From contig NZ_BMCG01000002.1 in assembly GCF_014635065.1 (NCBI RefSeq), positions 310,001 through 374,000 of the forward strand: 64,000 bases of DNA. Reading direction: 5' to 3'. The notes under the pieces were generated by a model. That model did not search any database, was not told where the DNA came from, and saw only the letters and a program-made list of their open reading frames with translations. Below are positions 1 through 64,000 of the stretch, piece after piece. The translations under genes and the position numbers were made by a program. The stretch comes from Oxalicibacterium flavum. GTDB taxonomy: Bacteria; Pseudomonadota; Gammaproteobacteria; Burkholderiales; Burkholderiaceae_D. The first letter of the stretch is position 1. Each line of letters starts with the position of its first letter.

Positions 1-931
1 CGATCGGCAGCGTCTCCATCAGTGCCGCCAGCGTGCGTTCGCTGTCGTCGAGCGGGAAGGTGCCGGTCACGCGCAGCGCGGCGGCCTGTGGCGATACACG
101 CAGGAAGCCGCGCCGATAAGGCCGCAACGCCGCCACCACCTCGCCCAGCGGCCGATCGTGGACTTCGATGAAGCCCTCGGTCCACGCCGCCGATTCGGCC
201 ATGCCCTGCTGCACCGGCTCGATGCCAGCCGCATCGAAACGCGCACCCTGCCCGGCGCCGAACACCGCGCTCCGGCCTTGCCGCGTATCGATGCGCACCG
301 AGGAATGCAGCACTGCCAGCATGCTGCTGCCGTCTTCCTGCCGTGCCAGGAAGCGCGTACCGAGCGCCTGCATGGTTCCCTCGCGCGTCTCGACGATAAG
401 CGGCCGCGCAGCGTCTCTTGCCACATCGATCACCAGTTCGCCGCCCTGCAGCACGAGCCGGCGCTGGCGGTCGTCGAAACGCACATCGACCGCGCTGCGC
501 GCATTGAGCCAGAGTGTGCTGCCGTCGGCCAGCATGATGCGGCGCCGCTCGCCGGTAGCCGTGCGCAGATCGGCCAGCACGTTCTGCAACGGCGTCACGC
601 GCTGCGCGACAAAACCGGACCCGACCGCCAGCAGGAGCATGGCGGCACCACCGCGCAAGACCTTGCGGCGCGAGGACGGCGCCAGCAAGACGCGCCGTGC
701 CGAGGCGCGGGCCTGCGTCGAATCCGGCAAGGCGTCGAACCTGCCAAGCCGCTGTTCCAGCCGCGACACCGCTGCCTCGTGTCGCGCATCGGCATGTCGC
801 CATGTCTCGAAGGCGCGCCGTTCGTCGCTGCTGCATTCGCCGCTGCGCAACAGGATGATCCATTCGATGGCGGCCTGGGCCACCGGATCGTCAACCGCCG
901 GCGCCGGCATGGAAGCAGTCTGCATGGGCAT
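1..931 (-). CDS. FecR-family regulator of an ECF sigma factor, cut by the window edge
   Basis: Inner-membrane anti-sigma/pro-sigma protein that passes the signal from a TonB receptor to its FecI partner. About 310 residues are visible and the reading frame stays open to base 1, so the C-terminus is missing. Residues about 15-65 form the cytoplasmic FecR N-terminal (DUF4880-like) domain with spaced tryptophans. One membrane segment lies at about 92-110, followed by the motif TATGERRRI and the periplasmic FecR core with LGTRF, the region where some Pseudomonas homologues (FoxR) are known to self-cleave. The start at 931 lies 2 nt after the sigma gene stop. No ATG gives a better start, although ATG at 925 is possible. 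Its receptor gene must lie beyond the left edge if it follows the usual order. Confidence 0.9.
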   Translation of the reverse strand, partial: MPMQTASMPAPAVDDPVAQAAIEWIILLRSGECSSDERRAFETWRHADARHEAAVSRLEQRLGRFDALPDSTQARASARRVLLAPSSRRKVLRGGAAMLLLAVGSGFVAQRVTPLQNVLADLRTATGERRRIMLADGSTLWLNARSAVDVRFDDRQRRLVLQGGELVIDVARDAARPLIVETREGTMQALGTRFLARQEDGSSMLAVLHSSVRIDTRQGRSAVFGAGQGARFDAAGIEPVQQGMAESAAWTEGFIEVHDRPLGEVVAALRPYRRGFLRVSPQAAALRVTGTFPLDDSERTLAALMETLPI

Positions 932-933
932 CG

Positions 934-1461
934 TCACAGCGCCGCGTAGCAGCACGTCAGGGCCTGCGCCATGTATTGGCGCACGCGGCTGGCGGACACG
1001 CCGAGTTCGGTGGCAATCTGCTGGTAGGTCAGGCCGTCGAGCTGGCTCATGAGAAAGGCGGTGCGCGCCTTGTGGGAAAGACCGTCGAGCAGGCTGTCGA
1101 TCGCCAGCAGCGTCTCGAGCACGATGGCCTTTTCTTCGGGGGATGGCGCGACGTCTTCCGGCAAGGCCGCCAGCTCGGCCAGCCACGCCTGCTCCAGATC
1201 GCGGCGGCGCCAGCTCGCAAAGACGAGCCGCCGCGCGATCGTCGTCAGGTAGGCGCGTGGCTCCTGCATCGCGACCGGCTGCGCGGCCGACATCAGTTGC
1301 ACGAAAGTATCCTGCGCCAGATCGGCTGCGTGGTCGCTGCAGCCGAGCTTCTTCCTCAGCCAGCCGAACAGCCAGCCATGGTGATCGCTGTAGAGCGCAT
1401 GCATGTCCCGCTGCATGCGGGCGTCGCCTGCCGGCGCGGCATTGCTTACTGATGCTGACAT
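934..1461 (-). CDS. FecI-type ECF sigma factor (cassette A)
   Basis: Extracytoplasmic-function sigma factor, predicted to direct RNA polymerase to an iron-uptake receptor promoter. It has 175 residues. Region 2 carries HHGWLFGWLRKKLG and DLAQDTFVQL (about residues 25-60). Region 4 carries LDGLTYQQIATELGVS (about 140-160), a helix-turn-helix. The frame extends upstream to 1521, but that stretch translates the Fur-box-like palindrome, so ATG at 1461 is preferred. The downstream fecR follows after 2 nt. It resembles the other HHGWL-type sigma factors of this window, so these look like paralogues. Confidence 0.92.
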   Translation of the reverse strand: MSASVSNAAPAGDARMQRDMHALYSDHHGWLFGWLRKKLGCSDHAADLAQDTFVQLMSAAQPVAMQEPRAYLTTIARRLVFASWRRRDLEQAWLAELAALPEDVAPSPEEKAIVLETLLAIDSLLDGLSHKARTAFLMSQLDGLTYQQIATELGVSASRVRQYMAQALTCCYAAL

Positions 1462-1473
1462 GGCTCCACGAAC

Positions 1474-1496
1474 ATAATGAGAATTGTTCGCATTAT
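1474..1496. promoter_or_regulatory. Fur-box-like palindrome upstream of the cassette A sigma gene
   Basis: The arms ATAATG and CATTAT enclose GAA-TTG-TTC, giving a nearly perfect 23-bp palindrome that matches the Fur pattern (GATAATGATAATCATTATC). It lies 13 bases before the preferred ATG at 1461. This is a motif match only. Iron repression is inferred from the target type. Confidence 0.7.
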
Positions 1497-1569
1497 ATTC
1501 GCAGCAGCCACGCCCAGGCAATTCACGCGTCGCGGGTGTTGCGCAAACGCTCCACCCGCGATGTCACGC

Positions 1570-4029
1570 TCAGAACTTGAGATTGGCCGACAGCACGATC
1601 ACGCGTGCGTCGCCAAGGAAGGAGTTGTTGACCCAGTAGCGCTTGTCGGTCAGGTTGTTGACGTTCAGGCGCAGCGTCAGCGGATAACCGGCAGCCGCCA
1701 TGACGTAGCGCGCGCCGACATCGAACACCGTGTAGCTGGGCAGGCGGTCGGTATTCATCGTATCGGCCCATGCCGCGCCGACACGGTTGAAACCGCCGCT
1801 CAAGGTCAGACCCGGCACGCCCGGCACCTGATACTCGCCATAGAGCTTGAAGAATTGCTTGGCCGTTCCGGTAGGTCGCTTGCCTTCCAGCGCGGGATTC
1901 TGTTTTTGCTCCTTGACCTTGGCGTCGAGCAGCGTCAGGCCGCCGACCAGCGTCCAGTCGCGGCTGACCTTGCCGGTGGCGGTCAGCTCGATCCCGCGAT
2001 GCACCTGACGGCCATCCTGCACATACGTGGGTTGGGTCGGTACGGTGGCATCGTAGTATTGCAATCCCTTGTCGATCTCGAACAGTGCGCCAGCCAGCTG
2101 CATGCCGCCGACCGACGCCTTGGCGCCTACTTCCACCTGTTTGCTGACCAGCGGCCCCATCACTTGCCCCGCATTCGTCACCGGTGCGCCGTTATACAGA
2201 TCGGCCGCCACGCCACCCTGCTCCAGCGATTCCATGTAGGTGGCATAGGTGGTCACGTATGGCACCGGCTTGTAGAGCAGCGAGATGGTTGGCGTGGTCT
2301 TGCTTTCCTTGTAGGAAGAGCTCCAGCTGTCCGACGGATTCGAGCGGCTGCTGTTGTCGATCGTTGAACGGTTCAAACCGATCAGCATCGACCATTGCTC
2401 GTTGAAGGTAATGTCGTCGCCGATGATCCAGTTGTTCTGCCGGCTGATGGAACTGTTCCAGTTCGGCAGTTGACCATGCGAACCCCAGGCCGGTTCGTCG
2501 ATATAACTGGGTGCATCGAGCGACAATCCGGTGCGCAGTGGTGCCGTGGACGAACCATCGATGTGGTCGTAGCGCGTCACGCGCGTGGCAAGATGCCCGG
2601 CCGTCAGCTTGTGGCTGATCGCGCCGGTATTGAAGCTGAAGTCGGCAAAGGCATTCCATGCCTCGCCCTGCATGTCCTGCGGAGCGGCAATGACATTGCT
2701 CTGGTTGTAGCTGCCATCGGGCTGGATGGTATTGGTGGAGAACGAATAGGCGCGCGTATCGCGTCGCTTCAGCCAGGAAGCGCGCAGCGTCACGTTGTCG
2801 TTGGCTTCCCACTTGATGTTGGTGCCGAGACGCTTGCTTTCGACGTCGAAGAAGGTCCACTTCTGCGACCACAGCTTGTCCGGATCGAGCCGGTCCGCAG
2901 ACGGCCTGACGGCGCCGGTGACCAGCGCCCAGTACGCTTGCCGCTGCGAATCGTAATCGCGATACGAACCGTCAACCTGCACCAGCAGCTTGTCGGTCAC
3001 CTTCCAGTCGAAGGCGCCGGACAGGAAGTTCTTCTTGATGTTGAAATCGTTGATGGTGGTTTCGCCATCCTGCACGACTGCATTGATGCGGTAACCGAAG
3101 CGTCCCTCGGCATCGATCGGGCCGCCGAAGTCGCCGTGGATGTAACCGTTACTGCCGCCCGTGTAACCTGTGGTGATCGAGTTGTAACGCTCGGCGGTCG
3201 GCCGCTTGGACACATAGTTGATGAGCCCGCCCACGTTGCCGGTACCGTACAGGAAGCCGGACAGACCGGTCAGGATCTCGATGCGTTCGACATCTTCGGT
3301 ACTCGTGCCATGACCGTACATCGCGCCGGGCAACCCGTTGCGTGCCGGCGTGGTGCTCAAAAAGCCGCGCATATAAACGTACGGCGTATCGTTCTGCGAT
3401 TGCGGCCAGGTCAGTTGCGTGGTCGGGTTGACGCGATACAACTGGTCGGCGGTCGTGGCCTGCAGGTTCTCGATCAGCTCGGTCGGAATGACGTTGACCG
3501 AATATGGCGTGTCCTGCAGGCTGCGGCCCTGCCATGGGCCGACACCGCTGACCTTGTTGGTGCGATACCCGGCCTCGGCCGTACCATCCGTCTCCACCAC
3601 CGCACCGCTCACCTGCACTGCCGGCAATGTCGCTTCTTCCGGCAATGCCGGCGCCAGCGTATAACCGCCGTTGGGTTGCGCGACCGGCTGCAGGCCGGTG
3701 CCGCGGAACAGGCTGCGCAGTGCTTCGCCGGCCGTATAACTGCCGCTCACGCCCGGACTCTGGCGGCCGGCCACGTCGGCCGCGCCGTAGGAAATCATCA
3801 CGCCGCTTTCCTGCGCGAAACGAACCAGCGCGCTTTCCAGCGAACCGGCGGGGATTGTGTATTGACGGCGCTGTTCGGCCGATGGTTGTGCCTGCGCCGA
3901 CAGAGGCTGGCCGGCAATGCCGACGGCAGCAATCGCGAGCAAGGCGTGGCTGACGGCAACCGCCATGATGCGGCGGCGGCAGATCATGGAAAACGCGCGC
4001 GGAATGGCGCGGGATTGAACATGGTGCAT
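1570..4029 (-). CDS. TonB-dependent siderophore receptor with STN signalling domain (cassette B)
   Basis: Outer-membrane receptor of 819 residues, FpvA/FoxA class. The N-terminus has a signal peptide (about 1-47, ending near LSAQAQ). An STN domain follows at about 55-105 (YTIPAGSLESALVRFAQESG), which contacts the FecR periplasmic domain. The TonB box lies near ATLPAVQVSG (about 135). The plug has VERIEILTGLSGFLYGTGN and GLINYVSKRP, and the C-terminal beta-barrel ends in the typical aromatic residue (SANLKF). ATG 4029 is preceded by AAGGAAA. It follows the sigma/FecR pair at 5738-4180 and should be its target. The ligand cannot be named from sequence; a ferric siderophore is likely. Confidence 0.93.
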   Translation of the reverse strand: MHHVQSRAIPRAFSMICRRRIMAVAVSHALLAIAAVGIAGQPLSAQAQPSAEQRRQYTIPAGSLESALVRFAQESGVMISYGAADVAGRQSPGVSGSYTAGEALRSLFRGTGLQPVAQPNGGYTLAPALPEEATLPAVQVSGAVVETDGTAEAGYRTNKVSGVGPWQGRSLQDTPYSVNVIPTELIENLQATTADQLYRVNPTTQLTWPQSQNDTPYVYMRGFLSTTPARNGLPGAMYGHGTSTEDVERIEILTGLSGFLYGTGNVGGLINYVSKRPTAERYNSITTGYTGGSNGYIHGDFGGPIDAEGRFGYRINAVVQDGETTINDFNIKKNFLSGAFDWKVTDKLLVQVDGSYRDYDSQRQAYWALVTGAVRPSADRLDPDKLWSQKWTFFDVESKRLGTNIKWEANDNVTLRASWLKRRDTRAYSFSTNTIQPDGSYNQSNVIAAPQDMQGEAWNAFADFSFNTGAISHKLTAGHLATRVTRYDHIDGSSTAPLRTGLSLDAPSYIDEPAWGSHGQLPNWNSSISRQNNWIIGDDITFNEQWSMLIGLNRSTIDNSSRSNPSDSWSSSYKESKTTPTISLLYKPVPYVTTYATYMESLEQGGVAADLYNGAPVTNAGQVMGPLVSKQVEVGAKASVGGMQLAGALFEIDKGLQYYDATVPTQPTYVQDGRQVHRGIELTATGKVSRDWTLVGGLTLLDAKVKEQKQNPALEGKRPTGTAKQFFKLYGEYQVPGVPGLTLSGGFNRVGAAWADTMNTDRLPSYTVFDVGARYVMAAAGYPLTLRLNVNNLTDKRYWVNNSFLGDARVIVLSANLKF

Positions 4030-4179
4030 CGGATGTTTCCTTTTCCGGGAGAGGGAGAAAATGGGCTTTCATCTCCTATGCCACTTGAAAAGAAAAAACA
4101 CCTCAGGTTTTTTTGAGCGATATTTGCAGCCGCTGGCTCGGCATCCGGAATCGATGGCCGATGCGTTGGAATTGCCTGA

Positions 4180-5202
4180 TTACACCGAATCCGACCTTGG
4201 TCTCAGCCTGACCCAGTAACGCGTCCAGGACTGCATCTCGATCGGCAAGGTCCGCAGCAGCATGTCGAGCACGCGCTCGGTATCGTCGAGCGGATAGATG
4301 CCAGACACCTTCAACTCGGCAATCGCCGGATCGCAGCTCAAATGGCCACGGCGATAGCGCTCCAGTTCCGCCAGGAAATCCGCGAGCGGCATCTCGCGCG
4401 CGACGAACATGCCGGTCGCCAGCGGTGAGGCCACATCCGGCAGCACCTCGCTCTCTGCGATGTGGCTGTGCGTGAAATGCGTACGCTCGCCGGCCTGCAG
4501 CACGCGAACGCCGGCCGCCGCATTGCGCGGGCTGACCTCGACCGCGCCTTCATAGACGCCGACGCTGGTATCCGCATTCCAGTGACGCACTTCGAAACGC
4601 GTGCCGAGCGCACGCAGGCGGCCATCCGGCGTATCGACCAGAAAAGGCCGCGCACCATGGCTTGCGGCCTGCGGATCGGCGGCGGTGGTGATGAGTATGT
4701 CGCCTTCGAGCAGCGTGACCAGCCGCTGCTGCGCGTCGAAGCGCAGATCGACCGCAGTAGCGCTGCCCATCACGAGTTGCGTGCCGTCAGCCAGCGTCAA
4801 CGTGCGCCGCTCGCCGGGCGCGGTGCGGTAGTCGGCCAGCCATGCTTGCGCCGGTGTGCTCCTGCCGGCCATCCAGACACCGCCGCCCGCAACCGCCAGC
4901 ACGGCCAGCAGCTTGAGCGACTGGCGCCGCTGCCGTGCTGCACTGGCGGAACGCGTCAGCGTGCCATGCACCAGCAGCGGATCGAAAGCCGCCAGTTGCG
5001 CGCGGAACGATTCGATATGTTGCCAGGCCTGTTCATGCGCCTCGCTTTCAGCACGCCAGCGCCGGCAGGCGGCGTGCGTGTCCGCCGTGGCGTCCGGCGC
5101 CTGCAGCGCGACCAGCCATTGCACGGCCTGCAGGCTGACGGATTCCGCGACGCTGGGTGCGTCTGGCAAGGAAGATGGGGAAACCGGGGCGATACTTGGC
5201 AT
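4180..5202 (-). CDS. FecR-family regulator (cassette B)
   Basis: FecR-type transmembrane sigma regulator, 340 residues. The cytoplasmic domain lies at about 15-75, with several tryptophans including AWQHIESF. One membrane helix spans about 97-115. The periplasmic FecR domain contains TAPGERRTLTLADG and RALGTRFEV. A C-terminal secretin/TonB-N-like portion (LSCDPAIAELKVSGIYPLDD) resembles an STN fold. ATG 5202 lies 5 nt behind the sigma gene. A longer open frame upstream overlaps fecI out of frame and was not used. The regulator sits between its sigma factor and an STN receptor, the standard cell-surface signalling order. Confidence 0.92.
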   Translation of the reverse strand: MPSIAPVSPSSLPDAPSVAESVSLQAVQWLVALQAPDATADTHAACRRWRAESEAHEQAWQHIESFRAQLAAFDPLLVHGTLTRSASAARQRRQSLKLLAVLAVAGGGVWMAGRSTPAQAWLADYRTAPGERRTLTLADGTQLVMGSATAVDLRFDAQQRLVTLLEGDILITTAADPQAASHGARPFLVDTPDGRLRALGTRFEVRHWNADTSVGVYEGAVEVSPRNAAAGVRVLQAGERTHFTHSHIAESEVLPDVASPLATGMFVAREMPLADFLAELERYRRGHLSCDPAIAELKVSGIYPLDDTERVLDMLLRTLPIEMQSWTRYWVRLRPRSDSV

Positions 5203-5207
5203 GCTGG

Positions 5208-5738
5208 TCAGTCGGCCGATACCATCGCCGCGCCATGAAAGAAGCAGCGATGCATGGCCTTGACGATGTAGCGCTGCACGGTCGCCAGCGACAGTCCGAG
5301 TTCGGTCGCGATCTGCGGCTGCGTCATGCCGTCGAGCTGCGACAGCAGAAAAGCCTTGCGCACCGGCAGCGGCAGACCGTCCAGGCGGCGGTCGATCTCG
5401 ACCAGCGCCTCGAGCAGGATGGCGCGCGTTTCCGGGTCCGGTGCAAGCTGCTCGGGCATGGCGGCCAGCGTGTCGAGATAGGCTGCCTCGATCTTGCGAC
5501 GGCGATGGAAATTGGAAACCACACCCTGCGCAACCGTGGTCAGGTAGGCGCGCGGTTCCTGCAATGCCGGCGTTTCCTCGCGTGCCAGCAGGCGCACGAA
5601 GGTATCGTGCGCGAGGTCGGCGGCGTCGAAGGAATTGCCGAGCTTCTTGCGCAGCCAGCCGAGCAGCCAGCCATGATGGTTGGCGTAGAGATCGGCGATC
5701 GGCACTGCGGTCTTGTCGGGAGAGGAAACGAGGGTCAC
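5208..5738 (-). CDS. FecI-type ECF sigma factor (cassette B)
   Basis: ECF sigma factor of 176 residues. Region 2 has HHGWLLGWLRKKLGN and DLAHDTFVRLLA. Region 4 has LDGMTQPQIATELGLS followed by a basic recognition helix. It starts at ATG 5738. A Fur-box-like palindrome lies about 70 bp upstream. It is the first gene of the order sigma, fecR, receptor (5738 to 1570). It is paralogous to the sigma genes at 1461, 9257, 13485 and 41931. Confidence 0.92.
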   Translation of the reverse strand: MTLVSSPDKTAVPIADLYANHHGWLLGWLRKKLGNSFDAADLAHDTFVRLLAREETPALQEPRAYLTTVAQGVVSNFHRRRKIEAAYLDTLAAMPEQLAPDPETRAILLEALVEIDRRLDGLPLPVRKAFLLSQLDGMTQPQIATELGLSLATVQRYIVKAMHRCFFHGAAMVSAD

Positions 5739-5805
5739 AACGGTCCAGTCGGGCGGATGCCACGCGGCTGGCTGGCGATCCGGGAATCGCGTGGCCTGCC
5801 TTATT

Positions 5806-5820
5806 TGAGAATGGTTCTCA
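5806..5820. promoter_or_regulatory. Fur-box-like palindrome (cassette B)
   Basis: TGAGAA-TGG-TTCTCA is a perfect inverted repeat and fits the 7-1-7 Fur pattern. It lies between the receptor gene ending at 5954 and the sigma gene starting at 5738, in the right place to control the sigma promoter. Confidence 0.7.
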
Positions 5821-5899
5821 TTGTTTCATCAGCGCGACGCGAGCGTCAATAGAACCGCCCTGCTCTGTTGCAAAGTCGCCATATCCTGCGCGCAACAAA

Positions 5900-5937
5900 A
5901 AACGGCTGCCATGGTTTCCACCATGAAGCAGCCGTTT
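5900..5937 (-). terminator. Rho-independent terminator after the cassette C receptor
   Basis: The arms AAACGGCTGC and GCAGCCGTTT flank an inner CATGG/CCATG pairing. Read on the minus strand the stem is followed by a T-rich run (TTTTTTGTT). It lies 16 bases after the receptor stop codon. Confidence 0.8.
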
Positions 5938-5953
5938 GCCGATCATCCTTGAC

Positions 5954-8284
5954 TCAGAACGAGGCGCGCAGTCCCAGCGATATCTTGCGCGGCTCGCCGT
6001 AGATCAGGCCGTCGTAAAAACCGTACTGACGATAATAGGTCTTGTCGAACAGGTTGCTGACATTGAGGGTCGCGACCAGGTTGTCGTTGATCTGGTAACG
6101 CGCCATGGCGTTGAACAGCGCATAGGCACCGGTCTTGAGCGGCGTGTCATCGAATGCGCCGCCGCCCAGCGGCCGTCCCGGCATGGCGCTCCAGACCGAA
6201 TGGCTTTGCCACGACACGCCGCCGCCTACCGTCAACTTGTTCCATTCGTCAGGCAAGCGATACGAGGTTTGCATGCGCAAAATCTGACGCGGATCGCGTT
6301 CCACCGTATTGACGTTATCGACGCTCAGATAGGTGTAGCCAACCATGGCCGTCCAGTTCTTTGTCAGGTTGCCACTGGCCTCGAACTCGAAGCCCTTGGT
6401 TTCCACGCCGCTGCCGCCTGCAATGTATGCCTGACTCGCCGTGCCCGGCACCAGATTGGCGCCGTCCGCCACCGCCACGTTGTTCTGTTTGGCCTGGAAC
6501 ACGGCCGCCGAAACGTTCAGGGCACCATCGAGCAGTTCGCCCTTGATACCGGCCTCGTAGCTCGATCCGGTGACTGGCTTCAGGTATTCACCGTCGCGGT
6601 CGCGCTGCGATTGCGGGTTGAAGATATCGGTATAGCTCGCATACAGCGAATAGTTGGCGTTGAGGTCATAAATGATGCCGGCGTACGGCGTGACGACATC
6701 GTGCCGCATCACGTTGTTGCGCGACACCGCATTCTGGAGGGTGAAGGTATCGATGTAGGTCTTGTAGTGCGTCAGACGCGCGCCGACGATGGTCTTGAGC
6801 GCATCGGTGAGGTTGAAGCGAGCCGCCGTGTAGAGACCGATGCTGTCGGTGGTGGTCTCGCTGCGTGCATTGGTGCGATAGGTGTTGAAGCCGGCATAAT
6901 TGCCGTCCCAGTTGCGCCAATCCGCAATCGGCAGTTGCAGACGATACTGACAGCTGCCGCCTGCCGATACGCCGCCGATGTTGCAGTTGCCGAGATTGGA
7001 CGAGAAGGTATAGGAGGTGTCCTCCAGATGGTAGCCATTGATGCCGACCATGGCCTCATGCTCGCGGCCGAACAACTGGAACGGACCATTGGCCGCCAGC
7101 GACATGCTGCTGCGCTCGCTTTCCGATTCCGAATGGATGCCGTTGAGCACGGCACCGGTGCCATCCTGATTGTAAAAGCCTCCCCATAGTCCGCCCGCGG
7201 TATTGGCCTTGGCGACACCGAAATTGTTGATCGCCTCGCCCTTGCTGTGCGCCAGCGACAGATTGGCCTTCCAGCCGCCGCCCAGCTTTTGTTCGAGGTC
7301 GGCGAACAGCGTCGTGGTCTCGCGATCCGTGTAGCTCCAGTTGGCAGCGGGATTGTAGCTGCGCGAGAAATTCGTGCGCGTGCCGTCGGCATACCAGATC
7401 GGCACGTTGGCGCCCCACGAGGTGCCGTCGTTGCGCGTCTTCTCGTGCTGGATGCCGACGCTGACACGCGTATCCGCCGTCAGGTCCGCCTCGACGATAC
7501 CGAGCACGCCGAGATTGCTGACATGCTCGCGATCGCGGAAGGTGCCGCCATCGTCGCTGCTGATGACGAAACGCGAACGCACGCGGCTGTCGTCCGACAA
7601 CGGCAGGTTGGCATCCACATCGACGTGCTTACTGTTCCAGCTGCCGACGCGCACGCCGCCGCTGATGCCGCGTTCCGTGGTCGGGCGCTTGCGCGACAGA
7701 TTGATGGTGGCCGAAGGATCGCCCTTGCCGCCAAGCAGGCCGTTGGCCCCGCGCACCACCTCGACGTGATCGTAGAGGTCGAGGTTGATGCTGCTGCCGA
7801 TACCGCTGAAGTCCGCGCCGCCGCTGATTTCCAGGCCATCGACACGATAGGTCGTGATGTCGAAGCCGCGCGCGCGATAGGTTGAGCGTGCACCAACGTC
7901 GGTCTGCGTCGAGCTAATGCCGGACGCGATGTTGAGCAATTGATCCATATTCTGGATGTTCTGATCGTCGAGCTGCTGGCGCGTCACCACGCTGACCGCT
8001 TGCGGGGTGTCGCGCGGCGCCAGCGTGAGGCCGGCAGACGAACTGGCTGCGCGTGCGCCATAGGAGCCGGAACCTTCGGTGGCAGTATCGCGCACGGCGG
8101 TGGCGATCACGGCCGGCAGCACGGAATCCTCGGCAGCGCCGGGTTCGGCCGCATTAGCGGCACGTGCGGCCTGCGTGGGCAGGATGGAAGCGACCGTCAG
8201 GCTCAGCAGTGCGCTGCGCACGGCACGGTGCATGGTGTGGGGACGCGATGGAATCGCGGGAACAGAGGCGTGGCGGGATGCCAT
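5954..8284 (-). CDS. TonB-dependent siderophore receptor lacking an STN domain (cassette C)
   Basis: Outer-membrane receptor of 776 residues, FhuE/PupB-like. The signal peptide covers about residues 1-42. The mature protein enters the TonB box at once (DSVLPAVIATAVRD), then the plug (LAPRDTPQAVSVVTRQQLDD, VEVVRGANGLLGGKGDPSA) and the barrel, ending ISLGLRASF. Unlike the receptors at 4029, 11883, 25642 and 43832 it has no STN signalling domain between signal peptide and TonB box. The frame runs up to 8341, but ATG 8284 has a good site (GAAAGGAAAG) and precedes a normal signal sequence. The upstream FecR is also truncated. Confidence 0.92.
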   Translation of the reverse strand: MASRHASVPAIPSRPHTMHRAVRSALLSLTVASILPTQAARAANAAEPGAAEDSVLPAVIATAVRDTATEGSGSYGARAASSSAGLTLAPRDTPQAVSVVTRQQLDDQNIQNMDQLLNIASGISSTQTDVGARSTYRARGFDITTYRVDGLEISGGADFSGIGSSINLDLYDHVEVVRGANGLLGGKGDPSATINLSRKRPTTERGISGGVRVGSWNSKHVDVDANLPLSDDSRVRSRFVISSDDGGTFRDREHVSNLGVLGIVEADLTADTRVSVGIQHEKTRNDGTSWGANVPIWYADGTRTNFSRSYNPAANWSYTDRETTTLFADLEQKLGGGWKANLSLAHSKGEAINNFGVAKANTAGGLWGGFYNQDGTGAVLNGIHSESESERSSMSLAANGPFQLFGREHEAMVGINGYHLEDTSYTFSSNLGNCNIGGVSAGGSCQYRLQLPIADWRNWDGNYAGFNTYRTNARSETTTDSIGLYTAARFNLTDALKTIVGARLTHYKTYIDTFTLQNAVSRNNVMRHDVVTPYAGIIYDLNANYSLYASYTDIFNPQSQRDRDGEYLKPVTGSSYEAGIKGELLDGALNVSAAVFQAKQNNVAVADGANLVPGTASQAYIAGGSGVETKGFEFEASGNLTKNWTAMVGYTYLSVDNVNTVERDPRQILRMQTSYRLPDEWNKLTVGGGVSWQSHSVWSAMPGRPLGGGAFDDTPLKTGAYALFNAMARYQINDNLVATLNVSNLFDKTYYRQYGFYDGLIYGEPRKISLGLRASF

Positions 8285-8316
8285 GAAGCTTTCCTTTCGT
8301 AGAGAAATGCAGGCAC

Positions 8317-8336
8317 GGAAAAAACGGCCTTTCATC
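8317..8336 (-). promoter_or_regulatory. 20-bp element shared with the cassette B receptor leader
   Basis: GATGAAAGGCCGTTTTTTCC lies 33 bases upstream of the receptor ATG (8284). A version with 17 of 20 identical bases lies at 4054-4073, 25 bases before the cassette B receptor. It could be part of an ECF sigma promoter or a leader element. The function is unknown. Confidence 0.35.
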
Positions 8337-8381
8337 TGCATTACCGTACGAAGCGGAAAAAGGTATCAGCGCAATCGCGAA

Positions 8382-8726
8382 TCAGCCGCTGCCCGACTCA
8401 CCACGCCACATCGCTTCCGCCAGCGGCATCATCACCATCAGCATGCCGAGCATGGACATCCCACGCCGCTGTCCCCGCCCGGCCACCGCGCGCAACGTGG
8501 CATGTCCGACTCCCGGCGGGGCCTTTCCGAACAGCCGCATCAGTTCTTCCGCACGCTGCCAGGCCGCACCATGCATGTCGCTCGTGTGCAGCCAGCGATC
8601 GAATGCATGGCGTTCCCGCTCACCTGCCTCATCGGACTGAAAACGCATCAGCCAATCCACCGCTTCTGCAAGGATGGCCGCGTCAATAGAAGCATGGGCG
8701 GAGGAAGGGGCAGATTGTGGCTGCAT
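8382..8726 (-). CDS. Truncated FecR-like regulator: cytoplasmic domain plus membrane helix only
   Basis: Only 114 residues long, against about 320-360 for the full-length paralogues in this window. The N-terminal FecR/DUF4880 domain is intact (AVDWLMRFQSDEAGERERHA and AAWQRAEELMRLF, with three tryptophans as in the paralogues). A hydrophobic Met/Leu-rich segment follows at about 88-106, and the protein stops a few residues later. The periplasmic FecR domain is absent. Only 97 bp separate its stop from the receptor ATG, so a simple frameshift is not hiding the rest. Its ATG abuts the sigma stop (TGAATG), implying translational coupling. In E. coli FecR, N-terminal fragments alone activate FecI constitutively, so this may be an always-on activator (inference). 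Confidence 0.85.
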   Translation of the reverse strand: MQPQSAPSSAHASIDAAILAEAVDWLMRFQSDEAGERERHAFDRWLHTSDMHGAAWQRAEELMRLFGKAPPGVGHATLRAVAGRGQRRGMSMLGMLMVMMPLAEAMWRGESGSG

Positions 8727-9257
8727 TCAGACCACCATCATGCAGGCCATGAATGCCGCGCGCATGTGACGCTTGACCGTGATCAGCGAGGTACCGAGCC
8801 GCTCCGCGATCTCGCCGTACTTGAGCCCGTCGAGCTGGGCCAGCAGGAAGATCTGACGCGTCTTCTCGGGCAGGCCGCGCAGCATGGCCTCGATGCGGCA
8901 CAGCGCATCCAGCACCAATACGCGCGTCTCTTCGCACGGTGCGTGATACTCGGGCAGATGCGCAATGGCTTCCAGATACGCGCGCTCGACTTCCTGGCGC
9001 CGCCAGTGGTCAATCATCAGACCTTTCGCGACATGCGTGAGCAAGGCACGCGGCTCACCGCCGAGCGATTCCCCGCGCCGCCGCTTCAGAATGCGCACGA
9101 AGGTATCCTGCGCCAGGTCGGCCGCGTCGCAGGCATTGCCGAGCTTGCGCACCAGCCATGCCTGCAGCCAGCCGTGATGATCACGGTACAGGGTCTGCAT
9201 GTCGTCATGCATTTCATGTTGGGGTTCGTGCTGGAAGATGGCTTGTGCTGCGGACAT
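8727..9257 (-). CDS. FecI-type ECF sigma factor (cassette C)
   Basis: ECF sigma factor of 176 residues. Region 2 contains HHGWLQAWLVRKLGN and DLAQDTFVRILKRR. Region 4 contains LDGLKYGEIAERLGTS and a basic helix (VKRHMRAAF). ATG 9257 is chosen. A TTG at 9272 would add five residues and lies closer to the Fur-box-like site. The stop is directly followed by the ATG of the short FecR-like gene. Confidence 0.92.
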   Translation of the reverse strand: MSAAQAIFQHEPQHEMHDDMQTLYRDHHGWLQAWLVRKLGNACDAADLAQDTFVRILKRRRGESLGGEPRALLTHVAKGLMIDHWRRQEVERAYLEAIAHLPEYHAPCEETRVLVLDALCRIEAMLRGLPEKTRQIFLLAQLDGLKYGEIAERLGTSLITVKRHMRAAFMACMMVV

Positions 9258-9273
9258 GGCGGCAAGAATCAAA

Positions 9274-9288
9274 CAATAACGATTCTCA
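9274..9288. promoter_or_regulatory. Fur-box-like site (cassette C)
   Basis: Read on the minus strand it is TGAGAAT-C-GTTATTG, a good 7-1-7 Fur match embedded in AT-rich DNA. It lies 17 bases before the sigma ATG at 9257. Confidence 0.65.
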
Positions 9289-9375
9289 TTTTATGAACCG
9301 CTGCGCCCCGTCACAACGGACGCATTCCCATAAACAACACTCATAAGGGATATCCCCAGTCACGCGCTAAGGGAC

Positions 9376-9414
9376 AACCGAAACGATTTCGGTTTCAGAA
9401 TGTTGTGAACACAA
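9376..9414. promoter_or_regulatory. Two tandem palindromes upstream of cassette C
   Basis: AACCGAAA-CGA-TTTCGGTT (9376-9394) and TTGTGAACACAA (9403-9414) lie side by side, between the terminator of the cassette D receptor and the cassette C sigma gene. Neither is a Fur match. They could bind an additional regulator. The identity is unknown. Confidence 0.4.
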
Positions 9415-9420
9415 TTCAAA

Positions 9421-9450
9421 AAAAACGGACGCATTCTTGCGTCCGTTTTT
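9421..9450 (-). terminator. Rho-independent terminator of the cassette D receptor
   Basis: The 13-bp arms AAAAACGGACGCA and TGCGTCCGTTTTT enclose a 4-nt loop. On the minus strand the stem is followed by a run of eight T. It lies 21 bases beyond the receptor stop. Confidence 0.9.
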
Positions 9451-9471
9451 ATCGAGCAAATCGCGCCCGGT

Positions 9472-11883
9472 TCAGAAGTCCATGCTGGCCGACAGCAGCC
9501 ATGTCCGGGGCGGCGCTACCGAGATGAAGTTGCGGCCGCCTATCGTCCAGTGCGCATCGTCGAGCAGATTGTCGATGCCTGCGCGCAGCGTCACGAGACG
9601 CTCGCCAAGCCGCATCTGATAGCGCGCACCGATATCGACACGGTTCCACGATGGCAGGCGCTGCGTGTTGGCAAGGTCCGCATAGGCAGCGCCGGTATGG
9701 ATCACGCGTGCGCTCAGTGTCATGCCGGGCACCTGAGCCAGATCGACCTCCGCACCAAGGTTCACGTTCAGTTCCGGCACGCCGATCGGCTTGGCGCCAT
9801 CGAAAGTGCCGTTCTGCGTGCGCTGCATCTTGCCGTCTATCCATGCCACGCCGCCCAGAAGACGCACGCCCTTCGCCACCTCGCCAAAGGTTTCGAGCTC
9901 GATGCCGCGGTGCTGCTGCTCGCCTGCTGCGCGGAACACATTGTCGCTGTCGAGGAAGGCGGTGGTCTTGATGATGTCGAAGTACGCGGCGGTGATGCCG
10001 TAGTGTCCCCTGTCCCACTTCAGACCCACTTCGCGTTGCTTGGAGACGTAAGGCGGCAGGTTCTCGCCGATGTTGCTGCCTGCGGTAGCGGTCTGCCCTT
10101 TCGCCAGCGACTCCGCATAGTTGCCGTAGATCGAGAGTCCGTTGTCGATCTTGTACAAGGCGGCGACGGTCGGCGTGGTCTTCGAATGATCGGAGGCCCC
10201 CTGCTTGATGGTCTGGTTGCGCAGCGCCAGCGTCAGCAACAGACGTTCGTCGAACATCGACAGCGTGTCGGCAATCGCCACGCTGTTCAGATACAGCGCC
10301 GGGCTCGTGACGCCGGGAATGTCGGGGGTGCCATCGGCGAACGGATTCGGCACATCGGTATAGCCATACAGATCGGCCACCACCGGCGTTGCCAGCAATC
10401 GCGTCTGCTGTTTCATGTCCTGCAGCTGATGACGCTGACGCAGGATGGCCACCGACAGCTGGTGCTTGACGCTGCCGGTATCGAACTGCCCGCGCACGCC
10501 GGCGGTACCGACCTCGTTCTCCTGCGTCCACAACAGGCTGGTTGCGCGATCGTAGGTCACACGGCCTGCGCCATCGATGGTGGTGTTGTCGATGTAAAGC
10601 CGCTCGGGCGTATTCTCGTGCAGTTTGCCGTAGCGCACATAGGCGGTCCAGTCGTCGGCGACATCCCATTCCGCGCTGACGAGACCGAAAGTCTGGCGCA
10701 CGTCCAGCGTCTCCCATTTCGGCTTGATGTGCACCGAAGGATCGGGCACGGCCGGCAGCGCCGCGCCCGGCGCCAGTATCCAGTGATTGAACAGCGGAGA
10801 AGACTTGCGGCGCGAATATCCGGCGTCTAGCGCCAGACGCACCCCGTCGCCACGGTAGTCGAGCGCAATCTGCGGCGCGACGAGATGACGTTCGGCATCG
10901 TCATACAGTTCGCCATCCTCTGCAGTCATGTTGAGACGGAAGCCGAAACGGTTGTCGGTGCCGAAGCGCTGGCCGATATCGATGTGCGTGCCGAACAGCG
11001 ACTTGTCGTTGGCATAGACGGTCGCACTGCGTACCGGCGCATCGGTGGCGCGCTTGGGTACCAGATTGAAGGTGCCGCCTACCGTGCTGCCGTAACCGGA
11101 GGCGCCGACTACGCCACCAGCCGGTCCCTTCAGCACTTCCAGGCGCTCGTAGTGCTGAATCGGCACGTTGCTGTAGGCGATCAGGCCTTCGACGCCATCG
11201 AACAGATAACCGTCGCTGTTGGTCATGAAGCCGCGTATCGCACTTTGGTCGAGCGGCGATGTCGCCGACAGGCTGGTACGAATGGAAGGATCGTTGGCGA
11301 CGACATCGTTGACGTTTCGCGCGCTCTGATTGCGGATCAGCTCGTTGGTATAGGACTTGACGCTGAACGGCGTCTTGAACATGTCGCTGTTGCCCAGCAT
11401 GCCGATCCGACTGCCGCGCGCAACCTGCCCGCCGGCATACACCTGCGGCAGGTCGTTGCGCCCGGCCTGCGCCGCTACGCGGACTTCCGGCAGGGTTGTC
11501 GCGCCGGCCGGCAGGCGGCGCAGTACGTAGCGGCCATCGCCGGTACGACTGGCTTCCAAGCCGGTACCCGACAGCAGACGCGCGAAACCGCCCTGCACCG
11601 TGTAGCTGCCCCGCAGGCCGTCGGAATGCGCGGCTCCCAGTTGCGATGCATCAAACGACAGCGTGACGCCTGCCGCACCCGCATAGCGGCCGAGGACCTG
11701 CGCCAGCGGACCGCCTGCCACGTCGAAACTGCGTACCTCCGCTTCGCCTGCAGGCGCGATACCGGCCGTTACGGCTTCCTGCGCATTGGCAGTCATACCC
11801 GCGCCCAGGGCAAGCGCGAACACGGCGGAATGCACGGCAAGCAGCAAGGGCCGCCGAGGAAAATTTGAAAACGAGGATGTCAT
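9472..11883 (-). CDS. TonB-dependent siderophore receptor with STN domain (cassette D)
   Basis: Outer-membrane receptor of 803 residues. The signal peptide ends near TANAQ (about residue 34). An STN domain follows at about 50-105 (FDVAGGPLAQVLGRYAGAAG), then a TonB box near TTLPEVRVAA. The plug carries YAGGQVARGSRIGMLGNSD, a signature shared with the receptor at 25642, and LEVLKGPAGGVVGASGYGS. The barrel ends LLSASMDF. Start ATG 11883 has AGAGAGTT upstream, and the longer open frame to 11976 lacks a signal-like start. It sits 100 bp after fecR of the same cassette and is its predicted target. Confidence 0.92.
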   Translation of the reverse strand: MTSSFSNFPRRPLLLAVHSAVFALALGAGMTANAQEAVTAGIAPAGEAEVRSFDVAGGPLAQVLGRYAGAAGVTLSFDASQLGAAHSDGLRGSYTVQGGFARLLSGTGLEASRTGDGRYVLRRLPAGATTLPEVRVAAQAGRNDLPQVYAGGQVARGSRIGMLGNSDMFKTPFSVKSYTNELIRNQSARNVNDVVANDPSIRTSLSATSPLDQSAIRGFMTNSDGYLFDGVEGLIAYSNVPIQHYERLEVLKGPAGGVVGASGYGSTVGGTFNLVPKRATDAPVRSATVYANDKSLFGTHIDIGQRFGTDNRFGFRLNMTAEDGELYDDAERHLVAPQIALDYRGDGVRLALDAGYSRRKSSPLFNHWILAPGAALPAVPDPSVHIKPKWETLDVRQTFGLVSAEWDVADDWTAYVRYGKLHENTPERLYIDNTTIDGAGRVTYDRATSLLWTQENEVGTAGVRGQFDTGSVKHQLSVAILRQRHQLQDMKQQTRLLATPVVADLYGYTDVPNPFADGTPDIPGVTSPALYLNSVAIADTLSMFDERLLLTLALRNQTIKQGASDHSKTTPTVAALYKIDNGLSIYGNYAESLAKGQTATAGSNIGENLPPYVSKQREVGLKWDRGHYGITAAYFDIIKTTAFLDSDNVFRAAGEQQHRGIELETFGEVAKGVRLLGGVAWIDGKMQRTQNGTFDGAKPIGVPELNVNLGAEVDLAQVPGMTLSARVIHTGAAYADLANTQRLPSWNRVDIGARYQMRLGERLVTLRAGIDNLLDDAHWTIGGRNFISVAPPRTWLLSASMDF

Positions 11884-11983
11884 GAGAACTCTCTGGTTGA
11901 ATGAAAAAAGCGTTTCAACCAGGAGGACGCGCAACACATGCTCAAAATGCAAAGAGGAGAAAAATTTCTGCGGCAATGAATCG

Positions 11984-12985
11984 TCACGCTGCCTTGATGG
12001 TGGTCCAGAATCGCGTGAAACGCTCGATCCGCAGCGGGAAACTCTCGGTCAGCGACAGCAGGGTCTGCTCGACGTCATCGAGCGGAAACGCGCCCGATAC
12101 GCGGATTGCCGCCACCGCATCGTCACATGCCAGATGTCCGGAACGGTAGCGCGCCAGCTCCGCGACGAATTGTCGCAGCGGCATATCGACCACCACCAGC
12201 CGTCCGCGCTGCCAGGCAGCGACCGATGCATCGGCCGTGACCGGGGAGCCCATGCGTGTCGATGAAAATGCCAGCTGCTGGCCTGCTTCCAGCCGCAATG
12301 CATCGCTGCCCTGCATGACACGCACCTCGACTGCCTTTTCCAATACCGTGACGCGGGTTTCATCGTCTTCCACGCGCACATTGAAACGCGTGCCGAGCGC
12401 GGTGATGCGACCATGCCGTGTCTCCACGATGAACGGCCGCGCCATGGCCTGCTGATCCGGATGGGTGGTCACGAGTATCTCGCCTTGCTGCAACCGCACC
12501 AGGCGTTGCGTCTCGGAAAACGCCACATCGCCCCTGGTGTGCGTATTGAGCGACAGCATCGACAGGTCCGCCAGCGTGACGTCGCGCCGCTCGCCGGTCG
12601 CGGTCGCCAGATCGCTGCCCCATCCGGCCAGCGGCTGCATCCGGTAAGCCACCGCACCGCCGGCGCCCACGGTCACCAGAATCGCAAGGCCGCGCAGCAC
12701 GCCGCGCCGTGCGCGTGCCTGCTGCATGGAGCGCGTGAGCGTATTGCCTGCCACCTTGCCCGGCACGCGGGCAAACTGCTGGCAGACCTGCTGCACCTTC
12801 TCCCATGCCAGGCCGTGCTCGGGATCGGCCGCCAGCCACTGTGCCCACTGGCATTGCAGCGCATCGCTGCCCTGCCCGGCCTGCAGGCGCGCATACCACT
12901 GCGCGGCCTCGTTAACGGCGCGAATGTGTTCGGGGGAATGCTGGGAGCCGCCCTTCGCCAGCAAGGTGGCGCGATCGGCGCTCAT
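11984..12985 (-). CDS. FecR-family regulator (cassette D)
   Basis: FecR-type transmembrane regulator, 333 residues. The cytoplasmic domain at about 20-75 has AAQWYARLQAGQG and GLAWEKVQQV. One membrane helix lies at about 98-115. The periplasmic part carries TATGERRDVTLADLSMLSLN and TALGTRFNVRVEDD, and the C-terminal portion (ACDDAVAAIRVSGAFPLDDV) is STN-like. Its ATG overlaps the sigma stop (ATGA), indicating coupled translation. It should hold the sigma factor inactive until the STN receptor at 11883-9472 signals. Confidence 0.92.
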   Translation of the reverse strand: MSADRATLLAKGGSQHSPEHIRAVNEAAQWYARLQAGQGSDALQCQWAQWLAADPEHGLAWEKVQQVCQQFARVPGKVAGNTLTRSMQQARARRGVLRGLAILVTVGAGGAVAYRMQPLAGWGSDLATATGERRDVTLADLSMLSLNTHTRGDVAFSETQRLVRLQQGEILVTTHPDQQAMARPFIVETRHGRITALGTRFNVRVEDDETRVTVLEKAVEVRVMQGSDALRLEAGQQLAFSSTRMGSPVTADASVAAWQRGRLVVVDMPLRQFVAELARYRSGHLACDDAVAAIRVSGAFPLDDVEQTLLSLTESFPLRIERFTRFWTTIKAA

Positions 12986-13485
12986 GGCAGCAGCAGACAG
13001 CAGTGCGCCATCGCGCGCGCGACGTAGGTATTGACCGAGCGCAATGAAATGTCGAGCCGCCGCGCGATCTCGGCATAGGACAGGTCCTCGAACTGGCTCA
13101 GGATGAACACCTGCTTGACCTTGGGACCGAGGCCATCGAGCATGCCGTCGATCTCGATAAGCGCTTCCTTCATGATCGCCTGTTCTTCCAGCGAGGGCAT
13201 GTCCTGCACCGGCAATGCCGCCAGCACCTCGAGATAGCTGCGCTCCACGCGCTGCCGGCGGAAATGGTCGAGCACCAGCCGGTTCGCCACCGTCGCCAGA
13301 TAGGCCCGCGGTTCGCGAATCTGCTGGCTGACCTGCGCCAGCATGACCTTGATGAAGGTGTCCTGCGCCAGATCGGCGGCATCGCCCGCATTGCCGAGCT
13401 TGCCGCGCAACCAGCCTTGCAGCCAGCCGTGATGCGCGCGATACAGGGCGTGGACTTCCTGATGGGAGGAATCGAGCGAGGACAT
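12982..13485 (-). CDS. FecI-type ECF sigma factor (cassette D)
   Basis: ECF sigma factor of 167 residues from ATG 13485. Region 2 contains HHGWLQGWLRGKLGN and DLAQDTFIKVML. Region 4 contains FEDLSYAEIARRLDIS. The frame extends to 13515, but that stretch runs into the Fur-box-like site (reading MRIILIFKI), so the internal ATG before SSLDSSHQ is preferred. It is followed by fecR through an ATGA overlap. Confidence 0.92.
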   Translation of the reverse strand: MSSLDSSHQEVHALYRAHHGWLQGWLRGKLGNAGDAADLAQDTFIKVMLAQVSQQIREPRAYLATVANRLVLDHFRRQRVERSYLEVLAALPVQDMPSLEEQAIMKEALIEIDGMLDGLGPKVKQVFILSQFEDLSYAEIARRLDISLRSVNTYVARAMAHCCLLLP

Positions 13486-13499
13486 GCGAATTTTAAAAA

Positions 13500-13514
13500 T
13501 GAGAATTATTCGCA
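13500..13514. promoter_or_regulatory. Fur-box-like site (cassette D)
   Basis: TGAGAAT-T-ATTCGCA fits the 7-1-7 Fur pattern in 13 or more positions of the palindrome. It lies 15 bases upstream of the sigma ATG at 13485. Confidence 0.68.
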
Positions 13515-13619
13515 ATGCTAAACGTGAATCAGCGGTACGGCAATCGTGCCATGTCGTGCTGTTGCATGCGTGTCATATGCATCGGATTGCATCTCGCCCG
13601 CCGATGAGACACGCACGCG

Positions 13620-15035
13620 TCACGAATCGGGCATCTGCCAGCCGCCGCCGAGCGCACCGACGAGCCGCATGCTGGCCGTCAGCAGTTCGGCCTGCACGTC
13701 GAGCGCATTGCGGCGGCTTTGCAGCGCGAGGTTCTGCGCGGTGGCGACTTCGAGGAAGGTGATCTCGCCGGCTTCGTAGCGATAGGTGACGACCTGCTCG
13801 TTCTCGCTTGCGAGTCTGACGAGTTCCTGCTGCTGTGCATCCTGTTCGCTCAGCGACTGCAGCGAAGCCAGTGCATCTTCGGTCTCGCGCACGCCCAGCA
13901 GCACTGCCGAACGCCATGCGGCGGCGCGCTCGTCGTATTGCGCGCGCGTCTGGTCCAGCACCGAGCGACGTGTACCGCCATCGAACAGCGTGGCGGCCAA
14001 GGCCGGCCCGGCCGACCAGACGCGCGTCGGCGCATCCCACAAGGCTTGCCAACCGCCGGCCTGCAGGGTACCGGTGGCACCGAGAGTCAGGTCCGGCAGC
14101 CAGGCGCTTTGCGCCACGCCGATGCGCGCATTGGCAGAGGCGACCTGGCGTTCGGCGGCGGCGATGTCCGGGCGCTGGATCAGCAAGGCCGATGGCAACG
14201 CGGCGGGTACGGCCGGCGCGTCAGGTAGCGGCAGGTCGTTGGGCGTCAGGCGCCATTGCGCGGGCGTGCTGCCGGCCAGCGTTGCCAGCGCGTGTTCCTC
14301 GAGCGTGCGCTGGCGCTGCACGGCCGATACCTGCGTGCGCAACGACTGCAGCTGCGTTTCGGCCTGGATCACGTCGGCACGCGCGACGAAGCCGGCTTCG
14401 TACTGCCGGCGCGTCAGTTGCAGCGAACGTTCATAGGCGGTCAGCGCGCGCGCCATCAGCGCGGCATGCTGGTCGAGCGCACGCACGCGCACATAACCTT
14501 GCGCGGCTTCCAGTTGCAGTGCGAGCCGCGCGGCATCGAGCAGCGCCTGCGCCGCCTGCGCATCGGCCTGCGCCGCTTCGCGCTGGCGCGCCACCCTGCC
14601 CCACAGGTCCGGCACCCACGCGATATCGAGCTCGGCACCATAGACATTGCGCGTGGTGGTCGTGTTGCCGCCGGTGCGTGAGCGCGAAACGCCGGCGCCC
14701 ACCGTCGGCAGGCCGGCCGCCCTTGCGCTGCCGATCAGCGCGATGGCCTGGCGCCAGCGCGCCTCGGCCTCGGCCAGCGAAGCGTTGTTCTGCTCGACCT
14801 CGCGCAGCAGGCGGTCGAGATCGGCGTCGCGATAGATGTCCCACCAGGCGCCGGGCGCAGGTTGTTCGGCCAGCGAGGCCGTCGCCTGCCAGCCATCCTG
14901 ATGACGGAAGGCGGTCGGCAATTCCATGGACGGCGCCACGTAGTCGGGACCGATGGCGCAGCCGCCGAGCAGCAGCGCCATCAGCAAGGCCGAGGGCAAT
15001 CTGGAACGTGAAAGAGGAAAGCGAGCAAGTGTCAT
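13620..15035 (-). CDS. NodT-family outer-membrane factor of an RND efflux pump
   Basis: Outer-membrane channel lipoprotein, 471 residues, OprM/OpmB/NodT family. The signal peptide ends in a lipobox (LLLGGC, Cys about 26), followed by the family hallmark GPDYVAPS. Two long alpha-helical coiled-coil repeats (about 65-230 and 270-460) carry TolC-like motifs (AARLALQLEAAQGYVRVRAL; RPDIAAAERQVASANARIGV). It is the last gene of the operon, 18 nt after the second RND pump gene. It should complete a tripartite pump with the adaptor and the two inner-membrane transporters upstream. Fused or unusual features are not seen. Confidence 0.93.
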   Translation of the reverse strand: MTLARFPLSRSRLPSALLMALLLGGCAIGPDYVAPSMELPTAFRHQDGWQATASLAEQPAPGAWWDIYRDADLDRLLREVEQNNASLAEAEARWRQAIALIGSARAAGLPTVGAGVSRSRTGGNTTTTRNVYGAELDIAWVPDLWGRVARQREAAQADAQAAQALLDAARLALQLEAAQGYVRVRALDQHAALMARALTAYERSLQLTRRQYEAGFVARADVIQAETQLQSLRTQVSAVQRQRTLEEHALATLAGSTPAQWRLTPNDLPLPDAPAVPAALPSALLIQRPDIAAAERQVASANARIGVAQSAWLPDLTLGATGTLQAGGWQALWDAPTRVWSAGPALAATLFDGGTRRSVLDQTRAQYDERAAAWRSAVLLGVRETEDALASLQSLSEQDAQQQELVRLASENEQVVTYRYEAGEITFLEVATAQNLALQSRRNALDVQAELLTASMRLVGALGGGWQMPDS

Positions 15036-15053
15036 GGCAGAGTCATCGCAGGA

Positions 15054-18000
15054 TCATGAGGAGACGGCGGGCTGTGCCGTCCGGTGCAGCACGCGCTGGC
15101 GCACGCGTTCGAGCAGCAGATAGACCACCGGCGTGGTGTAGAGCGTCAGCATCTGGCTGACCGTCAGGCCGCCGATGATGGCGATGCCGAGCGGCCGCCG
15201 CATCTCCGAGCCTTCGCCCATGCCGAGCACCAGCGGCACCGCGCCGAGCAAGGCGGCCAGGTTGGTCATCAGGATAGGACGCAGGCGGCGCTGCGCGGCT
15301 TCGCGGATTGCATCGAACGGCGTCGCACCGCGGTCGCGCTGGGCGGCCAGTGCAAAGTCGATCATCAGGATCGCATTCTTCATCACCACGCCGATCAGCA
15401 GGAACAGCCCGAGCAAGGCGATCAGGCTGAACTCGATGCCCGACAGCTTCAGCGCCAGCAAGGCGCCGACGCCGGCCGACGGCAGGGTCGAGAGAATCGT
15501 CAGCGGATGCAGCGTGCTTTCGTAGAGGATGCCGAGCACCAGATACACGGTGACCAGCACGCCGAGGATCAGCCACGGCTGCTTGCGCAATGTGGCCTGC
15601 AGGCTGTTGTCGTCCTCCGCGCTCTGGCCGGTATAGATGCTCGGCGGCAGCGTCAGGCCGGCGACGGCGCGATCGATGGCGGCCTGCGCCTGCTGCAGCG
15701 TGACGCCGGGCGCAAGACCATACTCGATCGCCAGCGCCGCGAACTGGCTGTCATGGAACACGCGATCCTGCGTCAGCCCGTAGCGCCAGGTCGCAAAGGC
15801 CGACAGCGGCACGCGCGCGCCACTGTCCGAGAACACCTCTACCTGCGCCAGCGAAGCCGGCTCGCCGCCCTGACGCGGATCGACTTCCATCACCACGCGG
15901 TACTGGTTCAGCTCGTCGTAGAGCGTCGCCACCTGCCGTTGCGAGAACGAGTTGTTGAGCGCGGCCGCCACCGTTTCCATCTTCACGCCGAGCCGGCGTG
16001 CTGCCTCGCGATCGATATCCAGCACGACCTGCTGCGCTTCCTCGCCGCCCGGAATATCGACGTTGACCAGTTCCGGCAACTTCTCCAGCGCCTCGCCGAC
16101 CGGGCGCGTCCACTTGCGCAGGTCGGACAGCGAATCGGAACGCAGCACGTACAGGTATTCGCCATCCCCGCCCTGATTGGACAGGCGGATATCCTGATCG
16201 ATGAAAATCATCAGCACCCCGCCCGCAACCTGCGGTGCCTTGGTGCGCAGGCGTGTGACCACCACGGAGGCCGACTCGCCGCGTTCCTTCAGCGGCTTGA
16301 GGCGGATGCGGAACCACGAGTTGGTCAGGCCGCCGCTGCCGCCGCTGGTACCGGTGACGTCCGCCACGGCCGGATCGGCCACCAGCAGCTTGCGATACGC
16401 CTCGATCTTGGGCTGCATGATCTGGAACGAAAAACCGTCGTCGCCGCGTACCAGCCCGCTCAGCTGGCCGGTATCCTGCTGCGGCAGCATGCCCTTGGGG
16501 ATCGCGATGTAGAGCCAGGTATTCACCGCGATCGCGGCCAGCAGGATCAGCAGCGTCACCACGCGATGCCGCAGGGCCCACGCCAGCGTGCGCGCATAGA
16601 AGGCCTGCAGATCGGCGAACAGTTCCAGCCCGAAGCGGGCGAAGCGCCCCGGCTCGGTCTGCCGTGCCGGCAGCGCATGCGCGCACAGCGCCGGCGTCAA
16701 CGTGACCGAGACCGCCAGCGAGATCAGCATGGCGGCCGCCAGCGTGATCGAGAACTCCTTGAACAGGCGCTCGACGATGCCGCCCATGAACAGGATGGAG
16801 ATGAACACCACCACCAGCGCGCTGTTCATCGCCAGCAGCGTGAAGCCGACCTCGCCGGCACCGCGCAGCGCGGCGCGGAAGATCGCGAAACGGCCGTTGC
16901 CGTCGCCCTTCCCGCGAGCCTGTTCGACATGGCGCTGCACGTTCTCGAGCACGACGATCGCGTCGTCAACCACCAGGCCGGCCGCCACGATCAGCGCCAT
17001 CAGCGACAGGTTGTTGAGCGAGAAGCCCTGCCACCACATGATCGCAAAGGTACCGATCAGCGACACCGGCAGCGCCAGCGCCGGAATGATCGCGGTGCGC
17101 GCGCTGCCAAGGAAGGCCCACACCACCATCATTACCAGCAGGCACGACAGCAACAGCGTGAATTGCGCCTCCGACAGCGTGGCACGGATGCCGGGCGAAC
17201 GATCCATCACGACCTTCAGTTCGGCATCGGCCGGCAGCAAGGCGCGTAGCTGCGGCAGTTCCGCGTGGATGGCGTCGATGGTCTCGACGATGTTGGCGTT
17301 AGCGCGGCGGTTGATCAGCATGACCACGGCCGGGTCATGGTTGTGATAGCCGCTGGTATAACGATTCTCGACCGAATCGGTGACTGCGGCCACGTCCGCC
17401 AGCCGCACGATGGCGCCCTGGCTGCGATAGACGACCAGCTTGGCGAAGTCATCGGCAGTGCGCATCGGCGACGACAGCGCGATCTGCCAGCGCTGCGCGT
17501 CGTGCTCGAGCGTGCCCAGCGGCCGCCATGCATTCGCTTCGGCAATCGCGTTGCGCACGTCGTCCAGCGCCAGGCCGCGATGTGCGAGCGCGGCCGGATC
17601 GATCTGCACGCGCACCGCCGGCAACGAGGCGCCATCGACCTTCACTTCGCCGACGCCGATGATCTGCGACAGCTTCTGCGCCAGCACGGTGGACGCGTTG
17701 TCATAGAGTGCCGATGGCGGCAGGCTGGGCGAACTCAACGCCAGCGCCATGATCGGCGCCTGCGACGGATTGACCTTGACGTAACTCGGGTTCTCCTTCA
17801 TGCCGGACGGCAGTTGCCCGCGCACGGCATTGATCGCGGCCTGCACCTCGCGCGCGGCTTCGTCGATGTTGCGCGTCAGGTCGAATTCCAGCGTCACGCT
17901 GGTGGACCCCTGGTTGCTGCTCGACTGCAGGCGCGTCACGCCGGCAATGCTGCCGAGCGCACGCTCCAGCGGGCCGGCAACGGTGGCCGCCATGCTCTCG

Positions 18001-18170
18001 GGACTGGCGCCCGGCAGGTTGGCGCGCACCTGGATCACCGGAAAATCCACCGCCGGCAGCGGCGCAACCGGCAGCAGCCGCCACGCCAGCAGACCCGCCA
18101 GCACGACCGCAATCGCCAGCATGGCGCTGGCGACCGGACGGCGGATGAAGAAACGGGCGATCGCGTCCAT
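15054..18170 (-). CDS. mdtC: RND efflux transporter, MdtC/MuxC type
   Basis: Inner-membrane proton-driven exporter of 1038 residues (HAE1 family). It starts with the typical FIRRPVASAMLAIAVV helix. GLVVDDAIVVLEN in TM4, at about 400, has the conserved proton-relay aspartates. Two large periplasmic loops lie at about 35-335 and 560-865. The C-terminal helices end near YLLLERVRQR. Its ATG overlaps the stop of the preceding RND gene by one base (TGATG). MdtB/MdtC-type pumps work as heteromultimers of two unlike subunits, which the tandem arrangement supports. The substrate is unknown. Position behind a Fur-box-like site in an iron-uptake island suggests a siderophore or metal chelate (inference). 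Confidence 0.93.
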   Translation of the reverse strand: MDAIARFFIRRPVASAMLAIAVVLAGLLAWRLLPVAPLPAVDFPVIQVRANLPGASPESMAATVAGPLERALGSIAGVTRLQSSSNQGSTSVTLEFDLTRNIDEAAREVQAAINAVRGQLPSGMKENPSYVKVNPSQAPIMALALSSPSLPPSALYDNASTVLAQKLSQIIGVGEVKVDGASLPAVRVQIDPAALAHRGLALDDVRNAIAEANAWRPLGTLEHDAQRWQIALSSPMRTADDFAKLVVYRSQGAIVRLADVAAVTDSVENRYTSGYHNHDPAVVMLINRRANANIVETIDAIHAELPQLRALLPADAELKVVMDRSPGIRATLSEAQFTLLLSCLLVMMVVWAFLGSARTAIIPALALPVSLIGTFAIMWWQGFSLNNLSLMALIVAAGLVVDDAIVVLENVQRHVEQARGKGDGNGRFAIFRAALRGAGEVGFTLLAMNSALVVVFISILFMGGIVERLFKEFSITLAAAMLISLAVSVTLTPALCAHALPARQTEPGRFARFGLELFADLQAFYARTLAWALRHRVVTLLILLAAIAVNTWLYIAIPKGMLPQQDTGQLSGLVRGDDGFSFQIMQPKIEAYRKLLVADPAVADVTGTSGGSGGLTNSWFRIRLKPLKERGESASVVVTRLRTKAPQVAGGVLMIFIDQDIRLSNQGGDGEYLYVLRSDSLSDLRKWTRPVGEALEKLPELVNVDIPGGEEAQQVVLDIDREAARRLGVKMETVAAALNNSFSQRQVATLYDELNQYRVVMEVDPRQGGEPASLAQVEVFSDSGARVPLSAFATWRYGLTQDRVFHDSQFAALAIEYGLAPGVTLQQAQAAIDRAVAGLTLPPSIYTGQSAEDDNSLQATLRKQPWLILGVLVTVYLVLGILYESTLHPLTILSTLPSAGVGALLALKLSGIEFSLIALLGLFLLIGVVMKNAILMIDFALAAQRDRGATPFDAIREAAQRRLRPILMTNLAALLGAVPLVLGMGEGSEMRRPLGIAIIGGLTVSQMLTLYTTPVVYLLLERVRQRVLHRTAQPAVSS

Positions 18171-21100
18171 CAGCCTGGCGCCTGCTCCGTCTGCGGCGCA
18201 TTGCGTTTGCGGCCGAGTCGGTCAAACGCCAGATAGACGACCGGCGTCGTGAACAGCGTCAACACCTGGCTCACGATCAGGCCGCCGACCATGACGATGC
18301 CGAGCGGCTGGCGCAGTTCGGCGCCGGAGCCGGTCGCCAGCATCAGCGGAATCGCACCGAACAGCGCCGCCAGCGTGGTCATGAGGATAGGACGGAAACG
18401 CAGCAGCGCCGCGCGGCGGATCGCCTCGGTCGGCGACATGCCGAGGTTGCGCTGCGCCTCCAGCGCGAAGTCAACCATCATGATGCCGTTCTTCTTGACC
18501 AGGCCGATCAGCAGCACGATGCCGATCACCGCGATCAGATCCAGCGGCCGGCCGCTCAGCAGCAGCGCGAGCAAGGCGCCGACCGTGGCCGACGGCAGCG
18601 TCGATAAAATCGTCAACGGATGCTTGGCGCTTTCGTACAGCATGCCGAGCACCAGGTACATGACGACCACCGCCGCCAGGATCAGCCACAGCGTGTTGGT
18701 GAGCGACTTGCGGAAGGCTTCCGCCGCACCCTGGAACACCAGTTCCACCGATGCCGGCAAGGCCACTTCCTGTTGCACCTCCTCCACCGCCGCCACCGCA
18801 TCACCCAGCGAATAGCCGGCGCCGAGATTGAACGACAGCGTCACCGCCGGGAACTGGCCCTGGTGATCGATCGCCAGCGGCGCATGCCGCTCCACCACGC
18901 GCGCCACTGCAGACAACGGCACCGGCACCGCCTGTGCACTCTCCGCAATCAGCGTCTGCACGCCGGCGCTGACATTGGTATCCACCGACGTGACGTAAAT
19001 GCCGTCGAGCGCATTCAGTCCGCTGCCTTCTGCCTCGCTGCTTTCGAGCACGACGCGATACTGGCTCGCATGCGTGAACATGGTGCTGACCTGGCGCTGG
19101 CCGAAGGCGCTCTGCAGCGCGGAGGCAATGTCGCCGACGCGCAGGCCCAGGCGCGAGGCTGCGTCGCGGTCGATCTCCACATAGGCCTGCAGGCCTTCGC
19201 CCTGCAGGTTGCTGGCGACGTCGGCCAGCTCCGGCCTTTGCTTCAAGGTGTCGAGCAGACGGTTGGTCCATTCGGCGAGTACCGCCCGATCCGGCGAACT
19301 CAACGTCATCTGGTATTGCGTGCGGCTGATGCGGTCTTCCATGCCGAGCTCCTGCACCGGCTGGAACCACGCCGAAATGCCGGGCACCGCGTTGGCCTTC
19401 TCGCGCAGCGTGGCGATCAATTCCTGTGCCGTGACGCTGCGCTGCGCGTGCGGCGCAAGGTTGATCTGCATGCGGCCGCTGTTGAGCGTGGCATTGCCTC
19501 CATCGACACCGATGAAGGACGAGATGCTTTCCACGCCCTCTTCCTGCAGCAGCGCGGACGCCAATGCCTGCTGACGCTCGGCCATGGCGGCGAAGGAAAT
19601 GCTCTGCGGCGCCTCGGTCACGACCTGGATCGCGCCGCTGTCCTGCACCGGGAAGAAGCCCTTGGGCACGACCAGATACAGCAAGGCCGTCAGCACCAGC
19701 GTCGCCACCATCGCCAGCAGCGCCAGCGGCTGGCGCGCCAGCACCCAGTCCAGCGCGCGCGCATAACGGTCGATGGTGCCGCTGAGCCAGTCGCGCGGCG
19801 CCTCCTCGGTATCGTGATGCGCACCGGGCGCAGTCTTCAGCATGCGCGCCGCCATCATCGGCGTCAGCGTCAGCGAAACCACCAGCGAGATCGCAATCGC
19901 GATCGCCAGCGTGACGGCGAATTCGTGGAACATGCGGCCGACCACGTCGGCCATGAACAGCAGCGGGATCAGCACCGCCACCAGCGACACCGTCAGCGAC
20001 ACCAGCGTGAAGCCGATCTCGCGCGCGCCCTCGAGCGCCGCCTGCATCGGCCCGGCGCCAGCCTCGCGATGGCGTGCGATGTTCTCCAGCATCACGATCG
20101 CATCGTCCACCACGAAACCGGCCGCGATGGTCAGCGCCATCAGGCTCAGGTTGTTGAGCGAATAGCCGAGCAGATACATCGCGGCGAAGGTGCCGATCAG
20201 CGACAGCGGCACCGCGATACTCGGAATGATGGTGGCCGGCAATGTGCGCAGGAAGACGAAGGTCACGATCACCACCAGGATGATGGCGAACACCAGTTCC
20301 TTCTGCACGTCGCGCACCGAGCTGCGGATGCTCTCGGTGCGGTCGGAGATCACCTCGACCTTGACCGCAGCCGGCAATGTCGCCGTCAGTTGCGGCAGCA
20401 GTTCGCGCACGCGGTCGGCGACGTTGATGACGTTGGCGCCCGGCTGGCGCTGGATGTTCAGCAGCACGGCGGGCTGCACCTCGCAGTCGGCGGCTGCTTT
20501 TCCTTCTTCATCGCGGCAGGCCTGGCCCGACCATGCAGCGAGGAAACGATCCTCCGCACCGTCGGCCACGGTCGCCACGTCGCCCAGGCGCAGGGGCGCG
20601 CCATTCTTCCAGCTCACGATCAGGTTGCGGTATTCCTCGATGGAGCGCAGTTGATCGTTGGCATCCAGCATGGTCGAACGCGTGGCGCCGTCAAAGCTGC
20701 CCTTGGGCTGGTTGCTGTTGGCGGCGGCAATCGCGGTACGCAGCTGTTCGAGGCTCAGCCCTGCGGCAGCCAATGCACGAATGTTGGCCTGCACGCGGAT
20801 CGCCGGCCGCTGGCCGCCGGCCAGGCTGACCAGGCCCACGCCCGGCAGGCGCGAGAGCTTCTGCGCCATGCGTGTTTCGACCAGATCGACCACGCGCGGC
20901 AGCGGCAAGGTGTCGGAGCTGATGGCCAGCGTCATGATCGGCGTGTCGGCCGGGTTGACCTTGCGATAGATCGGCGGCGTCGGCAGGTCGGACGGCAGCA
21001 GGCTGGCCGCGGTCTGGATCGCCGCCTGCACGTCCTGCTCGGCGACACCCATATCGACTTCGAGTTCGAACTTGAGCGTGACGACCGATACGCCCGACGA

Positions 21101-21352
21101 ACTTGTGGAGGTCATCTGCTGCAGGCCCGGGATCTGACCGAGCCGGCGCTCGAGCGGTGCCGTGATGGTACGCGCAGTCACGTCGGAACTCGCGCCCGGC
21201 TGGTAGGCGAACACCTGGATCACCGGGTAGTCAACCTGCGGCAAGGCGGAAACGGGCAGCAGCCGCCATGCCATCAGGCCGGCGATCAGCATGGCGAGCA
21301 TCAGCAGCGAGGTCGCTACCGGCCGCAGGATGAAAGGACGGGAAATCTGCAT
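18170..21352 (-). CDS. mdtB: RND efflux transporter, MdtB/MuxB type
   Basis: Inner-membrane RND exporter of 1060 residues. It opens with [20 protein letters not shown] and carries [13 protein letters not shown] with the conserved TM4 aspartates. The two periplasmic porter regions contain the usual RND repeats, and the second TM bundle includes [20 protein letters not shown]. An insertion with two cysteines (about 280-295, [18 protein letters not shown]) lies in the first periplasmic loop. It begins 9 nt after the adaptor gene and overlaps the next RND gene by one base. Confidence 0.93.
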
Positions 21353-21361
21353 TGCGCCCGC

Positions 21362-22582
21362 CTACCGGGCGGCCGGCGCCGCGGTCTCGGCAACAGGCGA
21401 AGCGGCGGGTGCGGCGGCCCCCTCGGTCACGATCACCTCACGCCCTTCTCTCAGGCGATCCAGCCCTTCGAGCACCACGGCTTCGTCCTTGTTCAGGCCC
21501 TTGGCGACAACCACGCGGCCATTGCTCGACGGGCCCAGTTCCAGCATGCGCACCGTGGCCTTGCCATCGTTGATCGCATAGACGTAGCTGCCGCGCGAAC
21601 CGTATTGCACCGCATCGAGCGGGATCGTCACCGCATTCGGCAGCTTTTGCAGTGCCAGACGCAGGTTGACGAACTGGTTGGGGAACAGGCTGTCGTCGGC
21701 ATTCTCGAAACGCGCCTTCAGGCGCAGCGTGCCGGTGGCAACGTCGATCTGGTTGTCCAGCGTTTCCAGCCGGCCCTGGGCGAGCCGCTTGCTCGCGTTG
21801 CGATCCCAGGCTTCCGCCACCGGCTTGACGTCGCCGGCATAGGCGGTGCGCACCTGCGCGATCTGCGTTTCCGGTACGTTGAACAGCACCGAAATCGGCT
21901 TGGTCTGCAGCAGCGTGAACAGGCCGTTCGCATCGTTGGCCGTAATCAGGTTGCCGGCATCGACACGACGCAGACCGACGCGGCCACTGATCGGCGCCTC
22001 GATGCGCGTATAGGACAACTGCAACTTGGCGTTATCGACCTGTGCCTGATCGGACTGCAGCGTGCCGCGCAACTGCTGCACAAGTGCCGCCTGGCGATCG
22101 AGCTGCTGGCGCGCCACTGCGTCCTGCTTGAACAACTGCTCGTAGCGCGCCAGTTCGCTCTCCGCATTCTTCAACTGCGCCATGTTCTGCTGTTGCTGGC
22201 CCTGTGCCTGCGCCAGCTGCACGCGGAACGGCCGTGCATCGATCTCCGCCAGCAACTGGCCACGCTCCACGTGCTGTCCCTCGCGCACCAGCACGCGCGC
22301 CAGCTCGCCGTCAACGCGGCTGCGCACGGTCACCGTGTTGTACGGCGTGACGGTGCCGATCGCCTGCAACTGCACGGTGAAGTCTTCCACGCGCGCTGCC
22401 TCCACCTTGACCGCCACCGGCCCCGTCCACGGATTGGGACCGCCCTCTGCCGGTGCCTTGGAGCGCAACAGGAAGAACAGCACCAGGCCGATCAATACGG
22501 CCGCCAACACCAGCCAGATCAGGCGTCGGGAAAAACGGGAAGAGGACGATGCGGAGGCAGGATCAGGGTGTGGAGGAAACAT
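21362..22582 (-). CDS. mdtA: RND membrane-fusion (adaptor) protein, MdtA/MuxA type
   Basis: Periplasmic adaptor of 406 residues. One N-terminal membrane anchor (RLIWLVLAAVLIGLVLFFLL) is followed by the lipoyl/beta-barrel halves (GTVTPYNTVTVRSRVDGELA and APISGRVGLRRVDAGNLI). An alpha-hairpin lies in between, rich in Gln and Ala. ATG 22582 gives a normal anchor. A GTG at 22639 would add 19 residues without recognisable signal features. It is the first gene of the four-gene operon adaptor, RND, RND, outer-membrane factor, the layout of muxABC-opmB in Pseudomonas. A Fur-box-like site lies about 65 bp upstream. Confidence 0.9.
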   Translation of the reverse strand: MFPPHPDPASASSSSRFSRRLIWLVLAAVLIGLVLFFLLRSKAPAEGGPNPWTGPVAVKVEAARVEDFTVQLQAIGTVTPYNTVTVRSRVDGELARVLVREGQHVERGQLLAEIDARPFRVQLAQAQGQQQQNMAQLKNAESELARYEQLFKQDAVARQQLDRQAALVQQLRGTLQSDQAQVDNAKLQLSYTRIEAPISGRVGLRRVDAGNLITANDANGLFTLLQTKPISVLFNVPETQIAQVRTAYAGDVKPVAEAWDRNASKRLAQGRLETLDNQIDVATGTLRLKARFENADDSLFPNQFVNLRLALQKLPNAVTIPLDAVQYGSRGSYVYAINDGKATVRMLELGPSSNGRVVVAKGLNKDEAVVLEGLDRLREGREVIVTEGAAAPAASPVAETAAPAAR

Positions 22583-22647
22583 GGAAGGCGCGCAAAAAAT
22601 CGCCGGCGGCCAAAAGCCGCCGGACAGAATGGGGGACACTCAACAAA

Positions 22648-22662
22648 TAAGAACAATTCTCA
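22648..22662. promoter_or_regulatory. Fur-box-like site upstream of the efflux operon
   Basis: On the minus strand it reads TGAGAAT-T-GTTCTTA, a strong 7-1-7 Fur match and very similar to the boxes before the sigma genes at 1474 and 13500. It is the only candidate operator in the short gap between the efflux operon and the lipoprotein gene. Confidence 0.68.
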
Positions 22663-22727
22663 TTTTAAAGAGAATCGTGCATTTGTGCAACGAGCCGCAT
22701 GTTCCCCGCCACCCGAAGCCGAAATGC

Positions 22728-23501
22728 TTACTGCATATAGCGCGACTCGAACTCCGCTACCACCGTGCCCTGCCCGTCCAGCAGCCGCAGGCGCTCACCT
22801 TCGATCTGCCAACTTGCCACCGTCGGCAGCATGGTGTGGATACGATGTTCCTGATCCATGCCATGCGGACACGCCATCAGCGTTCCCGCCATGCGGCTGA
22901 AACTCAGGCGCTGCCCCTCCAGCCGATAGCTGCCGCCCATGCCATTGCATCCGCCCGAGCCGGAAACGCTATGCCGGTCCGGATGAAGCACCAGATGCGG
23001 CTCACGCTGATGCTCCGCCACCGTCACCGGCTGACCGTTCAGGCGCACCATCTTCCAATAGGTGTTCTCGAGCGTGGCGCGGCTTGACGGCTCCGCCGGC
23101 ATTGCCCGTTTCAACAGCATATCGACGTGCCGCACACCATCGGCTCCCAGCACCGGATAAGCGGTATCCGTGACGAACAACAGGCTTCCGCCCGCCTTGA
23201 TGCTGGCGCGCACCTGGTAGCGATGACCGGATTGCAGGCGCGCCGGATCATAGGGGATTTCGAACCGGATCGGCACCTGCCCGACCGGCTGCACGGTGGT
23301 GCCACCGATCTCCACCGCCGGCGCATCGGCACGGGACACGTCTTCGAGTTGCACCTCCAGCACTGCGTCGGGCGGCAAGGCCATGCGCTCGCGGTAGCTG
23401 GCGCTGCCGGTGATCGACGAGGTGGGCGGTACCGCCGCGCAGCCGCCCAATGCAACGATTCCCATCCAGGTGGCAAGCAATGTGCAATAACGGAAGATCA
23501 T
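22728..23501 (-). CDS. Lipoprotein with YbaY-like and META/HslJ-like domains
   Basis: Envelope lipoprotein of 257 residues. The lipobox is ALGGC (Cys about 21). Residues about 30-130 match the YbaY/YscW-type lipoprotein domain (GSASYRERMALPPDAVLEVQ, VPIRFEIPYD). Residues about 145-255 match the META/HslJ domain (LENTYWKMVRLNGQPV, SGSGGCNGMGGSYRLEG, ACPHGMDQE). HslJ-type proteins are linked to stress or drug tolerance in E. coli. The role here is unknown. It sits between the efflux operon and the divergent sigma gene and is probably transcribed on its own. Confidence 0.85.
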   Translation of the reverse strand: MIFRYCTLLATWMGIVALGGCAAVPPTSSITGSASYRERMALPPDAVLEVQLEDVSRADAPAVEIGGTTVQPVGQVPIRFEIPYDPARLQSGHRYQVRASIKAGGSLLFVTDTAYPVLGADGVRHVDMLLKRAMPAEPSSRATLENTYWKMVRLNGQPVTVAEHQREPHLVLHPDRHSVSGSGGCNGMGGSYRLEGQRLSFSRMAGTLMACPHGMDQEHRIHTMLPTVASWQIEGERLRLLDGQGTVVAEFESRYMQ

Positions 23502-23774
23502 GGCGTGTTCTCCTTTTTTGATAGCGATGGCACCAAGGCAATCGGCCGACTGATTCTAACAATAGAGACAATACTGAAACAGAGTTGAATATCTGCAATA
23601 TGGCGTGGTACTGATACTTCATCACAACGAAGGGAACAATCTGCAGTTGTCCCCGGGATTTCTCATCCGCTAGAATGCAAGGCATTTTCCCGTCAACGAT
23701 GCCGATCTCCGGTGAGCCGCCGCCACGACCAGATGCCCGCTTCTTGATGCACCTATTCGTTTCCCGGATCAATC

Positions 23775-24305
23775 GTGGTTGCACGTTACTACCGAGAATT
23801 ACTGAGCTTCCTGTCGCGCACTGTCAAGGATCGCGATGCTGCGGCCGATCTGGCGCAGGAAAGCTATGCCCGCGTACTGGCTGCGCAGCAGGCAGGCCAG
23901 GCCATCCATAATCCGCGCGCCCTCCTCTACCGCACCGCACGCAATCTCGTGATCGACCAGCATCGTCGCGACGCCACGCGTGCGGAAATCGAAGACGCCA
24001 ACGCTGACGACATCCAGGATATCGAGGCCGGTCCTGCCGCACTCCAGCCAGACGTATTGCTGGCATCGCAACAGGGGGTCGAAGCCATGATTGCCGCGAT
24101 TGAACAACTGCCACCGCGCTGCCGTGAGACTTTCATCCTGCACAAGTTCGACGGTCTCTCATATGCCGAGATTGCCGAGCGCATGAACATCTCCGCCCGC
24201 ACGGTGGAAATGCAACTGAAGATCGCCATGGATGTTTGCTGGCGTTGCTTCGACGCACTGCACGGCGACGGCAAGCCACACCGCAGAAAACGGAACAGGA
24301 AATGA
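23775..24305 (+). CDS. FecI-type ECF sigma factor, divergent subgroup (cassette E)
   Basis: ECF sigma factor of 176 residues from GTG 23775; no in-frame ATG fits. Region 2 has YYRELLSFLSRTVKDRDAAA and DLAQESYARVL. Region 4 has FDGLSYAEIAERMNIS and a basic tail (KPHRRKRNRK). It lacks the HHGWL motif shared by the other five sigma factors, so it belongs to a separate FpvI/FoxI-like branch. No convincing Fur box precedes it; a candidate lies before its receptor instead. It leads a rightward set with fecR and receptor. Confidence 0.9.
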   Translation: MVARYYRELLSFLSRTVKDRDAAADLAQESYARVLAAQQAGQAIHNPRALLYRTARNLVIDQHRRDATRAEIEDANADDIQDIEAGPAALQPDVLLASQQGVEAMIAAIEQLPPRCRETFILHKFDGLSYAEIAERMNISARTVEMQLKIAMDVCWRCFDALHGDGKPHRRKRNRK

Positions 24306-24422
24306 TGCAACGCTACACTCGGCATCACTTGCACATCGACGCATCCGCTGGCTGGCGCACTGCGCCGCCTACCGTATTTTGCGCCGGTCGTGCGTCTGCA
24401 TAACAAGGAACCAGTCAACGCC

Positions 24423-25508
24423 ATGCGCTTATCCACACCCGCCACGGACAGCACCACCCTGCGCCCTCAGGTGCTCGACTGGTTCGCCCGTCGCCAGCGC
24501 CACGACTGGAGCAAACAGGACGAACAAGCATTCAATGCCTGGCTCGACGAAGACCCCAACCATGCCGCGAGTTACCGCGAATGGCTGTCCAACTGGCAAG
24601 CCATCGATACTCTACCTGCTGATGCCGTGGCGCGTTTGCGTGCCGGCCTCGCACGAGACAAGGCGCAGGGACAGGCAAAGTCACAAACGCAAGGCAAGAC
24701 AACGACACAGGCTGCGCCGCTACACCCCACACGCCGACGATTCTTCCGTCCCATCCTGGCACTGGCAACCACCGCCGCGCTGGTCGTCGGTACCACGTGG
24801 CTGGTCCGGCCGCAGTGGTACGGCAGTCCCGTCTATACACAAATCTTCGAGACCGCACGCGGTCAACAGGGCCAGGTACAACTGCCGGACGGCAGCGTTC
24901 TGCAACTGGACACGTCCACCCGTCTCGAGATTGCCTATTACGAAGACCGCCGCCAAATACGACTCACTGACGGACAAGCTGCCTTTGACGTACAGGCCGA
25001 TACCGCCCGGCCTTTCCACGTACTGGCCGGTCCCATACGCGCCACCGCACTTGGCACACGCTTCGTAGTCCGCCACACTCCAGAGATTGCCGGCGATGCC
25101 GGCGTCCACGTCACGGTGGAAAAAGGCAAGGTACGCGTGGCCAGCCTGACCGACCGCAACGACGCTGACGAAGAAGCCACCGCGCAATACCTGACCGCCG
25201 GCCAGCAGATCGGTGCCGATGCCCAAGGCATTCTCGGCCATATCGCCGCGGTCCCGTCCGATGGCATTGCACCCTGGCGTGACGGAAGGCTCAGCTTCAT
25301 CAATGCCCGCCTCGATCGTGTACTCGACGAATTCCGCCGCTATGGCGATGTCCCCTTGCGAATCCGCGATCCGCAGGTCGCCGCGCTGCGCCTGTCCGGC
25401 ACCTTCGACCCGCAAGATCCGGCCACCCTGCAACGCATCCTGCCCGCCGCCCTACCGGTTCGCCTTCAGCAATCGGCACAAGGCATCGAAATCCGCTCCC
25501 GGGAATAA
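24423..25508 (+). CDS. FecR-family regulator (cassette E)
   Basis: FecR-type regulator, 361 residues from ATG 24423; a GTG at 24390 could add 11. The cytoplasmic domain at about 10-65 has VLDWFARRQRHDWS and HAASYREWLSNW. A basic, Gln/Thr-rich linker leads to a membrane helix at about 104-122. The periplasmic core has TARGQQGQVQLPDGSVLQLD and TALGTRFVVRHTP, and the C-terminus is STN-like (PQVAALRLSGTFDPQD). There is a 117-bp gap after the sigma gene, larger than in the other cassettes. Confidence 0.92.
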   Translation: MRLSTPATDSTTLRPQVLDWFARRQRHDWSKQDEQAFNAWLDEDPNHAASYREWLSNWQAIDTLPADAVARLRAGLARDKAQGQAKSQTQGKTTTQAAPLHPTRRRFFRPILALATTAALVVGTTWLVRPQWYGSPVYTQIFETARGQQGQVQLPDGSVLQLDTSTRLEIAYYEDRRQIRLTDGQAAFDVQADTARPFHVLAGPIRATALGTRFVVRHTPEIAGDAGVHVTVEKGKVRVASLTDRNDADEEATAQYLTAGQQIGADAQGILGHIAAVPSDGIAPWRDGRLSFINARLDRVLDEFRRYGDVPLRIRDPQVAALRLSGTFDPQDPATLQRILPAALPVRLQQSAQGIEIRSRE

Positions 25509-25606
25509 ACGCAAGACATACCCATATCACTTGCAGGGAAATGCGTCGGAAAAATTGTTGGCGATGCTTACCGTATTTCTCAAACCTCGCCCGTCTTCCC
25601 AATTAG

Positions 25607-25621
25607 GAATAATTTTTATTC
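25607..25621. promoter_or_regulatory. Fur-box-like palindrome before the cassette E receptor
   Basis: GAATAA-TTT-TTATTC is a perfect AT-rich inverted repeat 20 bases before the receptor ATG. It is a weaker Fur match than those before the sigma genes. Confidence 0.45.
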
Positions 25622-25641
25622 AATCTTGGGAGATCAAAAAC

Positions 25642-28029
25642 ATGAAAGACGCCATCCTCCGTCCCGCACCGCTTGCCCTGCTGATTGCACTGGCATTCGG
25701 CAGCGGCGCACTGCACGCGCAGCCAGCGGCCGCACCCGCCAACTCCATACAAATCAGCATCAATGCACAGCCACTGGCGGAAGCCCTCAACGACTGGGCA
25801 CGGCAGACGCGCATTCAGTTGGTGGTCGAACAGTCGCTGGTGGCGGGCAAAACCGCGCCGGCCGTTAACGGCAACCTGACACCACGCCAGGCACTCGACA
25901 GACTGCTTGCAGGAAGCGGGCTTGCTGCCATTGACGATACAGGAGGCGCAATCGTGATCAGGGCGATTCCGTCAGCCGGACAGGAAGCGACGCTTCCTGC
26001 CGTGAAGGTCATGGCGGAGACAATGCTCCCGGCTGCTTACGCAGGAGGACAAGTTGCTCGTGGCGGACGGGTCGGCATGCTGGGTAACCGCGATATGCTC
26101 GACACGCCTTTCAGCACCACCCAGTACACCGCCCAACTGGCGGAAGATCAGCAGGCGCAGACCATTGGCGACGTACTGGTCAACGATCCCTCGGTGCGTA
26201 ATACCTATGCGCGCAGCGCGGGCCGCGAGGAATTCAACATCCGTGGCTTTACGCTGTTCAACTATGACGTCTCCTATAACGGCCTCTACGGCCTGTCGCC
26301 GCGCAATGCCGCCTCGCTGATCGGCGTGGAGCGCGTGGAAGTGCTGCGCGGCCCCAGTGCACTTCTCAACGGCATGGCGCCCGCCGGCTCTGTGGGCGGC
26401 GGCATCAATCTGGTGCCCAAGCGCGCAGGGGCCGATCCGCTCACTCGCTTGACACTGTCATACCTCGATGACGGTCAGTTCGGCGCGCATGCCGATGTAT
26501 CACGCCGTTTTGGCAACGAACAACAGTGGGGTGTGCGCTTCAATGCCGCCAAGCGCTCGGGTGACACACCTGTCAATGGATCGAGCGAACGGGTAGATGC
26601 CCTTGCTCTCGGCCTGGACTATCAGGGCGAACGCGTGCGCCTGGAGGCGGATCTCAACTACCAGGACCGCGTGACACACGGCCGCAGCAGCCTGCTGTTC
26701 CCTCCAGCCTCCGGCACGCCCATCGCCGCGGCGCCGGACAACAAGCTCAACTTTCAGCCCAAGTGGAGCTACTGGGAAGCAAAGGAGCGGGCCGCCGTGG
26801 TGCGCGGCGAAGTTGACATCGCGCCCGGACTGGTCGCCTACGGCGCGCTGGGCGCCATGCAGTACGACTTCGACAGCCTGCAGACCACCTCGTTGCTGCA
26901 GGATGCGCAGGGCAATCTCCTCGTCCGTCCGTACCGGCTCAAGGAGTATGTCGATACCCGCACCATCGAGGCCGGCCTGCGCGGCAGGTTCGAGACCGGC
27001 AAGTTGCACCATGAGGTCGTGGTCAGCGCCACCAGCTATGCACAGGACAACGGTTTGCTGAGGCAAAACGACGCCATCTCCCCGTCGAGCATCTACACGC
27101 CGGCAGACATCGCATTCCCGAACATCACGCTCGGCGGTTCGATTCCGAGGACCTCTGAAACCCGGATGCGCAGCCTGGCCTTCGCGGACACGATTTCCTC
27201 GGCGGACCGCCGCATCCAGTTGACGCTGGGCGCTCGCCACCAGGAAGTACGCACGCGCACGCTGGACCCTGACACGGGCGCGCAATCGGCCCGCTACGAC
27301 AAATCCGCGGTGACACCGATGGCTTCCCTGCTGTTCAAGGCAACGGAAGGCGTTTCTCTGTACGGCAACTACATCGAAGGTCTGTCCCAGGGTCCCACTG
27401 CGCCCAGCGGAACATCCAACATGGGCCAGATGTTCCCGCCGTCCAAATCCAAGCAGGTCGAAATCGGCGCCAAGTACGACACAGGTCGTTTTGCCACCAC
27501 GGTCAGCCTGTTCCAGATCGAACGTCCCAGCAGCGTGCTGGATGCCGCCACTGCACCGCCCACGTTCCGCATGGATGGCCAACAGCGCAACCGCGGCCTG
27601 GAAATCATCAGCCAGGGCGAAGTGACCAGCGGTGTGCGGCTGTTGACAGGCATGGCTTATACCCAGGGCAAGCTGGTCAAGACCGAGGGTGGTGCCAACG
27701 ATGGACGCACCGCCCCTGCAACACCACGGCTGCAAATCAACCTGGGCGGCGAATGGGACACGTCCTTCCTGCCGGGCCTGACCCTGACCGCACGCGGGCT
27801 GCGCACCAGCTCGCAGTACGTCGATATGGCAAACACCCAGCAACTGCCATCGTGGACGCGCTGGGACATCGGTGCACGCTACCGCTTCAACGCGGGCGGC
27901 AGGCCAGTGACGCTGCGCGCCTCCATCGAGAACGTGCTGGACAGGGACTTCTGGCAATCCGCCGCTCGCGAAGGCTTGACGATGGGCGCGCCGCGCACGC
28001 TACTGGTTTCTGTCTCCACCGATTTCTGA
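25642..28029 (+). CDS. TonB-dependent siderophore receptor with STN domain (cassette E)
   Basis: Outer-membrane receptor of 795 residues. The signal peptide ends near GALHAQ. The STN domain spans about 35-105 (ISINAQPLAEALNDWARQTR, NGNLTPRQALDRLLAGSGLA). The TonB box is near ATLPAVKVMAE. The plug carries YAGGQVARGGRVGMLGNRD, as in the cassette D receptor, and VEVLRGPSALLNGMAPAG. The barrel ends LLVSVSTDF. ATG 25642 follows GGGAG. A longer frame from 25213 overlaps fecR and is not real. It follows its sigma and FecR genes in the same direction. Confidence 0.93.
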   Translation: MKDAILRPAPLALLIALAFGSGALHAQPAAAPANSIQISINAQPLAEALNDWARQTRIQLVVEQSLVAGKTAPAVNGNLTPRQALDRLLAGSGLAAIDDTGGAIVIRAIPSAGQEATLPAVKVMAETMLPAAYAGGQVARGGRVGMLGNRDMLDTPFSTTQYTAQLAEDQQAQTIGDVLVNDPSVRNTYARSAGREEFNIRGFTLFNYDVSYNGLYGLSPRNAASLIGVERVEVLRGPSALLNGMAPAGSVGGGINLVPKRAGADPLTRLTLSYLDDGQFGAHADVSRRFGNEQQWGVRFNAAKRSGDTPVNGSSERVDALALGLDYQGERVRLEADLNYQDRVTHGRSSLLFPPASGTPIAAAPDNKLNFQPKWSYWEAKERAAVVRGEVDIAPGLVAYGALGAMQYDFDSLQTTSLLQDAQGNLLVRPYRLKEYVDTRTIEAGLRGRFETGKLHHEVVVSATSYAQDNGLLRQNDAISPSSIYTPADIAFPNITLGGSIPRTSETRMRSLAFADTISSADRRIQLTLGARHQEVRTRTLDPDTGAQSARYDKSAVTPMASLLFKATEGVSLYGNYIEGLSQGPTAPSGTSNMGQMFPPSKSKQVEIGAKYDTGRFATTVSLFQIERPSSVLDAATAPPTFRMDGQQRNRGLEIISQGEVTSGVRLLTGMAYTQGKLVKTEGGANDGRTAPATPRLQINLGGEWDTSFLPGLTLTARGLRTSSQYVDMANTQQLPSWTRWDIGARYRFNAGGRPVTLRASIENVLDRDFWQSAAREGLTMGAPRTLLVSVSTDF

Positions 28030-28043
28030 GCGCGCTTGAATGA

Positions 28044-28085
28044 CAGGATCAGGCATTGCCCGCGAGTCGGCAATGCCTGATCCTG
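28044..28085. terminator. Bidirectional hairpin between two convergent receptor genes
   Basis: A perfect 17-bp inverted repeat (arms CAGGATCAGGCATTGCC and its complement) encloses an 8-nt loop. It lies 14 bases after one receptor stop and 21 bases before the other, in the convergent gap. It has no T-tract on either side, so it may act by blocking or protecting transcripts rather than as a classic terminator. Confidence 0.65.
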
Positions 28086-28106
28086 AATTGAAGGCACCGC
28101 TTCACC

Positions 28107-30401
28107 TCAAAACGAGCCACGCAACGTCAACATGAAGCTCCTCGGTTCGCCATACATGGTCCCCTGATCCAGCAGGTTGAAGCGCCCGTAGTACGTCTTG
28201 TCGAACACGTTGTTCAGCAACGCGGCAACGGTCCAGTTCTGATCAATGCGATATGCCACGCGTGCATTCCACAGCGCATAGCCCGGCTGCTCCATGCGTT
28301 GTCCGCTAAGCACTCGATAGAACATGGTCTGCGCATTGACGCCGCCGCCGACGTTCCAGCGGTTCAATTCGCCAGGCAGTTGATACGTGGTCCACAGACG
28401 GAAAATGTGCCTGGGCACCCAAGCCGCCAGCGGTTCGCCTTCGTTGATGCTTGGCGCGCCGGTAATCGTGCGGTCCCTGACGTATTTCGTGGTGTTGTAC
28501 GTGTAGCCAGCGAACAGGTTCCAGTTGGCAGACAGCGCCCCACTCGCTTCCGCTTCGAAGCCCTGGCTGCGCGTTTCGCCACCCTGGACATAACAGGCCG
28601 AGTTGTTGCAGGCAGTCGGGTCTGTGTTGACGGGATCGCGCTGCGCGATATTCTTGCGCTCGATATGGAACAGCGCCAGCGAGGTACTGAGACGTCCATC
28701 GAACAGCTCGCCCTTGAGGCCGATTTCATAATTGGCGCCGGTGGTGGGGTCCAGTTGCCGGCCATCGAACATGAAGCGATTCTGCACCTCGAACACATCG
28801 GCATAACTGGCGTACGCGGACCAGGTCCTGTCCAGATCGACGACGAGCCCTGCAAACGGCGTGATGGCGCGATCGCTGTAATCGCTTGCCACCACGCCGG
28901 TTCGCAGATTGTGCTGCTTGAATTCCCAATGACTGTCGCGCGCGCCGAGGATCAGCGTGGTCGCATCGGCGAGCTTCAGACGCAGCGTGCCGTATATCCC
29001 GCTCTGGGTCGTATTCTGCTCGTTAGCGCCGTTGGGCGATACCGGCGTCATGGGTTCCGGCACCGAGTACGGATCGTAATTGAAGATATCGACCGGGGTA
29101 TAAGGCATGGGATACAGACTGATGATGTCGGACCGATAGCGGTGCTCCGAACGGTTGGCGCCCAGCACCACTTCATGCCGCCGTCCCCATGCTTCGAAGC
29201 TGCCGCTCAGGAAGGCATCCAGTCCCTGGCGTTCGACTTCCGCATCGACCGCATTGCCGCGCTGGAAGGAACCCGTACCCGTCACCGGATCGATCGCGCC
29301 CAGCAGGAAGCCTATCTTGGAATCGGTCCTCGACAAGGTCCGTGTCGCGCCGACCTTGAGCTTCCAGTCGCTAGTGAAGTGGTGCTCCATCTCGCCGAAG
29401 AGTTCGGTGTTCTTTGCCTTTTCCCTATTCCATGCAGCACCCGGGAAAGTCGAACGCGGCAGCTTCAGATCCGCTCCGTTGCTGTATCGCGGCAGGTTGG
29501 TGCCGTTTATCGGGATGCCGGTCACATCCTGGTGGCTGGCACCGACAGTGAAGCGCGTCTGCGCTGAAAGATCGTATTCAACGACGCCATAGACCAGCGC
29601 CCTGTCCTGCTCGGCCACGTCATAGAAGAATTCGCGGTCTTCCTTCACCACCACGCCGCGCGCGCGCAACGAACCATCGGTATTCAATGGCGCACTGCCA
29701 TCGATCTCTATCCGTTTGTTGTTCCAGGAACCATAGGAAGCGCTGGCCCTGAACTGTCTTTCCTGCGTGGGACGTTTGCGCACCAGCCCGATCACGGCAC
29801 CGGGCGTGCCAGCACCGTTGAGCAGACCGGCCGCCCCGCGCAGCACTTCGACGTGGTCATAGATGGCGAGATCGGCCGTATCGAAACTGTAGTTATTGGT
29901 CGGCATGGCAACCGGCACGCCGTCGATCTGCGCATTGCTGACCAGGAATCCGCGTGCGAACAGGCTCGCCGATCTGTTCAAGGTGTTGTTGACCGTGATA
30001 CCGGTGGACTGTCCCAGCGCCGCATCCAGGCTGGTCAGATTCTGATCCTGCAGGCGTTGCTGCGTAATCACGCTGACCGACTGCGGCGTCTGCCGAAGCG
30101 ACTGCGCCGTCTTGCTGCCGATCGTCATGGCGGGAGAGGTATAGGAATCGCGTCCTTCGGTGACGGTTGAAATGCCCGTCACATGAACTGTCGGCAGGCG
30201 CTGCTGTGTCGCATGGCGACCACTCGCACTGGCGAGGCCCTTGGAACGGTCGTCTTCGGAAGATCTCTCCGCCTCGAGCAACGGCGACTGTGCTTCATGT
30301 GCCGGCGAATGTTGAGCGATCACCGGACTGGTAAAGGCCGACAATGCGGCGAGCGTAACTAACAGACGCGTCAGGCGTCCAACGAAATAAGTGGGTTTCA
30401 T
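28107..30401 (-). CDS. TonB-dependent receptor, FhuE-like, without STN domain
   Basis: Outer-membrane receptor of 764 residues. The signal peptide ends near SPVIAQ (about residue 30). A His/Glu/Ser-rich linker leads to the TonB box (RLPTVHVTGI). The plug has LRQTPQSVSVITQQRLQDQN and VEVLRGAAGLLNGAGTPG. The barrel contains one Cys pair (CNNSAC) and ends FMLTLRGSF. There is no STN domain, and no sigma/FecR pair belongs to it. ATG 30401 is chosen over the longer frame to 30470 because it begins a normal signal peptide (MKPTYFVGRLTRLL). A small His-rich membrane protein lies upstream in the same direction. The substrate could be a siderophore or another metal chelate. Confidence 0.9.
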   Translation of the reverse strand: MKPTYFVGRLTRLLVTLAALSAFTSPVIAQHSPAHEAQSPLLEAERSSEDDRSKGLASASGRHATQQRLPTVHVTGISTVTEGRDSYTSPAMTIGSKTAQSLRQTPQSVSVITQQRLQDQNLTSLDAALGQSTGITVNNTLNRSASLFARGFLVSNAQIDGVPVAMPTNNYSFDTADLAIYDHVEVLRGAAGLLNGAGTPGAVIGLVRKRPTQERQFRASASYGSWNNKRIEIDGSAPLNTDGSLRARGVVVKEDREFFYDVAEQDRALVYGVVEYDLSAQTRFTVGASHQDVTGIPINGTNLPRYSNGADLKLPRSTFPGAAWNREKAKNTELFGEMEHHFTSDWKLKVGATRTLSRTDSKIGFLLGAIDPVTGTGSFQRGNAVDAEVERQGLDAFLSGSFEAWGRRHEVVLGANRSEHRYRSDIISLYPMPYTPVDIFNYDPYSVPEPMTPVSPNGANEQNTTQSGIYGTLRLKLADATTLILGARDSHWEFKQHNLRTGVVASDYSDRAITPFAGLVVDLDRTWSAYASYADVFEVQNRFMFDGRQLDPTTGANYEIGLKGELFDGRLSTSLALFHIERKNIAQRDPVNTDPTACNNSACYVQGGETRSQGFEAEASGALSANWNLFAGYTYNTTKYVRDRTITGAPSINEGEPLAAWVPRHIFRLWTTYQLPGELNRWNVGGGVNAQTMFYRVLSGQRMEQPGYALWNARVAYRIDQNWTVAALLNNVFDKTYYGRFNLLDQGTMYGEPRSFMLTLRGSF

Positions 30402-30417
30402 ACATGCATTCGAGAAG

Positions 30418-30480
30418 CGGCCGTGCCGATGCAAGGCATCGCGGCCGTGTACTGGTAAACGCAGCCTCAATCGGCTGCGT
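30418..30480. promoter_or_regulatory. Two strong hairpins in the receptor leader
   Basis: Hairpin one (30418-30447) pairs CGGCCG/CGGCCG and CGATGC/GCATCG around a 3-nt loop. Hairpin two (30459-30480) pairs ACGCAGCC with GGCTGCGT around a 6-nt loop. Both lie in the gap between the His-rich protein gene and the receptor ATG. They could partly terminate or shape a shared transcript. Confidence 0.5.
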
Positions 30481-30515
30481 ATCGGAAGGATGACGGAGTC
30501 GCCCGAATGGGCGGA

Positions 30516-30857
30516 TCAGGCTATCGCTGCAGGCGGATCGAGTCCTGACGGATAGGCATACCAAAGGCTGGGGAGCCGAACGCTGCACGGAAATACGGTC
30601 GCGAACACCAGCCTGTCATGCTCTGGCTTTTCCAGCGGCCGGGGAACGAATGTCAGCGAAAGCTGCGCGAAAGCATGACAGGATGCGCATCCATCGTCCT
30701 CTGCAAGATCCCGGTGCACAGGCACGTCGCGTTGCGTAATGTCGACTTCGGTATGCTCGTGCTCCAGATGCATCGCTTCGTGCATGGACAAACCGAAGGT
30801 CGAATTGAATCCGACCACGATCAGCAGCAACCAGAGCATGAAATGGCGACGCACCAT
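30516..30857 (-). CDS. Small His-rich membrane/periplasmic protein, DUF2946-like
   Basis: 113 residues from ATG 30857; a GTG at 30872 would add five. One hydrophobic segment at the N-terminus (FMLWLLLIVVGFNSTFGLS) acts as signal or anchor. It is followed by a His/Glu-rich stretch (MHEAMHLEHEHTEVDI) and a CASCHAF motif. This layout recalls DUF2946-type small proteins often found beside metal-related TonB receptors. The match is by pattern only. It reads in the same direction as the receptor gene 114 bp downstream. A role in handling zinc or copper is a guess from the His and Cys residues. Confidence 0.6.
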   Translation of the reverse strand: MVRRHFMLWLLLIVVGFNSTFGLSMHEAMHLEHEHTEVDITQRDVPVHRDLAEDDGCASCHAFAQLSLTFVPRPLEKPEHDRLVFATVFPCSVRLPSLWYAYPSGLDPPAAIA

Positions 30858-30872
30858 ATATGGCGTATGCAC

Positions 30873-31273
30873 GAGGGAAAGAATCGTCGCAGTATATGCA
30901 ACAAAGTTGCAAATTACAATGCTGGCTCGCTGTTGGTTTTCTCGAGCATCGAAGTTGATCTCGAGACCACTGAAAGGAGAGCATCACCCGAAGAACGACA
31001 GGTGCGAATGAGCGCGTCACACACGACGGGAAGTTCGATACCTCCGAAGGCGTGGCGTCCGGCATCGCCCGCCGATTGGCGAAAACGCCGCCGAGATCAT
31101 CGACAGAGGGGCGCTGCTCGCAGCCGGTATGCCGAGATTCTGATAGGCGCACGTGGTCGTCGTGATGGCGAGGCTGATCGCCAGGATCGTGATCAGCTTC
31201 TCGCCCCATACGGCGTCAGCAAGCAGCTCACAACATGTTTCCCTTTGACAACGATTCAATCCAAAACAGGATA
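30873..31273. other. Intergenic stretch without a recognisable gene
   Basis: About 400 bp of lower GC. It contains the palindrome at 30897-30911 and, further right, only short frames (for example 31017-31259 on the minus strand, with a hydrophobic stretch) that match no family I recognise. It may be the remnant of a lost gene. Confidence 0.4.
30897..30911. promoter_or_regulatory. Palindrome TGCAAC-AAA-GTTGCA upstream of the His-rich protein
   Basis: A perfect 15-bp inverted repeat in AT-rich DNA, 40 bases before the ATG at 30857. It is unlike the Fur boxes of the window, so a different metal regulator (for example of the Zur type) is possible but not shown. Confidence 0.45.
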
Positions 31274-31307
31274 TTTACCCATTTATCCCATTTTGGGTAA
31301 AATACCC
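31274..31307. promoter_or_regulatory. Likely autoregulatory operator of the toxin-antitoxin pair
   Basis: TTTACCCA (31274-31281) is inverted as TGGGTAAA (31294-31301). A second overlapping palindrome GGGTA-AAA-TACCC follows at 31295-31307. Such repeated half-sites close to the antitoxin ATG (31335) are typical binding sites of Phd/YefM antitoxins. Confidence 0.6.
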
Positions 31308-31334
31308 TTATCTTTTCATTCTCCGGAGTCCGCC

Positions 31335-31688
31335 ATGACCCAGCCCATTCTCGACACCCTCGACGCCCTGCCCCGCACGCCGGCTTCCGATGTGAAGAAG
31401 CATGGCTGGCGCGGCGTGATGCAGTCGGTCACGCATCATGGCAAGGTGCTGGTCACCAACCACAATGCGCCGGAAGCCGTGATTCTTTCCACTGCCGAAT
31501 ACCGCGCCATGGTCGAAGCCGTGCGTGCCGCCCAGGCGCAGGTGCCGGCCACGCTGGAGAATCTGCGCAAGCGTTTCGACGAGCGCCTGTCCGTGCTGAA
31601 CGAAGCCGATGCCGGCGAGCGCCTGCGTGCGCTGATCGGTCAGGCACCGCGGCTTGAAGGCAAGGTCAAGGCAGGCAGCGGCTTCTGA
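31335..31688 (+). CDS. Phd/YefM-family antitoxin
   Basis: 117 residues. The Phd/YefM fold is seen at about 20-70 (KHGWRGVMQSVTHHGKVLVT, then EAVILSTAEYRAMVEAV), which forms the DNA-binding dimer. The C-terminal half is helical and charged (LRKRFDERLSVLNEADAGER) and would bind the toxin. ATG 31335 follows CTCCGGAG. It is the first gene of a two-gene operon with a zeta-type kinase 8 nt downstream. Phd antitoxins usually partner Doc or RelE toxins, so the pairing is unusual. A longer open frame from 30618 is read-through and was rejected. Confidence 0.88.
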   Translation: MTQPILDTLDALPRTPASDVKKHGWRGVMQSVTHHGKVLVTNHNAPEAVILSTAEYRAMVEAVRAAQAQVPATLENLRKRFDERLSVLNEADAGERLRALIGQAPRLEGKVKAGSGF

Positions 31689-31696
31689 ATTCTCCC

Positions 31697-32323
31697 TTGG
31701 CGCGCCCTTTTCTTTATGTACTGGCCGGCGTCAATGGCGCCGGCAAGAGTTCGATCGGTGGTTACCTGCTGCGCCAGGCCGGCCTCGCCTGGTACAACCC
31801 GGACACCTTTGCGCGCGAGCTGGTCGCCGCCACCGGCTGCAGCCAGATCGATGCCAATGCCGCCGCCTGGCAGGAAGGCGTGCGACGGCTCGACGAGGCG
31901 ATCGCCAATCGCCAGAACTTCGCCTTCGAAACCACGCTCGGCGGCAACTCGATTCCCGCGCGCCTGCGCAATGCCGCCACCACGCACGATGTGATCGTCT
32001 GGTTCTGCGGCCTGTCCTCGGCCGAACAGCACATTGCGCGCGTGCGCTCCCGCGTGCAGATGGGCGGCCACGATATCCCGGCTCCCAAGATCCGCGAGCG
32101 CTTCACTTCTTCCCTGGCCAACCTGATCGCGCTGATGCCGCATCTGGCGCATCTGCGCGTCTATGACAACAGCCGGGATGCCGCACCCGGCGAAACCGTG
32201 CCCGACCCGGTGCCGGTACTGGAAATGGTCGGCGGCCGCCTGTCGTGGCCGACCACCGCGGAAGACCTGCGGCAGACGCCGGACTGGGCCAAGCCGCTGG
32301 TGGAAGCGGCGCTGGACGCCTGA
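31697..32323 (+). CDS. Zeta-toxin-family P-loop kinase
   Basis: 208 residues from TTG 31697. A Walker A motif at about 11-18 (GVNGAGKSS) is followed by YNPDTFARELV, FAFETTLGG and a basic segment ARVRSRVQMGGHDIPAPKIR, typical of chromosomal zeta-like kinases. Zeta toxins phosphorylate UDP-N-acetylglucosamine and so block wall synthesis. That substrate is assumed here from the family. It lies 8 nt after the Phd-type antitoxin gene in one operon. A non-toxic small-molecule kinase is the main alternative. Confidence 0.87.
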   Translation: MARPFLYVLAGVNGAGKSSIGGYLLRQAGLAWYNPDTFARELVAATGCSQIDANAAAWQEGVRRLDEAIANRQNFAFETTLGGNSIPARLRNAATTHDVIVWFCGLSSAEQHIARVRSRVQMGGHDIPAPKIRERFTSSLANLIALMPHLAHLRVYDNSRDAAPGETVPDPVPVLEMVGGRLSWPTTAEDLRQTPDWAKPLVEAALDA

Positions 32324-32332
32324 ACCGCGCTA

Positions 32333-33541
32333 TCAGCCCGCCATCAGGCCGATCACCAGCGCATTCACCAGATCGATGAAGAAGCCGCACACCAGCGGCA
32401 CCACGATGAAGGCACGCGGCGCGGCGCCGTACTGGCGCGCCACCGCCGTCATGTTGGCGATCGCCGTGGCGGTCGAGCCGAGCGCGATGCCGCCGAAGCC
32501 GGCGCAGACCACCACCGCCTCGTAGTCGCGTCCCATGCAGCGGAACACGACGAAGACGATGAACAGCACCACCAGCAGCAGTTGCAGCGCCATGGCGATG
32601 CTGATGAAGCCAAGCATGGATTCGAGCTCCCACAGCTGCAAACCCATCAGCGCCATGACCAGGAACAGGCCAAGGCTGATATCCGAGATCAGCGCCACGC
32701 CCGGCTGCATGCTTTCCCACTTCCAGAGGCCGCCACGACCGCCGATCAGGTCGCCGATCGCGCGCAGCACGATGCCGGCCAGCAGGCAGCCGACGAAGGA
32801 CGGCAACCGCAGCCCGGTTAACTCGATCGCGGAACTGATGCCCTGCCCGAACAGGATGGCGACGTTGAGCCACAGCACGGCCAGCAGCACGCCGTAGTAG
32901 TCGAGCGTGGTGTGCTGCGCGGTCAGGTGCAGGGTGCCGATGTCGAGCTCGGCATCGCCCGACGGCTGGATGCCGTGGCGGCGCATGAGCCACGCCGCCA
33001 ATGGCCCGCCGACCAGACAGGCAGCAATCATGCCCAGCGTGTTGGCCGCAAGCCCCAGTTCGCCCGCACCGGCGATGCCGAGCGTATCGATGAAGTGCGG
33101 CGTCCATGCCACCGTGGTGCCGACACCGCCGGTCAGCGAGATCGAACCGACCATGAGCCCGGCGCGTGCATCGAGACCGTGCGCGGCGGCGATTGCCATG
33201 CCGAGCACGTTCTGCCCGATCATGAAGACCACCGCCAGCGCCAGCAGCACGATCAGGCTGCGCCCGCCCTGCCGCAGCGTGCGCACGTCCGAGTTGAGGC
33301 CGATGGCGGTGAAGAAATACAACAGCAGCATGTCGCGCGCATCGAGCGAAAAGCGCAGCTGTGCCTGCATGCCGTAGTAAAGCGCGCAGATCACGCCGGC
33401 GCACAGCACGCCGCCGATCACCGCGTCCGGAATGCTGTAGCGGCGCAGCCATTCGACGCGCGCCAGCAGCCCCTTGCCGATGAAGAGCAGCACGATGGCC
33501 AGCGTGAAGCTGACGAAGGGATTGATCTGGATGATGTTCAA
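32333..33541 (-). CDS. gltS: Sodium/glutamate symporter GltS
   Basis: Inner-membrane Na+-coupled glutamate uptake carrier, 402 residues, the usual length. About ten hydrophobic segments are present. The two inverted repeats each carry a GGxGT-type re-entrant loop motif: SLTGGVGTTVAW (about 134-145) and GFGGIALGSTATAIANM (about 350-366). The start MNIIQINPFVSFTLAIV is typical of the family. It converges on the zeta toxin gene with a 9-bp gap and has a LysR gene upstream on the same strand. Confidence 0.93.
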   Translation of the reverse strand: MNIIQINPFVSFTLAIVLLFIGKGLLARVEWLRRYSIPDAVIGGVLCAGVICALYYGMQAQLRFSLDARDMLLLYFFTAIGLNSDVRTLRQGGRSLIVLLALAVVFMIGQNVLGMAIAAAHGLDARAGLMVGSISLTGGVGTTVAWTPHFIDTLGIAGAGELGLAANTLGMIAACLVGGPLAAWLMRRHGIQPSGDAELDIGTLHLTAQHTTLDYYGVLLAVLWLNVAILFGQGISSAIELTGLRLPSFVGCLLAGIVLRAIGDLIGGRGGLWKWESMQPGVALISDISLGLFLVMALMGLQLWELESMLGFISIAMALQLLLVVLFIVFVVFRCMGRDYEAVVVCAGFGGIALGSTATAIANMTAVARQYGAAPRAFIVVPLVCGFFIDLVNALVIGLMAG

Positions 33542-33608
33542 GCGTCGTTACCTTCTCGTTCAATCATGATGACCTGCCATGTTGCACGCGGCGCGGACCA
33601 CCGGCGCA

Positions 33609-34511
33609 TCAATCGTCGTCCAGCGCGGCAAACCGGTCCGCCAGAAAATCCACCAGCGCACGCACCGCCGGCAGCAATCCGCGGCGCGAGGCGAACACCG
33701 CATGGATGATCTCGCGTCGCGGTTCCCAGCCCGGCAGCACGTGGATCAGACGGCCCTGCGCCAAATCGTCCGCCGCCATCATCGACGGCAGTTGCACCAC
33801 GCCCACCCCGGCCACGGCGGCGATCCGCAAGGCCGGCATGCTGCGCGTGACCAGCCGCGGATGATGCCGGACCACGGCCCTGGCCCCATCCGGTCCGACC
33901 AGTTCCCACACATATTCGTTCTGCGCCAGCCCGAGCGCCATGCTGGGCAGAGACGCGAGATCGGCCGGCACTGTCGGCAATCCGGCCTCCAGCAAACGCG
34001 GACTGGCCAGCAGGCATTGACGCCGGTCGGCCAGCACGCGCATGATCAGTCCGCTGTCTTCCAGCGGTGGCGGGCGCACGCGGATGGCGATGTCGATACC
34101 TTCGGCCACCACATCGACGCGGCGATTCGTTTCTTCCAGATGCACTTCCACGCGCGGGTGCGCCACCATGAAGGCTGCCACCATGTCGGCCACGCGCGTT
34201 TCCAGCAAGGCCACCGGACAGCTCATGCGCACCACGCCGCACGGTTCGGCATGCGTGCGCGCAATCGCCTCCTCGGCCGCCTCCGCCTCCACCAGCATCG
34301 CCTTGCAATGGGCAAGATAGGTCTGGCCGATCTCCGTCACGCTGAACTGGCGCGTCGAGCGCTGAATCAGGCGCACGCCCAGCCGCGCCTCCAGTTGCGC
34401 GATGTGCCGGCTCAGCTTGGACTTGGGCACGCCGAGCGCACGGCTGGCCGGCGCAAAACCGCCATGCTCGACCACCTGGACGAAATAATAGAGATCGTTG
34501 AGATCGTGCAT
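33609..34511 (-). CDS. LysR-family transcriptional regulator
   Basis: 300 residues. The N-terminal winged helix-turn-helix lies at about 1-62 (YYFVQVVEHGGFAPASRALG, SRHIAQLEARLGVRLIQRST). The substrate-binding domain lies at about 90-295. It is transcribed away from the pirin gene, and the 113-bp gap holds an inverted repeat. This is the standard arrangement for a LysR protein controlling the divergent gene. The inducer is unknown. Confidence 0.93.
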   Translation of the reverse strand: MHDLNDLYYFVQVVEHGGFAPASRALGVPKSKLSRHIAQLEARLGVRLIQRSTRQFSVTEIGQTYLAHCKAMLVEAEAAEEAIARTHAEPCGVVRMSCPVALLETRVADMVAAFMVAHPRVEVHLEETNRRVDVVAEGIDIAIRVRPPPLEDSGLIMRVLADRRQCLLASPRLLEAGLPTVPADLASLPSMALGLAQNEYVWELVGPDGARAVVRHHPRLVTRSMPALRIAAVAGVGVVQLPSMMAADDLAQGRLIHVLPGWEPRREIIHAVFASRRGLLPAVRALVDFLADRFAALDDD

Positions 34512-34524
34512 TTATCTTCCTGAT

Positions 34525-34582
34525 CGTTCATCAAATGGAACGCTGTATGCAAATTATGCGTACTACCGGGATATTCGTTCCA
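34525..34582. promoter_or_regulatory. LysR-type operator candidate between the regulator and pirin genes
   Basis: TGGAACG at 34536-34542 is inverted as CGTTCCA at 34576-34582. A second partial copy CGTTC at 34525-34529 pairs with the first. They lie in the divergent promoter region. Confidence 0.5.
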
Positions 34583-34624
34583 ATTATATGATGTCTCATA
34601 CGTTCAACCGGAAGGAGAACCACC

Positions 34625-35491
34625 ATGAAAAAAATCCTCGGCCTGTACAGCGCACCGCCCGCCCACTGGGTCGGCGACGGCTTCCCGGTGCGCTCGCTGT
34701 TCGGCTACGACGGCCTGGGCAAACATCTGAGCCCTTTCCTGCTGCTCGACCATGCGGCGCCGACGCCGTTCCCGCCGGCCACGCAGCCGCGCGGCGTGGG
34801 CCAGCATCCGCACCGCGGCTTCGAAACCGTGACCATCGTCTATCAGGGCGAGCTCGAGCATCGCGATTCCACCGGTGCCGGCGGCGTCATCGGCCCCGGC
34901 GACGTGCAGTGGATGACGGCGGCCGGCGGCATCCTGCACGAGGAATTCCACTCGCGCGCCTTCACCGAGCGCGGCGGCACGATCGAGATGGTGCAGCTGT
35001 GGGTCAACCTGCCGGCAAAGGACAAGATGACCGCACCCGGCTACCAGACGCTGCTGAACGCCGACATCCCGGTAGTGAAGCTGCCGGACGGCACGGGCAC
35101 GGTACGCGTGATCGCCGGCGATTTCGACGGTCATCGCGGTCCGGCGCGCACCTTCACTCCGATCGAGGTGCGCGACATCCGCCTGCAGCAGGGCCGCAGT
35201 GCGCGCTTCGAGGCGGTGGAAGGCCATACGCTGGCGCTGGTGGTGCTACACGGCACCGTGCTCGTCAACGGCAGCGAGGTCGCGCGCGAAGGCCAGCTCG
35301 TGCATTTAGACCGGCACGGCAGCGCCGTCGAGATCGAGGCCAACAACGACGCGACCGTGCTGTGGCTGTCGGGCGAGCCGATCGACGAACCGGTGGTCGG
35401 CTACGGCCCGTTCGTGATGAACAGCCAGGAAGAAATCCTGCAGGCGATGGACGACTTCCGCAGCGGCCGTTTCGGCAGCATGCCAGCCTGA
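34625..35491 (+). CDS. Pirin-family protein
   Basis: Bicupin metal-binding protein of 288 residues. The N-terminal cupin has the metal-binding His/Glu set (QHPHRGFETVTIVYQGELEH and GGILHEEFHS, about 57-116). The C-terminal pirin domain covers about 165-270. Bacterial pirins are linked to quercetin dioxygenase activity or to redox and metabolic control. The substrate cannot be inferred. ATG 34625 follows a strong site (AAGGAG). The divergent LysR gene probably controls it. Confidence 0.93.
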   Translation: MKKILGLYSAPPAHWVGDGFPVRSLFGYDGLGKHLSPFLLLDHAAPTPFPPATQPRGVGQHPHRGFETVTIVYQGELEHRDSTGAGGVIGPGDVQWMTAAGGILHEEFHSRAFTERGGTIEMVQLWVNLPAKDKMTAPGYQTLLNADIPVVKLPDGTGTVRVIAGDFDGHRGPARTFTPIEVRDIRLQQGRSARFEAVEGHTLALVVLHGTVLVNGSEVAREGQLVHLDRHGSAVEIEANNDATVLWLSGEPIDEPVVGYGPFVMNSQEEILQAMDDFRSGRFGSMPA

Positions 35492-35506
35492 TCGCGGCAC
35501 GGCACA

Positions 35507-35541
35507 AGAAAGAGACTCCCATTGCCGGGAGCCTCTTTTTA
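35507..35541 (+). terminator. Rho-independent terminator after the pirin gene
   Basis: The arms AGAGACTCCC and GGGAGCCTCT flank a 6-nt loop and are followed by TTTTTATT. It begins 15 bases after the stop codon. Confidence 0.85.
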
Positions 35542-35653
35542 TTCCGCGAACGCCCGACTTCCCATACAGGGACCTTGCGTCGAACTGATGGGACATCCTT
35601 GCCTTGCCGGATACGTGCTTGCGGTTCTGAAAAAAGTCCTTCCGGAGTCCGAA

Positions 35654-37174
35654 TCAATAAACGAACGGCATGGCGAAATCCGCACCGGACTGCGTGTTCT
35701 TGTGCCACCGCTGCATGACGGATTTCTGCCTGGTATAGAAACGCACGCCTTCTTCGCCATAGACATGCATGTCGCCGAACAGGCTGGCTTTCCAGCCGCC
35801 AAAGCCATGCCATGCCATCGGCACCGGGATCGGCACGTTGATGCCGACCATACCGACCTGAATGCGACGCGCAAATTCGCGCGCGGTGCCGCCGTCGCTG
35901 GTGAAGCAGGCCACGCCGTTGCCGAACTCATGCCTGTTGACAAGATCGATGGCGTCTTCCAGCGACTGCACGCGGGTACAGGACAGCACGGGACCAAAAA
36001 TCTCTTCCCTGTAGATTGTCATGTCGGGCGTGACGTGATCGAACAGCGTGCCGCCGATGAAATATCCGCCTTCGTTGCCGGGCACCTTGTAGTTGCGGCC
36101 GTCGACCAGCAGTTTTGCGCCCTCTTCCACGCCCCTTGCGATGTACCCTTCGATACGGTCGAACGCTTCGCGCGTCACCACCGGCCCCATTTCGGCGTCC
36201 AGGCGCATGCCGTCGGAAATCTTCAGCGTTCTGACGCGTTCGATCAGCCGCGGCATGACGCGCTCGGCCGCGTCGCCCACCAGCACCGCGACCGAAATGG
36301 CCATGCAACGCTCGCCGGCCGAACCGTAGGCCGCGCCAATCAGCGCATCCACCGCCTGTTCGATATCGGCGTCGGGCATGATGACCAGATGATTCTTGGC
36401 GCCGCCCAGTGCCTGGAAGCGCTTGCCGTATTTGACGGCCTGCTCGGAAATGTAACGTGCGATCGGCGTGGAACCCACAAAGCTGACAGCCGAGATATCA
36501 GGATGCGCGATCAACGCATCGACCGTGTCCTTGCCGCCCTGCACGACATTGAAGACGCCGGGCGGCAAGCCCGCTTCGGTAAACAATCGTGCCATGAACA
36601 GGCTGGCGCTCGGATCGCGTTCGCTCGGTTTCAGGATGAACGTGTTGCCGGTGGCGATCGCAATCGGAAACATCCAGCACGGCACCATGCACGGGAAATT
36701 GAACGGCGTGATCCCGGCGACGACGCCCAGGGGCTGACGCATGGTCCAGTTGTCCATGCCGCTGCTGACTTCTTCCGTGTAATCGCCTTTCAGCAATTGC
36801 GGAATGCCGCAGGCGAATTCGATGATGTCGATACCGCGGGCGACCTCGCCCAGGGCGTCGGTAAATACCTTGCCATGCTCGGCAGTGATCATCGCCGCCA
36901 GTTCTTCCTTGTTCTCGTTCATCAACCGCAGAAACTTGTTGACGATACGCGCGCGGCGGATGGGCGGCACGGCGGCCCATCCTTCGAATGCATTGAGCGA
37001 CGAAGCGACAGCCGCATCGACATCGGAACGCGTGGCCAATGCCACTTTTCTGGCAACGGAGCCGATGGCCGGATTGAAGACGGCCTGGGTATCCACCGTT
37101 TCGGCAAGGACCATCCTGCCGCTGACGTAATGACCGATGGTAGCCGTGGATGTATAGGCAGGGACTTTGCTCAT
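35654..37174 (-). CDS. mmsA: CoA-acylating methylmalonate-semialdehyde dehydrogenase
   Basis: Aldehyde dehydrogenase superfamily enzyme of 506 residues that converts (methyl)malonate semialdehyde plus CoA and NAD+ to propionyl- or acetyl-CoA in valine or inositol breakdown. MmsA hallmarks are [20 protein letters not shown] (about 150-170), [11 protein letters not shown] and the catalytic cysteine in [13 protein letters not shown] (about 290). Length fits the family. It stands alone, divergent from a LysR gene. No other valine pathway gene is beside it, so a related semialdehyde could be the real substrate. Confidence 0.93.
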
Positions 37175-37228
37175 TGAAGACCTTTCAGTTCGGAGAATGA
37201 GGCAAGTCTAGTTTCATGCTATGTTAAG

Positions 37229-37273
37229 AACAATCGCTCAAAATTGAATTCATTGTTCACTATTTAAAACAAT
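37229..37273. promoter_or_regulatory. LysR-type operator candidate between mmsA and its divergent regulator
   Basis: AACAAT (37229-37234), ATTGTT (37252-37257) and AACAAT (37268-37273) form overlapping inverted pairs in AT-rich DNA between the divergent starts. ATTGTT-N10-AACAAT fits the T-N11-A pattern of LysR sites. Confidence 0.5.
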
Positions 37274-37276
37274 ACG

Positions 37277-38221
37277 ATGAACCAGAAAAAGCATGAAGCC
37301 TTATGGGGACACATCCACTCTCTTGTGGTCCTCGAAGAAGTCGGCAGCTATACCGCGGCCGCGACGCGGCTCGGCATCAGCAAGAGCGCGGTCAGCCAAA
37401 GAGTCAGCGAACTCGAGAAGGTCGTGGGAATGTCGCTGGTTCAGCGCACCACCCGCAGCGTGCGCTTGACCGAAGCCGGACAACGCCTGGTCGATTCGAG
37501 CCGCGATTATTTCGAAGGCATCGAACGCAACTTCGTTCAGTTGCGGGATTCGTTGCGCGACCCGCGCGGAATCGTGCGCGTCACCGCTCCGGTAGCGCTG
37601 GCGCGGCAGCAGATCGTGCCACGCCTGGCGGACTTTCTACGCCGCTATCCCGATATCCGGATCGAGCTGGAACTGTCCGACCAGATCGTGGCGCTGGCCA
37701 AGGAAGGTTTCGATCTGGCGATACGCCATAGCGAAACGGTGCCGGACACGCATATCGCCTGGACGCTCTGCAAGACCGATGCCGTACTGGTCGCCACCAA
37801 ACGATATCTGATCGAGCGCGGCAACCCGCACACTCCCGAAGCGTTGAGCAATCATGATTGCCTCCATTACTTCCGGCGCGGCCAGATACCCGTCTGGTCC
37901 TTTCAAAAGGAAGGCCGCAATGCGAATCGCATCAATGTCCCCATCAACGGACCGCTCGCGACCAACAACAGCGAAGCCCTGAGGGAAGCCGCGCTTGGCG
38001 ACCTCGGCATTGCCTTGGTCCCCGACTTCTCCGCGGAAAAGGATTTACGGGAAGGCAGGCTCGTTCGCGTCCTGCCGAACTGGCGCTCGGTCGGGGCATT
38101 TGGCGGCAAACTGCATGCGGTGCGTCCGTACAGCCCTTACATTTCCAAACCCGTGCGCATATTCGTGGACTACCTGAGAGAACAATTGCGCAACGGCTTT
38201 GCAAATAAAAGCCCCACGTGA
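37277..38221 (+). CDS. LysR-family transcriptional regulator
   Basis: 314 residues. The helix-turn-helix domain lies at about 10-70 (GSYTAAATRLGISKSAVSQR, VGMSLVQRTTRSVRLTEAG). The effector domain follows, with FDLAIRHSETVPDT near 150. It is divergent from mmsA with shared inverted repeats in the 102-bp gap, so control of mmsA is likely. The sequence type resembles the many DsdC/AaeR-like regulators whose inducers are not known. Confidence 0.93.
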   Translation: MNQKKHEALWGHIHSLVVLEEVGSYTAAATRLGISKSAVSQRVSELEKVVGMSLVQRTTRSVRLTEAGQRLVDSSRDYFEGIERNFVQLRDSLRDPRGIVRVTAPVALARQQIVPRLADFLRRYPDIRIELELSDQIVALAKEGFDLAIRHSETVPDTHIAWTLCKTDAVLVATKRYLIERGNPHTPEALSNHDCLHYFRRGQIPVWSFQKEGRNANRINVPINGPLATNNSEALREAALGDLGIALVPDFSAEKDLREGRLVRVLPNWRSVGAFGGKLHAVRPYSPYISKPVRIFVDYLREQLRNGFANKSPT

Positions 38222-38224
38222 ATC

Positions 38225-38264
38225 GAGGCCGGCATCCGTGGATGCTGCCTCGCCTTTGGTTTTG
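38225..38264 (+). terminator. Probable terminator after the LysR gene
   Basis: An imperfect stem, GAGGC-GGCATCC against GGATGC-GCCTC, is followed by TTTGGTTTTG. It lies right after the stop codon at 38221. Confidence 0.5.
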
Positions 38265-38771
38265 CGCATCAACGGCATCGCGCATGTGCACTATCCTGAG
38301 CGCTGTCGCCTGTGCATGGGCCGGCTCCGGTGCGGTACGCCATTGCCATGGCGCATTGCAATGTTACCCATAATCAAGTAAAATCAAGGACTTGCCAGCT
38401 TTTAACAGAAATTGGCCCCTATCTTGCTTATCAGCATGTCATAGCCCTCGAGGCGCCGTTTCGGTGCATCGATGGACCGCACGCCGACCGGCCCTGCCGC
38501 CGATCGATTTTTCCGGCACCCGACCACCGCACCATCACCGCGAACGGTCCCGCTGCCCTCATCTGTTGCCACCCTCGCCCGCATCTGCGTCGAACCGGCA
38601 ACGCCAACCGGACCTTGCTGTCCGGAACAGCCGCTCCCGGAGCGGCACCGCCGCGCTAGCGGCGGGTTCTTGTTTCCGCGCGAAACACAGCCTCCCGGCA
38701 CGATGCCAGGGGTTCTGCCTTCTTTCGCCTCGCAGGAAACACCATTGATGTACAAGGAAGGAAAAGCAGTC
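38265..38771 (+). promoter_or_regulatory. Long structured leader upstream of the mannitol gene
   Basis: About 500 bp without a convincing gene. A promoter candidate TTGCAA-N17-TAAAAT lies at 38356-38384, predicting a leader of about 380 nt. Near its end are a perfect stem CCGCTC-CCG-GAGCGG (38631-38645) and a terminator-like stem CCGCCGC-GCTA-GCGGCGG followed by TTCTTGTTT (38648-38674). The frame is open into the downstream gene from 38472, but it has no family match and low coding character. Confidence 0.5.
38648..38674 (+). terminator. Terminator-like hairpin inside the mannitol gene leader
   Basis: A 7-bp GC-only stem with a GCTA loop is followed by G and then TTCTTGTTT. It stands about 100 bases before the coding start, the place expected for an attenuator. 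Its pairing alternatives were not computed. Confidence 0.5.
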
Positions 38772-41021
38772 ATGATCAACTTCAAAGGGAAAACCATACA
38801 CGCCGCCATCTTCGATATGGACGGCACCATGTTCGATACGGAATGCCTGCGCTTTCGCACCATCCGGGAAGCGTCGGAAGAACTGACCGGCCGCCCCATC
38901 TCCGACGAGATTCTGATGGGCTCGCTGGGACTGAGCGCAAAGAAGGCGGAAGCACTCGCCAAGGAACACAACGGCCAGGATTACCCCTACGCCGAAATCC
39001 GCCGCCGCGCCGACGAACTCGAACTTGCCTACGTGCGCACCCACGGCGTACCGATCAAGACCGGCCTGCTCGAAGTGCTGGAACGGCTGCGCAAGAGCGG
39101 CCTCGCGATGGCCGTCGCCACTTCCAGCCGCCGCGCCATTGCCGAGGAATACCTGATCAATGCCAACGTCCTCAAATACTTCGACATCACCGTCTGCGGC
39201 GACGAAGTCCGCCAGGGCAAGCCGCATCCGGAAATCTTCCTGCGCGCGGCCCACGGCCTGAGCTGCACGCCCGACACCTGCCTGATGTTCGAGGATTCGG
39301 AAAACGGCCTGCTCGCCGCCGAACAGTCGGGCGGACAAGCCATCCTGATCAAGGACATCAAATGGCCGCGCCCCGAGATTCGTTCCCGCGCCTTCCAGGG
39401 CTATGAACGGATGCAGGATTTTCTTGCCGACCTGATCGAATGCACGCCGCTGATGAGCGCGCCCAAACTGACGGAAAACTTTCCGCTGACGCTCAATCAG
39501 GAAACCGTCGGCATTCACGGCTTCGGCGCCATCGGCGGCGGCTATCTGACGCAGATCTTTTCGCACTGGGACGGCTACACGCGCCCGCGCGAAATCATCG
39601 GCGTGACCGGCGATCCCATGCTGCTCAAGCTGGTCAATGCCTTCGGCAAGTTCAGCGTGCGTTACTACGCCGCCTCCTTCGACCAGACCATCGAGAACGT
39701 GCGCCTGATCGACATGCAGGACCAGGATGCGATCTCGGACATGTACAGCGTCTCCGAGATCGTCGGAATGAGCCTGCCCGAACATGCGATCCGCCAGCAG
39801 GCCGATGCCATCGCGCGCGGCCTGATCCGCCGCTTCGAACAGCGCGGCCGTCCGCTGACGATCCTGGTGGTGCTCAACAAGATCGCCGGTGCGCGCTTCG
39901 TGCGCCGCCACGTCGAAGCCGCGCTGGCGCGCATGGTGCCGGCCGAGACCGCGCAGCAGATCATGCAGAAGACGCACTTCTCGGAAACCGTGGTCAATCG
40001 CATCGTCTCGCGCCTGACCAAGGAGGCGCTGCTGCGCCAGGTGCGCATCAAGTTCAAGATCTTCGAGCAGAACGTCGCGCAGGCGCGCGAGCAGGCCGAT
40101 GCCGTTGCGCCTGCCGCCTATGTCGCGCCGGCCACCGATATCGACCGCATCGCCGCCAAACTGCGCCAGGCCTCGCAACTTGCCAATGCGCTCGGCCAGC
40201 TGAATCTGATCCTCTTCAACAGCGAACCCGACATGCAGCTCTATGCCGAACGCGGCAGTCCGCTGCTCGAACGCCTGCGGCAAATCAGGACGGTGGCCGA
40301 CATCACGCAGATCCAGACCGTCAAGAACCGCCTGTGGAACGGCACCCATGCGGTGATCGCATGGTATGCCAGCCTGCTCGGCCACCAGACCATCGGCCAG
40401 GGCATGAGCGACGACCGCGTCACCGCGCTGGCGGCGCTATTGATCAAGACCGAGATCGAACCGGCCATGCTGAAGGAAGACCCGGAGTTACAGAGCATCC
40501 TGCCGTCCTTCATCAAGACCTTCCTCGCGCGCTGCCGCGCTTCGTTCAAGGACCCGTGCGACCGGGTCGGCCGCGACCCGTTGCGCAAGCTGCAGCGCAA
40601 GGAACGCATCCTCGGCAGCATCGATCTCGCGCACAAGTTCGGCATGCCCACGCCCATGCTCGAATATGGCGTGGCGCTTGGCATTCTCTATGCACTGCGT
40701 TCAACCGACAGCGAAGACCGCGAAATCCGCCTGATCAAGGAACTGTATGCGCGCGCGCACAATGTGAGCGCCGTCCTCGCCTATCGCGGCAATTACAACG
40801 GGCGTCCGTACGCGGGACTGGATACGCAGGCCGATGCCGAACTGATCGGTCGCATTGCAGCGCACTTCAACCAACTGCTGCGCGAACCGCAGGGTGAACA
40901 CTGGAACTGGCCGCTGACGCGTATCGAACAGCATCCGCTGTCCGCCGCCATGCACAAGAGCATGAACGAGCCGGTCGCGCCGCACGCGGTGCAAAGCGAA
41001 CCGGTGGATGCGGTGCAATAA
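38772..41021 (+). CDS. mtlD: Fusion of HAD-type phosphatase and mannitol-1-phosphate dehydrogenase
   Basis: 749 residues with two enzymes in one chain. Residues about 1-225 form a HAD phosphatase (FDMDGTMFDTE nucleophile motif, ATSS motif, GKPHPEIFLRAA, FEDSENG). Residues about 240-730 form a polyol long-chain dehydrogenase (GIHGFGAIGGGYLTQIF as NAD(P) motif; K-x4-N-x2-H catalytic signature in VKNRLWNGTHAVIAW). The same order is known in Acinetobacter MtlD, which reduces fructose-6-phosphate to mannitol-1-phosphate and then removes the phosphate for osmoprotection. I infer that function. Start ATG 38772 follows AAGGAAGG. ATG 38748 is an alternative. No mannitol transport or breakdown gene is near. 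Confidence 0.9.
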   Translation: MINFKGKTIHAAIFDMDGTMFDTECLRFRTIREASEELTGRPISDEILMGSLGLSAKKAEALAKEHNGQDYPYAEIRRRADELELAYVRTHGVPIKTGLLEVLERLRKSGLAMAVATSSRRAIAEEYLINANVLKYFDITVCGDEVRQGKPHPEIFLRAAHGLSCTPDTCLMFEDSENGLLAAEQSGGQAILIKDIKWPRPEIRSRAFQGYERMQDFLADLIECTPLMSAPKLTENFPLTLNQETVGIHGFGAIGGGYLTQIFSHWDGYTRPREIIGVTGDPMLLKLVNAFGKFSVRYYAASFDQTIENVRLIDMQDQDAISDMYSVSEIVGMSLPEHAIRQQADAIARGLIRRFEQRGRPLTILVVLNKIAGARFVRRHVEAALARMVPAETAQQIMQKTHFSETVVNRIVSRLTKEALLRQVRIKFKIFEQNVAQAREQADAVAPAAYVAPATDIDRIAAKLRQASQLANALGQLNLILFNSEPDMQLYAERGSPLLERLRQIRTVADITQIQTVKNRLWNGTHAVIAWYASLLGHQTIGQGMSDDRVTALAALLIKTEIEPAMLKEDPELQSILPSFIKTFLARCRASFKDPCDRVGRDPLRKLQRKERILGSIDLAHKFGMPTPMLEYGVALGILYALRSTDSEDREIRLIKELYARAHNVSAVLAYRGNYNGRPYAGLDTQADAELIGRIAAHFNQLLREPQGEHWNWPLTRIEQHPLSAAMHKSMNEPVAPHAVQSEPVDAVQ

Positions 41022-41045
41022 ACACCTTCCACAACGGCAAACGCC

Positions 41046-41684
41046 TCACTGGCGCTTGTCCAGCGCCATCCGCAATCCGAACAGCCACGCCATGGCGGCA
41101 AAAACCATGGCGCCCCAGGCCGGCTCCCGCATGCTGAACGCGACGACGATTGCCCCTCCGGCCATGGCCATGATGAACAGGCCAATGCCGCGTGAGCGCC
41201 ATGTGCCATAAAAATGGGTGCGCTGCACCGGCGCGCTTCCTGCCGGCTGGCGCTTCTCCCATGCCTCGAGCGCAGCCCGGAATTCGCGCAGCAGTCGTTC
41301 GCGGCTGGGCAGATCGACTGCGCTCACCAGCAAGGTGGCGCGGCCGGGCCGTACCAGCTTGAGGTAATCGTCCGTTCCCCAGGTGGACAGTTCGCCGTAG
41401 GGCACCGGCGAACGGCGCGAAAAATGCAGCGCCTCGGGCGTCACCGTCACACTGTTGCGGGTCGGGAAGCCGCGAAAGGCCATCAGCGGCGGCAGCACCA
41501 GCACCAATACCGCGGCACCCGCCGCCGCCAGGAGATCGACACGGTTGAAGACAGCGAGGGCGAACACGGTCGGCGCCAGCAGGAAAGCCAGCAGCGTGGA
41601 CAACTGGTGCCAGCGGGTATAGACACGCACCTGGATCGCGTGGTCCGCAGGCGCGGTCGGTGTACTCGGTATGGATTCCGTCAT
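41046..41684 (-). CDS. Membrane protein of unknown function
   Basis: 212 residues from ATG 41684; a frame to 41744 adds 20 unlikely residues. Two hydrophobic hairpins are visible: about 30-70 (LSTLLAFLLAPTVFALAVF, LLAAAGAAVLVLVLPPLMAF) and about 165-205 (GIGLFIMAMAGGAIVVAF, GAMVFAAMAWLFGLRMAL). Between them is a soluble part resembling a PH-like domain (VTPEALHFSRRSPVPYGEL). No family is recognised with certainty. It converges with mtlD and is divergent from the fecIRA genes. Confidence 0.75.
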   Translation of the reverse strand: MTESIPSTPTAPADHAIQVRVYTRWHQLSTLLAFLLAPTVFALAVFNRVDLLAAAGAAVLVLVLPPLMAFRGFPTRNSVTVTPEALHFSRRSPVPYGELSTWGTDDYLKLVRPGRATLLVSAVDLPSRERLLREFRAALEAWEKRQPAGSAPVQRTHFYGTWRSRGIGLFIMAMAGGAIVVAFSMREPAWGAMVFAAMAWLFGLRMALDKRQ

Positions 41685-41727
41685 GCTTCCTTCCTGCGTC
41701 GCCAGCGGCACCGCATCGATCAAATGG

Positions 41728-41742
41728 CGATAATGATATTGC
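41728..41742. promoter_or_regulatory. Weak Fur-box-like half site
   Basis: CGATAATGATATTGC matches the left half of the Fur consensus (GATAATGAT) but not the right half. It lies about 45 bases upstream of the membrane protein start. Confidence 0.3.
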
Positions 41743-41871
41743 AACTTTATCTTGCCAACAATCGATTGGACGCGAGGCTACGCCGCTCGCCTCCGGCACG
41801 ATGCAATCCCGCCGCCGCCCTGCATTGCCAAACGACCGGTGGCGGCGCATAATCCGTCGCTTAAGCTCAAG

Positions 41872-41886
41872 AGAGAATGGTTTCTA
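41872..41886. promoter_or_regulatory. Fur-box-like site upstream of fecI
   Basis: AGAGAAT-G-GTTTCTA fits the 7-1-7 Fur pattern. An ATG at 41877 lies inside it, which argues against that start for the sigma gene. Confidence 0.6.
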
Positions 41887-41930
41887 TTTACAAACCCTCT
41901 CTTCCATCCACCGGGGCACGGGAAAACAGC

Positions 41931-42488
41931 ATGATGAAGATTGGAGACGGCGCCTGCGCGACTTCGGTCGAAACCTTGTACCACGACAATCACCTCTGGC
42001 TGCAAGGCTGGCTGCGCAGAAGGCTGGGCAACGCCGCCGATGCCGCCGATCTGGCGCACGACACCTTCGTCCGTCTCATTTCCGGTTCGTCTCCCGGCCA
42101 TTTCAACACGTCGGCAGAAGCGCGCGGCTACCTGCGCACCACGGCCAAGAACCTGTGCATCAATCTGTGGCGTCGGCAGGAAATCGAACGTGCCTGGCTG
42201 GAAACGCTGGCAAGCTACCCCGATCAGGCCTATCCCTCCGCCGAACGGCAGGCCGTGGTGCTGGAAGCCCTGCACGAAATCGGCACCATGCTGTATGCGC
42301 TTCCGCCCAAGGCCTCGCGCGCCTTCCTGCTGGCGGTCGCCTGCCAGGCCACCGACGACCAGGTTGCGGCCGAACTCGGGGTATCGAGCCGCATGGTGCG
42401 CAAGTACGTGGCGCAGGCCATGCTCGGCTGTCTCAAGCTGCGCGCACGGCAGACAGTGGCGGAACTGCGCCAGGAGCATGAAATCTGA
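41931..42488 (+). CDS. fecI: FecI-type ECF sigma factor of the ferric-citrate-like system
   Basis: 185 residues from ATG 41931; a second ATG follows at once. Region 2 has NHLWLQGWLRRRLGN and DLAHDTFVRLIS. Region 4 has ATDDQVAAELGVSSRMVRKY. It heads the order fecI-fecR-fecA. The frame extends to 41877 through the Fur-box-like site, so the downstream start is used. It is paralogous to the HHGWL-type sigma factors in the left part of the window. Confidence 0.92.
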   Translation: MMKIGDGACATSVETLYHDNHLWLQGWLRRRLGNAADAADLAHDTFVRLISGSSPGHFNTSAEARGYLRTTAKNLCINLWRRQEIERAWLETLASYPDQAYPSAERQAVVLEALHEIGTMLYALPPKASRAFLLAVACQATDDQVAAELGVSSRMVRKYVAQAMLGCLKLRARQTVAELRQEHEI

Positions 42489-42533
42489 CGCTGCCTCGCA
42501 GGCATCTCGATGCCTTGTCGTTCACCGATACAC

Positions 42534-43532
42534 ATGAGTCTTTCCTCCACCACCACGCTCGACGAGCTTTCCCACACCACGCTGGAACAGGCGGCGGAAT
42601 GGTATGCCCTGCTGCGCTCGGGCGATGCCAGCGAACAAGACAGATCGCGCTGGCAGGCATGGCTGCACACAAGCAATGAACACCGTGCCGCATGGCGCCA
42701 TGTGGAAGACATCAGCCGCAGCTTCGCTCCCCTGCAGGACACACTGGACCCGCGTACAACGGCCGGCAATCTGTTCGCCGCCAATGCCCGCCTGCGCCAG
42801 CGCCGCCGCACGCTGTTGAGCGTGGGCGTACTGGCCGGCACCGGCGTGCTGGGCTGGGCGGCGTGGCGGCATGCGCTGCTGCCGGACACCATGCTGGCAT
42901 GGACCGCGGATCACCGCAGCGCCACCGGCGAACAACGCGAGGTCACGCTGCCCGACGGCACCCAGGTCCGGCTCAACACCGCCAGCGCCTTCAATGTGGA
43001 TTACAGCGCGACCCTGCGTCGCATCGTCCTGCTGGAAGGAGAAATATTCGTTAGCACCGCGACCGATGCGCAACGCCCTTTCGTGGTCGATACGGATCAG
43101 GGGCGGCTGCGCGCGCTCGGCACGCGCTTCAATGCGCACCGCATCGAGGATGAAACCCGGCTGGCCGTCTATCAGGGTGCAGTCGAGGTACGCCCGGCGG
43201 AGAGCGGCAACGCCGCCGTCGTCCGCTCCGGCTGGCAAACCCGGTTCACGCGCGATGGCATGGCGGCGCCAAGTGCACACAATATCGAAGAGCCGGCATG
43301 GACACGCGGCATCCTGATTGCAGACGACCTGCCGCTACGCGACGTGGTACGCGAACTGCGTCGCTATCGCAGGGGGCATATCGGCCTGGACGACAGCGTT
43401 GCCGACCTGAAAGTCTATGGCAACCTGCCGCTGCACGACACCGACCGTGCTCTGCTCATGCTCACCACTGCGCTGCCGGTCCAGTTGCGCGAGACCTTTC
43501 CATGGTGGATCAGCCTCGAGGCACGGCGCTAG
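42534..43532 (+). CDS. fecR: FecR-family regulator of the ferric-citrate-like system
   Basis: 332 residues from ATG 42534; an upstream start at 42510 is possible. The cytoplasmic domain at about 15-65 has AAEWYALLRSGDAS and HRAAWRHVEDISRSF. The membrane helix lies at about 90-107. The periplasmic FecR core has SATGEQREVTLPDGTQVRLN and RALGTRFNAHRIED, and the C-terminal STN-like part has LDDSVADLKVYGNLPLHD. It follows fecI by 45 nt and precedes fecA by about 300 nt. It relays the ligand signal from FecA to FecI. Confidence 0.92.
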   Translation: MSLSSTTTLDELSHTTLEQAAEWYALLRSGDASEQDRSRWQAWLHTSNEHRAAWRHVEDISRSFAPLQDTLDPRTTAGNLFAANARLRQRRRTLLSVGVLAGTGVLGWAAWRHALLPDTMLAWTADHRSATGEQREVTLPDGTQVRLNTASAFNVDYSATLRRIVLLEGEIFVSTATDAQRPFVVDTDQGRLRALGTRFNAHRIEDETRLAVYQGAVEVRPAESGNAAVVRSGWQTRFTRDGMAAPSAHNIEEPAWTRGILIADDLPLRDVVRELRRYRRGHIGLDDSVADLKVYGNLPLHDTDRALLMLTTALPVQLRETFPWWISLEARR

Positions 43533-43642
43533 AGGTTCGGTACCGACCGTGTCCTTCGCTCCCTCGCCGCCATGAGCATCGCTTCCTTCTCTGCCCGTTT
43601 TCCTTTCCAATCAAAGACTTATCGGATTTTCTGCAAAAAGAT

Positions 43643-43669
43643 GAAAAAAGCGGTTCCGGGTTTTGTCCT
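43643..43669 (+). promoter_or_regulatory. Candidate FecI-dependent promoter of fecA
   Basis: TGTCCT (43664-43669) matches the -10 element known for E. coli fecA, and an A-rich GAAAAA element stands 15 bases upstream in the -35 region. The 299-bp fecR-fecA gap has no gene, and this is its only sigma-like element I could find. The -35 match is weak. Confidence 0.4.
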
Positions 43670-43831
43670 CTCGCTGGTTTTACCCGATGAGAGAAGCATC
43701 ATCATCGCTCACGTAGCCACCCACGTATGATCCGTACCCGATAGACGGCAGGTCATGTCCAGGCAGCCAGACAGATGGCGTGATGAACATCTTCACGACC
43801 CATTGCCCATACTCTGCCGGAGGAACCATTC

Positions 43832-46339
43832 ATGACTTGTCGTACCCTACCCAACCGCCATACGCCGCATGTGCCTGCCAGCCGTCCCACTGCTTCCGTA
43901 TTCGCCCTGAAACCGCTGGCATTGGCCATTCACCTGATGGCGTTCGGCAGTCTGCTGGCCGCCGCAGGCTGGAGTGCAGATGCACAGGCGCAAATCGCCG
44001 CCCCGCCATCGGCAAACACCGCCCAGGCCCGCCACTATGACATTCCGGCCGGTGCGTTGAGCACGGTCCTGACCCGCTTTTCGTCGGAAACCGGCATCCA
44101 CCTGATCGGCGCCAGCAGCCAGGCGCAGGGCAAGAACAGCCCCGGCCTGCATGGACAACACAGCGTGGAAAGCGGATTCGCCGCCCTGCTTGCCGGCACC
44201 GGACTGGAAGCATTCCGCCAGGCCGACGGCAGCTATGGCATTCGTCCCCAGGGCGATGCACAGGTGTCGGCACAACCTGCCGGTGAAGCATTGCCCGCCG
44301 TGACGGTGACCGGCAACTGGCTGAACAATCCCAACGAACGACGTGTGCTCGAACATCCGGGTGCGCGTTCGATTCTGGAACGTGAGCGCATCCACGAGAG
44401 CGGCGCTGCCAGCGTGCGCGAAGCGTTGCGGCAAGTTGCCGGCGTGCAGGCCCAGGAAAACAACGGCACCAGCGACAGCGACGTCGCACTCAACGTCGGC
44501 GTGCGCGGCCTGACGGCGCGCATGTCGCCGCGTTCGCTGATCATGCTCGACGGCGTTCCGGTGTCGTTCGCGCCCTACGGCCAGCCGCAGCTGTCGCTGG
44601 CGCCGGTCTCGCTCGGCAACATGGAATCGATCGACGTGGTCCGCGGCGCGGGTTCGGTGCGCTACGGCCCGCAGAACGTAGGCGGCATCATCAACTTCGT
44701 CACGCGCGCGATTCCGCAGGATTTTGCCGGCAGCGTCAGCCTCGATACGGAAATCTACGGCCATACCGATCACATCAAGTACAGCCCCAACCTGTTCCTC
44801 GGCGGCACCAACGACAAGGGCCTGGGCGGTGCGATCCTGTACTCGGGCACGCACGGCAAGGGTTACCGCGCCGCCAACAGCACGACCGACATCGACGACA
44901 TCATCCTCAAGGGTAGCTACCGCTTCTCGCCGCAAAGCGATCTGGCCGTCTCGCTGCACCACTTCGACGGCAAGGGCCGCATGCCGGGCGGCCTGACCAC
45001 GGCCGAATACGCCAACGATCCGTTCCAGTCCACGCGCCCCTACGACCAGTTCATGGGCGACCGTACCGATGCCTCGGCCAAGTACACCTATCACGACGGC
45101 ATCAACAATTTCGAGGTGCTGGCCTATTACGTCGATTCCTTCCGTGGCAGCTATGTCGAGCAGGAAGGTGCGGATGCCAACGCCGGACGCCGCCGCCTGA
45201 CTTCGGCGCCGCGCAACTACCACTACTTCGGCATCGAGCCGCGCTATTCGCGCCTGTTCGAGACCGGCTCCGTGATTCAGGAAATCAGCATCGGCTACCG
45301 TTACCTGAAGGAATCCAGCGCCGAGGTCGCGGCGCGCACCGCCTACTACGATCCGGCCGGCGGCAACGCCTTCGACCTCGCCATGCTGCCCTACCAGACC
45401 AGCAAGGGCGGCACCACCGCCCACGCGTTCTACATCGACGACCGCATCGACTTCGGCAAGTGGACCATCACGCCCGGCGTGCGCTTCGAACGCATCAGCA
45501 CCTACAACGACGTCGCCACCATCAACACCGCCGGTGCAGTGACCGACTTCATCCAGCCGAGCATCGATGCGCGCGAAACGCTGCCGACGATCTCCGTGCA
45601 GTACCGCGCCAACGAGGCATGGTCGCTGTTCGCCAATGCCGGCAAATCCTTCGGCCCGCAGCAATACAACCAACTGACCTCGACCACCAACGGCCTGCAC
45701 CCGGAATCGGCCAAGACCTACGAGATCGGCACCCACTTCAACAACCAGTCATTGCAGGGCGAACTGACGCTGTTCCACATCGACTTCGACAAGGAACTGC
45801 AGCTTGAGCGCACCATCACCGGCGAAGGCCAGTGGACCGACCTTGGCGCGACGCTGCACCGCGGGCTGGAATCGGCGGTGCGCTACGATCTGGGCGACTG
45901 GGACAAGGCGCTGCGCGGCCTGTCGCTGTACGCGACCTACACCTATACGCAGGCCATCTCGCGCGCCGGCAACTTCGAAGGACGCGACCTGCCGCTCTAT
46001 TCGCGCCACGTGGCGCAGTTCGGCACGCGCTACGAGATCGACCGCTGGACCTTCAACGCCGACGTGCACATGCAGTCCAAGCAGCGTTCGCCGGGTTCAG
46101 GCGCAACCTACGTCACGCAGGAGAATGCGGCAGGCCGCCTGGGCGACATTCCCGGCTACGCCACGCTTGGCCTGCGTGCCGGCTACGACTTCGGCAAGCA
46201 GATGGACAACCTGAAGCTGTCGGTCGGCGTCAAGAACGTATTCGACCGCCGCTACTTCACGCGCTCGACCGACAACAACGGCGGCAAGTTCGTCGGCATG
46301 CCGCGCACGATCTATCTGCAGGCATCGGTCGGATTCTGA
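43832..46339 (+). CDS. fecA: FecA-like TonB-dependent receptor with STN domain
   Basis: Outer-membrane receptor of 835 residues. The signal peptide ends near ADAQAQ (about 52). The STN domain spans about 70-120 (YDIPAGALSTVLTRFSSETG). The TonB box is near LPAVTVTGNW. The plug closely follows FecA: NVGVRGLTARMSPRSLIMLD, APYGQPQLSLAPVSLGNMES and VRYGPQNVGGIINFVTRAIP (about 210-295). The barrel ends in IYLQASVGF. FecA imports ferric dicitrate in E. coli. The plug match makes citrate the best guess, but the barrel loops were not compared. ATG 43832 follows GGAGG. Confidence 0.92.
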   Translation: MTCRTLPNRHTPHVPASRPTASVFALKPLALAIHLMAFGSLLAAAGWSADAQAQIAAPPSANTAQARHYDIPAGALSTVLTRFSSETGIHLIGASSQAQGKNSPGLHGQHSVESGFAALLAGTGLEAFRQADGSYGIRPQGDAQVSAQPAGEALPAVTVTGNWLNNPNERRVLEHPGARSILERERIHESGAASVREALRQVAGVQAQENNGTSDSDVALNVGVRGLTARMSPRSLIMLDGVPVSFAPYGQPQLSLAPVSLGNMESIDVVRGAGSVRYGPQNVGGIINFVTRAIPQDFAGSVSLDTEIYGHTDHIKYSPNLFLGGTNDKGLGGAILYSGTHGKGYRAANSTTDIDDIILKGSYRFSPQSDLAVSLHHFDGKGRMPGGLTTAEYANDPFQSTRPYDQFMGDRTDASAKYTYHDGINNFEVLAYYVDSFRGSYVEQEGADANAGRRRLTSAPRNYHYFGIEPRYSRLFETGSVIQEISIGYRYLKESSAEVAARTAYYDPAGGNAFDLAMLPYQTSKGGTTAHAFYIDDRIDFGKWTITPGVRFERISTYNDVATINTAGAVTDFIQPSIDARETLPTISVQYRANEAWSLFANAGKSFGPQQYNQLTSTTNGLHPESAKTYEIGTHFNNQSLQGELTLFHIDFDKELQLERTITGEGQWTDLGATLHRGLESAVRYDLGDWDKALRGLSLYATYTYTQAISRAGNFEGRDLPLYSRHVAQFGTRYEIDRWTFNADVHMQSKQRSPGSGATYVTQENAAGRLGDIPGYATLGLRAGYDFGKQMDNLKLSVGVKNVFDRRYFTRSTDNNGGKFVGMPRTIYLQASVGF

Positions 46340-46361
46340 TCGGAACGGTTACCGCTCCATG

Positions 46362-46398
46362 CAAACATGCCGCCTTGAAGGCGGCATGTTTGTTTTAT
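46362..46398 (+). terminator. Rho-independent terminator after fecA
   Basis: The arms CAAACATGCCGCC and GGCGGCATGTTTG surround a short TTGAA loop and are followed by TTTTAT. It starts 22 bases after the stop. Confidence 0.9.
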
Positions 46399-46425
46399 GC
46401 GTGAGCGAAGATACGACTATGCAGC

Positions 46426-47586
46426 TCAGCGTTCCGACAACCGCTGCAGACGTCGCGCCGCTTCGTGCAAGGTATCTTCGCGCTTGGCAAAGCAAAAACG
46501 CACGACCTTTTCGTCGAAGCCATCATGATAAAAAGCCGATAGCGGAATGCATGCCACACCGATCTCGCGCGTCAGCCATTCGGAAAATTCCAGTGACGAC
46601 ATCTCGCCCAGCACTGGCAAATGGGCAAAGCTGGCAGAGACAAAGTAACTCCCTTCGGATGGCAACCAGCGCAGGCCGCAGTTGGCTACAGCATTCACGA
46701 ACAGATCGCGCTTCTGCTGATAAAAGGCTGCTAGTTGCAGATGCGCGCCGCACGGCAGATACTGCGCCAGCGCATGTTGCGAAGGCGCATGCGTGCAGAA
46801 CACGATGAACTGGTGCGCCTTCTGGAATTCCGCCATCAGCGCGCGCGGCGCGAGGCAATAGGCAATCTTCCAGCCCGTGATGTGGAACGCCTTGCCGAAC
46901 GACGACACCACATAGGACCGCTCGGCCAGTTCCGGATAACGCGCCACGCTTTCATGGCGCTTGCCGTCGAACACCATGTGCTCATAGACCTCGTCGCTGA
47001 TAACGACGACATTGGTATCCCTGAGCACCTCCGCCAGCATCTGCATGTCTTCGGCAGTCCACAGCCGTGCGGTCGGATTGTGCGGTGAATTGATGAGGAT
47101 GGCACGCGTGCGTGGCGACAGCGCAGCCAGCACCGCATCCCAATCGGGCCGATAGTCGGGCGCGCGCAGGCGGATGGGTACAGGCTTGCCACCATTCAGC
47201 AGGATAGCCGGCTCGTAACTGTCGAATGCCGGCTCGAACAGAATGACTTCATCACCCGGCCGTACCAGCGCACTGATAGCCGCATGGATGGCTTGCGTCG
47301 CACCGGCCGTGATCGTGATCTCCGTTCCCGGATCGTAGGTACGTCCGTAGAGCGCCTGTATCTGCTGCGCCACCGCCTCGCGCAAGGCCGGCACACCGGC
47401 CATCGGCGCGTACTGGTTGTGTCCGCTCTGCAGCGCCTCCTGCATGAGCCGCAACAGCTCCGGATCGCAATCGAAATCCGGAAAACCCTGCCCCAGATTG
47501 ACGGCATTGGCCTGCTGGGCCAGTACCGTCATATGGGTGAAGATGGTGGTACCGGCATGCGGCAGTTTGGAATCGAACTGGATCAT
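46426..47586 (-). CDS. PLP-dependent aminotransferase, YbdL/methionine aminotransferase type
   Basis: Class I aminotransferase of 386 residues. NLGQGFPDFDCDP and QYAPMAGVPALREAVA lie near the N-terminus, INSPHNPT at about 165, and the PLP lysine in SSFGKAFHITGWK at about 232. These match E. coli YbdL, which prefers methionine, and kynurenine aminotransferases. Which amino acid is used here is not known. It converges on fecA, whose terminator separates them, and is transcribed in the same direction as guaA upstream. Confidence 0.9.
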   Translation of the reverse strand: MIQFDSKLPHAGTTIFTHMTVLAQQANAVNLGQGFPDFDCDPELLRLMQEALQSGHNQYAPMAGVPALREAVAQQIQALYGRTYDPGTEITITAGATQAIHAAISALVRPGDEVILFEPAFDSYEPAILLNGGKPVPIRLRAPDYRPDWDAVLAALSPRTRAILINSPHNPTARLWTAEDMQMLAEVLRDTNVVVISDEVYEHMVFDGKRHESVARYPELAERSYVVSSFGKAFHITGWKIAYCLAPRALMAEFQKAHQFIVFCTHAPSQHALAQYLPCGAHLQLAAFYQQKRDLFVNAVANCGLRWLPSEGSYFVSASFAHLPVLGEMSSLEFSEWLTREIGVACIPLSAFYHDGFDEKVVRFCFAKREDTLHEAARRLQRLSER

Positions 47587-47695
47587 GGAGAAAACGAGCC
47601 GTAAATGGAATCAACATGATAACAATGCTGAATATCCAGTATGAACAAGCTGTGGAAGAAGTCCATTGAAGCTCAAGCGATCATTTAAACAAAAT

Positions 47696-47720
47696 GGGGA
47701 GGCGTATGCACGCACTCCCC
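47696..47720 (-). terminator. Probable terminator after guaA
   Basis: GGGGAG and CTCCCC pair, with CGT/ACG inside the loop. On the minus strand the stem is followed by ATTTTGTTT. It lies 33 bases downstream of the guaA stop. Confidence 0.7.
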
Positions 47721-47753
47721 ATTCCAATACTCTTCAGCTCGACGAATAGTCGA

Positions 47754-49370
47754 TCATTCCCACTCAATCGTTGCCGGCGGTTTTCCCGAAATGTCATACA
47801 CCACGCGATTGATCCCGCGCACTTCATTGATGATGCGGTTCGAGACCTTGCCCAGCAGCTCGTGCGGCAGGTGTGCCCAATGCGCCGTCATGAAGTCCAG
47901 CGTCTGCACTGCGCGCAAGGCGACCACGTATTCGTAGGTACGGCCGTCGCCCATCACGCCGACGGATTTGACCGGCAGGAAGACCGCGAAGGCCTGGCTG
48001 GTGGCGTCGTACCAGTTCTTGTGGAAGGCGCCGTGGCCTTCGCCTGCAGCCAGTTCGGTGGCGAGCGGGATCGGGGTATTGCGCAGTTCCTCGATGAAGA
48101 TGGCGTCGGCGCGGCGCAGCAGGTCGGCGTATTCCTTCTTGACCTCGCCGAGGATGCGCACGCCCAGGCCCGGACCGGGGAATGGGTGGCGATAGACCAT
48201 CTCGTGCGGCAGGCCGAGCGCGACGCCCAGCTTGCGCACTTCGTCCTTGAAGAGTTCGCGCAGCGGTTCGAGCAACTTGAGGTTGAGCGTCTCCGGCAGG
48301 CCACCGACGTTGTGGTGGCTCTTGATGGTGTGCCCCTTCTTGCCCTTGCCAGCGCTTTCGATCACGTCCGGATAGATGGTGCCCTGCGCCAGCCATTTGG
48401 CGTCCTTGAGCTTGCCGGCTTCGGTCTGGAAAACTTCGACGAACTCGGCGCCGATGATCTTGCGCTTGGCTTCGGGATCGGTCACACCGGCCAGCTTGCC
48501 CATGAACTGCGCGGTCGCGTCAACGTGAATGACCTTGACGCCGAGGTTCTTGCCGAACATGTCCATGACCATCTTGCCTTCGTCCAGGCGCAGCAGGCCG
48601 TGGTCAACGAATACGCAGGTCAGCTGATCGCCGATGGCGCGATGGATCAGCGCGGCCGCCACGCTGCTGTCAACACCGCCGGACAGGCCGAGGATGACGT
48701 GGTCGTTGCCGACCTGGGCACGGATTTTCTCGACGGCCTCGCTGATGTAGTCGGGCATGTTCCATTCCGACTTGCAGCCGCAGATTTCGTGCACAAAGCG
48801 GCCGAGGATGGCTTCGCCCTGCAGCGTGTGCGTGACTTCCGGGTGGAATTGGAAGGCGTAGAAGCGGCGCTCCTCGTCGGCCATGCCGGCGATCGGGCAG
48901 TTCGGCGTCGATGCCATCAGCTTGAAGCCGGGCGGCATGTCATTGACCTTGTCGCCGTGGCTCATCCAGACCTTGAGCATGCCGTAGCCTTCGGGCGTGG
49001 TGAAGTCGCTGATTTCGTTGAGCAGGCGCGTATGTCCATGCGCGCGCACCTCGGCGTAGCCGAACTCGCGCACCAGGCCGTTCTCGACCTTGCCGCCGAG
49101 CTGTTCGGCCATCGCCTGCATGCCGTAGCAGATGCCCAGCACCGGCACGCCGAGTTCGAACACGGCCTGCGGGACACGCGGCGTATCGCCCTCGATCACG
49201 GAATTGGGGCCGCCCGACAGGATCACGCCGGCGGCGCCGTATTCGCGCACGAAGTCGTCGCTGACGTCATAGGGAAACACTTCGGAAAACACGCCTGCGT
49301 CGCGCACGCGGCGTGCGATCAATTGCGTAACTTGCGAACCGAAATCGAGGATGAGAATCTTGGAGTGCAT
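47754..49370 (-). CDS. guaA: GMP synthase (glutamine-hydrolysing)
   Basis: Converts XMP to GMP using ATP and glutamine, the last step of guanine nucleotide synthesis. It has 538 residues, the normal length. The class I amidotransferase domain covers about 1-195 (GICYGMQAM with the catalytic Cys, [10 protein letters not shown]). The ATP pyrophosphatase domain follows with the PP-loop [11 protein letters not shown] at about 235. The C-terminal dimerisation domain ends in [17 protein letters not shown] 49370 begins the canonical [13 protein letters not shown]; a longer frame to 49412 is not used. It lies downstream of guaB and a small GAF gene on the same strand. Confidence 0.97.
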
Positions 49371-49418
49371 GGGATGAGTCGCTTGGCAGGTGGCTATAAG
49401 GGTCAGTGACAATAAGGT

Positions 49419-49850
49419 TCAGCGTGCTACAGAGCCAGCACCGCTGGAAGACGAAGAAAGATGCCATTCGCGTTCGGCCAGCGCCAGCAGGTCCGCCAAC
49501 AGCTCGCGGTCGCCCGCCGTGAAGGCGCGCGGACGGTCGTGCAACAGGCCCAGCAGTCCGACGACGGTGCCCGATGCATCGCGCAGCGGTTGCCGCAACT
49601 GGAAGCGTACCTCGATCTGTCCGACCTGCCCCAGCGCCGGCTGGAACGGCGTCTGCTTTTCCGGCAATATCTGCAAGTCGTCCGGCAAGGCAGGCTGCGC
49701 GCAAAAGACATGGGCTGGCGTCTGCTGCCGGCCGTGCTGCGACTCCGGCAGCACCAGTACGCAGGCGGCGACGCCGAACAGATGCTTGCCGATCCGTTCG
49801 ATGCGCTCGAACTGCGTCGCCGTCTGTCCGGACATGTCGCTTGCCTTCAC
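49419..49850 (-). CDS. Small GAF-domain protein between guaB and guaA
   Basis: 143 residues from GTG 49850; ATG 49835 is an alternative. The sequence reads as one compact GAF-like domain: FERIERIGKHLFGVAACVLV (about 14-33), FCAQPALPDDLQILPEKQ in the middle, then RFQLRQPLRDASGTVVGLLG and FTAGDRELLADLLALAEREW near the end. A central portion is shorter than in typical GAF domains. No output domain is present. It is 20 nt after guaB and 48 nt before guaA, so it is probably co-transcribed with them. Binding of a nucleotide is a natural guess but unproven. Confidence 0.75.
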   Translation of the reverse strand: MKASDMSGQTATQFERIERIGKHLFGVAACVLVLPESQHGRQQTPAHVFCAQPALPDDLQILPEKQTPFQPALGQVGQIEVRFQLRQPLRDASGTVVGLLGLLHDRPRAFTAGDRELLADLLALAEREWHLSSSSSGAGSVAR

Positions 49851-49870
49851 CGCGTGCGTGAGGCCTTGCC

Positions 49871-51454
<1,584 letters not shown>

Positions 51455-51498
51455 TCATCGATCCGTGCTTTCGCGGCCTTTTTTCTCAAAGGAATCCC

Positions 51499-51975
51499 AT
51501 GCCAGGAAACACTCTGCGACATCTTTCCCTCGCCGTTCTTCTCTGTGTATCCGGCGGCGCAGCCGTGGCCCAGTATGTCTGGCAGGACGAAAAAGGCGTG
51601 CGCCAGTATTCCGACGTGCCGCCGCCCGCCTCCGTCCCCCAAGAAAGAATATTGAAGTCGCCCGGCACTATGGTCCGTCCGGTGCCGACGGCCGCTCCAC
51701 CGAGCGCAGCCCCCTCTTCGCTAGCCGAACGCGAGGCCGATTTCCAGAAGCGCCGCGCCGAAGCAGCAGAAAAGCAGCAGAAGGATCAGGAACAGGCCCG
51801 GCAGGACGCCGAGCGCAAGAGGAATTGCGAACGCCTTGCCCAGTACGGTCGCGCTCTTGAGTCCGGCGAGCGCATCCGGGGCGTCACGCCCTCCGGCGAG
51901 CGCAATTACCTGAGCGACGAAGAACGCGAGCGCGAGCTGCGTGAAAACAGACGGGCGCGAGAACACTGCATCTGA
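51499..51975 (+). CDS. DUF4124-domain periplasmic protein
   Basis: 158 residues. The signal peptide is about 1-24 (LSLAVLLCVSGGAAVAQ). It is followed directly by the DUF4124 motif YVWQDEKGVRQYSDVPPPAS. The remainder is a highly charged helical coiled coil (about 80-155, rich in Glu, Arg and Gln). The function of this family is unknown. It is common in betaproteobacteria. ATG 51499 follows CAAAGGAA. It is divergent from guaB and ends at a bidirectional terminator. Confidence 0.88.
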   Translation: MPGNTLRHLSLAVLLCVSGGAAVAQYVWQDEKGVRQYSDVPPPASVPQERILKSPGTMVRPVPTAAPPSAAPSSLAEREADFQKRRAEAAEKQQKDQEQARQDAERKRNCERLAQYGRALESGERIRGVTPSGERNYLSDEERERELRENRRAREHCI

Positions 51976-51991
51976 CGACAGACTTGATCGC

Positions 51992-52022
51992 AAAAAGCCG
52001 GATCACTGATCCGGCTTTTTTT
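51992..52022. terminator. Bidirectional Rho-independent terminator
   Basis: The 8-bp arms GCCGGATC and GATCCGGC have a 3-nt loop, with AAAAA before and TTTTTTT after. It lies between the convergent DUF4124 and rnfH genes and overlaps the rnfH 3' end. Confidence 0.9.
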
Positions 52023-52314
52023 GTTCCGCCTTGTTCGCCCGTCGCCGTCGCGATTCCTTGGGATCGGCTATCAGCGGCCGGTAGATCTCGATGCGGTCAT
52101 GCTCGCGCACCACGGTGTCGAGCGGCTTGACCTTGCCGTAAATGCCGACGCGCCAGACCGAAATATCGATCTCCGACGCCTGCGCCACGATGCCGCTGCG
52201 TTCGATGGCCTGCTGGATGGTGGTGCCTGGCTCGACCGTGCAATCCAGCACAAGCTGGCGCTCCGGGCAGACATAGCAGACCTGGACCGCCACGCCGGCA
52301 GGCTGCTCAGCCAT
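52003..52314 (-). CDS. rnfH: RnfH-family ubiquitin-like protein (RatB)
   Basis: 103 residues. A small beta-grasp fold (VQVCYVCPERQLVLDCTVEP, GTTIQQAIERSGIVAQASEI) ends in the family motif HDRIEIYRPLIADPKESRRR. The C-terminal tail is basic and lysine-rich. RnfH/RatB is found next to RatA in many proteobacteria; its role is not well settled. It overlaps the ratA stop by 8 nt, pointing to coupled translation. Confidence 0.92.
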   Translation of the reverse strand: MAEQPAGVAVQVCYVCPERQLVLDCTVEPGTTIQQAIERSGIVAQASEIDISVWRVGIYGKVKPLDTVVREHDRIEIYRPLIADPKESRRRRANKAEQKKPDQ

Positions 52315-52738
52315 AGACCTGATCCGCGCGCTTGCTGAAGGAATCCACGAAACTCGTCGCGATCATGTTGAAGACCGGACCGATGATGGATTCGATGAGG
52401 CGATTGGAGAATTCGTACTGCAGGTCGAAATCGATCTTGCAGGCATCCTCGCGCAAGGGCTTGAAGGTCCAGGTACCGTGCAGATGCTTGAACGGTCCCT
52501 CGAGCAGCGTCATCGTCATCGAGCGCGGACGGTCGTTGGTGTTCTCGGTCGTGAAGCTCTGCCGCACACCGTGGTAATTGATCATGAGCGTGGCGATCAG
52601 ATGATTCTCGCCGCGCTCCTTGACTTCCACGCCACCGCACCAGGGAAGAAACTGGGGATAATCCTCGACCCGGTCAACCAGCTCGAACATCTGTTCGGCG
52701 CTGTACCCGAGCAAGACTGATTTATGCACTACCGCCAT
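52307..52738 (-). CDS. ratA: RatA/COQ10-like START-domain protein
   Basis: 143 residues in one START-like (SRPBCC) domain: SVLLGYSAEQMFELVDRVED, YPQFLPWCGGVEV and a long C-terminal helix (FNMIATSFVDSFSKRADQVY). E. coli RatA blocks 70S ribosome assembly, and the family also includes coenzyme Q-binding COQ10 proteins; sequence alone does not decide. It is divergent from smpB, a frequent neighbour in proteobacteria. Confidence 0.92.
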   Translation of the reverse strand: MAVVHKSVLLGYSAEQMFELVDRVEDYPQFLPWCGGVEVKERGENHLIATLMINYHGVRQSFTTENTNDRPRSMTMTLLEGPFKHLHGTWTFKPLREDACKIDFDLQYEFSNRLIESIIGPVFNMIATSFVDSFSKRADQVYG

Positions 52739-52800
52739 CGAATGGAACCGTTTGATAGAATCGCGAAGTTGCCATTTTACCTGACCCCTCGCAGAAACTC

Positions 52801-53250
52801 ATGAGCATTGTCGATAACAAAAAAGCCTTCCACGATTACTTCATCGAGGAGCGCTTTGAGGCCGGGGTCGTGCTCGAGGGATGGGAAGTCAAGTCGATCC
52901 GGGCCGGACGCGTGCAGCTGAAGGAAGCCTACGTGGTCGTGCGCAAGGGCGAAGTATTCCTGTTCGGCTGCCACATCAGCCCGCTGCCGACCGCTTCCAC
53001 CCACGTCCATCCCGATCCGGTCCGTACCCGCAAGCTGCTGCTCAAGTCGGAAGAAATCAAGAAACTCATTGGCAAGGTTGACCGCGCCGGCTACACCATG
53101 GTGCCGCTGAACCTGCACTACCAGCGCGGCCGCATCAAGTGCGAGATCGGGCTCGCCAAGGGCAAGAAGCAGCACGACAAGCGCGACGCCGAGCGCAAGC
53201 GCGATACGCAGCGCGAGATTCAGGCGGCGATGAAGCAGAATCGACGCTGA
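52801..53250 (+). CDS. smpB: SsrA-binding protein SmpB
   Basis: Partner of tmRNA in rescuing stalled ribosomes. It has 149 residues, usual size. Hallmarks are [39 protein letters not shown] and [22 protein letters not shown] split over the beta-barrel (about 1-130). A basic C-terminal tail ([15 protein letters not shown]) enters the ribosome A site. The ssrA gene itself is not in the window. Confidence 0.97.
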
Positions 53251-53270
53251 TTGCACCCACATAAAAAGAA

Positions 53271-53293
53271 ACGGCGCCTTCCACAGGCGCCGT
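53271..53293. terminator. Rho-independent terminator between smpB and qmcA
   Basis: The 9-bp arms ACGGCGCCT and AGGCGCCGT enclose a 5-nt loop. On the minus strand TTTCTTTTTAT follows, so it best serves qmcA. The plus-strand side is less T-rich. Confidence 0.8.
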
Positions 53294-53313
53294 TGTCCTT
53301 TCCGGCGATACGG

Positions 53314-54240
53314 TCAGGTCTTCTTCTGCGACTTGACCACCTGCATCGCCGTCGCAATCAGCCCGCTCATGTCGCCCAGGTTGGCCGGCACGATGATCGA
53401 GTTGTTGGTCCTGGCCAGTTCGGCAAAGGCATCGACGTACTGCTCCGCCACCTTCAGGTTGACCGCATCCTCGCCGCCCGGCTCCTGGATCGCCGCGCCG
53501 GTCTTGCGAATGGCTTCCGCGGTCGCCACGGCAATCGAGAGGATGGCCGAGGCTTCGCCCTGGGCACGGTTGATGGCGGCCTGCTTCTCGCCTTCCGAGC
53601 GGGCGATGGCGGCTTCGCGTTCGCCGTTGGCAATGTTGATCTGTTCCTGCTTGCGGCCTTCCGACGCGGCGATCAGCGCGCGCTTCTCGCGCTCCGCCGT
53701 GATCTGCGACTGCATCGCATGCAGAATTTCACGCGGCGGCGTGAGGTCCTTGATCTCGTAGCGCAGCACCTTGACGCCCCAGTTGGTGGCCGACTCGTCC
53801 ACCGCGCTGACGACGGCATGGTTGATCAGGTCGCGTTCCTCGAACGTCTTGTCGAGTTCCATGCGGCCGATCACCGAACGCAAGGTGGTCTGCGCCAGTT
53901 GCGAGATCGCCGAGATGTAGTTGGACGATCCGTAGGACGCCCGCATCGGATCGGTCACCTGAAAATACAGGATTCCATCGACCTCGAGCTGCGTGTTGTC
54001 CTTGGTGATGCAGACCTGCATCGGCACATCGAGCGGGATCTCCTTCAACGAGTGCTTGTAGGCGATGCGGTCGATGAAGGGCAGCACGATCTTGAGCCCC
54101 GGCCCCAGCGTCGCATGGTATTTCCCCAGCCGCTCGACCACCCACGCGTGCTGCTGCGGCACGACGTTGACGGTCTTGACGACGAAGACGATGGCGACGA
54201 TGAGTAGAAAGATGACTGTGGTGGAAGTGGTACCGAACAT
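53314..54240 (-). CDS. SPFH-domain membrane protein, QmcA/paraslipin type
   Basis: 308 residues. An N-terminal membrane anchor (TVIFLLIVAIVFVVKTVNVV) precedes the SPFH/Band-7 domain at about 25-190 (VVPQQHAWVVERLGKYHATL). A coiled-coil flotillin-like part with repeated Glu-Ala-Ala-Ile motifs follows (about 190-260). Such proteins form large membrane rings linked to protease control and membrane organisation. It follows the nfeD-like gene by 12 nt, the classic stomatin/NfeD operon pair. Confidence 0.93.
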   Translation of the reverse strand: MFGTTSTTVIFLLIVAIVFVVKTVNVVPQQHAWVVERLGKYHATLGPGLKIVLPFIDRIAYKHSLKEIPLDVPMQVCITKDNTQLEVDGILYFQVTDPMRASYGSSNYISAISQLAQTTLRSVIGRMELDKTFEERDLINHAVVSAVDESATNWGVKVLRYEIKDLTPPREILHAMQSQITAEREKRALIAASEGRKQEQINIANGEREAAIARSEGEKQAAINRAQGEASAILSIAVATAEAIRKTGAAIQEPGGEDAVNLKVAEQYVDAFAELARTNNSIIVPANLGDMSGLIATAMQVVKSQKKT

Positions 54241-54252
54241 GAAGGCTCCTGC

Positions 54253-54705
54253 TCAAGATTGGCTTGTATGGGCGTTGGTGACGATCAGGCGGTTGCCGCG
54301 CGCTTCCCGGATCACGAAGGCGCCTTCAACCGGATTGCCGCCCTCCGCCAGCTCCACGTCCCACAGCGCGCCGCGATAACGGGCGCGCGCGGTGGCCGGC
54401 GCGCCCGGCACGACGTGCCAGTTGCCGACTTCCAGCGTCTGGCCGACGTCGAGATTCACATTGGGATCGCGGCTGGCGTCCACCGCATTGGGACGCGCAA
54501 AGCGGCTGCGCCGCAGGCCGAAGGTGGCGAGCGCGGCGGTAACGGCCGCCAGCACGGTCTGCGTCATCGCATCGAACCCGAGCAGCGCCGCCACGCCGCC
54601 GGCGGCCGCGCCGATGGCGATCATCAGCAGGTAGAACGTGCCGGACGCCATTTCCAGGCCAACCAGCACGCATGCCACGATGAACCAGATCATCCAGTCA
54701 CTCAT
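54253..54705 (-). CDS. NfeD-like membrane protein
   Basis: 150 residues. Two or three hydrophobic helices lie at about 5-75 (WMIWFIVACVLVGLEMASGT, ALLGFDAMTQTVLAAVTAAL). A C-terminal OB-fold domain (about 95-145) has VGQTLEVGNWHVVPG and ARARYRGALWDVELAEGG. This is the short NfeD form without a protease domain. It works with the SPFH protein encoded next. Confidence 0.92.
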   Translation of the reverse strand: MSDWMIWFIVACVLVGLEMASGTFYLLMIAIGAAAGGVAALLGFDAMTQTVLAAVTAALATFGLRRSRFARPNAVDASRDPNVNLDVGQTLEVGNWHVVPGAPATARARYRGALWDVELAEGGNPVEGAFVIREARGNRLIVTNAHTSQS

Positions 54706-54826
54706 GCGCGATTTTCTCCCATCATCCTGCTCCGCTCATCCGTTCAAGGATGTTTTCATGCGGACAACACGAGCAGTGTAGGACAAAACGCCAGCCGGCG
54801 GCGCACTAGTTTTGCAGGCGCTCGCT

Positions 54827-57259
54827 TTACAGCCTTGCAGCCAGTGCCTGCCAGGTCTCCACCACGGAATCCGGATTGAGCGACAGCGAACCGATACCCT
54901 CCTGCATCAGCCAGGCGGCAAAGTCCGGATGGTCGGACGGCCCCTGCCCGCAGATGCCGACGTACTTGCCGTGCTTGCGGCAGGCCGCGATCGCGCGCGA
55001 GAACATCGCCATCACGGCCGGATCGCGCTCGTCGAAATCGGCGGCAAGGATATCCATGCCCGAGTCGCGGTCGAGTCCCAGCGTCAGTTGCGTCAGATCG
55101 TTGGAGCCGATCGAGAAGCCGTCGAAGTAGTCGAGAAACTCCTCGGCCAGGATCGCATTGGACGGCACCTCGCACATCATGACGATGCGCAGGCCGTTCT
55201 CGCCGCGCTTGAGTCCGTTTTGCGCCAGCAGCGCGATGACCTTCTCCGCCTGCCCCAGCGTGCGCACGAAGGGCACCATGATCTCGACGTTGGTCAGGCC
55301 CATGTCCTCGCGCACGCGCTTGAGCGCAATGCATTCCATCTCGAACGCCTGCGCGAAGTCCGGCGCCAGATAGCGCGCCACGCCGCGAAAACCGAGCATG
55401 GGATTTTCCTCGTCGGGCTCGTAACGAGTTCCGCCGATCAGCTTCTTGTACTCGTTCGACTTGAAGTCGGACAGGCGCACGATCACCGGCTTGGGCCAGA
55501 ACGCGCCGCCGATGGTGGCGATGCCTTCGGCCAGCTTGTCGATGTAGAAGTCGCGCGGCGAAGCGTATCCGCGCGAGACCGACTCGACCGCACGCTTCAG
55601 ATCGGCATCGATCTTCGGATAGTCGAGGATCGCCTTCGGATGCACGCCGATATTGTTGTTGATGATGAATTCCAGCCGCGCCAGGCCGACACCCGCGTTC
55701 GGCACCGCCTGGAACTCGAACGCCAGTTGCGGGTTGCCGACATTGAGCGTGATCTTCAGCGGCAACTCGGGCAAGGCACCGCGCGAGAATTCCGTGACCT
55801 CGGTTTCCAGCAGCCCGTCATAGACCTTGCCCTCGTCGCCTTCGGCGCAGGAGACGGTCACCAGTGCATTGTCGCGCAACAGTTCGGTCGCATTGCCGCA
55901 GCCGACCACGGCCGGCACGCCCAGCTCGCGCGCGATGATCGCCGCGTGGCAGGTCCGCCCACCGCGATTGGTGACGATGGCCGCGGCGCGCTTCATGACC
56001 GGCTCCCAGTTCGGATCTGTCATGTCGGCCACCAGCACGTCGCCGGGCTGCACGCGCTCCATGTCGGCCGGATCGAGGATCACGCGCACCGGGCCGGAAC
56101 CGATCTTCTGGCCGATCGCGCGGCCGGTCGCGAGCACCACGCCGTTACCCTTCATGCGAAAGCGTTGCTGGATATCCGTCGCGCCCTGCTGCGACTTCAC
56201 GGTCTCCGGACGCGCCTGCAGAATGTAGAGTTTGCCGTCCTGCCCGTCCCTGCCCCATTCGATGTCCATCGGCCGGCCGTAATGCTGCTCGATGATGACC
56301 GCATAGCGCGCCAGTTCGACGATCTCGTCATCGGTGAGCGAATAGCGGTCGCGCAGTTCGTCCGGCACGTCAACCGTGCGCACCGATCTGCCGGCACGCG
56401 CTTCCTGCGTGAACTCCATCTTGATCAGCTTGGAGCCGAGATTGCGGCGAATGATCGGCGACTTGCCTGCGGCCAGCATCGGCTTGTGCACATAGAACTC
56501 GTCGGGGTTGACCGCGCCCTGCACCACCGTCTCGCCGAGACCGTAGCTCGAGGTAATGAAGACCACATCGCTGAAACCGGACTCGGTATCCAGCGTAAAC
56601 ATCACGCCTGCCGCGCCGAGGTCGGAGCGCACCATGCGCTGCACGCCGGCCGACAGTGCCACATCGGCATGCACATACCCCTTGTGGACGCGATATGAAA
56701 TCGCGCGGTCGTTGTAGAGCGAGGCGAAGACGTGCTTGATCGCTTCCAGCACATTGTCGATGCCAACCACATTGAGAAAGGTTTCCTGCTGCCCGGCAAA
56801 GGAGGCATCCGGCAGATCTTCGGCGGTGGCCGACGAACGCACCGCAAACGAGGCATTGCCCGCATCCTGCGTCAGCGCCGCATAACTTTGCGTGATCTCC
56901 TGCTGCAGGCGCGGCGGGAATGGCGTGGCGACGATCCAGTCGCGAATCTGCACGCCGGCTTCGGCCAGCGCGCGCACATCATCGACGTCGAGTCCGTCGA
57001 GCCGGTCGGCGATGCGTTGCGCCAGACTCGGGCCGCCCTGCGCATGCGAGAGAAAGTCGCGAAACGCCTGCGCCGTCGTCGCAAAGCCGCCGGGCACGCG
57101 CACGCCGGCGCCAGCCAACTGGCTGATCATCTCGCCCAGCGACGCATTCTTGCCGCCGACCGACATCACATCGGTCATGCGCAACTGTTCGAAGGGGATA
57201 ACATAGGTGTCCGGAGAGGATGCGACAGCGCTACTCTCCGGATGTAATGCCTTTGACAT
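54827..57259 (-). CDS. ppsA: Phosphoenolpyruvate synthase
   Basis: Makes PEP from pyruvate with ATP in gluconeogenesis. It has 810 residues. The ATP-grasp nucleotide-binding domain covers about 15-370 ([20 protein letters not shown]). The swivelling phosphohistidine domain has [20 protein letters not shown] at about 430, with the catalytic His after the TC pair. The C-terminal PEP-binding barrel contains [17 protein letters not shown] and the catalytic cysteine in [14 protein letters not shown]. It is divergent from its regulator gene ppsR. Confidence 0.97.
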
Positions 57260-57432
57260 ACCAAACCTCTTTCAGGGGTGAGAAGAAATTTTCATGCGTG
57301 CATTGCAGCCGGCCATTTTGCTATTCTCCTATGGCAAAACGAACGAGCAGTTGAAAAATATTCTACCGAATCCGGGGCGTCGCGGAAGATCGCGAAACGA
57401 TCAATTTACTTACGTCAGCCTTACATCTCGCC

Positions 57433-58266
57433 ATGTCCGACACCAGCCAGCAAGCCGCTCTGCGCACGGTCTTCTTCGTCTCGGACGGTACCGGTATCAC
57501 CGCCGAAACCTTCGGCCATTCGGTACTCACGCAGTTCGACGTGCGCGTGCGCCAGATCCGGCTGCCGTTCATCGATTCGATCGAAAAGGCCGAGGAAGCG
57601 CTGCGCACCATCAACGCCACCTGCATTGCCGACGGCCAGCGCGCCATCGTCTTTTCCACGCTGGTAAAGGACGAACTCTCCGATATCCTGCGCCGCTCGC
57701 AGGGCATGTACATGGACCTGATCCGGACTTTCATTGCTCCACTGGAACAGGAATTCGGCTTGAAGGCGATGCATACCATCGGGCGCAGCCATACCAGCAC
57801 CGACTCGGCCGAATACAAGAACCGCATCGAAGCGATCAATTTTTCGCTGGCGCACGATGACGGGCAATCGAGCAAGAATCTGGAAGAAGCCGATGTGATC
57901 CTGGTCGGCGTGTCGCGCTCGGGCAAGACGCCGACCACGCTGTTCCTGGCGATGCAATACGGCATCAAGGCCGCCAACTATCCGCTGACGCCGGACGATT
58001 TCGAACGCGGCAAGCTGCCCTCCAGCCTGCTGCCCTATCGCGACAAGATGTTCGGCCTGTCGATCGCGCCCGAACGCCTGAGCGAAATCCGCAACGAGCG
58101 GCTGCCGGGCAGCAAGTATGCGGCGCTTGCGAATTGCCGTTATGAAGTCAACGAAGCGGAAACAATGATGAAGCGCGAGGGGATACGCTGGATGTCCTCG
58201 ACCACCAAGTCCATCGAGGAAATCGCCGCGACCATCCTGCAGGAAATCCGCAGCAACGGCCGCTGA
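57433..58266 (+). CDS. ppsR: PEP synthase regulatory kinase/phosphorylase
   Basis: DUF299 family bifunctional enzyme that turns PEP synthase off by ADP-dependent threonine phosphorylation and on by Pi-dependent removal. It has 277 residues. The N-terminus has [20 protein letters not shown]. The P-loop [15 protein letters not shown] is at about 155. The C-terminus has [14 protein letters not shown]. The divergent ppsA gene, 173 bp away, is its target. Confidence 0.96.
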
Positions 58267-58282
58267 AGCAATTGCGATATGG

Positions 58283-59077
58283 TCAGCGTGCGAGCGTCTG
58301 CCTGACCTGTTCGAAGAAGCAGACGGCCGCACTGGCCGCGACGTTGAGCGATTCGACCTCGCCCAGATGCGGAATCGCCACACGATGCGTCGCCGCCGCC
58401 AGCAGCGCTTCATCGACACCCTGCCCTTCGTGGCCGAAGAGCCAGGCGACCGGCGCCGAAAGATCGAGCTGGTACAGCGACTGCTCGGTATGTGAACTGG
58501 TGGCGATGACGGGAATTGCGGCGCTCGCTACCAGCGGCGCCAGTTCGGCATTCTCGAAAATCTCGAGCACGAAGTGCGCGCCCATGCCGGCGCGCAAGAC
58601 CCTGGGCGACCACGCCTGCACCGTGCCCGCGCTGCAGAACACCTGCTTCACGCCGGCCGCGGCCGCGCTGCGCAGGATGGAACCGAGATTGCCCGGGTCC
58701 TGCACGCGATCCAGCAGCACCGACGATTGCGTCAATGCCGACGGCGCAGCAGGCACCGGCGTTTCCACCACGAACAGCAGATCGACGCCATGCTCGACCT
58801 GGCTCAGGGGATGAAACAAGGCGTCGGGCAGAGCGACTACCCTGGCGTCGCCCTGTTCGCAACGCTGCACGATTCCAGACACTTCCGGATTCGCCAGCGC
58901 ACTTTCACCAACCACGCACAGCAAGGGCATGCCGGTCTGACGCAGCCAGGTGTCGCACAGGTGCACGCCGTCGAGCAGCGATTGCCCGGCCTTGCGGCGC
59001 GCCTGCGCATTGTCGGCCAGCCGCCGCAGTTCCTTGTATTGCGGATTGTCGCGCGAAGTGATCGAGCGGATCGTCAT
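58283..59077 (-). CDS. TrmH/SpoU-family RNA 2'-O-methyltransferase
   Basis: 264 residues. An N-terminal substrate-binding domain (about 1-95) precedes the SPOUT catalytic domain with the three motifs [36 protein letters not shown] and [20 protein letters not shown], which build the knotted SAM site. Homologues methylate 23S rRNA or tRNA; the exact target is not clear. ATG 59077 overlaps the rnhB stop (ATGA). It is the last gene of the lipid A-rnhB cluster and converges on ppsR. Confidence 0.92.
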
Positions 59078-59709
59078 GATGCCTCTGCCGGCTGCAGCAG
59101 CGCACGCACCGGCGCATACGAGGTGCGATGCACGGGCGATACGCCATGCAGGCGCAGGCGTTCGAGATGCAGCTCGGTCGGATAGCCCTTGTGCTGGTCG
59201 AAGCCGTAGAGCGGATACTGTTCGTGCAGCAGACGCAGCGCGTGATCGCGTGCGGTCTTGGCGAGGATGGAAGCGGCGGAGATCGCCCTGACCTTGTCGT
59301 CGCCCTGGATCACGGCCTCCGTGCGAACGTTCATCACCGGGCAGCGGTTGCCGTCGATCAGCGCCAGCGTCGGCACGATATGCAGGCCTTCGACCGCGCG
59401 CCGCATCGCCAGCATGGTCGCCTGCAGGATGTTGTGGGTATCGATTTCCTTCTCGCAGCACTGCGCGATCGACCACGCCAGCGCACGCTCCTTGATCTGC
59501 ACGGCCAGTTCGTCGCGGCGCGCCTCGGTCAGCTTCTTGGAGTCGCGCAGGCCTCGGATCGGGCGCCTGGGATCGAGGATCACGGCCGCCGCGAACACCG
59601 GCCCGGCGAGCGGCCCGCGGCCTGCTTCATCGACGCCGCAGACGATGTCGTCCTCGCAAACCGAGAACAGGGACATGCTGAGCTGGCGCGTTTTCTTCAT
59701 GGTTGCCAT
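59074..59709 (-). CDS. rnhB: Ribonuclease HII
   Basis: Removes ribonucleotides from DNA. It has 211 residues. Motif [20 protein letters not shown] carries the first catalytic acidic pair (Asp-Glu). [22 protein letters not shown] and [18 protein letters not shown] hold the remaining conserved residues. It lies 1 nt after lpxB in the same operon, the common lpxA-lpxB-rnhB order of betaproteobacteria. Confidence 0.96.
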
Positions 59710-59710
59710 C

Positions 59711-60892
59711 CTAGTCCAGGCTGCCCGTGCGGTCGATCAGGTTCATGACCGCCTGCGCGCTCTCGCCCGCCGTGTCGCGCAGCAGGCTGAAGTGCATCTC
59801 GACGAAGCGCTGCCGCAGACGCTCGCGATGCGCGGCGTCCTCGAGCTGCAGCCACATCGCGTCGGCCAGCGCCTGCGGCGTAGCGGCATCCTGCAGCAAT
59901 TCCGGCACCAGAAATTCACGCGCGAGGATGTTCGGCAGGCCGATCCACGGCTGGTATCCCATGTGCCGCAGCACGTGCCACGAAGCGCGCATCATCTTGT
60001 AGGCGATCACCATCGGCTTCTTGAACAGTGCCACCTCGAGCGAGGCGGTGCCGGAAGCGACCAGCACCGCGTCGGCCGCTGCCAGCGCGGCATGCGACTT
60101 GCCGTCGGCGATCAGCAGCGGCACGTCCTGCAGGCCGGCCTGCGCGATCAGTTCCTGGAAGTAGCGATGCCGCGTCTCGCCCGCCATCGGCGCCACGAAG
60201 CGCAGCGACGGATCGCGCTGCAACAGCAGCTTGGCGGCACCGACGAAGGCGGCCGCATTGTATTTGAGTTCGGACATGCGGCTACCCGGCAGGATCGCGA
60301 CCACGCGCCCTTCCTGTGGCAGACCGAGTTCGGCGCGTGCCGCCGCCTGGTCCGGCTCCATCGGGATCACCTGCGCCAGCGGATGGCCGACGTAGGTGGC
60401 CGGAATGCCGGCCTTGCGGTAGATCTCTTCCTCGAACGGAAAGATCACCAGCATGTGCGACACCGAGCGCGCGATCTTCTTGATGCGGCCGCCGCGCCAG
60501 GCCCAGATCGAGGGGCCGACGAAATGCACGGTCGGGATGCCGGCATCCTTGAGCTGCGCTTCCAGTCCGAGGTTGAAATCCGGCGCATCGACGCCGATGA
60601 AGACGGCCGGCCGCTCCGCGAGCAGCTGGTCGCGCAGTGTGTTCTGGATGCCCTTGATCTCGCGGTAATGCGCGAGCACCTCGAACAGCCCGCGTACCGA
60701 GAGTTTTTCCATCGGGAAGTCGCTGACGAAGCCGTACTTCGCCATCGCCGGACCGCCGATGCCGTGCATGTGCGCATCGGGCAGGCGCGGCCGCAGGCCG
60801 GACAGCAGGCGCCCGGCCAACAGGTCGCCGGAAGTCTCGCCCGCCACCATGGCGACCGAGAGGCCTGCCTGTTTTTCAGCGAATGATGCCAC
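59711..60892 (-). CDS. lpxB: Lipid-A-disaccharide synthase
   Basis: Glycosyltransferase (GT19) that joins UDP-2,3-diacylglucosamine and lipid X in lipid A synthesis at the inner membrane. It has 393 residues. It opens with [48 protein letters not shown] and [12 protein letters not shown] lie in the catalytic core, and a C-terminal segment has [20 protein letters not shown]. It overlaps the end of lpxA by 17 nt. Confidence 0.96.
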
Positions 60893-61661
60893 GGGGCGAT
60901 GCGTCTATGAATTCGCGCAACTGCTTGAGATAGGCGGCGGCGTCCGGCGATTTCTGCTCTTCCTGCTGCAGCGCGGCCTTGGCCTCGTCGAGCGGCAGGC
61001 CCGAACGATAGACGATGCGGTAGCCGCGCTTGATCGCCGCGATCTGCTCGCTGCTGAAGCCGCGGCGCTTTAGGCCTTCGCTGTTGATGCCGGCCGGTGC
61101 TGCACGATTGCCCGCCGCCGTCACGAACGGTGGCACGTCCTGGCTGACGGCGGCCGTGAAGGCGGTCATCGCATGCGCGCCGATATGACAGAACTGGTGC
61201 ACCGAGGTGAAGCCGCCGAGGAACACCCAGTCGCCCAGATGCACGTGGCCAGCCAGCGTCGCATTGTTGGCGAGAATGATGTTGTCGCCGAGCTGGCAGT
61301 CGTGCGCGATGTGCACGTAGGCCATGATCCAGTTGTTGCTGCCCAGGCGCGTGATGCCTCCGTCCTGCACAGTACCGAGGTTGATGGTGACGAATTCGCG
61401 GATGGTGTTGCCGTCGCCGATGATCAGCTGCGTCGGCTCACCCGCGTACTTCTTGTCCTGCGGCGCAGCGCCGATGGAAGCGAACTGGAAGATATGGTTG
61501 TCGCGGCCGATCGTGGTGTGGCCTTCGATCACGACGTGCGGGCCGATACGCGTACCGGCGCCGATCTGCACGTGCGGGCCGACGACCGTATAGGCGCCGA
61601 TCTCTACCGACGCATCGACCTTGGCGGCAGGATCAACCAGCGCGGTCGGATGGATCGCCAT
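60876..61661 (-). CDS. lpxA: UDP-N-acetylglucosamine acyltransferase
   Basis: First step of lipid A synthesis: adds the 3-hydroxyacyl chain from ACP to UDP-GlcNAc. It has 261 residues. Hexapeptide repeats form a left-handed beta-helix (about 1-190, for example [20 protein letters not shown]). The catalytic-histidine region is [17 protein letters not shown]-terminal helical part has [23 protein letters not shown] 61661 begins [16 protein letters not shown]; the frame to 61712 is not used. It starts 2 nt after fabZ. Confidence 0.96.
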
Positions 61662-61663
61662 GT

Positions 61664-62149
61664 TTACTGTCCCGCTGCCGGTGCAGCGTCGCTGATGGTG
61701 CGCATGGTGCACATGAGTTCGGCTTCCAGCGCGACCTGCCCGTCAACCGAGCCGACCGCCTGGTATTTCCAGATGCCGCGCGCGTTGCGCAGGATCTCGA
61801 CGTCCATCTTCAATTGATCGCCCGGCTCGACCGGACGCTTGAAGCGCGCGCCGTCGATGCCGACGAAATAGACGACGCTGTTGTCATCCGGCTTCAGGCC
61901 CATGGTCAGGAAGGACAGCAAGGCGGCGGTCTGCGCCAGCGCCTCGATCATCAGCACGCCCGGCATGACCGGCTTGTGCGGGAAATGGCCGTTGAAGAAT
62001 TCCTCGTTGGCGGTGACGTTCTTGATCGCGGTGATCGATTTGCCCGACTCCCACGTCAACACGCGGTCAACCAGCAGCAGCGGATAACGGTGCGGCAGGT
62101 ACTGTTTGATCTGGTTGATGTCGAGGGTCTTGCTGACTGGAGTGTTCAT
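61664..62149 (-). CDS. fabZ: 3-hydroxyacyl-ACP dehydratase FabZ
   Basis: Hot-dog fold dehydratase of fatty acid synthesis, 161 residues. The signature [13 protein letters not shown] is at the N-terminus, and [20 protein letters not shown] holds the catalytic His and Glu (about 54-72). It lies between lpxD (overlap ATGA) and lpxA, linking fatty acid and lipid A synthesis. Confidence 0.96.
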
Positions 62150-63213
62150 TCTGCGATTTTCGGTTTCGTTTGATCGCCAGGCGATTTGATGGTTTTTTCG
62201 AGTTCCCGGATTTTCTCACGCATCGCGGCCAGATTGCGCACGATGACGGCGGATTTTTCCCATTCGGCATTCTTTGCCAGCGGATAGAAGCCCGTATATT
62301 GCCCCGGCTCGTGGATCGAGCGCGACACCAGGCTGCCGGACGAGATGTGCACCTTGTCGGCGATCGTCAGGTGGCCGAGCACCATGGCCGCACCGCCAAA
62401 GGTACAGTACTTGCCGATCACGGCGCTGCCGGCCACGCCGACGCAGCCGGCCATCGCCGTGTGCGCGCCGATATGGCAGTTGTGGCCGATCTGGATCTGG
62501 TTGTCGAGCTTGACGCCATCCTCGATCACGGTGTCGGCCAGCGCGCCGCGGTCGATCGAGGTATTGGCGCCGATCTCCACGTCGTCGCCGATGCGCACCG
62601 CGCCGGTCTGCGGAATCTTGACCCACGCGCCGCCTTCGTTGGCAAAGCCGAAGCCATCGGCGCCGATCACCGCGCCTGACTGGATGATGCCGCGCGCGCC
62701 GATGCGGCATCCATCCAGGAAACTCACGCGCGGATGAAAATGCGTGCCCGGACCCACATATGCGTTGCGCCCAATCACGCAACCGGCTTCGATCACGCAA
62801 TCGTCTTCCACCACCGCGCCGGCACCGATGGCCACATGCGGACCAACGACAGCCGAAGGCGCGACACTGGCAGTCGGATCGACGAAGGCGGAAGGATGAA
62901 TACCTGCTTCCCTCGCAGGCGCTGCCAGCGCGACGAAATACTGCGCCGCATGCGCAAAGTAGGCGTACGGGTTGGCGGTAACGATGCGCGCGCCGGCGTA
63001 ATCGGCACCGATCGCCTCGTTGTCCTTGTCGGAAAGGATCAGGCAGGCTGCACGCGTCTGCGCCGCCTGCGTTCTCAGCTTGGGATTGGAGAGGAAAGTG
63101 ATGTGCGACGCATCGGCGTCGTTCAATGGTGCGATGCCAACCACGGTCAGGTCGGCATCGCCTATCAGTCGGCCACCCAAGCGTTCGACCAAATCACCCA
63201 GTCGAGTGCTCAT
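62146..63213 (-). CDS. lpxD: UDP-3-O-acylglucosamine N-acyltransferase
   Basis: Third step of lipid A synthesis. It has 355 residues. The N-terminal uridine-binding domain covers about 1-105 ([20 protein letters not shown]). The hexapeptide-repeat helix covers about 105-310, with the catalytic histidine segment [19 protein letters not shown] at about 240. A C-terminal helix has [17 protein letters not shown]. It follows the skp gene after 15 nt. Confidence 0.96.
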
Positions 63214-63228
63214 CGTTGCCTTGTCCGT

Positions 63229-63765
63229 TTACTTGGCGAGTGCCTTGATGACCTTGTCGGTGATATCGATGCGGTTGCTGACATAAGCCGCTTCCTGCAG
63301 GACGATGTCGAACTTCTCTGCTTCGGCAATCTGCTTGATGACCTTGTTGGTACGGTCGATGGCGCCGGCGGTCTCTTCATTGCGGCGCTGGCTCAGGTCT
63401 TCCTGGAACTCGCGCTGGCGGCGCTGCAGGTCGCGGTCCATGTCGGACAGCTCACGCTGACGGCGCACGCGATCCGATTCGGACAGCACCGGCGCATCCT
63501 TGTCGAACTTGTCGGCAGCGCTCTTCAGGCGGGTCGCCATATCCTGCAATTCCTTCTGGCGACGCGAAAATTCCTGCTCGAGTCGTGCCTGCGCGGCCTT
63601 GTAAGGCGCGGCTTCGCGGAACACGCGCTCGGTGCTGATGAAGCCGATCTTTGCCGACTCCTGAGCTTGCGCCGGGGAAATCAGGCAGAAAGCCGACAGC
63701 ATGACCGCCGCGCCCTTGGTGATGACTGATGAGGTAAAAGTTGCCTTCAAGATTGTTCTCCGCAT
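63229..63765 (-). CDS. skp: OmpH/Skp-family periplasmic chaperone
   Basis: 178 residues. The signal peptide ends near LISPAQAQ (about 34). The mature start SAKIGFISTERVFREAAPYK is typical, followed by a long charged coiled coil (about 60-135) that forms the tentacles holding unfolded outer-membrane proteins. It lies between bamA and lpxD, the usual order. A start at a later methionine is possible (MLSAFCLI). Confidence 0.93.
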   Translation of the reverse strand: MRRTILKATFTSSVITKGAAVMLSAFCLISPAQAQESAKIGFISTERVFREAAPYKAAQARLEQEFSRRQKELQDMATRLKSAADKFDKDAPVLSESDRVRRQRELSDMDRDLQRRQREFQEDLSQRRNEETAGAIDRTNKVIKQIAEAEKFDIVLQEAAYVSNRIDITDKVIKALAK

Positions 63766-63806
63766 TTCATGTTGCGATCATCAAACGAATATTATGCCTC
63801 AGATGA

Positions 63807-64000
63807 TCAGAAGCCTGTACCCAGTTGGAACTGGAAGGCCTGTGTTTCGTCACGTGTTTCGGGTCTGCCATCCTTGTTCGGATTCAGAGCCTTGCCGAAG
63901 CTCAGCTTGAGCGGGCCGATCGGCGACACCCAGCTCAGACCGATACCGACAGAATACTTGAGATCGCTGCCGAAACTCGTTTTCGGACCAGCTTTTTCAT
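63807..64000 (-). CDS. bamA: BamA, C-terminal end only
   Basis: Outer-membrane protein assembly factor, cut by the right window edge. The visible 63 residues are the last strands of the barrel: SVGIGLSWVSPIGPLKLSFG and the final QAFQFQLGTGF, ending in the C-terminal Phe that is the outer-membrane insertion signal. Its position upstream of skp and lpxD supports the call. Confidence 0.93.
   Translation of the reverse strand, partial: EKAGPKTSFGSDLKYSVGIGLSWVSPIGPLKLSFGKALNPNKDGRPETRDETQAFQFQLGTGF

Follow-up and report, generated by a model that had tools for sequence, protein, structure and literature searches.

The cassette studied here, in Oxalicibacterium flavum, consists of a FecI-type ECF sigma gene, a shortened fecR-like gene (the stub) and a TonB-dependent receptor gene. 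An open-reading-frame (ORF) check places the three as one unit running from 9257 to 5954 on the minus strand of the window, the whole 64,000-nucleotide stretch that was analysed. The sigma stop and the stub start adjoin at 8727/8726 and belong to separate ORFs rather than to a sigma/FecR fusion; the receptor lies 97 bp past the stub. From upstream to downstream, the features are:

9421..9450, minus strand: intrinsic-terminator-like hairpin at the end of the upstream cassette (13-pair stem, loop of 4, T-run); a pattern match only; the region has 3 of these, shuffled sequence 3.2
9288..9316, minus strand: sigma-70-like promoter of the sigma gene, TTGTGA-17-TAAAAT; a consensus match only; the region has 2 of these, shuffled sequence 1.4
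9275..9293, minus strand: Fur-box-like 19-mer over the -10 of the sigma promoter, 14/19 matches to the consensus
8727..9257 (open from TTG 9272), minus strand: FecI-type ECF sigma gene, Pfam Sigma70_r2 and r4_2
8382..8726, minus strand: FecR stub, 114 aa, with a DUF4880 sigma-binding domain and one hydrophobic helix, without a periplasmic domain
8330..8369, minus strand: FecI-type promoter motif in the stub-receptor gap, CTGATACC at 8369-8362 and CGTACGG at 8350-8344
5954..8284, minus strand: TonB-dependent receptor gene of FauA/FhuE type without STN, Pfam Plug and barrel

A FecR-like protein without a periplasmic domain

DUF4880 (PF16220) is the only family above the Pfam cut-off in the stub (E 2e-12, 47.2 bits against 25, residues 21-62). 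The FecR periplasmic domain is absent, both as PF04773 in Pfam and as a FecR C-domain profile match in the stub locus. A hydrophobic stretch at residues 89-107 has a Kyte-Doolittle 19-mer mean of 1.31, compared with 0.86 for E. coli FecR and 1.54-1.77 for four full FecRs, and in alignments it coincides with the membrane helix found in full FecRs. Hydropathy, this alignment and a structure model that draws a helix at 90-109 with low pLDDT together predict a single membrane helix after DUF4880. Model pLDDT is 87-97 at residues 11-60 and 50-59 at residues 81-114. The best Foldseek match of the model is PupR (E 0.12, probability 1.00); we take model and match as supporting evidence only. Searched alone, the stub reaches PupR 5cam at E 0.21; a profile that includes 10 related N-domains reaches it at 1.9e-10. 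Stub residues L19, W25, W45 and W56 correspond to E. coli FecR L13, W19, W39 and W50, which are reported as changed in induction-negative mutants (PMC9249621).

The window holds four other cassettes with both FecR and receptor (1570-5738, 9472-13515, 24390-28029 and 42510-46339), and Pfam finds the FecR domain and STN in all four. The domain content of the stub, of the receptor and of these neighbours is thus as the first-pass annotation had described it. That annotation had also considered a hidden frameshift unlikely given the 97-bp gap, and we reject one on the further grounds that the locus has no FecR C-domain profile match and that the ortholog of a second species stops at the same alignment column.

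The stub cassette occurs in two species

Across the O. flavum genome there are 29 DUF4880 matches, and one, the stub, lies in a short frame. All 28 other loci carry a FecR periplasmic domain and STN within 1.5-kb flanks according to profiles (FecR C-domain, STN, sigma, DUF4880) built in this analysis from few sequences; Pfam was applied to 21 proteins only. In 26 of these loci STN lies in a downstream-running ORF; in the other 2 it belongs to a small protein encoded on its own, before the sigma gene on the upstream side.

The same three genes are present in Oxalicibacterium faecigallinarum (G006), which makes chance or sequencing error very unlikely. In both species an orthologous full cassette lies directly upstream. 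The O. faecigallinarum stub is 113 aa long and 41% identical to that of O. flavum, and its sigma is 75% identical. L19, W25, W45 and W56 are present in both stubs. A unique recent deletion, named at the outset as a finding that would count against the proposal, is rejected by this second occurrence.

The cassette was found in 2 of 13 genus genomes and is known from these two species only. No further example appeared among the matches listed for a family sample of 245 genomes or among 99 matches in an order sample of 399 genomes, searches that scored at most 18 and at most 11 candidates per genome, respectively, and may miss short proteins. Stub-only short peptide patterns run over genome contigs gave 68 pattern matches, none confirmed; 7 of 72,556 plasmid records matched, none covering more than 80% of the stub. 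The suggestion of a minimal or derived class of iron sigma system is partly supported, in that the cassette occurs in two species; these searches do not support a broad class of this exact form.

A further short-frame survey gave 54 DUF4880 matches in 9 genomes. One, from Stutzerimonas kirkiae (C33; 113 aa, DUF4880 and a hydrophobic helix), was taken as a relic: it sits beside a sigma fragment, and no receptor-profile match lies within the 8 kb examined. A 105-aa Azoarcus frame (C302) is of a helix-less type. Five frames are 174-208 aa long: L252 is cut by a contig end, L250 and L254 show FecR pieces in two frames, and the other two are L251 and L253. O. faecigallinarum also holds a DUF4880 remnant in an 81-aa frame. 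Helix-less proteins of about 65-80 aa distinguish the ECF-sigma-DUF4880-like loci of G679 and 9 relatives, and of Azoarcus L249, from the stub cassette. In G679 and its relatives the ORF after the DUF4880 gene is one that we take to be MbtH-like.

Selection on the stub

Between the two species the stub has a dN/dS of 0.45 (bootstrap 0.22-0.70; 0 of 298 replicates at or above 1). In the sigma-binding core dN is 0.35 and dS 2.34; with dS above 1 (2.3 for the core) the rates are rough. The core is under purifying selection by this measure. Sequence constraint is absent from the helix and tail (dN 0.89, dS 0.44 over 26 codons), and the helix is kept as hydrophobicity in both species. The frame is open to the same end point in the two species at 45% nucleotide divergence; 3.6% of neutral replicates keep an open frame. 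The stub changes faster than the N-domain in the pair of full FecRs next to it (dN 0.575 vs 0.179; identity 41% vs 74%). Given this rate and the unconstrained helix and tail, partial decay is possible.

A probable shortening of FecR alone

The receptor scores 292.5 bits against TIGR01783 (cut-off 223.5). Its best NCBIfam match is FauA at 551.5 bits, under the cut-off of 900, and its best PDB match is 3efm, the ferric alcaligin receptor (E 1.3e-123). Its substrate is likely a hydroxamate siderophore.

In a receptor tree it falls in an 11-member clade without STN, and the nine members besides the two stub loci have no FecI or FecR within the fetched loci. For the 80 receptor loci, a nearby FecR meant one anywhere in the fetched locus; five loci have less than 4 kb upstream (L101, with 64 bp, L165, L168, L171 and L109). 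These observations suggest that probably only FecR was shortened. Both sensor halves are indeed missing, as first proposed; their joint loss is unlikely as far as the receptor is concerned. The tree is a quick one with long branches, on which STN needs 6 changes (starred branches force at least 3 of them), and a wider 17-row group includes one STN receptor (L111), so an older loss of STN in the clade ancestor is possible. In one genome, G012, a Fur-box-like site (15 matches) lies directly before the receptor with no sigma gene between; the contig has 64 bp ahead of the aligned start, and either insertion of the sigma-stub pair before the receptor or its loss in the G012 lineage may account for the difference.

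Candidate control sites

The sigma scores 193.7 bits against NF009180 (cut-off 184). It is placed inside the sigmas of full cassettes in a tree in which loci with identical sigma stretches were merged and matches under 140 residues or 80 bits were left out. Its translation has one Cys among the last 20 residues, and no C-terminal cysteine cluster. The Fur-box-like site over the sigma promoter is a predicted Fur box, with a 14-match counterpart before the sigma gene of O. faecigallinarum, and it is in keeping with the earlier suggestion of Fur control. The 97-bp stub-receptor gap has no Fur match of at least 12/19.

That gap contains a predicted FecI-type promoter. The motif was learned from the 28 other FecR-to-receptor gaps, some of which lack it. 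In a 32-base form it scores above 99.85% of 4000 random window 130-mers in O. flavum and above 99.47% in O. faecigallinarum. In a 28-base form the values are 99.7% and 92.7%, the latter weak, as 7.3% of random 130-mers score as well.

Discussion

We consider this locus best explained as a Fur-gated relay that is blind to ligand and descends from a surface-signalling cassette, and hold this with a little over even confidence. In low iron, Fur would leave the sigma promoter, and the sigma gene and the adjoining stub would presumably be transcribed together. The stub, which resembles an already cut FecR in stopping soon after the membrane helix, would bind FecI through DUF4880 and serve as its constitutive pro-sigma partner, whether while still in the membrane or once RseP has cut the helix. 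FecI would then drive the receptor from the receptor's own promoter. With STN missing from the receptor and the periplasmic domain from the stub, a siderophore signal has no way in. Control by Fur and FecI in the cell is suggested by the candidate motifs. Since a sister species carries the same shortened unit, the cassette looks like a reduced switch that has been retained and that responds to low iron only.

The pro-sigma direction is proposed by analogy. The first-pass annotation had pointed to the constitutive activation of FecI by E. coli FecR N-terminal fragments, and the extent of the stub matches theirs: ligand-independent FecI activity is reported for FecR59, 61, 65, 68 and 116 and for fecR nonsense mutants at codons 82 and 202 (PMC9249621). 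FecR1-85 activates FecI without RseP (PMC8144685), and FoxR1-93 and FiuR1-91 are also pro-sigma. In the available text of PMC8144685, RseP is reported to cut FecR121 and FecR181, and no cutting is reported of FecR101, a construct with no periplasmic region. The RseP gene is present in the O. flavum genome (368.6 bits, cut-off 147.55), and the enzyme may process the stub.

Alternatively, the stub could be a plain anti-sigma brake that holds FecI at the membrane until RseP or turnover clears it, so that the response to Fur has a threshold or a delay. We consider this unlikely, though it is the most credible of the alternatives. FpvR1-67 binds and inhibits FpvI and PvdS (PMC9249621), so the direction of the stub is not readable from sequence. 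The hydrophobicity kept in both species also suits a brake, as a pure pro-sigma peptide would not need a helix, and the genome supplies RseP. The activating FecR, FoxR and FiuR fragments speak against it, and a brake without a release signal would be useless unless constantly degraded.

It is rather improbable that the stub is a decaying remnant and that the sigma acts by itself under Fur in the manner of OrbS and AsbI. As both of those function with no FecR partner next to them, the stub may be dispensable, and its rapid change, unconstrained tail and the DUF4880 remnants in O. faecigallinarum and, beside a sigma fragment, S. kirkiae fit decay. Set against this are the shared end point of a frame still open in two diverged species, a dN/dS of less than 1, lowest in constraint outside the core, and the sigma-contact residues kept in both stubs. 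Slightly more doubtful still is that the membrane-held stub provides a new point of input: a FecR made as if site 1 were already cut, which answers directly to RseP or membrane state rather than to a siderophore, in a Fur-plus-RseP relay. If true, the stub, with the helix-less DUF4880-only proteins of other lineages, would be one of several independent FecR reductions. Control of the cassette FecI by another full FecR, with the stub only tuning, is very improbable: the genome has 28 such FecRs, and a full cassette stands directly upstream in both species, but the nearest other O. flavum sigmas are 53-56% identical and FecR and FecI are normally cognate pairs.

Relative to FecI-FecR-FecA of E. 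coli, the stub cassette shares the sigma, DUF4880 with a membrane helix, a downstream receptor and, as candidate sites in O. flavum, a FecI-type promoter before that receptor and a Fur site over the -10 of the sigma promoter. It differs in lacking the FecR periplasmic domain, STN and an entry for the ligand signal, and, unlike fecA, its receptor is not preceded by a Fur-like site. E. coli genetics has yielded FecR truncations of nearly the same extent (Ochs et al. 1995, cited in PMC9249621). Those are laboratory products, by construction or by selection, whereas the stub is natural, occurs in two species and has a predicted activity. Like the stub-cassette sigma, OrbS of Burkholderia cenocepacia and AsbI of Aeromonas salmonicida are described as iron sigmas under Fur, and OrbS serves OrbA, a receptor lacking a signalling domain. 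In the available accounts neither has an adjacent anti-sigma gene, whereas a DUF4880 stub adjoins the sigma here, and OrbS has a C-terminal cysteine iron sensor that the O. flavum sigma lacks. C-terminal truncation makes IutY of Pseudomonas putida signal-independent, but there sigma and anti-sigma form one polypeptide in an otherwise normal signalling system. Modules of an ECF sigma and a DUF4880-named gene are described near siderophore genes, with Stutzerimonas receptors (PMC13037486) and in a Halomonas gemina siderophore cluster (PMC10291192); the former could be of the same kind as the stub cassette. With that possible exception, we found no description of a DUF4880-only, membrane-anchored protein encoded between FecI and a receptor lacking STN in the openly available text of sources that include PMC10253897, PMC9023288 and PMC5411451. 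As Fur-only iron sigmas and ECF-sigma-DUF4880 modules are already published, a stub with a helix beside an STN-less receptor is a variant.

The cassette suggests that a sigma module can be coupled to a receptor that has no signalling domain if the module gives up its sensing part. As a natural counterpart, in two species, of the E. coli laboratory truncation, it would allow a clean test of whether the FecR N-domain acts mainly as activator or brake once sensing is gone, and it bears on the reason for which a FecR remnant has stayed with some iron sigmas under Fur but not with OrbS and AsbI.

Organization of the cassette

The stub cassette consists of three genes on the minus strand, from 9257 to 5954, with the ATG of a short FecR gene (the stub) placed directly after the stop codon of the sigma gene.

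8727-9257, minus strand: FecI-type sigma gene (ORF)
8382-8726, minus strand: FecR stub gene, 114 residues (ORF; Pfam DUF4880)
5954-8284, minus strand: TonB-dependent receptor gene (ORF; Pfam plug and barrel)

The first-pass annotation had described a FecR-like protein reduced to DUF4880 and a helix, without a periplasmic domain, beside a receptor without the STN signalling domain. Both descriptions hold: DUF4880 is the only Pfam domain of the stub above cut-off, the protein ends about 5-7 residues beyond its hydrophobic helix, and the receptor has plug and barrel but no STN. Sequence comparison assigns the receptor to the FauA/FhuE type. It scores 551.5 bits against NCBIfam FauA (under the cut-off of 900), and its best solved relative is the ferric alcaligin receptor (3efm; E 1.3e-123), which makes a hydroxamate siderophore its likely ligand. 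A second STN-less receptor in the window, at 28107-30470, has no visible adjoining DUF4880 or sigma gene.

Rarity and distribution

Among 29 DUF4880 matches in this 3.2-Mb genome, only the stub locus has a short frame. With profiles built in this analysis and 1.5-kb fetched flanks, a FecR periplasmic domain and an STN were found at all 28 other loci, the STN lying in a downstream-running ORF in 26 and in a separate small protein upstream of the sigma gene in two. These two cassettes are the reverse of the stub cassette, and their STN proteins are reminiscent of VreA. Both precede sigma and FecR genes: L234 (C1:123500-131500) encodes 227 aa at 6494-7177 (Pfam STN 31.2 bits) and L235 (C1:98000-106000) 255 aa at 6422-7189 (28.3 bits; cut-off 28.4). 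Each of 12 other genomes of the genus has at most 16 DUF4880 matches. At C4:208539-209032 of this genome, a fecI matched in three pieces beside an intact FecR (C4:209110) is probably a broken sigma gene.

Loci of 80 receptor relatives from named genomes (upstream DNA under 4 kb in five) contain both STN and FecR in 41 cases and neither in 36. FecR without STN occurs once, in the sister of the stub locus. The remaining two (L149, L168) have an STN without a separate FecR match, and both carry a long ORF that starts with a sigma domain. In these loci and in L138 the ORF extends about 418 residues from that domain next to an STN receptor, and likely encodes a fused sigma/anti-sigma protein of the IutY kind.

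The stub is present in two of 13 genus genomes, which together gave 95 DUF4880 matches. In this sample Oxalicibacterium faecigallinarum has a further short frame, of 81 aa, that looks like a relic. The search for DUF4880-only proteins beside FecI, proposed in the first-pass annotation, yielded a second case, in O. faecigallinarum, and no more among the matches listed at family and order level. In 245 family genomes (at most 18 candidates scored per genome), short frames occur only in the same two genomes among the matches listed, the others exceeding 300 aa. In 399 order genomes (at most 11 candidates scored; O. faecigallinarum not among genomes with a match), the stub of the window is the one short frame among 99 matches, and the next shortest has 241 aa.

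A 60-genome phylum sample (48 matches) added one protein of a different kind, DUF4880-only over about 68 aa in a 74-aa frame (genome G679). Proteins of this type occur in 10 of 101 genomes of that family (frames of 70-95 aa), and in all ten loci (L236-L245) the gene closely follows a sigma gene and precedes an MbtH-like ORF, the latter assigned by a residue pattern. Azoarcus has a similar protein adjoining a sigma gene (L249, 2717-3031). These conserved proteins of about 65-80 aa lack a membrane helix, adjoin an ECF sigma and are close in size to the minimal active E. coli FecR1-59. Because the Halomonas gemina cluster, in the accessible text of PMC10291192, combines sigma, DUF4880 protein, MbtH and NRPS genes, the family of G679 may be Halomonadaceae, as this resemblance suggests.

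Two further frames were noted. In Stutzerimonas kirkiae (L248, 2674-3365), a 113-aa protein with DUF4880 and a hydrophobic helix adjoins a partial sigma (77 aligned residues), with no receptor-profile match within 8 kb; it looks like a relic of independent truncation. In Pseudomonas entomophila (L253, 1684-2301, minus strand), a 206-aa frame combines a partial sigma domain with DUF4880 and a hydrophobic end. It gave no match to the FecR C-domain and is possibly a fused sensor-less sigma/FecR stub.

Origin of the cassette

O. faecigallinarum has sigma, stub (113 aa) and STN-less receptor in the same order, at 75%, 41% and 74% identity, so the cassette is not a unique recent deletion. An orthologous full cassette precedes it in both species; the genes beyond the receptor differ. 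A tree built from 113 sigmas pairs the two as sisters (100/95) inside a set of full-cassette sigmas, and all five related cassettes examined (G171, G210, G379, G584 and C3 of this genome, chosen as strong stub-alignment matches) encode the periplasmic part of FecR together with an STN in a downstream-running ORF. From this we infer that a full FecR was probably shortened once, before the two species split.

The receptor appears to have another history. Its clade contains eleven STN-less members: three from Oxalicibacterium, one each from Azoarcus and P. entomophila, and six from Halomonas/Vreelandella. FecI and FecR are absent from the fetched DNA of all nine members other than the stub loci (64 bp upstream in L101). 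In seven of the nine, a Fur-like site matching the consensus at 13-15 of 19 positions lies within about 40 bp of the receptor frame start; none was found there in Azoarcus or P. entomophila (best 10 of 19). The receptor was therefore probably STN-less already before the sigma and stub genes came to adjoin it. The receptor tree is a quick one with at least three STN changes, and an older STN loss may underlie the receptor's state. The first-pass description of both sensor halves as missing is accurate for FecR and receptor alike, although probably only FecR was cut down.

Putative control signals

The control signals are sequence matches and putative.

9316-9288, minus strand: sigma-70-like promoter of the sigma gene
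9293-9275, minus strand: Fur-box-like 19-mer across its -10 element (14 of 19)
9450-9421, minus strand: terminator-like hairpin (pattern match) between the cassette and the upstream receptor

The Fur site of E. coli fecI likewise lies in the -10 region (PMC9249621, accessible text). Fur-box-like sites also precede the O. faecigallinarum sigma gene and, directly, the receptor of another genus genome (G012). Six window positions score at least 13 of 19, four of them (1473, 5807, 9275, 13495) just before or at FecI-type gene starts; no match of 12 or more was found in the stub-receptor gap. A 32-base FecI-type motif learned from the 28 other FecR-to-receptor gaps is present ahead of the receptor with a score higher than 99.85% of 4000 130-mers drawn at random from the window (O. 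faecigallinarum gap, 99.47%); for a 28-base version the values are 99.7% and 92.7%. Terminator-like patterns are not commoner in the region than in shuffled sequence.

Function of the stub

In the accessible text of PMC9249621, E. coli FecR fragments 1-59, 61, 65, 68 and 116 activate FecI without ligand, as the first-pass annotation had noted of N-terminal fragments, and nonsense mutations at codons 82 and 202 give ligand-independent activation; a C-terminally truncated, short IutY does not need the protease Prc for its activity. FecR1-85, normally produced by an RseP cut within the helix, activates FecI without RseP (PMC8144685, in part); RseP cleavage of a FecR lacking all periplasmic residues is not among the results in the accessible text. 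An RseP gene is present in this genome. Given these fragments and an end 5-7 residues past the helix, the stub is, by analogy, a natural look-alike of pre-cut FecR. We lean slightly towards reading the stub cassette as a Fur-gated relay without ligand input. The main rival is that the stub is a brake on the sigma, for which FpvR1-67 is a precedent. Next comes a remnant beside a self-sufficient sigma, with OrbS and AsbI as parallels.

Between the two species stub dN/dS is 0.45 (bootstrap 0.22-0.70), with dN 0.35 and dS 2.34 in the core and dN 0.89 and dS 0.44 in helix and tail. Both stubs retain the equivalents of E. coli FecR L13, W19, W39 and W50, residues changed in induction-negative mutants (PMC9249621, in part). 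On the other side, the stub has changed about three times as fast as the N-domain in the adjacent pair of full FecRs (dN 0.575 vs 0.179), and a neutral frame stays open in 3.6% of trials, so decay is unlikely and no more than that.

Iron sigmas under Fur control that have no anti-sigma gene next to them, OrbS and AsbI, are already published, OrbS serving a receptor without a signalling domain, as are modules named ECF-sigma-DUF4880 (PMC13037486), as far as the accessible texts describe them. Within the accessible portions of the literature searched, no paper was found to report a DUF4880-only protein that is held in the membrane and lies between FecI and a receptor without STN, except possibly for a Stutzerimonas module (PMC13037486). 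The stub cassette is therefore a variation on Fur-controlled iron sigmas and ECF-sigma-DUF4880 modules already in print.
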